The notes below the pieces were generated by a model. That model had not been told where the DNA came from. It was given only the letters and a program-made list of their open reading frames with translations, and made no database searches. Below, piece after piece: positions 1-45,423 of a DNA stretch of 45,423 nucleotides; the stretch's first letter is position 1; every line of letters begins with the position of its first letter. This DNA is from Acidimicrobiia bacterium (lineage in GTDB: Bacteria > Actinomycetota > Acidimicrobiia > Acidimicrobiales > Bin134). Location of the stretch: positions 2,607 through 48,029 of the forward strand of contig VYCQ01000004.1 of assembly GCA_009843865.1 (NCBI GenBank), given 5' to 3'. A program made the translations under genes and the position numbers.

Positions 1-2090
1 ACGACGAGGACGAAACCAACGGCTCAATCACCGCCACCATAACCAGCAGCTCAGGCAACGAATACACAGTGTCCAGCACTAACAGCTCGGCGAACATAAA
101 TGTGTCCGACAACGACAACCCACCCCCAGCAGACTGCGGGTCGGCCGAAACGTTAGCGACCAAAGCGCGAGCAAACCATGATGCGCTGCCAAATACCACA
201 GCAAACAAAAAAGAACGCAACAACTGGTGGCGAGCATGGATCGCCCTATCAGGCACCACCGGCACATACAACACACCATTAACCGCGGCTGAAGCACAAA
301 AACTGGAATCAAACGACTCACGCTGGACCCCATTCAGACAAGCTCTGGAATGCCTAAACGGCACACCACCCCCAACAACACCCGATATCAGCATTACGGC
401 GGGCAACGAGATAACCGAAGGCGAAAACGCGGTGTTCACACTCACAGCCAGCCCCACACCCACACAACCATTACCGATCAACATAACCATTACTCAACAG
501 GGCGACTTTGGTGCCACAACAGGCCCACAAACTGTGACGATGCCCACCAGCGGCACCGCGACGGTAACCATCAACACCGCCGACGACGACACAGACGAGA
601 CCAACGGCTCAATCACCGCCACCATAACCAGCAGCTCAGGCAACGCATACACAGTGTCCAGCACTAACAGCTCGGCGAACATAAATGTGGCCGACAACGA
701 CAACCCACCGGTACCGGATAATGGCTGCACAAAGGCATTGGCGAACAGCGGTACCGTGCAAGGCAGGTGGGAGTCTTCGTGCAGGTCGGTGACACGTTCC
801 GGCCGCTATGCGCGGTTCTTCACGTTTTCCCTGGACAGTCAGGCATCAGTGAGAATTGACTTAGAGTCATCGCAGGACACATATCTTTATCTGCGGCGAG
901 GGCTCAATCAGCGGTCGGGCAGCGATATCGCGCGAGACGATGACAGCGGACAAGGGCGCAACTCGCGGATCGCTAGGACACTGAGCGCGGGTGACTACAC
1001 AATCGAAGCAACCACATACTCCATCAGACGCTCTGGCCCGTTCACCTTGAAAATCGCCGGAGTGCTGGCTCAGAACCCGCCTCCGATAGTGGTGCCGGAG
1101 ATCAGCATCACCGCCGGCAGCGACATTACTGAAGGCGGTGACGCTTCATTCACAGTGTCGGCCAACCCATCACCGACGCAGCCGCTTCAGGTAAACGTGA
1201 CAATCACCCAGACCGGCAACTACGGAGCCACAACAGGCTCACACACTGTGACGATGCCCACCAGCGGCACCGCGACAGTGACCATCAACACCGCCGACGA
1301 TGACGAGGACGAGACCAACGGCTCAATCACCGCCACCATAACCAGCGGTTCGGGCTACACCATATCCAACACCCAAAACACCGCCAACGTGAGCGTGGCC
1401 GACAACGACAACCCACCCCCAGCAACACCGGAAATCAGCATCACCGCCGGAACAGGAATAACCGAAGGCGAAAACGCGGTGTTCACACTCACAGCCAGCC
1501 CCACACCCACACAACCATTACCGATCAACATAACCATCGCTCAACAGGGCGACTTTGGTGCCACAACAGGCCCACACACGATCACAGTACCCACCAGCGG
1601 CACCACCACCCTCACCATCACAACCACCAACGACAACACAGACGAGACCGACGGCTCAATCACCGCCACCATAACCAGCGGTTCGGGCTACACCATATCC
1701 AACACCCAAAACACCGCCAACGTGAGCGTGGCCGACAACGACAACCCACCCCCAGCGAATTTGCCTAAAGTGTCGGTGTCTAACACATCGCTCGTCGAGG
1801 GCGGGGCAATGCGGCTCATGGAGTTTCGCGTCACACTCGACAAACCCGCAGACCAAAATGTCACGATCCGCTACACGATCATCCCCGGCACGGTAAAACC
1901 GTCGGACTACTTCGGCGGCGGCGGGTGGGCAGTAATCTGGGCAAACCGAACTGGAACCTCTATCTACGTGTTCATCAACGACGACAACATCCCAGAACGC
2001 AACGAAACCCTCTTCGTTGAGCTAATTGAGGCCGACGGTGCAACCATCACCAACAGCACAGCAACCGGCACCATCATCGACGACGACTAA
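1..2090 (+). CDS. Calx-beta repeat surface protein, 5'-partial
   Basis: The reading frame is open from base 3 at the left edge, so the start lies outside the window; the GTG at 69 is an internal valine. About 695 residues are visible. Order: the end of one Calx-beta-like unit; a Trp-rich segment of about 75 residues (nt 130-360) that I do not recognise; a Calx-beta-like unit (nt 380-705) ending in the acidic DNDNPP motif; a PPC-like beta-sandwich (nt 725-1065) with the DTYLYL and GDYTIEA patterns of pre-peptidase C-terminal domains; two more Calx-beta-like units (nt 1098-1750); and a canonical Calx-beta domain up to the stop. Such modules usually sit in secreted or surface proteins and bind calcium or mediate adhesion. 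I see no sortase motif or C-terminal membrane anchor. The coding strand is strongly A+C rich, and several units are near-identical in DNA. An adhesin-like role is inference. Confidence 0.8.
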   Translation, partial: DEDETNGSITATITSSSGNEYTVSSTNSSANINVSDNDNPPPADCGSAETLATKARANHDALPNTTANKKERNNWWRAWIALSGTTGTYNTPLTAAEAQKLESNDSRWTPFRQALECLNGTPPPTTPDISITAGNEITEGENAVFTLTASPTPTQPLPINITITQQGDFGATTGPQTVTMPTSGTATVTINTADDDTDETNGSITATITSSSGNAYTVSSTNSSANINVADNDNPPVPDNGCTKALANSGTVQGRWESSCRSVTRSGRYARFFTFSLDSQASVRIDLESSQDTYLYLRRGLNQRSGSDIARDDDSGQGRNSRIARTLSAGDYTIEATTYSIRRSGPFTLKIAGVLAQNPPPIVVPEISITAGSDITEGGDASFTVSANPSPTQPLQVNVTITQTGNYGATTGSHTVTMPTSGTATVTINTADDDEDETNGSITATITSGSGYTISNTQNTANVSVADNDNPPPATPEISITAGTGITEGENAVFTLTASPTPTQPLPINITIAQQGDFGATTGPHTITVPTSGTTTLTITTTNDNTDETDGSITATITSGSGYTISNTQNTANVSVADNDNPPPANLPKVSVSNTSLVEGGAMRLMEFRVTLDKPADQNVTIRYTIIPGTVKPSDYFGGGGWAVIWANRTGTSIYVFINDDNIPERNETLFVELIEADGATITNSTATGTIIDDD
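411..1537 (+). repeat. 80-bp exact direct repeat within Calx-beta units
   Basis: Bases 411-490 are repeated exactly at 1458-1537 (offset 1047). The similarity continues past two mismatches. Both copies encode the same part of a Calx-beta-like unit (ITEGENAVFTLTASPTPTQP), which points to recent duplication or gene conversion. Confidence 0.85.
1318..1756 (+). repeat. 106-bp exact direct repeat, adjacent Calx-beta units
   Basis: Bases 1318-1423 recur identically at 1651-1756 (offset 333, a multiple of three). They cover the end of one unit through its DNDNPPPA linker. Unequal crossing-over between the copies would add or remove exactly 111 residues in frame. Confidence 0.88.
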
Positions 2091-2178
2091 AACCCCTTAA
2101 AATCCGACCCGTTAGATTGGTCAGTTGTCACATCTGGCGTGAAAACATTTTGCTTAGCCAACGCTCAGACTCCAGACT

Positions 2179-3636
2179 TCAAGTCAGCTGACCAACACGT
2201 TGTTCGAGCAAAGAGAGATCAAGGCTCTCACGCACGACGTCGGCCAACCGGTTCAGATCACGTTGCCAGCGGTCTTGTAAGTCTTCCCCTGATGCTTCCT
2301 TCCAACCCAGCCATTCTTCTAACACCGCGTGCCGATAAGCGGCCTGATCGAACAAACCATGCATGTACGTACCCATTACCAGACCATCAAACGACCGAGC
2401 GACGAAAGGGTAAAGCATCGGATCGGCTGGACTCTCACCATGGCGGATCTCGTAACCAGAAAAGTTCAGATCTACCGGCCACCGTGCTGAACCTGAAACA
2501 GAGCGAACCAGCTTCTCCGGCTTCAGTTCGGTTTTAACCGACAACCAACCCAGACCTTGAGTTTCGGGGGGCCCCTCAATTCCCAATGGGTCAAGGATAC
2601 ACTCACCGAGCATCTGAAGACCTCCGCACACTCCGAGCACCCGCCCACCATAACGAACGTGGCGCTCTAAAGCCTCCACCCAACCACGGTTGCGCAGCCA
2701 CGACAAATCAGCAGCCACCGCTTTCGACCCCGGTAGCACCACCAAGTCGAGTCCTGTCAGAGCGTCAGGATCAGCCGACCAACAGAAATCCACTCTCAGA
2801 TCGGCAGCAAACGGATCCAAGTCAGCGGTATTGCTGGCACACGGATAATGGATGCCTCCTACCCTCAGATCATCCGAACGATCCTCCGATTCTCTTGTGC
2901 CACGACCCTCTCGAAACGCATACAACGTATCTTCTTCGGGCAACGCCAAATCAAAGATGTAAGGCACGCAACCTAACAGCGGACGCTGTGTACGTTCTTC
3001 CAACCATTCACAAGCATCTTCAAGCAGTGACGCATCTCCCCGAAAACGATTGACAATCAAAGCCTCCACCAATTGACGATCAGGCTCATCAAGCGCGTCC
3101 ATCGTGCCGAGCAGGGATGCGAACACGCCCCCTCGGTCGATATCTCCCATCAACCACACCGGTACGTTCGCGGCCTGAGCAAAGCCCATGTTAGCGATAT
3201 CGCCATCCCTCAGATTTGGCTCTGCTGACGAGCCTGCTCCTTCAACTAACACAAAATCATGCTGCTGGCCCAAACGTTGAAAAGCAGCAAGCACCTCGGG
3301 CAAGAGCCTCTCGCGGTCTTTGCGAAAGCGATCGGCTAAAAGCGTGCCCCGGACCTGACCTGAAACCACAAGTTGGGCCTTACGATCTCCTTCTGGCTTG
3401 AGCAATACCGGGTTCATATCGACCGTAGGCTCCAGCCCACAAGCCAATGCTTGCAGCGCCTGAGCCCGCCCAATCTCTCCCCCCGACGGGCAAGCGGCTG
3501 AAGCGTTGCTCATGTTTTGCGGTTTAAACGGGACGACGCTGACCCCAGAACGAGCTAATAAACGACACAACCCAGCAACCATCAAGGACTTGCCAACACC
3601 CGAGGCCGTCCCCTGAATCATCAGCGCCTTCGTCAT
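2179..3636 (-). CDS. cobQ: Cobyric acid synthase (adenosylcobyric acid synthase, glutamine-hydrolysing)
   Basis: This 485-residue protein amidates the peripheral b, d, e and g carboxylates of adenosylcobyrinic acid a,c-diamide, using glutamine and ATP. The N-terminal half is a dethiobiotin-synthetase-like P-loop domain with GTASGVGKS (residues 9-17), KPQNMSNAS (38-46) and the VEGAGSSAE loop near 131. The C-terminal half is a triad glutamine amidotransferase with nucleophile Cys337 in GVCGGLQMLGE and His426 in GTYMHGLF. Length is normal for CobQ (480-510). ATG start at 3636; no clear Shine-Dalgarno is seen. It converges on the Calx-beta gene to its left and is 58 bp from the helicase gene. No other cobalamin gene is in the window. 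The start-side gap is too short for a cobalamin riboswitch. Confidence 0.95.
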   Translation of the reverse strand: MTKALMIQGTASGVGKSLMVAGLCRLLARSGVSVVPFKPQNMSNASAACPSGGEIGRAQALQALACGLEPTVDMNPVLLKPEGDRKAQLVVSGQVRGTLLADRFRKDRERLLPEVLAAFQRLGQQHDFVLVEGAGSSAEPNLRDGDIANMGFAQAANVPVWLMGDIDRGGVFASLLGTMDALDEPDRQLVEALIVNRFRGDASLLEDACEWLEERTQRPLLGCVPYIFDLALPEEDTLYAFREGRGTRESEDRSDDLRVGGIHYPCASNTADLDPFAADLRVDFCWSADPDALTGLDLVVLPGSKAVAADLSWLRNRGWVEALERHVRYGGRVLGVCGGLQMLGECILDPLGIEGPPETQGLGWLSVKTELKPEKLVRSVSGSARWPVDLNFSGYEIRHGESPADPMLYPFVARSFDGLVMGTYMHGLFDQAAYRHAVLEEWLGWKEASGEDLQDRWQRDLNRLADVVRESLDLSLLEQRVGQLT

Positions 3637-3694
3637 GATGTCGGAGATGATGCTCGTTGTCGACTCTATTGAGCTTCTGCTTCAGAAGTATCCA

Positions 3695-6600
3695 TTATTC
3701 CATCATTGATTCCACAGAGCCTGTAGCCGCATCAATGGCCCTGGAAATTGCCGCGTTGATCCTAGTACCACGACGCTTGAAGGGAAGTTCGGCAAACACG
3801 GCGTCAAACAGTTCTTTATTAGTGCGCAAAAGACCATCAGAGTTGATCCATGAAACAAGCGTCACCAATTCATGGTGCGAGATGTCGTCCATGGAAGACA
3901 CGCCATCACTGCATATAAACGGTTTGGGACCTCTGGATGGAGAGGAATCATCTAGCTTCGATAAAACATCATTGGTGTTCAAATCTGATACCTCAAACTG
4001 CTCTACTTGATTAGCAGATGGACTAGGAGGAACGATCTGTCCAGAGTCGATTTCACTCACCGCTTGCTCATAAGCCCCAAGCACGCGTTCAACCTCTTGG
4101 CGATGGTCGTTGAACCAGTCGGTAGACCAGATGCGGCAGAACCGCCACCCGAGCCGCTCCAAGTGCTCTTGGCGTAGCCGATCACGGTCTCTGGCGGTGG
4201 GTGAAGAATGATAGCTGGCACCGTCGGCTTCTACTGCTAGGGCGAATTGCCCGGGTTTGGTGGGGTGGCGCACTGCAAAGTCGATTCGATACCCCGAACA
4301 CCCGTATTGAGGCACCACAGCCAGACCAGCGGCGGTGAGCTTATCGAGGACATCAATCTCAAAGGGGTTAAGCGGTTCGGCAGCATCGGCACCATCTAGC
4401 TCGGTGCCACCTGATTGAGCGAACTTCAAAAAGCCCCGCAACATGTTGGCCCCATTGGAACGGGTCTTTGCTGGATCCATGTCGGCATAGCTGAAAGACG
4501 ATACGACCATCATGCGCTTGCGGGCTCTCGTAATGGCAACGTTCAATCGCCGCTCGCCACCTTCCCTATTTAGCGGCCCGAATCGGTACTGCATCTTGCC
4601 ATAGGCGTTCTTGCCATAGCCAATACTCAAGATGATGGCATCACGCTCATCGCCCTGCACCCGCTCGAGGTTCTTCACGAAGGTATGCTCCTCTTTCGCC
4701 TCGCTGAAGAAAGCCTCAAGGTCTGAGTTGCTTTCTTCTTCCAACCGCTGGCGCAGTGCTTCCTCAATGCGTTGGGCGTGTTTAATACCCATGGCGATAA
4801 CACCTAAGGTTTCGTTGAGACGAGTTCGGGCATGTTTGATCATCAAATCCACCACTCGAAGCACCTCGTCAGAGTTGCTCCCCCCTGTGGTTGCCACGCC
4901 CATGCGGTGTGGCACTAGTTCTGAACTCAAACACTTATCGGAACTAGCACCGGGAAAGGTTGTCAGGCTTCCGTGGTAGATCTCTTGATTGGAGTAAGCG
5001 ATGAGTCGCTCATCTTGAGAACGGTAATGCCATGTGAGCTGACGACGCCGTGACAATTGGGCATCCATAACATCCAAGATTGACTCGTAATCCGCCATGG
5101 TCTCGTCTTCTTCATCAAAGTAGTGGTCGCTCTCTGAGCTATCAAAAAACACTGTCGGCGGAAGCTGCCGAGAATCACCCGCCACCATGACCCGCTGCCC
5201 TCGCAGCAGTGCAGAAATAGCATCACATGGCAGCACCTGACTGGCCTCATCGAACACCACGAGATCAAAAAGTGGTCGGGGCGGTAACGTCTGAGCCACG
5301 TCAAGAGGTGACATGGCCCAACAGGGTCGAAGCGCGGCCAATGCTTCAGGGGCTTGTTCGAACAAACTTCTCAGCGGCAAATGGCGAGTCTTTTTGCGAG
5401 CTTCTTTGCGAATCAGCTGTTCTTGATTGGGATTCTTGTTTAACGCACCCACCGCGTGCTCGGCGATACGCAGGGCCACCCGCTTAGGATTACCTTTAAT
5501 ATGCTCAGTATCAGCCTGTTGAAACTCGCCCACATAGCGGCTTTGCCGGCTTGCTTGAAACCCCGACAATCGACTGTCTTCACGCCACACATCATGCTGA
5601 ATTGACCGTAGCCTGGAGTGGTCAAAGGCCTTTTCGAGAGCATCATCGCTCAATACTCCTTGGGTCACCTTATCTAACAAGGGGCCAACATGAGCCTCAC
5701 GCAGTGAATGCTCGACATTATGCAATTTTGGTAGTTGGAAGAGCGTGTGCTGATCGTTGAGCAGCTCATGGGCCAGGCTGGAAATTACTTCGGCAGTTTC
5801 ATCAGCAAGCTTCTTCTTTGGATGCAACATGGCTAGTGTGTCTACGGCTTGTTTCATTTTGTGGAACGCCTCGGATGCTGCAAACGCGTTGATTAACACT
5901 CGGGGTGATCCTGAACAACCCAACTCCGTCCAACGGCGAGTCAAAGTCCAGACCGCTTTAACCTCTTCAAACAAGTCGCTGGCACTGCGCGTAGACAAAC
6001 CCGGCTTGAGGCTCTCAAGCTCCGACACAGCCGACTTATATTGCTTGTTGAAGAGTTTGCTAAACAATCTGCCGGGCGCGCTGCGCGTTGCGGGGGCCAA
6101 GTGTTGAACCAAGGTATCTAGGTCAACACTGAAGATTGCCAAAGTGAAGGTGGCCTCGGCCTTTGCCACAGCTTGCACTAGCTCTGCAACCTCAGCCATC
6201 AGGTCGCCCCAACTAGCAACCGAACCCGGGTCGCTTACTCCCAATTCACTTAACAGCAACTCATTTTGGGTCTGCCAATTAGAAGTGAGTTCACCAGACA
6301 GCCCTAAACAAACCTCAAATGCGGTCTTGGCCTCCTCTTGTGAAGAAATATCGGCACCGGCCCATGGTGAGCGGCCAAAGCGGAAAGGCTCAGACAAATC
6401 AATCCAATCTCTAATGTTCCACCGCACCTCTTGAGTGGTGGGTTCATCTAAATCGACTAGGGCCAAAGAAGAGAACCGCATCACTGGTTGGGGTTTGACC
6501 TCAGCAGAAAACTCTGCTGTTTCTAATTGCAGCAAGCCCGACAACACCTCAAAGTACGACAATCCCCAGGGCTTGCGCTTCTGATGCAGCGCCTTGGTAT

Positions 6601-7789
6601 AGCCCGAAAGCTCTTGGCGAGCCTCCTGCAAGCGATTGTGGAGTTGTTGGCTATTGACGACAGGGATCTGCTTTATGGCATCGAGTGACTGCTCAAGTGA
6701 TTGGGCCAACTTCTTGCGAGAAAGCACCCCGCCATGGAAATCCATCACGAACCCGTCAAGACCTACAGCGGTTAAGCGTTTGACCACCGCGTCAATTGCT
6801 GCTCGCTTCTCGGCCACAAATAAGACTCGCTTGCCTTGAGCCATCATCGTGGCAATCAGATTAGAGATTGTCTGGCTCTTGCCGGTTCCTGGCGGTCCCT
6901 GAAGAACAAACGAATGCCCGTGCAACGCAGAGTTAATGGCTTCATTCTGTGAAGAATCAGCGCTTAGTATCAAAAACTCATCATCTGGAGCCAACGTGTC
7001 GGGCAACAGTGGGTCAACGGGGTGTGATGAATGCGAGCGCACGGCCTCAATTGCGGCTTGGTCGCCAGCCAAAGCCGCAATCAGATCGTGACCAGCGAGG
7101 GCATCTAGATTGTTCTTGATGTCATTCACCATCGGCATCTTTTTGTACATGAAGTTGCCGGCGATGAGACGCTCGGTGATCTCAAAGCCAGGGACATGAC
7201 TAGCGCGCTCAGAGAACTCCGCGAAAATGGCTTGTTCCTCCTCGGGACTGATCTGCTCACCGTCGCCGTAGGGGTCCATGAGATCTTCGCTTAATACATC
7301 CACTTCAAACTCGTTGGCAAGATACTGAAGAAGGGCTTCGTTGAGTGCCCATTCTCCAGTCAACTCGAAGTCATAGTCGGTTTCCGCAGAGCCCTTGCGA
7401 TGTAAACCAATGGGGCACAACAACACCGGCGCGGCAGGAGTGGCTTTAGTTGCTTGGGCAGTCCATGTGGCCATGCCCCATCCAAGGAAAAGCGTTTGGA
7501 TGCCTTTTTCCTCGTAGTTCTCTTGCGCCTTGCGGCTGATAGACCGGGCTCGTTTGGTGGCATCAGCCATTAAACCTTGGTCGACACTATCAGGGGCTAA
7601 AAACAACTGGCTCAGCTGAACCTTCTTACCACTCCGCAATCTGTCCACAACCCTTGGAGCAGCCTCGGCCAAATCCAACGTCCCACTCTTTAGGTCTTTG
7701 TAATAAAGCAGTCGGTTACGCCCGGACTCGTCGGTAAGATCTCTTGCCCACTGCTCAACGGCTCGCTCTACTGTTTCACGACAATTCAC
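3695..7789 (-). CDS. DUF4011-type superfamily 1 helicase with C-terminal Vsr-like nuclease domain
   Basis: This is a single 1364-residue protein with a GTG start at 7789. The N-terminus has the DUF4011 signature (LTDESGRNRLLYYKDL, residues 18-33). It is followed by a helicase core with Walker A GPPGTGKS (298-305) and Walker B DEAS beginning at Asp847. Late SF1 motifs follow, including VQGDERDAIILSIGYG and LNVAITRARKRMMVVSS. Near residues 1165-1225 is a Vsr/DUF559-like fold with the acidic pair VEADG and the pattern RLGWRFCRIWSTDWF. A DUF3320-like tail (ELVTLVSWINSDG) closes the protein. Proteins of this make-up are DNA-processing enzymes often found in defence or mobile contexts; a role against foreign DNA is inference. 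It has no partner gene beside it, and its start is 45 bp from the degenerate tRNA copy that marks the island edge. Confidence 0.85.
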   Translation of the reverse strand: MNCRETVERAVEQWARDLTDESGRNRLLYYKDLKSGTLDLAEAAPRVVDRLRSGKKVQLSQLFLAPDSVDQGLMADATKRARSISRKAQENYEEKGIQTLFLGWGMATWTAQATKATPAAPVLLCPIGLHRKGSAETDYDFELTGEWALNEALLQYLANEFEVDVLSEDLMDPYGDGEQISPEEEQAIFAEFSERASHVPGFEITERLIAGNFMYKKMPMVNDIKNNLDALAGHDLIAALAGDQAAIEAVRSHSSHPVDPLLPDTLAPDDEFLILSADSSQNEAINSALHGHSFVLQGPPGTGKSQTISNLIATMMAQGKRVLFVAEKRAAIDAVVKRLTAVGLDGFVMDFHGGVLSRKKLAQSLEQSLDAIKQIPVVNSQQLHNRLQEARQELSGYTKALHQKRKPWGLSYFEVLSGLLQLETAEFSAEVKPQPVMRFSSLALVDLDEPTTQEVRWNIRDWIDLSEPFRFGRSPWAGADISSQEEAKTAFEVCLGLSGELTSNWQTQNELLLSELGVSDPGSVASWGDLMAEVAELVQAVAKAEATFTLAIFSVDLDTLVQHLAPATRSAPGRLFSKLFNKQYKSAVSELESLKPGLSTRSASDLFEEVKAVWTLTRRWTELGCSGSPRVLINAFAASEAFHKMKQAVDTLAMLHPKKKLADETAEVISSLAHELLNDQHTLFQLPKLHNVEHSLREAHVGPLLDKVTQGVLSDDALEKAFDHSRLRSIQHDVWREDSRLSGFQASRQSRYVGEFQQADTEHIKGNPKRVALRIAEHAVGALNKNPNQEQLIRKEARKKTRHLPLRSLFEQAPEALAALRPCWAMSPLDVAQTLPPRPLFDLVVFDEASQVLPCDAISALLRGQRVMVAGDSRQLPPTVFFDSSESDHYFDEEDETMADYESILDVMDAQLSRRRQLTWHYRSQDERLIAYSNQEIYHGSLTTFPGASSDKCLSSELVPHRMGVATTGGSNSDEVLRVVDLMIKHARTRLNETLGVIAMGIKHAQRIEEALRQRLEEESNSDLEAFFSEAKEEHTFVKNLERVQGDERDAIILSIGYGKNAYGKMQYRFGPLNREGGERRLNVAITRARKRMMVVSSFSYADMDPAKTRSNGANMLRGFLKFAQSGGTELDGADAAEPLNPFEIDVLDKLTAAGLAVVPQYGCSGYRIDFAVRHPTKPGQFALAVEADGASYHSSPTARDRDRLRQEHLERLGWRFCRIWSTDWFNDHRQEVERVLGAYEQAVSEIDSGQIVPPSPSANQVEQFEVSDLNTNDVLSKLDDSSPSRGPKPFICSDGVSSMDDISHHELVTLVSWINSDGLLRTNKELFDAVFAELPFKRRGTRINAAISRAIDAATGSVESMME

Positions 7790-7833
7790 CCGAAACAGGC
7801 TAGCTCAGTTGGTGTCAACCCATACCACCAAGT

Positions 7834-7884
7834 AGCACCCCGTATGGGATTCAAAAACTCTGCCAGATACCAAATAGAATCTGC
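7834..7884 (-). pseudogene. Degenerate 3' half of tRNA-Glu, candidate attL
   Basis: Bases 7834-7855 match 20 of 22 positions of the intact tRNA-Glu 3' end at 21150-21171. The match includes 11 of 11 across the acceptor-stem side, which is specific to this tRNA. Weaker similarity continues with small gaps into the anticodon stem (CCAGAT and AGAATCTG blocks). The copy has the same orientation as the intact gene 13.3 kb away. This is the pattern left when an island integrates at the 3' end of a tRNA gene. Confidence 0.6.
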
Positions 7885-7896
7885 CAGATACCAAAT
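7860..7896. repeat. Two copies of a 16-bp direct repeat, 21-bp period
   Basis: CTGCCAGATACCAAAT occurs at 7860-7875 and again at 7881-7896. The first copy overlaps the anticodon-arm part of the degenerate tRNA. It could be a local slippage duplication or part of a recombinase arm site. Confidence 0.7.
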
Positions 7897-8247
7897 GAAA
7901 CAGTCATAGATGGCAGCCTCAAGTCCGAAAACCGCTGATGACCAAAGGTCGATTATTAGACCTTTTTCCTCTCCCGGCACCCATCTCCCCGACGACGAAC
8001 ACCAAGGCCGCGGCGATGCAATCCGCGCCGCACGCACCCAAGGCATGCGAACCGCCGACCAAAAACGCCGGGCCTGGCACCGGAGCCAGAAATGACCCCG
8101 ACCACTACACTCGACAACCACAACCCGCCAGCAACCACCCCATACTGCTTGAAACCCAGCCTGAACCGTCGCGAAAAGTCAGAAACACCTCACTTCTGCA
8201 CGCACCGGTCATGAGCGACGCCATTCGGTGCTTATGAGATCAGCTCG

Positions 8248-9369
8248 GTGGCCGACGCGGCCTGGGTGGGGATTCCCGAAGGAAACGGATTCCCCGGATT
8301 CGACCTGACCCCAGGGGCGAGCTTCTGGTCGCTGCTGCCCGCGTTCGTGGTGGTGGTGCTGGCCGGCGGGGTCAAAAACGTCAGCGACAGCGTTGCCATC
8401 CAACAGGTCTCGTGGCGCCGACCCCGGGTTCCCGACTTCCGGCTAGTTCAGGGCTCACTAAATATCAATGGCCTCGGCATCCTGGCCGCCGGCATTTTCG
8501 GGACGCCGCCCAACTCTGTTTATTCGGGAACCAGCGTGTCGCTCATCGGCTTCACCGGCGTGGCCGCTCGCCGCATCGGCTATGTCATCGGCGGCACCCT
8601 GTTGGCGCTGGCCTTTCTGCCCAAACTGACCGCGTTCCTGCTCACCCTGCCCAGTCCGGTCATGGTCGCCTACATCCTGACGGCCATCGCGCTCCTCTTC
8701 GTGAGCGGTGTCCACACGGTCGTGCAGGACGGACTTGATGCCCAAAAGGCCCTGGTGGTGGGGCTGGCGTTCTCGCTGGGAATAGGAATTGACAACCAGA
8801 CCATCTTTGCCGACCTGCTAGGCCACAAGTGGGGCCTGCTGCTCGACAACGGCATGCTCGTCGGAGCGATGGCGGCAGTGCTGATGACCGTGTTCTTGGA
8901 CATGACCAGCCCCCAGCGGCGCAGCCGCTTGGAGGTCGACCTAAGCGTTTCGTCCCTGCCGGAGATTGATCGTTTCTTACAAGACCTGGCTGTTCGGAAT
9001 GGCTGGGACGAGGCTTCCACCCAGCGGCTGCGCTCTGCTGGCGAAGAGGCATTGCTGAGCCTGGTGCAACCCGATGAGACAGGGGAGAAGCTGATCGTGA
9101 GCCTGGTTCACCCCGACCAGCCTCCTGAAGATCATCCTCGCCTCATCATCCAAGCCCGCCCCGAAGCCGGCATGGTGGAAATGGAGTTCTTCGCGGTGAT
9201 CGACGCAGAGAATCTTGAGAATCGCTTGGCATCTTTGAGCGAAGAGGCCGAGGACATGGAGGAAGGCGAGGTTTCGCTTCGCCTCCTGCGGCACTACGCC
9301 TCCTCTGTCCATCATCAGAAGTACCACGGTTTAGATATCGTTACAGTCAATGTCAAAGGCTCGCCCTAA
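8248..9369 (+). CDS. 5'-truncated NCS2 xanthine/uracil permease fused to HATPase-like domain
   Basis: The 373 residues begin in the middle of an NCS2-family nucleobase permease. About five to six membrane segments remain between residues 26 and 217, with the family's GTPPNSVYSG region at 85-94. A full NCS2 transporter has 12-14 segments, so the N-terminal half is missing. After SPQRRSRLEVD (221-231) comes a cytosolic domain of about 140 residues resembling RsbW/histidine-kinase ATPases. Its N-box-like AGEEALLSL (264-272) lacks the usual asparagine, so ATP binding is doubtful. The frame stays open upstream to 8215, but the only usable start is GTG 8248. The gene lies at the island edge and is cut there. 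It ends 3 nt before the PKS start and is probably co-transcribed. Whether the protein is functional is unknown; pseudogene status is possible. Confidence 0.7.
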   Translation: MADAAWVGIPEGNGFPGFDLTPGASFWSLLPAFVVVVLAGGVKNVSDSVAIQQVSWRRPRVPDFRLVQGSLNINGLGILAAGIFGTPPNSVYSGTSVSLIGFTGVAARRIGYVIGGTLLALAFLPKLTAFLLTLPSPVMVAYILTAIALLFVSGVHTVVQDGLDAQKALVVGLAFSLGIGIDNQTIFADLLGHKWGLLLDNGMLVGAMAAVLMTVFLDMTSPQRRSRLEVDLSVSSLPEIDRFLQDLAVRNGWDEASTQRLRSAGEEALLSLVQPDETGEKLIVSLVHPDQPPEDHPRLIIQARPEAGMVEMEFFAVIDAENLENRLASLSEEAEDMEEGEVSLRLLRHYASSVHHQKYHGLDIVTVNVKGSP

Positions 9370-9372
9370 GCA

Positions 9373-12300
9373 ATGAATGATCTGATCACAAGATCGGGAG
9401 AGCCGATCGCTGTGGTGGGAATGGCCTGCCGATTTCCCGGTGCCTACGATCTGTCGGCGTTTTGGCGCCTGTTGGAAGCGGGCGAGAACGCGGTAACCGA
9501 AGGCGTCCCCGGCTCAGGGGTGGGGCGAATCGGCGAGCTGTTCCAAGACCCTGACGTGCAAAACGATGCCTGTCGATTCGCCGGATTCATCGACAACATC
9601 GACCAGTTCGACGCCTCGTTCTTCCGGATTTCGCCGGTCGAAGCTCAGTTGTTGGATCCTCAGCAGCGGTTGATGCTGGAGATGAGCTGGCAGGCCCTAG
9701 AGGACGCGGGCATCGACCCCGACCAACTCCGGGGCAGCCGCACCGGAGTCTATGCGGGTATCAGCAGCAACGACTACCGCGGGCTGATCTTGACCGACAG
9801 CGCCACCGCCGAGGCCGCCGAGAGCCTGTATTCGGTGAGCGGCACCTCTTACAACACCACCATCGGGCGGGTGGCCTTTGCGCTGGATTTGCAGGGCCCC
9901 GCCATCTCGGTGGACACCGCCTGCTCTTCGTCGCTCACCGCAGTACACCAAGCAGTGTCCGGGCTCCAGCGAGGGGAGGCCGATCTGGCTCTGGCCGGTG
10001 GAGTTCACGCCATATTGTCCAGCCGGCTGTTCGAAATGCGGGGCAACGCCGGGATGCTGGCCCCGGACGGGCGGTGCAAGACCTTCGATGCCGCAGCCAA
10101 CGGATATGCGCGAGGCGAGGGCTGCGGAATCATGGTGCTGAAGCGGTTGAGCGAGGCCGAGGCCGACGGTGACCGGATCTGGGGTGTCATCCGGGGGTCG
10201 GCGCTGAACCAGGATGGCGCCAGCACCGGATTGACCGTGCCCAACGGCGAGGCCCAAGAACGGGTGATCCAGGAGGCGTTGGCCCGAGCGGGAGTTCTGT
10301 CGTCTCAGGTGGACTATGTGGAGGCCCACGGGACGGGAACGCCGGTGGGCGATCCCATCGAATTGGGCGCAGTGGCGGCGGCCTATTGCACCGAGCGCGA
10401 CCCCGATCAACCGCTGCTCATCGGGTCGGTGAAGACCAACGTGGGCCACTTGGAGCCGGCCGCCGGCGTGGCGGGCATGGTCAAGGTGTTGCTGTCGATG
10501 AAGCAAGGGGTGATTCCCCCGCACCTGCACTTCGAGAATCCCACCCCGGAGATCGATTGGGACCAGGTGCCGCTGCGGGTGACGTCGGAGCCCACCCCCT
10601 GGCCCCACAATTCCGACCGCGCGTCCATCGCCGGGGTGAGCGGGTTTGGCTGGTCGGGCACCAACGCCCACGTCATCGTGGAGGCCTACGAGAACGGCGA
10701 TCGCCAACCAGCCCAGCCCGGCGAGGAGCGCTGGCCGGTTGGTCCTCCATTGCCCATCGCCGTCTCCACCGCGGGTAAACCGTTGCGCTCGGAGGAAGAC
10801 ACCTCCGCCGCCGAGCGCCCGGCGAGGCTGCTGCCCTTGTCGGCGAAGTCGGACAAAGCCCTGAGGGAGCTGGCCCAGGGCTATCTCCAGTGGTTGGACG
10901 ACGAAGTTAACCATTCGTCCGGGGAGATGCTGGCCGACATGGCCTGGACGGCCGCCATGGGACGCAGCCACTACTCCTATCGAACCGGCGTGGTGTTCAC
11001 CGATGCCGAGTCGCTGCGCAGCAAGCTTGAGGCGCTGATGTCGGCCGATGACCAGGCACCCAGTTCGTCGGCCGCACCCAAGTTGGCCTTCACCTACACC
11101 GGACAGGGCAGCCAATGGGTCGGGATGGGGGAGACGCTCTACCAGAGCGAGCCGGTGGTGAGAGCGGTATTGGATCGCTGCGAGGAGGTCTTCCGACAAG
11201 AACGGGGCACGTCACTGCTGGCCGTGATGTTCGGCAGGCCCGACGCCGAGGGAGATCTGGACGATCCGGCATGGACGCAGCCCGCCATCTACTCGTTGGA
11301 GTGCGCCCTGACCGCATTGTGGTCGAGCCTGGGGGTACGGCCCGACGTGGTGGTCGGGCACAGTCTGGGCGAGTTCGCGGCGGCCCACACCGCAGGAGTG
11401 CTCAGCCTGGAAGACGGCCTTCGGTTCGTCACGGGGCGCGGCAAGCTCATGTCGGAGTTGTCAGAGCCCGGTGCGATGGCCGCGGTATTCGCTCCGGCAT
11501 CGGAGGTGGCGGCTGCGGTGAAGGAGCAGCGCGCCGCGTCGGGTGACCCGCGGCTGGCCATTGCCGCCGACAACGGGGCTCACCTGATGGTGAGCGGTCC
11601 CACGGCGGATGTCGAGGCGCTGCTGTCGAGATTTGAGGCCGACGACATGCGGGTTCAGCCGTTGGAGGGGAGCGCCGGCTACCACAGCGCCATGATGGAT
11701 CCGATATCGGACGATGTCGAGGCGCTCGTTCCCGGAATTGCGATTGCCGCGCCATCGATCACGCTGGTGAGCAGCATGACCAGCCAGTTGCTCGAAGAGG
11801 GCCAAACAATGGACGGGGAGTATTGGAATCGCCAGATCCGCCAGCCGGTCGAATATCGGCGAAGTGTCGAAGTGCTGGCCGAATTGGAAGTAGAAGCGGT
11901 CATCGAAGTGGGCCCCGGCGCCGTGCTCGCACCCATGACGGTTCTGTCTTGGCCAGAGCAGGCCGACAGTGCCGAGCCGAATGTGGTGTCGAGCATGAAG
12001 CGACCCTCAGATCGAACTCCAGCCCCAGAAGACGGATGCGGATTCCTTGATGCGGTCGTTGGGGCGTACCAGGCCGGTCTCGACATCAGCTTCGAAGCCC
12101 AATTCGGGGGCGAAACCCGACGCCGCATCTCGATCCCCGGCTACCCGTTCCAGCGTCAGCGCCACTGGGTGGAGGCCCCAAAGCGCCGCCGATCCACCGC
12201 TGGGCATCCGGTGCTCGGCATCTGCCATGAGTCTCCGCGTGGCGAGCTTCAGTTCGAGACGGAGATGGATGCCTCCAATCCGGCTTGGTTGAACGATCAC

Positions 12301-15300
12301 CGGGTTTACGGCCAGGTGATCACGCCGGGCGCGTTGTACGGGACCATGGCGGTGTCAGCGTTGGCTGCCAATGGGAGTGGCCGGTCATCGACACCGATGG
12401 GGCGCAGCACAGGAATCCTCGTGGTCGAAGAATTCCAACTGCACAGCCCGATGGTCTTCGCTGCTCCAGACGCCGACAAAGGGGAGGAGTTTGAGGGTCG
12501 CCAAGTGCAGTTCGTCATTGACGAAGCTGATCCCAACGCGCCCGCTCGATTTGAGATCTACAGCCGGGGTTCAGGTGAAGACGGATGGACGAAGCACGCC
12601 GAGGGCCTGGCCCACGCAGGAGCCGCGCCGCCTGACGCGTCCGATCGCGTTGACTTGGACAATCTGAAGGTGGGATTGGAGCCCAAAGACGTCTCGGATT
12701 TCTATCGCTCTCGGACGAGCACAGGGGTGGAGCTCGGTTCTCCATTCCGCACGCTGCGGGCTCTGTGGGGTGCTGAAGGCGAAGCGGTGGGCGAATTATC
12801 ATTGCCGGAGGCCGTTGACCTAGACGGTGTCGAAGTACACCCCCTGCTCCTCGACGGCTGCTTTCAGGTCATGACCGAGGCTCGCAGCATGGCGACCTCT
12901 GAAGACGAGGTGGCTTATCTGCCCTTTGGCTGGGAGCGCTTGTGGCTCAACGGGCCACTGCCCGACCGGTTGGTGTGCCATGCCCGCCTGCGGGAAGCAG
13001 AGGAGGAGGTTGTCGGGATCCCTGAGGTTCTGACCGGAGATCTGGAGTTCTATGACAGGCGCGGTGCGCTGCTCGGGGGACTGAGCGGTTATACGGTCAA
13101 GCGGGCCACCCGGGCCGCGCTTCTATCGGCCGCCGGAGACGTGGACGATCTCCTCTATGAGATTGTCTGGCGGGACCGCCCCCTGGCTCCTGGAATACTG
13201 CCGGCGGAATTTCTGCCTCTTCCGTCCGCCATTGCCGCAGATTCAGAGACGTTCTCCCAATACCTGGCGGCGGAGAGCGTCGGGGCCGAAAGCCGGGCTG
13301 CATTGTTGTCCGACCTGGAGCGGCTGGCGTGGTCGTACGCCCGTCTAGCCTTGGACCGGCTGGGTTGGGTGCGCACGGCGGGTGAAACGGTGGATCCCGA
13401 CGATCTGCGTCAGCAGTTGGGGGTTGCCCCTGAGCATGGACGCCTGTTTCGTAGGATGCTTGAGATGATGGCCAAGGCCGGGGTGCTCGAGGAGGTCGGC
13501 GACGAGTTTTCCGTGAAGGTCGGTTCGAACGATCCCTTGCCCGATGTGCTGTCCAGCGATCCCTCAGAGCAGGCCGACGAGATGGAGGGCCGGTATCCCC
13601 ACGGGGCAACTGAGATCGGGTTGTTCCGGCGAAGCGGCGGGGCTCTGGCTGATGTGCTGGTGGGCGACGCCGACGCGCTGACGCTGCTGTTCAGCAGCGG
13701 GGAACCAAGCGCGGCCGACCTCTATCTGAAGGCGCCGGTAGCCCAGGCCACCAACCGGATGCTGGGCGACGCGGTGGCCGCTCTATTGGCCGACTTGCCG
13801 GAAGGCAGGCGGCTGCGGGTGTTGGAGGTAGGGGCGGGCACCGGGTCGGCCACGGCGTCGGTGTTGCCCAAGCTGCCGGAGGGGCGTTTCGACTACGTCT
13901 ACACCGATATCTCGGCTGGCTTCTTCTCCGAAGCAGAGGCCCGCTTTGGCGGCGCCGAGGCCTCGATCGACTATCGGGTGCTGGACATCGAGATCGACCC
14001 CCTAGAGCAGGGCTTCGACAACCACAGCTACGACCTGGTCATCGCGTCCAACGTGCTGCACGCCACCCGCTACCTGAACGAGACGTTGGACCACTGTCGG
14101 AGGCTGCTAGCGCCGTCGGGGCATCTGGTGGCCTTGGAAAATCTGCGGGGCCAAGGCTGGCTGGACCTGACATTTGGACAGCTCGACGGCTGGTGGCGCT
14201 TTGCCGACGACTACCGCCCGCACCATGCCCTGGCCAGCCCGACCGTGTGGCAGCAGGCCCTAAGCGATGCTGGCTTCATTGAGGCTGAAGTGGTGGGCGT
14301 AGACCAGACCGACACGACACAAGAGCCCGACCGCGGGGTGATCGTGGCTCAAGGACCGGCCAAGGTCAGCGAGCTGGGCGGGGTATGGATTCTGGCCGCG
14401 GACTCTTACGGCACTGCCGAATACCTCGGGCTGGAGCTGGCCGCCAAGAACCAGACGGTAGTGCTGGTCAGCGATGGTGCTTCATCTGACATCGGATCGT
14501 TGCCAGACGAACCGGGAGTGGTCAGGACATCCCTGCCCATGAACCAGCGCGAGTCGTGGCAGTCGCTCATTGAGGGCCTTCCCCCCGATGCGGTACTCCG
14601 AGGCGTCGTCCATTTGGCCTCACTGGACAGCGGGGGATCGCAGGTAACCACCGAGCAATTGGCTGAGGATGCGACTCAGGCAGGACTGAGCGCGTTGGCA
14701 CTTTTCCAGGGAATAGGAAAGGCCGATGCCACTCCGCAAAATGGGGTTTGGCTGGTCACCCGGGGAGCGCAGGTGTTGGAACACGAACGCGCCGAGGGCA
14801 TTGCCAGTGCGCTGCTCTGGGGATTCGGCAAGGTGGTGGCCCGCGAAGCGCCCCATCTGAAGCCGAGGATGATCGACCTGGATCCTAGCCGGTCGGCACC
14901 GCTGTCCGAGTTGGCCAACGAGCTGCTTCATCCTGATGCGGAGAACCACATCGCCTATCGCACTGGACTGCGGCAAGCAGCTCGGTTGGCCCGAGCCGGA
15001 GAGAGATCGGGACGACCCCGCCTGCCCGACCCGGCAGGGGAGGCGAAATGGCTGCTGGCCCCCGACGCCGACGGCGACCTCGACGGGATCCATCCGGCGC
15101 TCCATCCCATCGCGCCGCTAGAGCCCCGAGAGGTGCGGGTGGCGGTGGAGGCGGCCGGTCTCAACTTCTGGGACATGTTCCGCTCGCTGGGGGTCATCGA
15201 AGAGGGACTGTTGGGCGGGGAGTTCTGCGGTCAGGTGGTTGAGGTCGGCGCTGATATCTCGTCGGTGGTAGTGGGTGAGCGGGTGGTGGGCCTGGCGTTC

Positions 15301-18300
15301 GGGACGTTCGGCTCCGAGGCGGTCACCCGCGAGGAGATGGTGGCTGCCGTGCCTGCCGGGATCCCGGCCGCGGCACTGGCCACGATCCCCACCGCCTTCG
15401 TGTCGGCCGAGCTCTCCTTCACCATGGCCGACTTGAAGGCTGGCGAGCGGGTGCTGATTCACGCCGGGACCGGCGGCATGGGGATGGCCGCCGTGCAGCT
15501 TGCTCAAGCCATTGGCGCCGAGGTCTTCGCCACCACCAGTGCTCCGAAGCAGGCTTATCTGAAGTCGCTGGGGGTAAAGCACGTCTTTGACAGCCGCCAG
15601 ACCAAATTCGGCGAGGAAATCCTCCAGGCCACGGGGGGCGAGGGTGTTCACATGGTGCTGAACAGCCTGACTGGTCCCGGCTTCATCGATGCCAGCCTGT
15701 CGTGTCTGGCCCAGGGTGGGCGGTTCGTGGAGATGGCTCGGGTGGACATCCTCAGCCACGAAGAGATGGCGGCGGCGCGCCCTGACGTTGCCTATTGGAT
15801 CTTGGAGTTGGACGTTCTCAAGGAGAGCGATCAAGCCCAGGCAGGGGACTCCCTGAGGCGCGTCATGGACCAGGTGACGGCCGGTGAATTGAAGCCACTG
15901 GTACACACTCGATGGTCGCTGGTCGAGGCAAGTTCGGCGATGAAGTACATGCAGGCTGCCCGGCACATCGGCAAGATGGTCTTGGCCAATTCGGCGCTCG
16001 AGACCGGACGGCTGCGAGACGACCGTACCTATCTGGTGACCGGCGGTTTGGGGGGAATCGGCATTGCGGTGGCCCGATGGCTGGCCGACCGGGGTGCCGG
16101 GGCCATCGTGTTGAACGGGCGACGGGCCCCCGACCCCGAAGCGGAAGAAGCGATCGAAGAGCTTCGCCGGCAAGGGGTGGCGGTGGGCGTAGAGCAGGCC
16201 GATGTGACCAATCCGGAAGCCATCGACCACATGCTGAGCCGGATCGACACAGACCGTCCGCCGCTCGGAGGTGTAATCCACAGCGTGGGTGTGCTGTCGG
16301 ACGGTGCGCTCACCAACCAGACCTGGGACAAATTCGAGGAGGTGCTGTGGCCGAAGATGCTGGGGGCCTGGCATCTGCACCGGGCCACCGAAGAGCTCGA
16401 TCTGGACATGTTCGTGTTGTTCTCCAGTGTCGCCGGCGTTTTGGGCAACCCGGGGCAGTCGAACCACGCGGCGGCCAATGCGTTCTTGGACCAACTGGCG
16501 GCCCATCGCCGCTCACTGGGTCTTCCCGGGCAGGCGATCGCTTGGGGAGCGTGGTCGGGACTGGGAGAGGCCGAAGAGCAGCGGGAGCGGATCGCGGCCC
16601 AACTTGAAGCTGCGGGCACGGGGTGGATCTCTCCCGAACAGGGGATGAAGGCGTGCGACCATCTGGTGCGCCAGGACGTGACCATGGGCATGGTGGCGGC
16701 GGTCGACTGGCAGGTGGTTGCCGAGGGCCCCGAAGCCGGGTCGCCATTGTTGGAAGAGGTGCTCTCGGCCAGCGACGGCGCTACGGCCGGGTCCCAGGAA
16801 TCGACGGCCGATGTGCTGGACCAGCTCCGGGGGGCGAAGGCCGCAGAGCGAGAGAAAACTCTGATCTCGTTCTTGCAGCAGGAGCTTCAGGCCGTCATGC
16901 GGTTGCCGGAGCTGCCGGAAACGTCGGCGGTATTCGCCGATCTAGGCATGGACTCGCTCATGGTGGTGGAGCTGCGAAACCGACTGCACCGGGCATTCGC
17001 CGGCGAGTGCACTGTGTCCAACACGGCAATATTCAACTACCCGAACATCACCAGTCTGGCCCGCCATCTGTCCAATGAATTCGGGCAGGCGGGCGAAGTC
17101 GCCGAACCCGCCGAAGCAGTCGAAATATCCCTGCCCCGGCTTGTTCAGTCGGATGAGGAGGAGATTGCCATTGTCGGCATGGCCTGTCGGTTCCCCGGCG
17201 CGGAGGATCTGTCGGCCTATTGGCGCCTGCTGGAGTCCGGGGGGAACACGGTCACCGACGGCCGCCAAGACGGCGGCTCGTGGCAGGGAGTCCACGGCGA
17301 CCCGGCGGCCGACGATGTCGACTACCGAACAGGTTCGTTCATAGATGGCATCGACTCCTTCGATGCCCAGTTCTTCCGGGTGTCACCCAAGGAGGCCTGG
17401 ACCATCGACCCACTGCAACGGCTGCTGCTGGAGACCAGTTGGCAGGCCGTTGAGGATGCCGCCATCGATCCCGACCACCTGAAAGGGAGCCGAGGCGGTG
17501 TGTACGCGGGGCTGAGTGTCAGCGAGTATCGGAGCGTCATCGAGAGGAGCGGTCGAGTCGGGGCCCACCTCAACACCGCGGGAAGCGTCACCGTAGGCCG
17601 GGTTGCCTTCTCGCTGGGCTTGGAAGGACCGGCGATGCCGTTGGACTTGGCCTGCGCATCGTCGCTGGTCGCCATTCATCAAGCGGTGGAGAGCCTCCGG
17701 CGCGGTGAGATAGACGTGGCCTTGGTCGGAGGCGCCAACATCACGCTCTCGACCGGGGTCATCGGGGCCCTCGTCGAGTCGGGCATGCTGTCGTCGCAGG
17801 GACAGTGCAAATCGTTTGACGCTTCGGCTGACGGCTATGTGCGCGGCGAAGGGTGCGGTGTTGTGGTGCTGAAACGGCTCAGCGATGCCACCGAGGACGG
17901 CGACCGGATTTGGGGGGTCGTCCGGGGTTCGGCGGTGAACCAGACCGGGTCGGGACTGGCGGTCACCGTTCCCAGCGGGCGGGCACAGGAGCGGGTTATG
18001 GCCGAGGCGTTGGCCCGCGCCGGCGTAGATCCCCAAGAGATTGACTATGTCGAGGCGCACGGGTCTGGCACGGCCGTAGGCGATGCGATAGAGGCGAGCG
18101 CCCTGGCCGCCGTCTATGGCCCTGGTCGCCGAGACGACCGACCGGTTTGGATTGGTTCGGTCAAGACCAATATCGGCCACTTGGAAGGCGCGTCGGCCAT
18201 GGCCAGCCTGATCAAGGTGGTGCTGGGGATGAGGCACGGAACGGTTCCGAGACATCTGCACTACACAGACCCGAATCCCGAGATCGATTGGGAGAGAACA

Positions 18301-18981
18301 CCGCTGAGGGTGGCCACTGAAGAGATTGACTGGCCACAGGGGGAGGGCCGCCAGCCGTTGGCCGCGGTGAACGCCTATAGCATCTCGGGCACGAATGCCC
18401 ACATCGTGGTCGAGGGGTATGGCGCGGTCGGCGATGATGCAGACGGACAAGGCCTGGCATGGCGGCCGGCGGGACCATCGCAGCTGGTGGCGCCAAATGG
18501 TCCGGAGGCTGAAGGCCCGCCGAACTCATCGAGCCAGAGGCTGCTGCCGTTGTCGGCCAAGACGCCGGAGGCACTGAAGGAGCTGGCCCAGCGGTATCTC
18601 TCGTGGCTCGACGAGCATGGCGATGAGCTTGCTACCGCTGGCGCGGCAACCGACCCGCTGCTCTCGGACATGGCGTGGACGGCCAGCACAGGGCGAAGTC
18701 AATTCTCGTGTCGGGCCGCGGTGGTATTCCACGATGCCGAGTCGCTGCGCCAACAGCTCCGGACCGTGGTGGAGGCTGGGGATGAGCGAGATCCTGATCA
18801 GTCCGGCGAGGCGGCGACCCCGCAAGATGGCGATGGCTTAGTGGAAGCCTTTGCCTCGCAATACGCAGAAGGACGCGCCGTACCGTTCGAGGATCTGTAT
18901 CGGGGCGAGGCCCGTCGACGGATCTCGCTGCCCGACTATCCCTTCCAGCGGAAACGCTATTGGGTGGACGAGTCGCGGTAG
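9373..18981 (+). CDS. Type I polyketide synthase: KS-AT-DH-cMT-ER-KR-ACP-KS with AT-less second module
   Basis: 3202 residues. Module 1 contains: KS (10-435; Cys184, His319, His359); AT (about 570-880; GHSLGE with Ser664); DH (about 945-1240; His976, Asp1161); C-methyltransferase (about 1440-1610; SAM motif EVGAGTG 1485-1491 and SNVLHAT); ER (about 1890-2195; HAGTGGMG 2030-2037); KR (about 2215-2400; TGGLGGIG 2223-2230, Ser2351/2352, but His2365 where the catalytic Tyr is expected); ACP (about 2490-2570; Ser2528 in GMDSL). Module 2 has a KS (about 2590-3015; Cys2761 in LACASS, His2896, His2936). The KS-AT linker and the post-AT linker YPFQRKRYWV follow with no AT between them, then the protein stops. 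There is no thioesterase or reductase. A fully reduced, methyl-branched acyl chain is predicted. The domain set resembles mono-modular fatty-acid-like PKSs reported from sponge symbionts (sup type); that link is inference. Confidence 0.95.
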   Translation: MNDLITRSGEPIAVVGMACRFPGAYDLSAFWRLLEAGENAVTEGVPGSGVGRIGELFQDPDVQNDACRFAGFIDNIDQFDASFFRISPVEAQLLDPQQRLMLEMSWQALEDAGIDPDQLRGSRTGVYAGISSNDYRGLILTDSATAEAAESLYSVSGTSYNTTIGRVAFALDLQGPAISVDTACSSSLTAVHQAVSGLQRGEADLALAGGVHAILSSRLFEMRGNAGMLAPDGRCKTFDAAANGYARGEGCGIMVLKRLSEAEADGDRIWGVIRGSALNQDGASTGLTVPNGEAQERVIQEALARAGVLSSQVDYVEAHGTGTPVGDPIELGAVAAAYCTERDPDQPLLIGSVKTNVGHLEPAAGVAGMVKVLLSMKQGVIPPHLHFENPTPEIDWDQVPLRVTSEPTPWPHNSDRASIAGVSGFGWSGTNAHVIVEAYENGDRQPAQPGEERWPVGPPLPIAVSTAGKPLRSEEDTSAAERPARLLPLSAKSDKALRELAQGYLQWLDDEVNHSSGEMLADMAWTAAMGRSHYSYRTGVVFTDAESLRSKLEALMSADDQAPSSSAAPKLAFTYTGQGSQWVGMGETLYQSEPVVRAVLDRCEEVFRQERGTSLLAVMFGRPDAEGDLDDPAWTQPAIYSLECALTALWSSLGVRPDVVVGHSLGEFAAAHTAGVLSLEDGLRFVTGRGKLMSELSEPGAMAAVFAPASEVAAAVKEQRAASGDPRLAIAADNGAHLMVSGPTADVEALLSRFEADDMRVQPLEGSAGYHSAMMDPISDDVEALVPGIAIAAPSITLVSSMTSQLLEEGQTMDGEYWNRQIRQPVEYRRSVEVLAELEVEAVIEVGPGAVLAPMTVLSWPEQADSAEPNVVSSMKRPSDRTPAPEDGCGFLDAVVGAYQAGLDISFEAQFGGETRRRISIPGYPFQRQRHWVEAPKRRRSTAGHPVLGICHESPRGELQFETEMDASNPAWLNDHRVYGQVITPGALYGTMAVSALAANGSGRSSTPMGRSTGILVVEEFQLHSPMVFAAPDADKGEEFEGRQVQFVIDEADPNAPARFEIYSRGSGEDGWTKHAEGLAHAGAAPPDASDRVDLDNLKVGLEPKDVSDFYRSRTSTGVELGSPFRTLRALWGAEGEAVGELSLPEAVDLDGVEVHPLLLDGCFQVMTEARSMATSEDEVAYLPFGWERLWLNGPLPDRLVCHARLREAEEEVVGIPEVLTGDLEFYDRRGALLGGLSGYTVKRATRAALLSAAGDVDDLLYEIVWRDRPLAPGILPAEFLPLPSAIAADSETFSQYLAAESVGAESRAALLSDLERLAWSYARLALDRLGWVRTAGETVDPDDLRQQLGVAPEHGRLFRRMLEMMAKAGVLEEVGDEFSVKVGSNDPLPDVLSSDPSEQADEMEGRYPHGATEIGLFRRSGGALADVLVGDADALTLLFSSGEPSAADLYLKAPVAQATNRMLGDAVAALLADLPEGRRLRVLEVGAGTGSATASVLPKLPEGRFDYVYTDISAGFFSEAEARFGGAEASIDYRVLDIEIDPLEQGFDNHSYDLVIASNVLHATRYLNETLDHCRRLLAPSGHLVALENLRGQGWLDLTFGQLDGWWRFADDYRPHHALASPTVWQQALSDAGFIEAEVVGVDQTDTTQEPDRGVIVAQGPAKVSELGGVWILAADSYGTAEYLGLELAAKNQTVVLVSDGASSDIGSLPDEPGVVRTSLPMNQRESWQSLIEGLPPDAVLRGVVHLASLDSGGSQVTTEQLAEDATQAGLSALALFQGIGKADATPQNGVWLVTRGAQVLEHERAEGIASALLWGFGKVVAREAPHLKPRMIDLDPSRSAPLSELANELLHPDAENHIAYRTGLRQAARLARAGERSGRPRLPDPAGEAKWLLAPDADGDLDGIHPALHPIAPLEPREVRVAVEAAGLNFWDMFRSLGVIEEGLLGGEFCGQVVEVGADISSVVVGERVVGLAFGTFGSEAVTREEMVAAVPAGIPAAALATIPTAFVSAELSFTMADLKAGERVLIHAGTGGMGMAAVQLAQAIGAEVFATTSAPKQAYLKSLGVKHVFDSRQTKFGEEILQATGGEGVHMVLNSLTGPGFIDASLSCLAQGGRFVEMARVDILSHEEMAAARPDVAYWILELDVLKESDQAQAGDSLRRVMDQVTAGELKPLVHTRWSLVEASSAMKYMQAARHIGKMVLANSALETGRLRDDRTYLVTGGLGGIGIAVARWLADRGAGAIVLNGRRAPDPEAEEAIEELRRQGVAVGVEQADVTNPEAIDHMLSRIDTDRPPLGGVIHSVGVLSDGALTNQTWDKFEEVLWPKMLGAWHLHRATEELDLDMFVLFSSVAGVLGNPGQSNHAAANAFLDQLAAHRRSLGLPGQAIAWGAWSGLGEAEEQRERIAAQLEAAGTGWISPEQGMKACDHLVRQDVTMGMVAAVDWQVVAEGPEAGSPLLEEVLSASDGATAGSQESTADVLDQLRGAKAAEREKTLISFLQQELQAVMRLPELPETSAVFADLGMDSLMVVELRNRLHRAFAGECTVSNTAIFNYPNITSLARHLSNEFGQAGEVAEPAEAVEISLPRLVQSDEEEIAIVGMACRFPGAEDLSAYWRLLESGGNTVTDGRQDGGSWQGVHGDPAADDVDYRTGSFIDGIDSFDAQFFRVSPKEAWTIDPLQRLLLETSWQAVEDAAIDPDHLKGSRGGVYAGLSVSEYRSVIERSGRVGAHLNTAGSVTVGRVAFSLGLEGPAMPLDLACASSLVAIHQAVESLRRGEIDVALVGGANITLSTGVIGALVESGMLSSQGQCKSFDASADGYVRGEGCGVVVLKRLSDATEDGDRIWGVVRGSAVNQTGSGLAVTVPSGRAQERVMAEALARAGVDPQEIDYVEAHGSGTAVGDAIEASALAAVYGPGRRDDRPVWIGSVKTNIGHLEGASAMASLIKVVLGMRHGTVPRHLHYTDPNPEIDWERTPLRVATEEIDWPQGEGRQPLAAVNAYSISGTNAHIVVEGYGAVGDDADGQGLAWRPAGPSQLVAPNGPEAEGPPNSSSQRLLPLSAKTPEALKELAQRYLSWLDEHGDELATAGAATDPLLSDMAWTASTGRSQFSCRAAVVFHDAESLRQQLRTVVEAGDERDPDQSGEAATPQDGDGLVEAFASQYAEGRAVPFEDLYRGEARRRISLPDYPFQRKRYWVDESR

Positions 18982-19002
18982 TCCGCAGCGGGTCGGAAAC
19001 AG

Positions 19003-19030
19003 TTGACATGTTTTTGCCCATTGGTACACT
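19003..19030 (+). promoter_or_regulatory. Sigma-70-type promoter for the ACP-PPTase-hydrolase operon
   Basis: A perfect -35 TTGACA (19003-19008) is followed after 16 bp by TACACT (19025-19030), a good actinobacterial -10. It lies in the 85-bp gap after the PKS stop. The three downstream genes can therefore be expressed independently of the PKS. Confidence 0.65.
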
Positions 19031-19052
19031 TTCCCCACTATCAATTTGCTAC

Positions 19053-19059
19053 AAAGGAG
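19053..19059 (+). promoter_or_regulatory. Shine-Dalgarno of the ACP gene
   Basis: AAAGGAG sits 7 nt before ATG 19067. It settles the start against an in-frame TTG at 19046, which lies upstream of the ribosome site. Confidence 0.85.
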
Positions 19060-19066
19060 CAAGATA

Positions 19067-19309
19067 ATGTCATCGACTGAAGAGCGGATCAGGGCCATCG
19101 TCGACCAGACGGTCGAAATCGAGGGACGAGAGGCCGGTCGGCCCTTGGATCTGACTCGAAGTGTTGCCGAAGCAGGTGTCTCCTCATCCGACATCGTGGC
19201 CTTTTGGCAGATGGTGAACCAAGAGTTCAGCACTGATATCTCCGCTGAGGAGTTTGCCGAGCTATTGACTCCTCAAGACCTCATCAATCACCTCGAATCG
19301 GCTGGTTGA
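19067..19309 (+). CDS. Stand-alone acyl carrier protein
   Basis: 80 residues with a strong ribosome site. The pattern AEAGVSSSDIVAF matches the 4'-phosphopantetheine attachment helix, with Ser40 as the likely modified residue. The usual DSL is replaced by SSS, so it is a divergent carrier. Secondary structure and length fit a four-helix ACP. Its stop codon overlaps the TTG start of the phosphopantetheinyl transferase. Because PKS module 2 has a KS but neither AT nor ACP, this protein is the natural candidate for carrying its extender or accepting its product. The pairing is inferred from neighbourhood only. Confidence 0.8.
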   Translation: MSSTEERIRAIVDQTVEIEGREAGRPLDLTRSVAEAGVSSSDIVAFWQMVNQEFSTDISAEEFAELLTPQDLINHLESAG

Positions 19310-20016
19310 TCAGCGACACAGACTGCTGGTGGTACCCGTTCAAAAGCATCGGTGATATCGCCGTAATCCACGTCGACCTGATCCCCGATCAGGGGAGCGA
19401 GGTCGAAGCTCTTGCGTGGCTTGATAGGGAAGAGCGCTCACGTTGGCAGCGCTTTCAGTCCCCAGTCGCTCAGCGACGATATGTGCTGTGCCGCGCCGCG
19501 CTCCGTGCCGTTTTGTGCGACGAGGTCGGCTGTCCCAACGAGACGTTGGCCTTCGAGGCCGCCAAACACGGGAAGCCCTTTACCCTGATTGACGGCCAGC
19601 CCGCCTCCATCAGCTTCAACGTGAGCCACAGCGGCAAGCACGGGTTGATTGCCGTGGCTCCCAGAGGTCGCCTAGGGGTGGACGTTGAGGAGCGGGCCCC
19701 GCGCCGAAATCTCGACAACCTCATCGAAGGCGTGTTCAGCCCTCGAGAAAGGGCTAAGCTGGAGTCGCTTGAGGGTTGTCAGCAGCTGTATGCGTTCTTT
19801 CGATACTGGACGATCAAAGAGGCGCTGGTGAAGGCCCACGGCAAAGGACTCTCCATGAACGTCGCAGAATTGGAGATTCCTGAAGAAATGCGCCGCGGGG
19901 CCACTAGATGCGTTGGCCAGTTCGCTCAAGTCCCCGAGACGTCCTGGAGTTTGGAAGATATCGGAACCAAGGATTTTGCTGCCGCGATCGCCCATGAACT
20001 AAGCCCATCATCGTGA
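19306..20016 (+). CDS. Sfp-type 4'-phosphopantetheinyl transferase
   Basis: 236 residues, the usual length for the Sfp/EntD family. It transfers phosphopantetheine from CoA to the serine of carrier proteins. Visible motifs: FNVSHSG (104-110), the metal-binding GVDVE (124-128) and WTIKEALVKAHGKG (168-181) with the conserved Trp, Lys-Glu and Lys. The start is TTG 19306, inside the last codons of the ACP gene (TTGA overlap). No ATG or GTG near the beginning gives a full-length protein. The overlap implies translational coupling. Likely targets are the PKS ACP and the free ACP next door. Confidence 0.92.
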   Translation: MISDTDCWWYPFKSIGDIAVIHVDLIPDQGSEVEALAWLDREERSRWQRFQSPVAQRRYVLCRAALRAVLCDEVGCPNETLAFEAAKHGKPFTLIDGQPASISFNVSHSGKHGLIAVAPRGRLGVDVEERAPRRNLDNLIEGVFSPRERAKLESLEGCQQLYAFFRYWTIKEALVKAHGKGLSMNVAELEIPEEMRRGATRCVGQFAQVPETSWSLEDIGTKDFAAAIAHELSPSS

Positions 20017-20918
20017 CGGAGCAGGAAGCAGTCTGGAGCGTTCCCGAACCTCTGTCTGTTCACGAAGTCGAGGTGGACTCTGAATCGTCGATTTTGCTGC
20101 GTCGCCATGGCAACCCCGATGGGACCCGGTTAATCCTCAGCCATGGCAATGGTCTGGCCATCGACTTCTACTACCCGTTCTGGTCGCTCTTGACCCAAGA
20201 CTTCGATCTCATCGTCTACGACTTGAGAAATCATGGTTGGAATGCAGTGGGAAATCTGGAAAGTCACAGCGTGCCGACGCTGGTCAGCGACCATGACCGC
20301 ATCCTCGTGGAGATCGACAAGCTTTTAGGCCAGAAACCGCAGGTAGGTGTATTCCACTCGGTATCATCGCTCACCCCCCTTATTTCTGAATCCAAGGGCA
20401 GCGAATATTCGGCGCTCGTCTTGTTCGACCCTCCCATATGCAAGCCAGGGAGGAATTATTTCGACTTCAAAGAGGCGGCTGTTCGCATGTTGAAGTCAGC
20501 CAGCCGTCGCACATTTCAATTCAAGTCGAAGAGCTCGTTCACCGATCTGTATCGCGTGTTTCCAACATTCAAATCGGCAGTGCCGGGGGTAGTCGACCTA
20601 CTGGCTGAAACAACTCTCCGGGAATCTGCCGATGGCGAGGGTCTTGAGCTGCGATGCCCCCGGGAATACGAGGCCCAGATCATTGCCTACGCCAGCGTCT
20701 ACGGGGTGTTCATCGACTTTTCCAAGATCCGCTGCCCGGTCAAGGTGCTCGGGGCCGACCCCACGGTGCCCTCGTCATATTTGCCATCGCTGAACCTCAG
20801 CGATATCTCCAGCGTCAACTACGACTTCCTACCTGAATCCACTCACTTCCTCCAGTTGGAGCACCCCGAAGAATGCGCCGCCATCATGCGCGATTTCATT
20901 GAAGGAGTTCTCGACTAG
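20013..20918 (+). CDS. Alpha/beta hydrolase, candidate chain-release enzyme
   Basis: 301 residues with an alpha/beta-hydrolase fold: an oxyanion-type SHGNG loop (43-47), a nucleophile elbow VFHSVSS with Ser116, Asp249 and a C-terminal His278 in STHF. The elbow departs from the canonical GxSxG, with Phe and Ser in place of the glycines. The GTG start 20013 overlaps the PPTase stop by 4 nt (GTGA). As the last gene of the ACP-PPTase operon, and with no thioesterase in the PKS, it may hydrolyse or transfer the finished acyl chain. It could equally be a proof-reading esterase or a tailoring enzyme. Confidence 0.75.
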   Translation: MTEQEAVWSVPEPLSVHEVEVDSESSILLRRHGNPDGTRLILSHGNGLAIDFYYPFWSLLTQDFDLIVYDLRNHGWNAVGNLESHSVPTLVSDHDRILVEIDKLLGQKPQVGVFHSVSSLTPLISESKGSEYSALVLFDPPICKPGRNYFDFKEAAVRMLKSASRRTFQFKSKSSFTDLYRVFPTFKSAVPGVVDLLAETTLRESADGEGLELRCPREYEAQIIAYASVYGVFIDFSKIRCPVKVLGADPTVPSSYLPSLNLSDISSVNYDFLPESTHFLQLEHPEECAAIMRDFIEGVLD

Positions 20919-20961
20919 GTGAGCAGCTAGGACGGTCCAGCCATGGTGATGCCCGCCCTGG

Positions 20962-21086
20962 CGCTTTCCTAGACCGGCGTTCTTGATTTGGGCGGTGGTG
21001 AGAGAGACGGCATCCTATCCCCCACTTTCTGGGGGATAGATTGACGACTGCTGACTCCAGCTTACCACCGCCGGTCTACGAAAGCG
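20962..21086. repeat. 125-bp imperfect palindromic element with inner 9-bp hairpin
   Basis: The outer arms 20962-20979 and 21069-21086 are inverted repeats with 17 of 18 positions pairing. A second pairing, 20991-20999 with 21064-21072, competes for part of the right arm. At the centre is a perfect 9-bp stem (21015-21023 with 21031-21039) and a 7-nt loop. No T tract follows, so it is not a standard intrinsic terminator, although it lies between the convergent hydrolase and tRNA-Glu genes. It could be a MITE-like remnant, a recombination site or a structured RNA. Confidence 0.75.
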
Positions 21087-21151
21087 GTCGATGCGCTGGG
21101 GCAATACGGAACAAATGGAGCCAGCTGACAACAACCGAGAACCCCCAGAAG

Positions 21152-21224
21152 CACCCCGTACGGGATTCGAACCCGTGTTACCAGATTGAGAATCTGGCGT
21201 CCTAGGCCTCTAGACGAACGGGGC
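21152..21224 (-). tRNA. tRNA-Glu (anticodon CTC)
   Basis: A complete cloverleaf can be folded: a 7-bp acceptor (GCCCCGT with ACGGGGT, closed by a G-U pair), a D arm, an anticodon stem CCAGA/TCTGG with loop TTCTCAA (anticodon complement at 21188-21190), and a T arm CGGGT/TTCGAAT. CCA is not encoded. Its 3' end faces the PKS region and is the inferred island attachment site; a degenerate copy lies at 7834-7884. Confidence 0.95.
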
Positions 21225-21327
21225 GGGAACATCTAAGCGTATCGACTGCGACCCACTAGAAGCGACCTAAATCTAACGTGGCTCTAGCCTCTAGCTCTAA
21301 TGTGGCACTGCGCTGATGCTGCACAGG

Positions 21328-23166
21328 TCAAGCTTGGTCAGCTCTTACCTGAATGGTGTGCCAGCCCGTAGCACCATCTGGAGCAGGGCTAGACACCTCC
21401 GGTGTCTGAGTGATGCCAGTGCCATCAGTAGCTCTAACCCTCACCCTATGGTCACCCGGAGTGGCATCCCAGGTGACCATCCACTGCCGCCAAGAATTGA
21501 TCGTGGTCTCTCGACTGAGGCCTGCCTGCACCCAAGGCTCTTCGTCAACTTGCACTTCCACCTTCTCGATAGCCCTATCTGGTGCCCAGGCCACTCCTGC
21601 GATAGGTGTAGGCCCGGGTGCCACTGTAGAACCTTGACGAGGCACATCAATGCGCGATTGGGTTTTGATCGGCCCCTCCTTGGCCCACCCACGAGGTATC
21701 CAATAACCGTCAAATCCCTCCCAAGTAGTCAACTCCAACTCAGACAGCCACTTGGTGGCTGACACATAGCCATACAACCCTGCAACCACGAGGCGAGCAG
21801 GAAAACCGTGAGAAATAGGCAAAGGCTCGCCGTTCATCTGCACCGCAACCATCGCTATTCTGCCATCCAACGCCACTTCGGTAGGAAAGCCCGCTGTCCA
21901 GCGATCAATAGAACGCCCCACAATCTGTGTAGCCCCACGCTGTATTCCTGCTTGCTGCAACACCTTGGCTAAAGGCACGCCTACCCATTCGGCATTACCC
22001 ACCAAGCTGCCACCCACTGCGTTGGAAACGCATGACAAAGTTACCTGCTCGCGCACAAGACCGAGGTCTAATAGCTCCTCAAAGCCAATCTCCATCTCAT
22101 TATTAACCATGCCGTGAATCCGCAACGACCAATCTTCTGGATCTACTTGAGGATACGAAAGAGCTGTATCAATAAGGTAGAAGTCTTCATTAGGAGTAAT
22201 GAGCGAAGCGATGCCAGCAATGTGATCAAAATTGGGTTGTCTGGCAAGTTCTGCGATCACTGTAGGAGTTGGCTCAGCCGACCCATTAGAAGTGACCTCT
22301 GAGGCTGGGGTAGCTGTCGCATCGGAAGTAGTCGTAGCCCCTGACGTTGAGCTGCGTGTAGAGCGAACTGTGGGAGTTGCGATGGTGCGATTTTGAATGG
22401 CTTCAGCAGCAAACCCTTCCCTGGCACCCTCTACGGTGTCGCTCCGACGTAGCCACCTGCCAAACAATCCACCCACCAAAGAAACTCCGGCCATAATCCC
22501 AACAGCACCCACAAACCGTCGCCGATCATTAAAGCGGCCACGACCAACCATCGGCACTGATGCTGGATCGCTCGCATCTCCAGCATCGACCACATCGCCT
22601 GGTTTACCAACTCCGCTAGCCTTGTCAGACTCAGCCACCTCAGCACCACTAACCGCAGAGGAGCTAGCCAATGCCAACAAATACAAACCCAAAAAGACAG
22701 CAATACCGAAGGCTCCCGAAACGAGACCAGACATCAGCCCCAACCCATCGCTAGCTAGCGGATTACGAGCCGCTGCCCAACCGCCAACCACACTAAATAG
22801 CACCAGACCAGCAGGCATAATCCACCAACGCTTGGCCGAAACCAAACCCAACACAACTCCAAGCAACAACGAAACCACCACGATTCCCCACACCAAAGCA
22901 GGCTTTTGAGCGGTGCCCAACGCCCCAATAGACCAACGAGCAATGAACCCAGGCGTGTGATCGACAATCACATCGGCTACCGACACCACCAGCGATGGAA
23001 TCTGGCGGCTTATCCCCGACAAGATTTCGCTCAAGCCCAATGCCGCCCCAGCAGCCACCAAGCCCATCGCCATGGTGTCAATCGATGCAATGGCACCCAA
23101 CCGCCCCCTTACACCCGTTTGCGCTACAAGCTGTGATGGTTCTTGGGTTGACTCAGGTTCGTTCAT
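21328..23166 (-). CDS. Membrane-bound molybdopterin-dependent oxidoreductase, sulfite oxidase family
   Basis: 612 residues. About four hydrophobic segments lie in residues 20-170. A Gly-Asp-rich acidic linker follows, then an Arg-rich FNDRRRFVG with another hydrophobic segment (215-238) and a Ser/Thr-rich spacer to about 300. From 310 comes a sulfite-oxidase-type Moco domain whose Cys379 (LSCVSNAVGG) is the expected molybdenum ligand. The C-terminal domain (from about 490) is the Ig-like dimerisation domain (VTWDATPGDHRVRVRATDG). The topology suggests the active site is outside the membrane. The substrate is unknown. Genes making its cofactor (moaC, moaA, moeA) follow within 5 kb. ATG start at 23166. 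Confidence 0.9.
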   Translation of the reverse strand: MNEPESTQEPSQLVAQTGVRGRLGAIASIDTMAMGLVAAGAALGLSEILSGISRQIPSLVVSVADVIVDHTPGFIARWSIGALGTAQKPALVWGIVVVSLLLGVVLGLVSAKRWWIMPAGLVLFSVVGGWAAARNPLASDGLGLMSGLVSGAFGIAVFLGLYLLALASSSAVSGAEVAESDKASGVGKPGDVVDAGDASDPASVPMVGRGRFNDRRRFVGAVGIMAGVSLVGGLFGRWLRRSDTVEGAREGFAAEAIQNRTIATPTVRSTRSSTSGATTTSDATATPASEVTSNGSAEPTPTVIAELARQPNFDHIAGIASLITPNEDFYLIDTALSYPQVDPEDWSLRIHGMVNNEMEIGFEELLDLGLVREQVTLSCVSNAVGGSLVGNAEWVGVPLAKVLQQAGIQRGATQIVGRSIDRWTAGFPTEVALDGRIAMVAVQMNGEPLPISHGFPARLVVAGLYGYVSATKWLSELELTTWEGFDGYWIPRGWAKEGPIKTQSRIDVPRQGSTVAPGPTPIAGVAWAPDRAIEKVEVQVDEEPWVQAGLSRETTINSWRQWMVTWDATPGDHRVRVRATDGTGITQTPEVSSPAPDGATGWHTIQVRADQA

Positions 23167-23206
23167 TTCAGGCCGTAACTCTTCCCTATCATTGCCTCAT
23201 ATGCAG

Positions 23207-23233
23207 GTTTTAGCAATAGCTGTTTTAGCAATA
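23207..23233. repeat. Tandem 12-bp repeat in divergent promoter region
   Basis: GTTTTAGCAATA occurs at 23207-23218 and 23222-23233 in the AT-rich 152-bp gap between the molybdoenzyme and rsgA. It may be an operator or simple slippage. Confidence 0.5.
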
Positions 23234-23318
23234 ACTATCAATAACTTATTGTATGTGCAGTTCTTCTTAGACGATTCTTTTGTAGCCCCAATTCTTTTGT
23301 CACCATGATTTTCTTTTA

Positions 23319-24299
23319 ATGACCCCTTTTATGATGACACCTTTGCAAGCATTGAGAGTTGACCCCAAATGGCAAGAGCTAACCCAAGGCAAACACTTAG
23401 GCCGGGTTATCCAAGTAGATCGGGGCGAGTGCGAAATAAAAACCGACAATGGCACGGTGCGAGCCTCTTCTGATACCCAAAGAGCGCAAGATGCAATAGC
23501 CCCAGTAACCGGCGACTGGGTCACGCTAGGCACCGACATAGACAACAATCTCGTGCTAGAACAAGTGTTGCCACGACGTACCTCGGTGGTGAGACGAGAC
23601 CCTGCCGAAAACGCCCAACCCCAAACCCTAGTAGCAAACGCCGACATTGTGGGCGTTGTGCATGGCCTAGACCGCCAGATAAACCCCGCTCAGCTAGAAC
23701 GATTCTGCGTGATGGGGTGGCAATCGGGCGGGGAGGTTGTGGTGATCTTAACCAAAGCCGACCTAGCCCGCCATCCCCATGAAGATACCAGCCACGCCCA
23801 AATGTTAGCACCGGGAGCCAAGGTGCTGATTACCTCAGCCATTACAGGCGAAGGGCTCACAAAGGTGTTAGATCTGCTTAATACCAACCTCACGCTGGCG
23901 TTGTTGGGACCATCTGGAGTAGGTAAGTCCACCCTCATCAACACTCTGGCAGGCAACGATACACAGGCCACCGAGAAGGTTCGTTCGGGGGATGCCAAAG
24001 GCCGTCACACCACCATTGCCCGTCGTCTTATCGAACTACCACAAGGTGGTTCGATAATAGACACCCCTGGAATCAGGGCTGTGGGTCTCTGGGATGCTTG
24101 GGAGGGGCTTGCTGCGGCCTATGCGGACATTAATGCCCTAGACGGACAGTGTCGCTTCGCCGAAGATTGCTGGCATCAAAACGAACCCGGCTGTGCGGTA
24201 AAACCCAACGTAGCACAGGCCCGGCTTCAGCGCTATCTAGTACTAGCCGCTGAACTAGCCGATCAAGACCTGCAACGAACTCGTCGACAGAAAAGGTGA
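23319..24299 (+). CDS. rsgA: Ribosome small-subunit-dependent GTPase A
   Basis: This is a circularly permuted GTPase that helps late 30S subunit maturation. The OB-fold N-domain lies roughly at residues 25-95. The permuted G domain has the G4-like TKAD (145-148), then P-loop GPSGVGKST (197-205), the switch RHTT (229-232) and DTPG (248-251). A C-terminal zinc site consists of Cys278, Cys284, His286 and Cys292. Length as drawn is 326 residues. Three in-frame ATGs (23319, 23331, 23334) are possible and no Shine-Dalgarno separates them. It is the only + strand gene between the island and hemB. Confidence 0.95.
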   Translation: MTPFMMTPLQALRVDPKWQELTQGKHLGRVIQVDRGECEIKTDNGTVRASSDTQRAQDAIAPVTGDWVTLGTDIDNNLVLEQVLPRRTSVVRRDPAENAQPQTLVANADIVGVVHGLDRQINPAQLERFCVMGWQSGGEVVVILTKADLARHPHEDTSHAQMLAPGAKVLITSAITGEGLTKVLDLLNTNLTLALLGPSGVGKSTLINTLAGNDTQATEKVRSGDAKGRHTTIARRLIELPQGGSIIDTPGIRAVGLWDAWEGLAAAYADINALDGQCRFAEDCWHQNEPGCAVKPNVAQARLQRYLVLAAELADQDLQRTRRQKR

Positions 24300-24309
24300 C
24301 CCCCCCCCC
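24300..24309 (+). repeat. Ten-C homopolymer after rsgA
   Basis: A run of ten C residues follows the rsgA stop directly; four more C follow after one T. It lies outside coding sequence, 10 bp from the tRNA-Ala 3' end. Length variation or an assembly error is likely here. Confidence 0.8.
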
Positions 24310-24319
24310 TCCCCTTCAG

Positions 24320-24393
24320 TGGAGCTGAGCGGACTCGAACCGCCGACCTCCTCGTTGCGAACGAGGCGCTCTAGCCAGCTGAGCTACAGCCCC
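24320..24393 (-). tRNA. tRNA-Ala (anticodon CGC)
   Basis: The cloverleaf folds with acceptor GGGGCTG/CAGCTCC (one G-U pair), D arm GCTC/GAGC, anticodon stem CCTCG/CGAGG with loop TTCGCAA (anticodon complement at 24357-24359) and a standard TTCGAGT T loop. Discriminator base A. CCA is not encoded. Confidence 0.95.
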
Positions 24394-24410
24394 AAAAGAT
24401 GCCTAGGAGC

Positions 24411-24950
24411 TTAACGTTGGGCGACTGAAGCGGCACCCATTGAATCGGTGCCAGGGCGAGCAGGCTCTGTGCTGAAGGGCTTGAATCGCTCTTCGCTACG
24501 GCGCTGATGCTGTACCAGCGCCATGGCATAAACCAGCAACATCGCATCAATTACCAAATGCACCAGCAGCGCTAAACCACCAAGATATATGGCGAACACA
24601 AACGAAGCCAGCGCCGCAACAATAAGCGACACCAACACGCGCCGCCGACGATGGCGGGCATTGATAGAGCTTCGGTACATCGCAAGCTGTGGAGGCACCG
24701 CCTTCTGAGCGGCATAGCGCTGGTTTGTAGAACCTATGTGGGGCCGCAAGGCCACCACTGGAGCGATCACCGCACCCCGCTCAGCCATGCGGGGACTCAA
24801 AGAACGAATGGAAGAAGCAGAACGAATGGTAGAGGTGACCCCCCAAGAAGAGTAGCGTCGGAGAAATCCAAACTGACCGCTTCTAAGCCTCCGCACAAGC
24901 GGGGGTATCAAAAAAGCAGCCCAAGCTGCCGCCAAAACCATTAAAAGCAT
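24411..24950 (-). CDS. Small membrane protein resembling SepX/GlpR
   Basis: 179 residues from ATG 24950, which has GGTGA at a good distance; GTG 24959 and TTG 24962 are alternatives. One N-terminal membrane segment carries the pattern AAAWAAFLIPPLVRR (residues 7-21). A basic, Ser-rich cytosolic region follows, then RHRRRRVLVS and two hydrophobic segments (about 107-145), then a polar tail. This layout, especially the WAAFLxPxxxRR start, resembles SepX of Streptomyces and GlpR of Corynebacterium, membrane partners in cell division that bind a gephyrin-like MoeA (Glp). A gephyrin-like MoeA is encoded in the same cluster at 26661. The identification is by eye and tentative. The tRNA-Ala gene lies 17 bp downstream. 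Confidence 0.55.
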   Translation of the reverse strand: MLLMVLAAAWAAFLIPPLVRRLRSGQFGFLRRYSSWGVTSTIRSASSIRSLSPRMAERGAVIAPVVALRPHIGSTNQRYAAQKAVPPQLAMYRSSINARHRRRRVLVSLIVAALASFVFAIYLGGLALLVHLVIDAMLLVYAMALVQHQRRSEERFKPFSTEPARPGTDSMGAASVAQR

Positions 24951-25152
24951 GGGTGTCACCAACCTTGCGGTTCCTTTACCATCTTCATAGTAGGCAGAAA
25001 CGACAGGTTGTTTAGCGGATGCCCTTTGCTTTTACCTCTACAACAGCTTTCAAGCTGTTTACTTACCATACAGTGGCTGAGATTACAAGGTTTATAATCA
25101 AGCCACAATTTTACTAGGAATTCACTAAGAAAAGTCTGAAAACAGTCTGAGT

Positions 25153-25641
25153 TCACTCGAAAGAGTGTGGGCGACGATAATGCCCAGAACGACCTCCAAC
25201 CTTCTCCCATAGGGCGATCTCCCCTATGGTCATCTCTTTGTCTTTAGATTTGCACATGTCATAAACAGTGAGCGCGGCCACCGAACAAGCAGTTAAGGCC
25301 TCCATCTCCACACCAGTTCGGTCAACGGTATCTACTTGCGCCTCTATTTCGATGCAGGTATCTTCGATCCGAAAGTTCACAAGCACCGCTCCTACCATCA
25401 AAGGGTGACAAAGCGGAATGAGGTCAGCAGTGCGCTTAGCCGCCTGAATACCCGCTACCCGTGCCACAGCTAACACATCGCCTTTACCGATAGCTCCCTG
25501 AGTCACGGCCACAACTGTGTCTGCGTTCATAAACACCTTGGCCCTAGCAATAGCTCGACGCTGTGAGCACTCTTTTGGAGTAACATCCACCATGCGAGCC
25601 CGACCTAGCGGATCGAAGTGAGTGAAGCCTGCGTCAGCCAC
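25153..25641 (-). CDS. moaC: Cyclic pyranopterin monophosphate synthase
   Basis: 162 residues. With MoaA it converts GTP into cyclic pyranopterin monophosphate, the first stage of molybdenum cofactor synthesis. Family motifs are intact: LIPLCHPL (residues 74-81), DRTGVEMEALTACSVAALT and the following YDMCK. The GTG start at 25641 is supported by GGAGG on the minus strand (25647-25651), inside the end of moaA. One base separates the two genes, so they are almost certainly co-translated. A small hairpin (25154-25167) overlaps the stop codon. Confidence 0.95.
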   Translation of the reverse strand: MADAGFTHFDPLGRARMVDVTPKECSQRRAIARAKVFMNADTVVAVTQGAIGKGDVLAVARVAGIQAAKRTADLIPLCHPLMVGAVLVNFRIEDTCIEIEAQVDTVDRTGVEMEALTACSVAALTVYDMCKSKDKEMTIGEIALWEKVGGRSGHYRRPHSFE

Positions 25642-25642
25642 C

Positions 25643-26650
25643 TCAACCTCCGATCTGCGACATAGATCTTGCCGGACGTATGAAATGCGTCTGATTTATA
25701 GCATGACCTGCCCATTTCTGGCTCACCGCTTTAGCAATAGCAGCCACTATCACATCATCGCTGGCACCGCTGCGCAACAATGCTTTGAGATCATGTTCGT
25801 CGGTAGCAAACAAGCAGTTACGAAACATCCCCTCAGCGGTGAGCCTGACCCTGTCGCAGCTACCACAGAAGGCATGGGTCACACTGGCGATTACCCCAAA
25901 CGAACCCTGCCCATCAGCGTAATGCCACACCGCAGCAGGCGACTGAGAATGTAAAGGCGAAACCAAGGGAAAAACCTTAGCCACCGCGTCCACGATCTCT
26001 GCCAAGGGCACCACCTTGTTGTTGCTCCAAACCTCATCGGCATCTAAGGGCATGAACTCAATGAAGCGCACCTCTGCTCCCCGCGCGCGCCCAAAACGGG
26101 CGAAGTCCACTATCTCATCGTCATTAACACCACGCACCACCACAACGTTGATCTTCACCGGGTTCAAACCTGCCGCCAACGCTGTATCAATCCCATCTAA
26201 CACCCTATGCAGCTCGTTACGACGAGTAAGTCGCTCAAATCGATCAGGTCTCAGGGAATCCAAAGAAATGTTGATGCGGTGCAACCCTGCATTTACAAAC
26301 TTATGAGCCAACAAGCCCAAAGTGGCACCGTTTGTGGTAAGAGCTAAGTCAACTCCTAGTGCAGCCAACTTTTCTACCAGAACCTCAAGATTGGCCCTAA
26401 CGGTAGGCTCACCACCGGTAAGTCGAATGCTGGTGATCCCGAATCGGCGCACCATCAGGGCAGCTATGCGTTCGATCTCCTCAAAGGTAAGCAAATGATG
26501 ACGAGGCAGCCACTGCAAACCTTCAGCAGGCATGCAATAAATGCAGCGAAAGTTGCAACGATCAGTTACCGATATACGCAAATCCTTGTGAACCCTGCCA
26601 AAACCGTCCACCAATGGCACGCTCACATTGCTATTCTGACCTAAAAACAC
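25643..26650 (-). CDS. moaA: GTP 3',8-cyclase (radical SAM)
   Basis: 335 residues. The radical-SAM cluster motif CNFRCIYC gives Cys32, Cys36 and Cys39. The second cluster, which binds GTP, is near the end in FCGSCDRVRLT followed by FRNCLFA. The extreme C-terminus is the conserved Gly-Gly that enters the active site. Together with moaC it makes cyclic pyranopterin monophosphate. GTG start at 26650; a GTG at codon 9 (NVSVPLVDG) is an alternative. It lies 10 nt after the moeA stop, in one operon. Confidence 0.96.
   Translation of the reverse strand: MFLGQNSNVSVPLVDGFGRVHKDLRISVTDRCNFRCIYCMPAEGLQWLPRHHLLTFEEIERIAALMVRRFGITSIRLTGGEPTVRANLEVLVEKLAALGVDLALTTNGATLGLLAHKFVNAGLHRINISLDSLRPDRFERLTRRNELHRVLDGIDTALAAGLNPVKINVVVVRGVNDDEIVDFARFGRARGAEVRFIEFMPLDADEVWSNNKVVPLAEIVDAVAKVFPLVSPLHSQSPAAVWHYADGQGSFGVIASVTHAFCGSCDRVRLTAEGMFRNCLFATDEHDLKALLRSGASDDVIVAAIAKAVSQKWAGHAINQTHFIRPARSMSQIGG
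25647..25651 (-). promoter_or_regulatory. Shine-Dalgarno of moaC inside moaA
   Basis: GGAGG on the minus strand, 5 nt before GTG 25641, sets the moaC start and lies in the last codons of moaA. Confidence 0.8.
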
Positions 26651-26660
26651 CGCAAAACCA

Positions 26661-27884
26661 CTAACGCAATATCAACAACGACACAGCTTCATCAGCCTCA
26701 AGACCCTCGCCATCAGGCAGAACGGCGAGAGCATTCGCATTAGCCATCGCTGACATCTGATGCGACCCCTGCCCGCCTGCCGAGCTAACCAGATACTCCC
26801 CGTCCACATAACGCACCTTGACTCGAGCAAAGTGAGTTTTCCCATCGGGATGACGCGACAACTTCTCGGCTGTGCGCCCTAACGTGACTTGGCGATGCCA
26901 ACTTTCTGGGGGATGACCCATCATCTTGCGCAGCGCTGGTAGCACAAACAACTCAAACGAAACCATTGAAGACACCGGGTTACCGGGTAACCCAAACACG
27001 GGCACCCCATCAACTAGTCCAAAGGCCAACGGCTTAGCAGGTTTGATAGCTACCTGCATCCATGACATATCACCCATCTCATTGAGCACCTTCTTGACGT
27101 AATCGTAATCGCCCATGCTCACGCCGCCAGAGGTCAACACCCCATGACAGCACTCAGCACCAATGCGGATGGCATCGGCAATCTGAGACTCATCATCAGG
27201 CACGCAACCCAAATCCACTGGCTCACAGCCAGCCTCATCCAAAAGCGCTAACAACGTGTGCCGATTTGAATCGCGGATCTGGCCAGCCTTTAAAGGTTGA
27301 CACCCATCTACTAGCTCATCACCGGTGGAGAGCACACCCACACGGGGGCGTGGCCTTGCTTGTACCTCATAGACACCCAGGCTAGCCAACACTCCTAAAT
27401 GGCCTGGCGTGAGCACCTCGCCGGAGCCAAACACCACCTGACCGGCAACAATGTCTTCTCCAGCACGGCGAATATGGTTGCCCTTAGGCACCGCCTGAGC
27501 CACCTTGACCTCATCAGAATCGCCGCTAGCTTGAGTTAGCTCTACCATCACCACTGCGTCGGCACCGGGAGGAATAACCGCCCCGGTCATAACGCGTGCT
27601 GCCTGATTGGCTCCTACCACAACCGATGGCGTAGCTCCTGCGCTCACAGTGCCCACAACGGTCAAGGTAATCGGAGCCCCTACCACATCTTGAGAGCGCA
27701 CGGCAAAACCATCCATCGCCGTGTTGTCAAATGATGGTACCGGCTCAGGAGCCGTCACCGTCTCAGCAGTTAGCAGCCCACGCGCCTCAGCGATGCTCAC
27801 CGTTACCACTGGCAACACCGAGCAACCTGTGAGCACTCGATCCTGTGCTTGTGCTAGAGGAATCATCACTTGAGAACTCATCAC
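26661..27884 (-). CDS. moeA: Molybdopterin molybdenumtransferase (gephyrin-like)
   Basis: 407 residues. It inserts molybdate into adenylylated molybdopterin. Visible MoeA features: FDNTAMDGFAV, GAVIPPGADAVV, the MogA-like domain with STGDEL and LTSGGVSMGDYD, and the FGLPGNPVSS loop. The start overlaps the plsY stop; GTG 27884 and ATG 27881 are both possible and differ by one codon. In Corynebacteriales a MoeA homologue (Glp) acts in cell division with a membrane receptor. The SepX/GlpR-like gene in this cluster makes a double role possible, but nothing in this protein alone separates the two functions. Confidence 0.95.
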   Translation of the reverse strand: MMSSQVMIPLAQAQDRVLTGCSVLPVVTVSIAEARGLLTAETVTAPEPVPSFDNTAMDGFAVRSQDVVGAPITLTVVGTVSAGATPSVVVGANQAARVMTGAVIPPGADAVVMVELTQASGDSDEVKVAQAVPKGNHIRRAGEDIVAGQVVFGSGEVLTPGHLGVLASLGVYEVQARPRPRVGVLSTGDELVDGCQPLKAGQIRDSNRHTLLALLDEAGCEPVDLGCVPDDESQIADAIRIGAECCHGVLTSGGVSMGDYDYVKKVLNEMGDMSWMQVAIKPAKPLAFGLVDGVPVFGLPGNPVSSMVSFELFVLPALRKMMGHPPESWHRQVTLGRTAEKLSRHPDGKTHFARVKVRYVDGEYLVSSAGGQGSHQMSAMANANALAVLPDGEGLEADEAVSLLILR

Positions 27885-28459
27885 ATGATGGCCGGTTCGT
27901 CACGTTTCCACATGCGTGCAATGTTCTCATAGTGACGAACGACCACCACCACCGTCAGACCAATAGTCATGCCCACCTCTGATACAGGCCAGCCTTGAAC
28001 AGTCACCGCTATGGGCACAGCTATGGTGGCTAGCAACGAAGCGGCTGCTGCCCTTTTGGTCATCACCAAGCTGACACCCCAAATCCCCAACAAGACGGGG
28101 GCCACAACAGGGGTCAAAACCAGCAGGATCCCCCCATAAGTGGCCACCCCCTTGCCGCCGCCTCGAAAACGTCCCAATGGCAAGATATGACCAACCACCG
28201 CAGCAGTACCACAAACCACGCCTAAGAGATGATCACCCAATACAAGGCCCAGACCAGATGCGATTACCCCCTTACCCACATCGCCAAGCAAAACCCAGGC
28301 CGCAGGCCAACGCCCAGCCACCCGGTACGTGTTGCTAGCACCCGGATTATTAGAGCCCTGCTTGCTGGGATCTTTACCGGTATAGCCACCCACCAAAACA
28401 GCGCTTGGGAATGAACCCAACGCATAGCCAGCAACAATCAAAAGCCATTCCCAGGCCAT
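27881..28459 (-). CDS. plsY: Glycerol-3-phosphate acyltransferase PlsY
   Basis: 192 residues. This integral membrane enzyme transfers acyl groups from acyl-phosphate to glycerol-3-phosphate, the first step of phospholipid synthesis. The three conserved loops are present: GSFPSAVLVG (15-24), GSNNPGASNTYRVAG (35-49) and GHILPLGRFRGGGKGVATYGG, cited here by its GGGKG core near residue 100. Several hydrophobic segments fit the usual seven-span topology. ATG start at 28459. The stop overlaps moeA, which places a lipid gene at the head of the Moco operon. Confidence 0.95.
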   Translation of the reverse strand: MAWEWLLIVAGYALGSFPSAVLVGGYTGKDPSKQGSNNPGASNTYRVAGRWPAAWVLLGDVGKGVIASGLGLVLGDHLLGVVCGTAAVVGHILPLGRFRGGGKGVATYGGILLVLTPVVAPVLLGIWGVSLVMTKRAAAASLLATIAVPIAVTVQGWPVSEVGMTIGLTVVVVVRHYENIARMWKRDEPAIM

Positions 28460-28529
28460 CCCACAAGCGTAATAGCCAACTCAACTTGCAGCCGCAATGA
28501 ACGCAAACGTGACCAGAATTATTCTGAAA

Positions 28530-29351
28530 TTAATTCCGGAGGCGATTGCGGGCTATCTCAAAACAACCCACTGCTGTAGCGGCTGCAGCATTCAAAGAAT
28601 TGAGACGGCCAAACAGAGGGATTGCAGCCACTACATCGCATCTCTGCCGAGCTAGCCGGGATAAGCCCCTACCCTCGCTACCCACCACCAGCGCCACCGC
28701 CTCAGAGGACACGGACACCTCATAGATGGTGTTGGATGCAGCTATGTCTAAGCCCACGGTCCATACACCCAACTCAGATAAGCGAGCCAACGCATTCGGA
28801 ATCCCCCCTACCAACGCCATAGATATGTGTTCAATAGCCCCAGCAGCAGCTTTAGCAGCAGAAGGCGTAACATGAGCCGCGCGATGTCGAGCCAACACTA
28901 CGCCGGTTACGCCAGCGCATTCCGCGGTCCGCAGAGCTGCACCGACATTAACTGGGTCGGTCACGCCGTCCAATACCAAAAGAAACGGCACACCACCGCT
29001 CACATTACGCACAAGATCAGCTAGGTCATGTACAACTAGGGGCGCAGCATTAGCGATCACACCCTGAGGTGCCTCGGTAACAGCGATGTTATCAAACTTG
29101 GCTCGAGACAATTCCTTGATAGGAACCCGCAATTCGGCTGCCAAATCTAAAATTTCAGCCATGATGCCACTTGGCCGCTGGCTCGTCTTGCTGCTGCTAG
29201 CTGCTACCAGCACCTCGTGGACACGACGATTGCCAGCTAGCAACAACTCGCGCACAGCTTGACGGCCTTCCACCCGATCTCCACCCAACCCAGCCGGTCG
29301 ATGGCCGCGTCGCTCACGACGCTGGGGATTCTGGCTTGCTCGTCGTGTCAC
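28530..29351 (-). CDS. rlmB: 23S rRNA guanosine-2'-O-methyltransferase, SpoU/TrmH family
   Basis: 273 residues. A basic N-terminus (residues 1-25) precedes an L30e-like substrate-binding domain (GRQAVRELL to about 100). A SpoU methyltransferase domain follows with its three motifs: DGVTDPVNVGAALRTAE, ALVVGSEGRGLS and IPLFGRLNSLNAAAA, which form the trefoil knot that binds S-adenosylmethionine. RlmB is the usual name for this length and domain order; a tRNA target cannot be excluded. GTG start at 29351, 35 nt after the ispF stop. In many actinobacteria cysS lies between ispF and rlmB; it is absent here. Confidence 0.88.
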   Translation of the reverse strand: MTRRASQNPQRRERRGHRPAGLGGDRVEGRQAVRELLLAGNRRVHEVLVAASSSKTSQRPSGIMAEILDLAAELRVPIKELSRAKFDNIAVTEAPQGVIANAAPLVVHDLADLVRNVSGGVPFLLVLDGVTDPVNVGAALRTAECAGVTGVVLARHRAAHVTPSAAKAAAGAIEHISMALVGGIPNALARLSELGVWTVGLDIAASNTIYEVSVSSEAVALVVGSEGRGLSRLARQRCDVVAAIPLFGRLNSLNAAAATAVGCFEIARNRLRN

Positions 29352-29386
29352 AGGCCGAATTTCACAAGCATGTTCTGATTAACGGA

Positions 29387-29905
29387 CTACGAGCGTTGAC
29401 GAGTTATGAGCGCTACTGCCCAGCAAGCTAAACCTTCACACCGACCCAACGCCCCCAAACCCTCAGCCCGCTTGCCCTTCACCATTACCGGCGCACCCAC
29501 AGCCTCGCTGAGCAGTTCTTCTATTTCTTGGCGGCGCGGCGCAATACGGGGCGCTTCGGTAACCACAGTACAGTCAACGTTTACCACCACCCAGCCCTCC
29601 TGATTCAAACGAGCTATGGCTTTAGCCAGCAAGTCCATGCTGTTAGCCCCAGCCCAGGCTTCATCGGTTTCTGGAAACATGGCACCGATGTCGCCTAGCC
29701 CTGCGCAGCTCAACAATGCATCAATTACAGCATGAACCAGCGCGTCTGCGTCGCTGTGGCCCACCAACCCGGGACCGCTATCAAACCTAACACCACCCAA
29801 TATCAGCTTCTTGGTGACATCCTCACTGAAGCGATGAGTGTCGAAACCATGCCCCACACGAAAATCCTGCAACGACCCCTCAGGCATGTGCTGCTTAGCA
29901 GTCAT
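29387..29905 (-). CDS. ispF: 2-C-methyl-D-erythritol 2,4-cyclodiphosphate synthase
   Basis: 172 residues. It cyclises CDP-methylerythritol 2-phosphate in the MEP pathway. Metal-binding GHGFDTHRF (18-26) and GHSDADALVHAVIDALL (from residue 49) are intact. The CMP-binding segment is unusual: where most members have KATTTE, this protein reads KGKRAEGLG, replacing the conserved threonines. ATG start 29905 overlaps the ispD stop by 4 nt (ATGA), so the two enzymes are translationally coupled. Confidence 0.95.
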   Translation of the reverse strand: MTAKQHMPEGSLQDFRVGHGFDTHRFSEDVTKKLILGGVRFDSGPGLVGHSDADALVHAVIDALLSCAGLGDIGAMFPETDEAWAGANSMDLLAKAIARLNQEGWVVVNVDCTVVTEAPRIAPRRQEIEELLSEAVGAPVMVKGKRAEGLGALGRCEGLACWAVALITRQRS

Positions 29906-30552
29906 TTAACCAGCCCTTGTTTGAGCCAAGCTTCGGCTGCTAGCAAATCCTCGGGATAGGTGATCTTGATGTTGCAGCGGTGACCGTCCACGGTCACTAC
30001 CCGATGCCCTAAGACCTCCACCAAACTGGCATCATCAGATGCTTCACCAACACCTAAATGTGCATCCCGCAGCACCTCAGAGCGAAACGCTTGAGGGGTC
30101 TGAACCTCTAACAAATTGGCACGATCTACCATTTGGCCCCCCACATTACGGATAGTATCGGTAACCGGCACCACAGGCACCACACCAACGGCACCCGAAG
30201 CTACCTCTGCGATCACCTGTTGGTAGATCTCAACTAAAGCTAGCGGGCGGGCTGCATCATGCACGCAAACGATCTCTGCTTGGGCTGGAACTGCGGCCAA
30301 CCCCTGCCGAACCGATGCGGCCCTGCTAGTACCACCTGCCACCACCACAAACGCAACATCAGCGCTCAACCTCTCTGATACAGCTTGCACATCCAGCGCT
30401 GGCACTACCACCACCACCCCGTTGCTCACCTTGGCTGCGGTAGCCAAGCTGCGCTCCAACACCGTCTGCCCACAGATTTCGACATGCTGTTTAGCGCCAC
30501 CAAAACGGGTGCCAGCACCTGCCGCCACCAGCACTGTCCATACCAAATTCAC
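29902..30552 (-). CDS. ispD: 2-C-methyl-D-erythritol 4-phosphate cytidylyltransferase
   Basis: 216 residues. It joins CTP and methylerythritol 4-phosphate in the MEP pathway. The nucleotide-binding loop AAGAGTRFGGAKQH (11-24), VHDAARPL and a Lys-containing C-terminal DGHRCNIKITYPEDL are typical. GTG start at 30552. It is divergent from hemB, with about 100 bp between them that must hold both promoters; I could not pick out clear boxes. It feeds ispF directly and, eventually, the polyprenyl synthase at 35873. Confidence 0.95.
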   Translation of the reverse strand: MNLVWTVLVAAGAGTRFGGAKQHVEICGQTVLERSLATAAKVSNGVVVVVPALDVQAVSERLSADVAFVVVAGGTSRAASVRQGLAAVPAQAEIVCVHDAARPLALVEIYQQVIAEVASGAVGVVPVVPVTDTIRNVGGQMVDRANLLEVQTPQAFRSEVLRDAHLGVGEASDDASLVEVLGHRVVTVDGHRCNIKITYPEDLLAAEAWLKQGLVK

Positions 30553-30655
30553 AACCCTTGTTTACCCCATCAGCAGCGACCAATTGCAGCACAAGCACAA
30601 CACACACCTAGCAAGGATGCGACCCGAGCCCAACAAAGATGCAACCATAGAACAC

Positions 30656-31654
30656 ATGGCCCAGCCACATTTGCCCCTCACGGCTCGCCCTAGGCGCAAC
30701 CGACGAACCTCAGCTATCCGCAACCTAGTGCGTGAAACCGACCTAAACGCGGCTCATTTGGTATTGCCTTTGTTTGTGCATCAAAGTGCCGACGAACCCA
30801 TCTCAGCTATGCCCGGAGTACACCGCTGGAGCCGCGAGGGGCTGCTAAACGAAGTCACCCGATGCTCTAAGCTGGGCATACAAGCGGTGGTGCTCTTTGA
30901 GGCTACGGCCGACGAATTAAAGACCTCTACCGGCGACGAAGCTCACAACCCCAACGGGCTCATCCCGCAAACCGTGACCGCCATCAAATCATCACTACCC
31001 GAAACGGTGGTGATAACCGATGTGGCCCTAGACCCCTATAGCAGCGATGGCCACGACGGAATCGTAAACCCCGACGGCACCATCGCCAACGATGCCACCG
31101 TAGAAGTGCTCTGCCGTCAGGCCCTAGCTCATGCCAGCGCTGGTGCCGACATCGTCGCCCCCAGCGACATGATGGACGGCCGCGTGGGTGCTATTCGCCA
31201 AGCCCTTGACCAGCAGGGCTACAACAACGTAGGAATCTGCGCTTACACAGCCAAATATGCCTCAGCATTTTATGGCCCGTTTAGGGGAGCCTTGGATTCA
31301 GCCCCTCGCTTGGGCGACAAGAAGACCTACCAGATGGACCCAGCCAATGCCCGTGAAGCACTACGAGAGCTTGAGCTAGATATTGCCGAGGGTACCGATA
31401 TGGTGATGGTGAAGCCAGCTGGCCCCTACCTAGATGTTATACAGAGATTTGCCGATGCCTCTGTAGTACCGGTAGCCGCATACCAGGTAAGTGGCGAGTA
31501 CCTGATGATCAAGGCCGCAGCAGCATCAGGCTGGCTAGACGAACAAACCGCTATCATCGAAACCCTAACCAGTATCCAACGGGCTGGTGCCGACATCATC
31601 TTTACCTACTTTGCTGCTCAAGCAGCCACAATCTTGAATCAGCAAAACCCTTAA
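30656..31654 (+). CDS. hemB: Porphobilinogen synthase (delta-aminolevulinic acid dehydratase)
   Basis: 332 residues from ATG 30656, which matches the normal family length; ATG 30617 would add 13 residues. It condenses two 5-aminolevulinate molecules on the way to haem and cobalamin. The Schiff-base lysines are Lys200 (AYTAKYASAFYGPFR) and Lys253 (MVKPAGPYLD). The metal segment, residues 122-134 (DVALDPYSSDGHD), has Asp in place of the Cys ligands of zinc enzymes, so this is the magnesium-type class. No Shine-Dalgarno precedes either start, so a leaderless message is possible. Confidence 0.93.
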   Translation: MAQPHLPLTARPRRNRRTSAIRNLVRETDLNAAHLVLPLFVHQSADEPISAMPGVHRWSREGLLNEVTRCSKLGIQAVVLFEATADELKTSTGDEAHNPNGLIPQTVTAIKSSLPETVVITDVALDPYSSDGHDGIVNPDGTIANDATVEVLCRQALAHASAGADIVAPSDMMDGRVGAIRQALDQQGYNNVGICAYTAKYASAFYGPFRGALDSAPRLGDKKTYQMDPANAREALRELELDIAEGTDMVMVKPAGPYLDVIQRFADASVVPVAAYQVSGEYLMIKAAAASGWLDEQTAIIETLTSIQRAGADIIFTYFAAQAATILNQQNP

Positions 31655-31679
31655 ATCAGCACATCTCATCAATCAGCGT

Positions 31680-33203
31680 TTAAGACCACGAACGACGACG
31701 GAAAAAATCAGAAAAGCTGTTAACCACAGCGTGCCTAGAAGCATCCGCTTCACTAGAAGAGGTACCGGCAAACAGCGCCGTAGACATGCCCAACGCTTGA
31801 GCTGCATCCAAATGCTGCACGTTTACATCCACCAGCAAGATATTCTCATAAGAGATTGACGTGATACGCCGTAGCGCCTCATAGATGCCCGTGGCAGGCA
31901 TACACACCCCCACATCACTGCTCAGAATCCAGGTATCAATCCCGGCAATTGGAAATCGCTTCCGCAATGCCAAAGACCATGCCGAGACATCATTAGCTAC
32001 ACAAACCACCGGCAAATCTCGGCGAACCATCTCAGCCACAAAATCACGCGCCCCCGACCGCACGGTGTAGCGCGCTGTGAACTCTTCGCTTAATGCTTCA
32101 GGACTCATCTGATCTCTACCCGCCGTATCAGAATCATCATCAGAATCACCTGCGTCAAAATCCCCGATGATGCCCATCCCATCCCAGAACTCGGCAGGGG
32201 TAATGCGTCCCAACACTGCCTGACGATACAAATCCTCCAACTCCTCTTGGGCAACGTCATAGCCTCGCTGCCGCACAAACTCTCCCAAGAACTCGCTAGG
32301 GTTACATGCTGGTTGAAACAACACACCCAGCGGATTCAATGCCACAAGCTGCAAGCGCCTTCGCTGTGATTCTGACTCCGCAAAGCTAGATGTCGGAAGT
32401 AAGCCTGCTTGACTCGATGACGACTCTAGTCCGCGGCCCTCAGCTCGGCGCTCTAGCAAGTAGCCCGCAACTGCGATCAGCAAAGCTAAGCCCAGCAAAG
32501 CAAATCCTGCGTAGGCCACCCAACGCAACGTTACGGCAGTAACGCTGCGTTGTTGAGCAACCACCTCCAACTGTTCGGCTGCTTGTCCTAGCTTCAGCGC
32601 CACGCTCTGGCGAGGGCCAACCGGCAAAGCCACGCCAACCTCTACGGTCACAGCGCTCAGCAACACATTCAGATCACCCACCGGTTCGCCAAGGGGCTGG
32701 CCATCTAACCGCTTCGTAAGCTCGGGATCGGCGATGAGATCTACGCCACCCGACAGATCCACCACTCCTGTAAATCTGTAATCGGTTTTGGCAAAAGAAG
32801 TGTCGCGCTCGAAGCTGAAATCGCGAAATGCCTCATCAGAATGAAAAACCTCAGCTAACACCAGCTCTAACTGTTGCAAAGAGGCAAACTCTTTAGAAGC
32901 TGAGAACCTGACATAACCCTCACCATCGGTGCGAGGTCGTCTATAAACCCAACCCGAAGCTGAATTCTGGATGTCTTCGGTCAGCGCCAACGAAACAATC
33001 TCGGGAACCAAAGCTAAGACCTCGGGATCTAACGACATCTCCACGGTAACCACACCCGAGCCATCAGTGTTGAGATTGATGTCCACCAAGATGCCTACCT
33101 GACATGCACTCAAACCCAACATGAGCGCAAGCGCCAACGTACAGCCACGCACAAGTGGCCTCCTGATGAGCCTTCTGTGCGCCCTCTTGAGCACCGCCAA
33201 CAT
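31680..33203 (-). CDS. LppM-like lipoprotein fused through one membrane span to a degenerate HAD domain
   Basis: 507 residues. A basic signal peptide ends in a lipobox LSAC with Cys34. Residues 35-220 form an LppM-type extracytoplasmic domain (INLNTDGSGVVTVEMSLDP). A membrane segment spans 228-250. Residues 286-500 have the layout of a HAD hydrolase, but motif I is ALNPLGVLF, with Asn290 where the nucleophile Asp belongs. The motif III lysine is replaced by Met435 and motif IV reads LVDVNVQ instead of VDD. Phosphatase activity is therefore unlikely, and a sensing or scaffold role is plausible. It lies 7 bp after clpC on the same strand. ATG start at 33203. Confidence 0.8.
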   Translation of the reverse strand: MLAVLKRAHRRLIRRPLVRGCTLALALMLGLSACQVGILVDINLNTDGSGVVTVEMSLDPEVLALVPEIVSLALTEDIQNSASGWVYRRPRTDGEGYVRFSASKEFASLQQLELVLAEVFHSDEAFRDFSFERDTSFAKTDYRFTGVVDLSGGVDLIADPELTKRLDGQPLGEPVGDLNVLLSAVTVEVGVALPVGPRQSVALKLGQAAEQLEVVAQQRSVTAVTLRWVAYAGFALLGLALLIAVAGYLLERRAEGRGLESSSSQAGLLPTSSFAESESQRRRLQLVALNPLGVLFQPACNPSEFLGEFVRQRGYDVAQEELEDLYRQAVLGRITPAEFWDGMGIIGDFDAGDSDDDSDTAGRDQMSPEALSEEFTARYTVRSGARDFVAEMVRRDLPVVCVANDVSAWSLALRKRFPIAGIDTWILSSDVGVCMPATGIYEALRRITSISYENILLVDVNVQHLDAAQALGMSTALFAGTSSSEADASRHAVVNSFSDFFRRRSWS

Positions 33204-33210
33204 TTGTGGC

Positions 33211-35724
33211 CTAAGCGCCAGCTAGTTGTTCTACTGGTGGCGGTTCAAAACCTTCAGTGGCGCTAAAGCAGATCCGCTCGGCACCAGGCTCATCGGGGTC
33301 ATCTTCGGCATCCACCACCACAATTTCGCCAGCACGAAACTCCTTCCATAGCAAACGCTCAGACAACGGATCTTCCACCAAACGCTGAATGGCCCTGCGC
33401 AGCGGACGAGCCCCCAAGGTGGGGTCATAACCCCGCTGAGCTAGCAGCACCTTGGCAGACTCGGTGAGCTCCAAGCTGATGCCTTGCGCTTCAAGTTGAT
33501 CTTGCAGACGCTTGATCATCAAGTCCACAATCTGAGTGACCTCTTCACGAGTAAGTTCATGAAACACGATCACCTCATCAATGCGATTCAAGAACTCCGG
33601 GCGGAAGTGATCCTTGAGAGCCTCTGTAACCTTGGCTTTCATGCGCTCATAGGTGACGGCCTCATCAGCCTTGGTGAACCCTAGGTTAGCTTTGCGTAGA
33701 TTCTGGGTGCCTAAATTGGAGGTCATGATCAACACCGTGTTGCGGAAGTCCACCGAACGCCCCTGGCTGTCGGTTAAACGACCCTCTTCTAGAATTTGCA
33801 ACAACGTGTTAAACACATCGGGATGAGCTTTTTCAATCTCATCAAATAACACCACTGAGAACGGCTTGCGGCGCACCGCCTCAGTAAGCTGTCCGCCTTC
33901 TTCGTAACCCACATAGCCCGGCGGCGATCCCACCAACCGACTCACGGTGTGCTTTTCCATGTACTCCGACATGTCTAGCGATATAAGCGCTTGTTCATCG
34001 CCAAACAAGAACTCGGCCAAAGTCTTGGCCAGCTCCGTCTTACCTACACCCGATGGACCCAAAAAGATGAACGACCCACTGGGACGCTTGGGATCCTTCA
34101 AACCAGCGCGTGTGCGGCGAATAGCCTGCGAAACCGCCTTGATAGAGGTCTCTTGACCTATCACCCTCTTGTGCAACTCATCTTCCATGTGCAACAACTT
34201 GGCGGTTTCCTCTTCGGTAAGCTTGTAAACAGGGATGCCGGTCCAAATAGACAGAACCTCGGCCACTGCCTCCTCGTCTACCTCATCAAACAAATCCACA
34301 CCCTTGTCTTTGCTCTCGGATTCCATTTGCCCCTTACCCGCCAAGAGTTCCTTTTCTTTGTCGCGCAAACGACCCGCCTCTTCAAAATCCTGCTGCTCAA
34401 CTGCTTGTTTCTTCTGAGAAATCACCTCAGCTAACTGCTGTTCAAAATCCTTGTAGTCGCCGGGAGTATCCATACGCCTGATACGCATGTGCGAGCCAGC
34501 TTCATCAATGAGATCGATGGCCTTATCGGGCAGGTGGCGATCTGAAATGTAGCGGTCAGCCAAGTTGGCTGAGGCCACCAAAGCTTGATCGGTAATGTTC
34601 ACCCGATGATGCGACTCGTAGCGATCTCGCAAACCCTTGAGGATCTCGATGGTGTGAGCAATGGTAGGTTCATCTACCTTGACCGGCTGAAAACGCCGCT
34701 CTAGAGCGGAGTCCTTCTCAAGATGCTTGCGGTACTCATCCAAGGTGGTGGCCCCAATAGTCTGGAGCTCACCTCGTGCCAGCATGGGCTTGAGAATGGA
34801 CGCAGCGTCAATAGCCCCCTCAGCAGCCCCTGCACCCACCAATGTATGCAGCTCATCAATGAACAAGATGATGTCGCCGCGATTTTTAATTTCCTTTAAC
34901 ACCTTCTTGAGGCGCTCTTCAAAATCCCCCCGATAGCGAGAACCCGCCACCAGCGCGCCTAAATCCAATGTGTAGAGCTGCTTGTTGCGGATTGTTTCGG
35001 GCACATCATCGACGGCGATCTTTTGGGCTAGACCCTCCACAATGGCGGTTTTGCCCACACCAGGCTCGCCCACAAGCACCGGATTATTCTTGGTGCGTCG
35101 CGATAACACCTGCATCACCCGCTCGGTTTCACGTTGTCGACCAATCACAGGGTCAAGACCACCTTCGCTTGCCACACGAGTCAGGTTCCGCCCAAACTGA
35201 TCCAAAACCAAAGACCCCGAAGAACCATCTCCACTGCCACCGGGCGATGTGGTGGCCTTTTCTGGTGATCCTGAACCCTGAACTCCTCCGTAGCCCGACA
35301 AAAGCTGGATTACCTGCTGGCGCACTCGCGACAAATCAGCGCCTAGCTTAACCAACACTTGAGCAGCCACCCCCTCGCCCTCGCGAATGAGCCCCAACAA
35401 AATATGCTCAGTACCAATGTAGTTGTGACCAAGCTGAAGGGCTTCGCGCAAAGACAACTCCAACACCTTCTTGGCCCTAGGAGTAAACGGAATGTGGCCC
35501 GATGGCGACGAACCACCCTGGCCGATTATCTCTTCCACCTGGTTACGCACCGCTTCCAGTGAAATACCCAACGACTCTAACGATTTAGCAGCTACCCCTT
35601 CGCCTTCATGGATAAGCCCCAACAAAATGTGCTCAGTACCGATGTAGTTATGGTGCAGCAACCGCGCTTCTTCTTGGGCTAACACCACCACCCGGCGGGC
35701 TCTATCTGTGAATCTCTCAAACAC
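33211..35724 (-). CDS. clpC: ATP-dependent Clp protease ATP-binding subunit ClpC
   Basis: 837 residues starting at GTG 35724 ([11 protein letters not shown]), supported by GGGAG 6 nt upstream; the longer open frame upstream lacks family similarity. Two Clp_N repeats cover residues 3-140. AAA domain 1 has Walker A GEPGVGKT (219-226). A UVR-type coiled segment ([15 protein letters not shown]) lies in the middle region. AAA domain 2 has [12 protein letters not shown] and ends in a D2-small domain. The hexamer unfolds substrates for ClpP. The LppM-HAD gene follows 7 bp downstream and the polyprenyl synthase is divergent. The N-domain has the two repeats expected of ClpC rather than ClpB. Confidence 0.96.
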
Positions 35725-35730
35725 GGCAAA

Positions 35731-35735
35731 CTCCC
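35731..35735 (-). promoter_or_regulatory. Shine-Dalgarno fixing the clpC start
   Basis: GGGAG on the minus strand, 6 nt before GTG 35724, supports this start over farther upstream candidates. Confidence 0.8.
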
Positions 35736-35872
35736 GATATTTAATCCACCTGGCAGTGTAACCAATAAACCCCTTTATTTCGTCCTCAATGACCTCTCGA
35801 TGAGCTAAAAGACCCTCCAACAAACCAACCAACACTGAAGACAAATTACACTCTGAGCGATACGCTGAAGAC

Positions 35873-36865
35873 GTGCCTCGCAGTCCGCTGGATCTGATTC
35901 CAACCATGAAACGCGACCTACAACGCCTAGAGCTGCGACTCGAAAAAGCTGTCCACACAGAGCATCCCTTCCTGACCGAAATCGCCAGCCACCTCATCCG
36001 AGCAGGCGGAAAACGGGTACGACCTGGTTTCGTGATAGCGGCTGCCAACATAACTCAGCCCCGGATGTCGCCCGTCCATGAAAAGGTGCTCACCGGCGGC
36101 GTAGCAGTAGAGCTAGTGCATCTAGGTTCGCTATACCACGACGATGTAATGGATGAAGCTCAGCTAAGGCGCAACGTAGACAGCGTCAATGCAAAATGGG
36201 GCAACCTGCGGGCCATCTTGGCTGGCGACTTTTTACTGGCCCGAGCATCGGAGCTAGCCGCTTCGCTAGGAACCGAAGTAGCAAGTGTGCTGGCAGCCAC
36301 CATCGGACACCTCTGTGAGGGCCAAGTAAGAGAGCTGCAAGACACAGGCAACCCCGACCGCACCGAAGAGTCCTACACCGCATCCATTGAGGGGAAAACC
36401 GCCTCACTGCTAGCCACATCTTGTCGTATAGGTGCTTTGGTGGCAGAGGTCAGTCGCCCGACCATTGAGGCATTAACGGAATTCGGGCGCTGCTACGGCC
36501 TGGCATTTCAAGTGGTGGACGACATCTTGGACATCGTGGCCACCGATGAACACCTTGGAAAACCCTCTGGAAACGACTTGCATGAAGGGCTCTACACGCT
36601 ACCGGTAATCCGTGCGCTCACAACCGCCCATGGCCCGCAACTACGAGACTTGCTAGGCAGAACCGTCTCAGATGCTTCGGTTCGTTCAGCAATTCAGCTT
36701 GTGCAAGCCAGCGGCGGTGTAGAACAAGCTTTAGATGTTGCCCGCCGCTACGCGCATGAAGCCTCCGCTATCTTACAGGCCCTGCCTCCCTCTACCGCGA
36801 CTAAGGCGCTCGGCGTGGCGACAGAGCATTTGATTGCACGCGCCCGCATACCCCTGGGCAATTAG
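35873..36865 (+). CDS. Long-chain polyprenyl diphosphate synthase
   Basis: 330 residues, class I trans-prenyltransferase fold. It adds isopentenyl units to an allylic diphosphate, probably to make the side chain of menaquinone. The first Asp-rich motif is in [15 protein letters not shown] (DDVMD) and the second in [25 protein letters not shown] near residue 45 binds the diphosphate. Small residues just before the first motif suggest a long product, but exact length cannot be read from sequence. GTG start at 35873; an in-frame ATG 12 codons on is a weaker alternative. It is convergent with lysS. Confidence 0.9.
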
Positions 36866-36933
36866 CTGGATAATTAGCTAAACAATTAGTCACCCGCGCT
36901 CTCTGGGCATTCAAGATGGGCATTCGGGACTTG

Positions 36934-38343
36934 CTATTCAGAACTCTGTGGACATTCAGGCCGCAAGGTGGGAAACAAGATCACGTCACGAATGCTGGGC
37001 ACATCTGCCAACAACATCACCAGACGATCCATGCCAATACCCAAACCCCCAGTGGGTGGCAAGCCGACTTCCAAAGCCCGCAAGTAGTCGTGGTCTAAGG
37101 CCATGGCCTCAGCATCACCAGCAGCCAACTCAGCAGCTTGATCTTCAAAGCGTATGCGCTGCTCATCTGGGTCGGTCAGCTCGCTAAAGGCATTGGCCAA
37201 CTCGCGACCTGCCAAGATCGCCTCAAAGCGCTCCACCCAACCGGGGTGGTCGCGATGCTCTTGTGCCAACGGCGACACCTCCTTGGGATAATCACACACA
37301 AACACCGGCCCCCACAGCTCAGGCTCAGTTGTTTTCTCGTACAACTCCAACAAAAGCTTGCCCGGGCCCCAGCGATCCTCCACCAGGATCTCCCTGTCAA
37401 CACAATGTGACCGCAGATCTTCCAGGGGGGTGTTGAGGTTGACATCTAAGCCGCTATGGGTAGTCAACAAGTCGATAAACCGAACACGAGGCCATGGCGG
37501 CGTTAAATCCAGCTCTCGTCCACCGTAACTAAGCTTGGTGGTGCCTCTCAGCTCAACAGCTAGATGGACAACAAGCTCCTCTAGTAGCTCCATAATGGCG
37601 CGGTAATCAGCGTAAGCCCAGTACAGCTCTAAGATGGTGAACTCGGGGTTGTGTCGGGTAGAGATGCCCTCATTGCGAAATACCCGGGCAATCTCATACA
37701 CCCGCTCTATGCCGCCCACCACCAGTCGCTTTAAATACAACTCGGGTGCTACTCGCAAGAACAACGTCATGTCTAAAGCATTGTGGTGGGTGACAAACGG
37801 ACGGGCCAGCGCACCTCCAGGCACAGGGTGAAATACCGGTGTCTCGACTTCGATGAACCTCCGCTCTTCCAGCCATCGGCGGGTGAGCGACATCATCTTA
37901 GATCGCATCTGAAACGTTTGGCGGGCCTGCTCAGTAACCCACAAATCCACATAGCGCTGACGAAACCGAGTATCGGGATCGGCTAGCCCGTGCCACTTGT
38001 CGGGAAAGCTACGACGAGCAGATGCAAGCAACTCCCACTGTGCAACCTTGATTGACAATTCACCTTTGCGGGTCTTCATCACCTCACCGCTGACCCGCAC
38101 CCAATCTCCTAGTGACAAGCCACAAAAGTCGTCATAATCGGGGGTGGTTTTGGTGGGCGCAAATAACTGAATACGTCCAGTGGCATCTTGGAGGGTGGCA
38201 AACGTTAGTTTGCCCTGCACTCGCCGGAGCATGATCCGGCCCGCCACCGCCGCTGTCTGACCGATCTCGGTACCAACCTCTATGTCACCGTAGCGCTGAT
38301 GGCACTCGGCAGTGGTGATCTCAAACCGATCGAGAACGCTCAT
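36934..38343 (-). CDS. lysS: Lysyl-tRNA synthetase, class II
   Basis: 469 residues. The OB-fold anticodon-binding domain is at about 30-110. The class II catalytic core has motif 2 in [15 protein letters not shown] and motif 3 in [16 protein letters not shown]. It charges tRNA-Lys. The protein is slightly shorter than most LysS (about 490-510) at the N-terminus but has all core motifs. ATG start 38343 overlaps the coaX stop (ATGA), so it is translationally coupled to pantothenate kinase, an arrangement seen in other actinobacteria. Confidence 0.96.
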
Positions 38344-39146
38344 CGGACAAACTGCCGATTACGCTTATGCACAAGCCATAAACCGTGAAGGGTCAAATAA
38401 GGTTCTACATGTTGAATGGTTTGCGAAAGCGGGGCTATGAGATGCGCCAGCCCGCCAGTAGCGATCACGATCAGCTCTTGACCTAGCTCAGCCTCAAACC
38501 GAGACACCATGCCATCAATTTGAGAAGCAAACCCATAAATAACACCCGACTGTATGGATTCCGTAGTAGTTTTGGCGATCACGTTGCGAGGCTCAATTAG
38601 CGCCACCGGCCCCAAGGCAGCAGCCCGACCCACCATGGCATCAAGGCTGACCTCAATGCCAGGGCCAATGGCTCCACCCAAAAACTCACCGTCTTGCGAG
38701 ATCACATCAAAGTTATTGGTGGTGCCGAAGTCCACCACCACTGCGGGGCCTCCATAAAGATGATTAGCGGCCACAGCGTTAGCGATGCGGTCGGCACCAA
38801 CCTCATGGGGGTTGTCGTACAGAATAGGAATTCCACTACGAGTGCCCGGCTCAATTACCACTGACGAGAAATCGAAAAAGCGCTGCACCATAATCCGCAT
38901 GCTCTCACGCATACGAGGCACGCCTGAACACACCGCCACCCCAGTAAGATCTGCCTCCATATCCACGCCCTCGCTGTCAAGCAAGCTGCGCAACAACACC
39001 ACAATCTCATCAGGGGTTCGCTCTTGTACTGTGGAGAGCCGCCAATGCTGAACAAGCCCGTCTTCGGCAAGACAATCTTCAGCCCGCTCAGCCTCATACA
39101 GACCAACCACCGTCTCGGTGTTACCTATATCAATAGCCAACAACAT
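38340..39146 (-). CDS. coaX: Type III pantothenate kinase
   Basis: 268 residues from ATG 39146, which begins with the family's [13 protein letters not shown] phosphate loop; GTG 39179 upstream would add 11 unconserved residues. It phosphorylates pantothenate in the first step of coenzyme A synthesis. Further motifs: [11 protein letters not shown] and [11 protein letters not shown] for the pantothenate and ATP sites, and [15 protein letters not shown]. The last gene product of the pathway, CoA, supplies phosphopantetheine to carrier proteins such as those of the PKS. Followed by lysS. Confidence 0.94.
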
Positions 39147-39279
39147 AAGGACTCTCGTTTCTTGCTTGCCCCTAGACACGCCTTGAGTAACGTCGATGCC
39201 TAGCAGACAATGTGAGCATAAACCAACGGCACACCACTAGCACCTAATCTTAAACCTCCAGCCGTTTACGGTCTTCTAC

Positions 39280-42200
39280 TTATTCTTCTTGCTGTTCTTT
39301 TTCTTCTTTTCGTGCTGTTTGCTGTAGGGCTGGGTTGGGGGTGATGCTTTCGTCGGTGTTATCGGTGTCTTCAGCATCGTCAGAATCATCGTTGCCGGTG
39401 TCTTCAACATCGGTGGTGTCATTGTCAGTAATGGATACAGTCACATGGTTGTCGACAGTGTCAGAATCTTCGTCGTCAGAAGCTGTGACACCGCCGCTCA
39501 GGTTTGTGACCAGACTGGTGTCTGTGAGGTCACCGAGAGTGATTGTGACGGTCTCAGCGCTTTCGACAACATCGTCGTCCACTGCGGTGAGTATGAGTGT
39601 CGCTGTTTGCGCGTCCACACCTGCGAGGGTCACCGACGGTGTCAACGTGGTTTGCTCAGACAACGTAACCCCGCTGTTAATCCCCACACCTGTTTTCAAA
39701 GCCAACCTGAAATCGTCTGCAACAACACTGTCACCTGAAATGTTCAACGGTATTTGTACTGTCTCACCCGCCACCAACACACGATCTAACTGGACTGTGA
39801 TTTCTGCGCTCACCGTTGTATCAGCTTCGGACACCGTGCCACCACCGCTGAGCGTCACCGCTGTGACATCATCATCGGTTACTGTTACTTTCACCGAGCC
39901 AACCGCAACCTCGTCATAAGCAGAATCAACAGACGACACCACATGCGTCACAACCGCCGAACGCTGCCCACCCGCATTATCCACCTCATCATCCACACCA
40001 GCAACGACCACAGTTTGAGGCTCAAACCAATCCAACACACCAAACACAAGCTCATCAGGCGACACACCCGCCACACCAATATCACCAGAAACCACTGCCA
40101 CCGTCACATCACCAGAAGGCACCGCACCCAAAACCACAGAATACAAACCAGTCACAACCCCATCCTCCGAAACCATCACCACAGCCTCAGACACAACCAC
40201 CCCAACCTCACCATCATCATCAACAACCCTCACAACCACCCGGTTATCCACACTATCAGGGTCTTGGTCGTCAGATGGTGTGACACCGCCGTTCAGGTTT
40301 GAGACCAAACCAGTGTCTGTGAGATCACCGAGAGTGATTGTGACAGTCTCCGCGCTTTCAACAACATCGTCATCCACTGCGGTGAGTATAAGTGTCGCTG
40401 TTTGCGCGTCTGCACCTGTGAAGGTCACCAACGGTGTCAACGTGGTTTGCTCAGACAATGCAACCCCAGTGTTAACCCCATCACCTGTTTTCAAAGCCAA
40501 CCTGAAATCGGCTGCAACAACACTGTCACCCGAAATGTTCAACGGTATTTGTACTGTCTCACCCGCCACCAACACACGATCTAACTCGACTACTACTTCT
40601 GCGCTCACCGCTGTATCAGCTTCGGACACCGTGCCACCACCGCTGAGCGTCACCGCTGTCACATCATCATCGGTCACTGTTACTTTCACAGGGCTAGCCG
40701 TAGCATTGTTGTAGGTAGGGTCAGTAGACGAAACAGCGTGTATGATCATCGTTGAACGTTGACCTCCTGGGTTGTCAATGTTGTCGTCCATGCTGGTAAT
40801 GGTCACAGTTTGTGGTTCATCCCAATCTGATGTATTGAACACAAGCTCTCCGGGTGACACAGCCGCAACATCAACATCATTTAAGGTGACCGTCACCATC
40901 ACCTCGTGGGAAGGTTCGGTGCTGAGCACCACCGTGTAAGAATCAACAACCGTCCCATCCTCGGAAACCGTCAACGTGGTTTTAGACAAGATCACCCCAG
41001 CATCATCGTCAACGATCGTCACGTCTGCTTGGTTGTCAATGGTGTCAGGGTCTTGGTCGTCAGAAGCTGTGATACCGCCATTCAGGTTTGTGGCCAGGTC
41101 AGTGTCGGTGAGATTGCCGAGGGTGATTGTGACAGTCTCCGCGCTTTCGACAGCGTCGTCGTCCACTGCGGTGAGTATAAGTGTTGCTGTTTGCGCGTTT
41201 GCACCGGTGAGGGTTACCGATGGTGTTAACGTGTTAGCATCATCCAAGTTCACACCGGTGTTTATTTGATCACCTATTTTGAGAGCTAGTGTGAAGTCGT
41301 CTGCTTCCACACCCGAAACGACCAGCGGTATTTGCGCTGTTTCACCTGCTACCAACGCTCTGTCTAACTCAACAGCGATCTCGGCTGTTGTTGACACATC
41401 AGCTTCAGACACTGTGCCCCCACCTATGAGTGTGACCGCTGTCGCATCATCATCGGTGATGGTGATGCTGGTTTTGTTTTGTTTGTTGGACACTGTGTAG
41501 TGGTCTGCTTGTTGAACTGTGGCTACAACTGTGCCTGCTGGCTGGTCAACGTCATCCACATGGGTGGTGTAGGTGTAAGTAGCTGAGGTTTCACCAGCAG
41601 CAACAACCACCTGCGCAAGTGTCACGAAAGCTGTTTCAGAGTTCCCACTGCTGCGGGTTTCTTCAATGTCTAACATCACTGTTAAATCAACAGTGGGGGC
41701 AGGGTCAACGCTCACCACAAACACAGCGTCATCACCTTCAACAACAAGATCTTTGTTACTAGACACACCCACCGCTGGCACCACAGGCTCTACCACCACA
41801 AGCTCAGCACTATTGCTCGGAGCGGTATAAGTGCCGTAAAGGGTTTGGATTTGTGTGTTGTTTAGGGTTTTGTTGTAAATGCGGATGTCGTCTAGCCAGG
41901 TGTTAGCAGCCAAAGTGCCGTCTGTTTTGGCACCGATGCGTGCTAAAGCCAACGGGTGGGCGGTGTTAACGGTGATGGGGTTAGCACCGTTGACGTAAAG
42001 CTTCACCGATGAGCTGTCACCAACCAAGGTTAGATGTGTCCATTCGCCTGCGGGGGCGGTGTAAGCGAATGTGTTGTTGCCGATTGATATTCGGTTAGCG
42101 TTACCGGTTTCGAGCTTGATTTGGCCTGCGCTACCGGTGGCGGGGGCGAACAACACTGCGTCACCGGTTACAGCGGTGCGTTTCACCCACAACGCGGCGG

Positions 42201-45200
42201 TCCACCCGTCAACCGCGGGTAGCGGATCAGCGCCGGTGTAAATCCAGTCGACTGCGCCGTCTAAGCTGATCGCCCCACCGTCAACACCGGCGGTTTGCCA
42301 ACTAGCACCGGTGATAGTGCCTGCGGTGTGGCGGCGGCCTATATCCGATGCGTAGTGACCGGCATCATCGTTGAATGTCCACAAATGGGCTAGGTGTTCG
42401 TAGGCCGGATCATCGTATGATTGGTAATGGGCGAGGATTTCGTCGACGGTGAGGGCTTGATCCCAGATTTTTAGTTCATCTACTCGTCCAGAGAAATAGT
42501 AGTGGGTGTTACTCCAGCTGCGGCGTTGTAGTGTTTTGCGGGGCATAGGTATAGACACTGCTAACATGTCCTTTAGCACACCGTTGGCGTAAATCTTCGT
42601 GTTAGCAGCGGTGCCAACAAACGTTAAATACACCCAAGTATTTAACGGCGCTGCGTAACTAGAGCTGTACCTGCGGCTGTTGTCCTCATAATCGATAACA
42701 CCAACTTTGCGGCCCGAACACATTTCCAAAACAATAGAATGACCTCTGTTTCTGCCAAGTGTGTGTTGACCAGAGCTAAACAAAGTAGCGTCGCAACGAC
42801 TACCGCTGCGACGCACCCATATTGATGCTGTCCACGGCACCGCAATATCATGATCGGCCCACTCCACACCGCTGCCACGACCGCCACCCGATCCACCAGT
42901 GGTATCCAACGACTCGCCTAACACAGCGTGTGTAGCGTTGATCGCTGGCTTCCGTCGCGGCCCACCGCCGCCCACACCGGTGGTCCCATGCGCGCTACCT
43001 ATTTCGTCAATAATGCCTTGCAACCAGTGAGCACCCGGTGGTTGAGCATGATAAACCCCCGGCCACGACAGCGAATCGAACGTGTAATAATGGCTAGGCG
43101 ATCCATCATCCACACGCGCAGGCGGGGTAGCGAACCCGACATAGCCGGGCGGGTCACCCACCGCAGCTAAAGTAACCTTAAAATCGTCTATCGTGTCCGA
43201 AGGTGTGGTGTGGTTCCACGTCCTATCAGCCACCACGGCTCTCACCAACCCTAGTTGCATTTCCTCTTCAGCGAACCGGTCGGTAGCCCAAAACGCTTCA
43301 TCCACCCACACCGCCACACCAGAGCCCATCTCCAAAGTACGCTGCGCTGGGAACGTGCCGCTCAAAGTGTTCTCATACAACTTTTTACTGTTCGCTAGCT
43401 GCGCTGCGTTACCACCCAATATCACATACAAACCATCAGACCACCAACGAATATTCACCGACGCGTTACCATCATTACCAAAACTATGGTCGCGACCCTT
43501 CCACGGCAATATGATCGCATCATCATCAACCGCCACCGTAGGTCTAGGCCAACCACGAGTTTCAGCGTAATCACCGAACACCATCGATCGTTTACCCACA
43601 CCCTTAGCTGCTGTTTGCATCGTGTTAATGAACTGCACCCACACGTTGGTAGCGTTGTTACCGCTATAACAAGAACTGCTACCTTTAAAAGCCTCGCTAA
43701 TCTCATCAGCGCCCACACCGAAAAACGGGCCAGGGAACCAGGCAGCAAAATGCGTTAATAACCCCTTAACTGTGGTTTGAACCGCAGCCTTCTCGAAATC
43801 GATCGTATACCCAGTAGGCCGATAAGTACGAGAAATGCAACTATTACTAATACCAATACCAAAATACTTAGAAACCGCCGCAGCATGATTCGGTACATTC
43901 AACGCCGGAATAATATTCAAATGATGCTCGGCTGCTACCGCTAACAACGCGTCCACATCAGCTTTTGTGTAATGCCCCTGCGGCGGAGCTAAACACACCT
44001 GCTTGCCGTTAACGGTTTTGCAATATTTAACTGGATCATGCAACCGAAACGCTGGATCCTCAGACAAATGCCAATAAAACGAATTCATCTTCATCCACGA
44101 CATCCGCCGTATCGAATCAGCTAAATACGACGGCTCCCAATATTTACGACCCATATCCAGATGCACCATCCGCACCTGCTGAGTCGCAGTAGGCCAATCC
44201 CGCGCAACACCCCGCGGCACTGTCACACCATCATCAGACAACCTTAACGCTTGCAACAAAGTACGCGATCCATAAAACACGCCAGTAGACGAATTAGCCG
44301 AGATCACCACACGATTAGACACCATCAACTCATAGCCTTCGGCCGACAACGCCGAATCTGCACTATCTGAAATATCCAACACCACATCCCCCGCCGCAAG
44401 TGTCACACCATTCTCACCAGCCACCACCACCGACAAATCCAAACCCGTCTGCGCTTTCAAATCAGCCTTCACCTTGTCAGCCACCTGTCGAAGCGTCCTC
44501 TGAGACGACGTGTGATGAGGCACCGCCCATTTAGAATTTACTATTGCCAAGGGATCTGACAGCCCGCCCAACACTGTTGAATACCAATCATCAGACCAAT
44601 GACGTGCTTTATCCCCCGCCGCGACCACAACTCGTGACGAACTTGTTAATGCCAAACTACCACGACTTCCAACCCACGACTGCAACCGCGGCACCACCGC
44701 AAGCTCAGCATTTGGCGATCCGTAGCTATCATATATGGTTTTAATTGCTTGTGCTGGGAACCGAAGATTGCTGACGAAGAGGTCGTCTATATCGGCATAA
44801 ACTTGGCGGTTGCCGTTATACAACTGGCCGAGCCGCCACAACGGTAAATTGAAACGGTCGCTTATGTTTTGTTGGTGTGTACCGTTCACATACAAACTAG
44901 TGCCAGTAGCACTGCTTACTAGAGCAATATGTGTCCACATATCAAGAGGCACGGTGTAGTCAAAGTTGACATCTTTCCAGCGGCTGCCGGTATACACCTC
45001 AAAACCCAGCCGCCGGTTGTTGCCGTTCTCTAAAAACACAGCACTGGCCGTGAGTGCAGACGGATGGTTATACACCCCATTGCGGCTTGACAGTAAAACC
45101 GATTTAGAACTATTACCGTTGCGGCGTACCCAAAACATAGCAGTCCAACCACCTAATAAACCAGTTGAAACTGGTAGTGGTGAGGTTCCTAGTTGTACGT

Positions 45201-45423
45201 ATTCACCGGCTTTATCAAAAGAAACCGCTGTCCCCTCAACACCTGGAGTCCAACTCGCACCGCCTACCAGGGTGCCCGGCACCAGCGGTGTTTCTATGTT
45301 TGCTGCGATTGTGCCGGTCTCGTCATTAAAGCTCCAACGATGCGACGCAATGGGTGCTGCTCCGTAGGTGTCGTATAGGGTTTTGATGTCTTTTGCGTTG
45401 GTGGTGCCTTCGCGGGCGATGAG
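39280..45423 (-). CDS. Secreted GH20 beta-N-acetylhexosaminidase with LamG and Calx-beta modules, 5'-partial
   Basis: The frame is open to the right edge, so the true start and any signal peptide are outside; GTG 45282 is internal. At least 2047 residues are visible. From the N-terminal side: a LamG/concanavalin-like domain (nt 44710-45370); a GH20b-like support domain (44200-44690); the GH20 barrel (about 43160-44200) with the catalytic Asp-Glu pair in GVGADEIS at nt 43702-43707; two more LamG domains (42390-43090 and 41830-42360); then a row of Calx-beta and related domains (39430-41800) and a charged tail ending in EEKEQQEE. GH20 enzymes remove terminal GlcNAc or GalNAc by substrate-assisted catalysis. 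Chitin, peptidoglycan or host glycans are possible substrates. No sortase signal or C-terminal membrane span is seen. Confidence 0.9.
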   Translation of the reverse strand, partial: LIAREGTTNAKDIKTLYDTYGAAPIASHRWSFNDETGTIAANIETPLVPGTLVGGASWTPGVEGTAVSFDKAGEYVQLGTSPLPVSTGLLGGWTAMFWVRRNGNSSKSVLLSSRNGVYNHPSALTASAVFLENGNNRRLGFEVYTGSRWKDVNFDYTVPLDMWTHIALVSSATGTSLYVNGTHQQNISDRFNLPLWRLGQLYNGNRQVYADIDDLFVSNLRFPAQAIKTIYDSYGSPNAELAVVPRLQSWVGSRGSLALTSSSRVVVAAGDKARHWSDDWYSTVLGGLSDPLAIVNSKWAVPHHTSSQRTLRQVADKVKADLKAQTGLDLSVVVAGENGVTLAAGDVVLDISDSADSALSAEGYELMVSNRVVISANSSTGVFYGSRTLLQALRLSDDGVTVPRGVARDWPTATQQVRMVHLDMGRKYWEPSYLADSIRRMSWMKMNSFYWHLSEDPAFRLHDPVKYCKTVNGKQVCLAPPQGHYTKADVDALLAVAAEHHLNIIPALNVPNHAAAVSKYFGIGISNSCISRTYRPTGYTIDFEKAAVQTTVKGLLTHFAAWFPGPFFGVGADEISEAFKGSSSCYSGNNATNVWVQFINTMQTAAKGVGKRSMVFGDYAETRGWPRPTVAVDDDAIILPWKGRDHSFGNDGNASVNIRWWSDGLYVILGGNAAQLANSKKLYENTLSGTFPAQRTLEMGSGVAVWVDEAFWATDRFAEEEMQLGLVRAVVADRTWNHTTPSDTIDDFKVTLAAVGDPPGYVGFATPPARVDDGSPSHYYTFDSLSWPGVYHAQPPGAHWLQGIIDEIGSAHGTTGVGGGGPRRKPAINATHAVLGESLDTTGGSGGGRGSGVEWADHDIAVPWTASIWVRRSGSRCDATLFSSGQHTLGRNRGHSIVLEMCSGRKVGVIDYEDNSRRYSSSYAAPLNTWVYLTFVGTAANTKIYANGVLKDMLAVSIPMPRKTLQRRSWSNTHYYFSGRVDELKIWDQALTVDEILAHYQSYDDPAYEHLAHLWTFNDDAGHYASDIGRRHTAGTITGASWQTAGVDGGAISLDGAVDWIYTGADPLPAVDGWTAALWVKRTAVTGDAVLFAPATGSAGQIKLETGNANRISIGNNTFAYTAPAGEWTHLTLVGDSSSVKLYVNGANPITVNTAHPLALARIGAKTDGTLAANTWLDDIRIYNKTLNNTQIQTLYGTYTAPSNSAELVVVEPVVPAVGVSSNKDLVVEGDDAVFVVSVDPAPTVDLTVMLDIEETRSSGNSETAFVTLAQVVVAAGETSATYTYTTHVDDVDQPAGTVVATVQQADHYTVSNKQNKTSITITDDDATAVTLIGGGTVSEADVSTTAEIAVELDRALVAGETAQIPLVVSGVEADDFTLALKIGDQINTGVNLDDANTLTPSVTLTGANAQTATLILTAVDDDAVESAETVTITLGNLTDTDLATNLNGGITASDDQDPDTIDNQADVTIVDDDAGVILSKTTLTVSEDGTVVDSYTVVLSTEPSHEVMVTVTLNDVDVAAVSPGELVFNTSDWDEPQTVTITSMDDNIDNPGGQRSTMIIHAVSSTDPTYNNATASPVKVTVTDDDVTAVTLSGGGTVSEADTAVSAEVVVELDRVLVAGETVQIPLNISGDSVVAADFRLALKTGDGVNTGVALSEQTTLTPLVTFTGADAQTATLILTAVDDDVVESAETVTITLGDLTDTGLVSNLNGGVTPSDDQDPDSVDNRVVVRVVDDDGEVGVVVSEAVVMVSEDGVVTGLYSVVLGAVPSGDVTVAVVSGDIGVAGVSPDELVFGVLDWFEPQTVVVAGVDDEVDNAGGQRSAVVTHVVSSVDSAYDEVAVGSVKVTVTDDDVTAVTLSGGGTVSEADTTVSAEITVQLDRVLVAGETVQIPLNISGDSVVADDFRLALKTGVGINSGVTLSEQTTLTPSVTLAGVDAQTATLILTAVDDDVVESAETVTITLGDLTDTSLVTNLSGGVTASDDEDSDTVDNHVTVSITDNDTTDVEDTGNDDSDDAEDTDNTDESITPNPALQQTARKEEKEQQEE
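39518..41450 (-). repeat. Three long direct repeats (about 790-bp period) in Calx-beta region
   Basis: A block beginning with near-identical sequence at 39518, 40313 and 41102 on the + strand (offsets 795 and 789) recurs within the Calx-beta part of the GH20 gene. Each copy encodes the same domain pair (DDVVESAETVTITLGDLTDT and neighbours). The first two copies are closest. Confidence 0.8.

Follow-up and report, generated by a model that had tools for sequence, protein, structure and literature searches.

A lipid-anchored LppM-like protein with a pseudo-HAD domain, encoded beside clpC in the Acidimicrobiales

The locus and the protein

The stretch of DNA analysed here (the window, 45,423 nucleotides of contig VYCQ01000004.1 from an Acidimicrobiia bacterium) contains a gene for a chimeric protein in which an LppM-like outer part, a transmembrane segment and a HAD-like part are joined (Table 1). 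The gene lies immediately downstream of clpC, with 7 bp between the stop codon of clpC and the start of the chimera as the open reading frames are read; no promoter-like match was found in this gap, and an Rfam search of positions 27000-39000 gave nothing useful. The longest clpC open reading frame extends about 109 codons beyond the usual ClpC N terminus and overlaps a divergent polyprenyl synthetase gene; the true start is likely the GTG near 35724. Elsewhere in the window are a polyketide synthase of 3202 aa (9373-18981), with two ketosynthases, an acyltransferase, a dehydratase, a methyltransferase, reductases and a carrier domain, and a protein of 2000 aa (39280-45282) that combines a GH20 catalytic domain with three laminin-G-like stretches.

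Table 1. Position of the chimera, its parts and diagnostic residues, and of clpC, in the window.
Feature	Coordinates	Strand	Basis
LppM-like/transmembrane/pseudo-HAD chimera, 507 aa	31680..33203	-	Open reading frame with ATG start; orthologues across the order
Signal peptide with lipobox LSAC	33102..33203	-	Lipidated Cys34 codon at 33102-33104
LppM-like outer domain, residues 35-218	32550..33101	-	Match to LppM-only profile; confident beta-rich model
Long helix, residues 221-260, including the single membrane span, then RR (positive-inside)	32424..32543	-	Sequence; AlphaFold helix
Flexible linker, residues ~258-282	32358..32432	-	pLDDT < 50 for 258-278
Cytosolic pseudo-HAD (HAD-IA, C1 cap), residues 283-507	31683..32357	-	AlphaFold; Foldseek
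Motif I nucleophile position, Asn290, not Asp	32334..32336	-	Family alignment
Motif II position, Ala403, not Thr/Ser	31995..31997	-	Family alignment
Motif III position, Met435, not Lys	31899..31901	-	Family alignment
Motif IV, Asp459 kept (LLVDV), second acidic position Val460	31824..31829	-	Family alignment
R445 and R446, conserved in chimeras, absent from standalone relatives	31866..31871	-	33/38 and 34/38 chimera representatives
H491, conserved in chimeras	31731..31733	-	37/38 chimera representatives
clpC, immediately upstream of the chimera	33211..36051	-	Pfam and NCBIfam; linkage in relatives

The lipobox cysteine directly precedes the LppM-like domain, as in LppM-like lipoproteins, and is invariant in the family alignment of 68 sequences. 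The AlphaFold model of the whole protein, built with 68 family sequences, has a mean pLDDT of 87.2 and a pTM of 0.51, and that of the HAD part alone reaches 90.7 and 0.87, respectively. The low pTM of the whole protein fits two rigid parts held on a flexible linker. In the topology that we infer, the lipidated domain lies outside the membrane and the HAD part inside. This strain has an acidic insert in the cap region of its HAD (residues ~343-365, positions 32108-32177), and the corresponding cap loop of other members of the genus is about 19 residues shorter.

The assignment of the inner domain to the HAD superfamily is weak for the single sequence, which matches PF00702 at an E-value of only 0.076 and the NCBIfam model RUBPPhHalo at 2.3e-5, and secure for the family, in which 52 of 59 members match PF00702 (best 1.5e-16) and profile matches to PDB chains go down to 1.6e-10. 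Model and Foldseek agree on a Rossmann-like core with a cap, and the solved structures recovered are HAD-IA throughout (L-2-haloacid dehalogenase, YihX, 3cnh, BT2542 and the N-domain of soluble epoxide hydrolase), 3cnh superposing best (chain 3cnh_B, TM 0.77 by target, rmsd 2.9). For the outer domain, the Pfam scan gave no match to LppM (PF21946) above the cut-off with the protein of the window. The LppM-only relatives, i.e. proteins with this domain and no HAD part, do match it in 11 of 20 cases (best 3.7e-7) and a profile made from them finds the protein of the window at 4e-49, so that the designation LppM-type holds by transitive homology. The same profile had no match among PDB chains. The architecture proposed by the earlier note, an LppM-type outer domain joined by one span to a cytosolic HAD fold, is supported by profile, AlphaFold and Foldseek, and it is conserved well beyond this genome.

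Each of the 21 further genomes searched within the genus gave a match, which in two was partial or split. In the order, of which 248 genomes were searched, 88 chimeric loci were read, spread over about 14 families; the LppM-only form occurs in other families. Placed on a ClpC tree, the distribution of chimeric and LppM-only forms needs six changes. Since only one of them is forced by well-supported branches, the fusion may have arisen once and been lost afterwards. The members of one family (f56, L112-L116) have a long insert between the span and the HAD part, giving open frames of 775-885 aa.

Catalytic motifs and selection

Neither the Asp nucleophile of motif I nor the Lys of motif III is present in the protein of the window (Table 1), and the alignment of the family confirms the substitutions by Asn290 and Met435 that had been read from the single sequence. 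The same reading had the Asp pair of motif IV missing, but the first Asp is retained and the change is confined to the second acidic position. It also had the rest of the HAD core well preserved; the Thr of motif II, however, is lost as well, which the reading had overlooked. Asn occupies the nucleophile position in 21/21 members of the genus that cover the motif, and the motif III position is Met or Leu across the genus. Ala403 is common only to the strain of the window and its sister L002, the rest of the genus having Thr or Ser.

The second Asp of motif I, replaced by Leu292, deserves separate treatment. No orthologue with DxD was found among the 86 HAD parts aligned, and a single one has A-x-D (L120). 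The second Asp is missing from motif I elsewhere too, as in D-A-M-G of the standalone relatives, D-F-G-G of other actinobacterial HADs and FDLGN of a YihX of Salmonella. The YihX of E. coli is an active phosphatase, which turns over alpha-glucose 1-phosphate with an apparent kcat of ~10 per s (PMC4251788). The absence of the second Asp is an ancestral trait of this branch of HADs and, since the active YihX has DxG, compatible with catalysis. We have consequently rejected it as proof of a dead domain; the telling loss is that of the nucleophile.

This loss is far from uniform. Among 85 scored chimeras (a count that excludes 8 non-chimeric rows) the nucleophile position is Asp in 35, Asn in 21, Gly in 19, Glu in 9 and His in 1; Asn is the residue of the whole genus of the window, and the three last-named residues occur in other families. 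The tree, which in places has long branches and unresolved forks, requires six changes between Asp and another residue, counted without regard to direction, and at least three of them are forced by well-supported branches. Seven changes are required between Lys and other residues at motif III. Losses are the simpler reading, because all non-chimeric rows carry Asp. The loss of catalysis would then be recurrent and lineage-specific, and not a trait of the whole family. Outside the genus, some of the 35 chimeric HADs that retain Asp also retain every other motif, and Asp, Thr, Lys and DD are all present in L026, L029, L076, L077 and L082, among others, and in families such as f18 and f25. Going by their motifs, these proteins could still be enzymes, and the ancestral role of the domain could have been catalytic.

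The HAD part has been kept under selection irrespective of its missing nucleophile. The HAD and LppM parts have median dN/dS values of 0.158 and 0.159, respectively (153 pairs from 18 members of the genus, all with Asn290). These values are to be taken as approximate since many dS values are 0.6-0.9, and the strain of the window and L002 were excluded as too diverged. The HAD without nucleophile is thus under strong purifying selection, equal to that on the LppM part, and is not decaying. W340, W409, L465 and G472 are invariant in the 38 chimera representatives, and R445, R446 and H491 set the chimeras apart from their standalone relatives. W340 and W425 are common to the chimeras and the standalone D-A-M-G group. 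The earlier suggestion of a fold retained without catalysis is supported for the genus of the window, but it need not hold for the 35 chimeras elsewhere that keep Asp.

Two other readings can be weighed at this point. The protein might still be an enzyme. In many lineages it would then be a phosphatase like YihX or a related hydrolase, and the genus of the window would either rely on different residues or represent an inactive branch. The activity of YihX and the complete motifs of f18, f25 and similar families speak for it; the genus-wide loss of nucleophile, Lys and half of motif IV in a domain that shows no decay, and the recurrence of the loss in other families, make it unlikely. Alternatively, the LppM part might do the work, in envelope lipid handling, and the HAD serve as no more than a plug on the cytosolic side or a tag for stability. 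LppM-only forms are indeed common in the order, some of them directly downstream of clpC, and LppM of Mycobacterium tuberculosis has been reported to bind phosphatidyl-myo-inositol mannoside (PMC6151718). We consider this very improbable, as the HAD is constrained as strongly as the LppM part and has conserved residues specific to the chimeras, both of which point to a function of the HAD itself.

The neighbourhood of clpC

Linkage to clpC is widespread. Of the chimeric loci, 74 have 500 bp or more of upstream sequence, and in 70 of these clpC is found upstream on the same strand, in 68 within 300 bp of the lipobox Cys. The four chimeras without it are L075, L086, L100 and L102. It is also present in 16 of 20 LppM-only loci (15/18 distinct genomes, as two genomes were present twice), within 300 bp in 8. 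Nine loci whose lipobox was missed by the pattern are omitted from these counts. In one LppM-only genome from another order of the class the LppM gene directly follows clpC. In one genome (L134:1975-2382) clpC and the LppM-only gene are separated by a short open reading frame that, judged from its sequence, resembles universal stress proteins.

The clpC-radA-disA-ispD-ispF series is a familiar gene neighbourhood of Gram-positive bacteria. In the 20 wider loci inspected, the divergent polyprenyl synthetase gene (ids) and clpC were always present, ispD was found in 14, and genes for RadA-like proteins and DisA followed downstream in several. The conserved block around the LppM gene comprises ids, clpC, LppM, radA, disA, ispD and ispF, and the LppM gene is an insertion after clpC in this neighbourhood. 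A DisA gene is present in the block of some relatives; in the window hemB instead separates the chimera from ispD, and the DAC domain of DisA (PF02457) was not found in the genome of the window (98% complete).

It has been proposed from the adjacency of the two genes that the chimera is an outside-to-inside sensor coupled to the ClpC protease. In a more explicit form, the pseudo-HAD would dock on ClpC and, responding to the outer domain, recruit the protease or hold it at the membrane. The close linkage, with the chimera directly downstream of clpC in nearly all loci and no promoter-like match in the 7-bp gap, is real and fits such an adaptor or anchor. However, an old gene block that is conserved as a whole tells little about ClpC itself, the same place is occupied by LppM-only proteins without HAD, and four chimeras lack the upstream clpC. 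We have therefore rejected the 7-bp linkage as specific evidence for a partnership, and regard an adaptor of ClpC as improbable. Gene order of this kind would support co-expression at most, with no specific tie to ClpC, which is an unproven candidate among other possible partners. Our literature search found no paper naming both LppM and ClpC.

Proposed role and known relatives

These observations taken together suggest, with a probability of about 0.6, a membrane-tethered pseudo-enzyme whose inner HAD binds a ligand or a protein partner and is coupled to the state of the outer domain. The LppM-like domain would be held on the outer side by the lipidated N terminus, a single helix would cross the membrane, and inside there would be a YihX-like HAD-IA fold deprived of the Asp nucleophile, the Thr of motif II, the Lys of motif III and half of motif IV. 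Since several lineages have lost the nucleophile, yet the fold and R445, R446, H491, W340, W409 and W425 have stayed, the inner domain most likely binds. It probably senses or holds something and does not cut, a role suggested by conservation, and it might relay the state of the lipid-facing domain outside, or be governed by it. A bolder version, a transmembrane receptor in which the LppM domain senses an envelope lipid and the repeatedly inactivated HAD recruits or controls the ClpC protease, seems quite improbable to us; if true, it would be an undescribed type of transmembrane protease adaptor.

To our knowledge, HAD-fold pseudo-enzymes have been little studied in bacteria, and a literature search on HAD pseudophosphatases gave nothing useful. 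Here a single membrane family has the nucleophile changed in several lineages, with the domain under strong selection, and related proteins have retained the other catalytic motifs. Such a naturally occurring set lends itself to the question at what point a phosphatase fold turns into a module for binding. The family also draws attention to an unstudied protein whose gene adjoins that of ClpC across a large and mostly uncultured order.

Among known systems, LppM (Rv2171 of M. tuberculosis, PF21946) shares with the chimera the lipobox, the beta-rich outer domain and the membrane segment, with homology established through the LppM-only relatives; we know of no HAD domain in mycobacterial LppM. 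The LppM-like genes outside the class differ in their location, none adjoining clpC in the loci examined. That they might lie beside a polyprenyl synthetase was also considered and rejected, with no match in the stretches examined. The nearest soluble relatives of the HAD part are the standalone actinobacterial HADs with D-A-M-G (L198, L246 and L247, apparently an unnamed HAD-IA group), which share W340, W409 and W425 but are not membrane-bound, have Asp, Thr/Ser, Lys and DD intact and lack R445, R446 and H491. YihX and other HAD-IA variant 3 phosphatases (TIGR01509, TIGR02247; solved relatives of the HAD part are 2b0c, 8pne and 3cnh) have the same fold, cap type and motif I without second Asp. 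The chimera differs from them in being bound to the membrane and, in the window, in lacking nucleophile, Thr, Lys and one acid of motif IV. Finally, the non-catalytic HAD receptors of the Tim50 type are eukaryotic, belong to another HAD branch and have no LppM domain, but they use a membrane-anchored HAD-like fold for binding, as we propose for the chimera.
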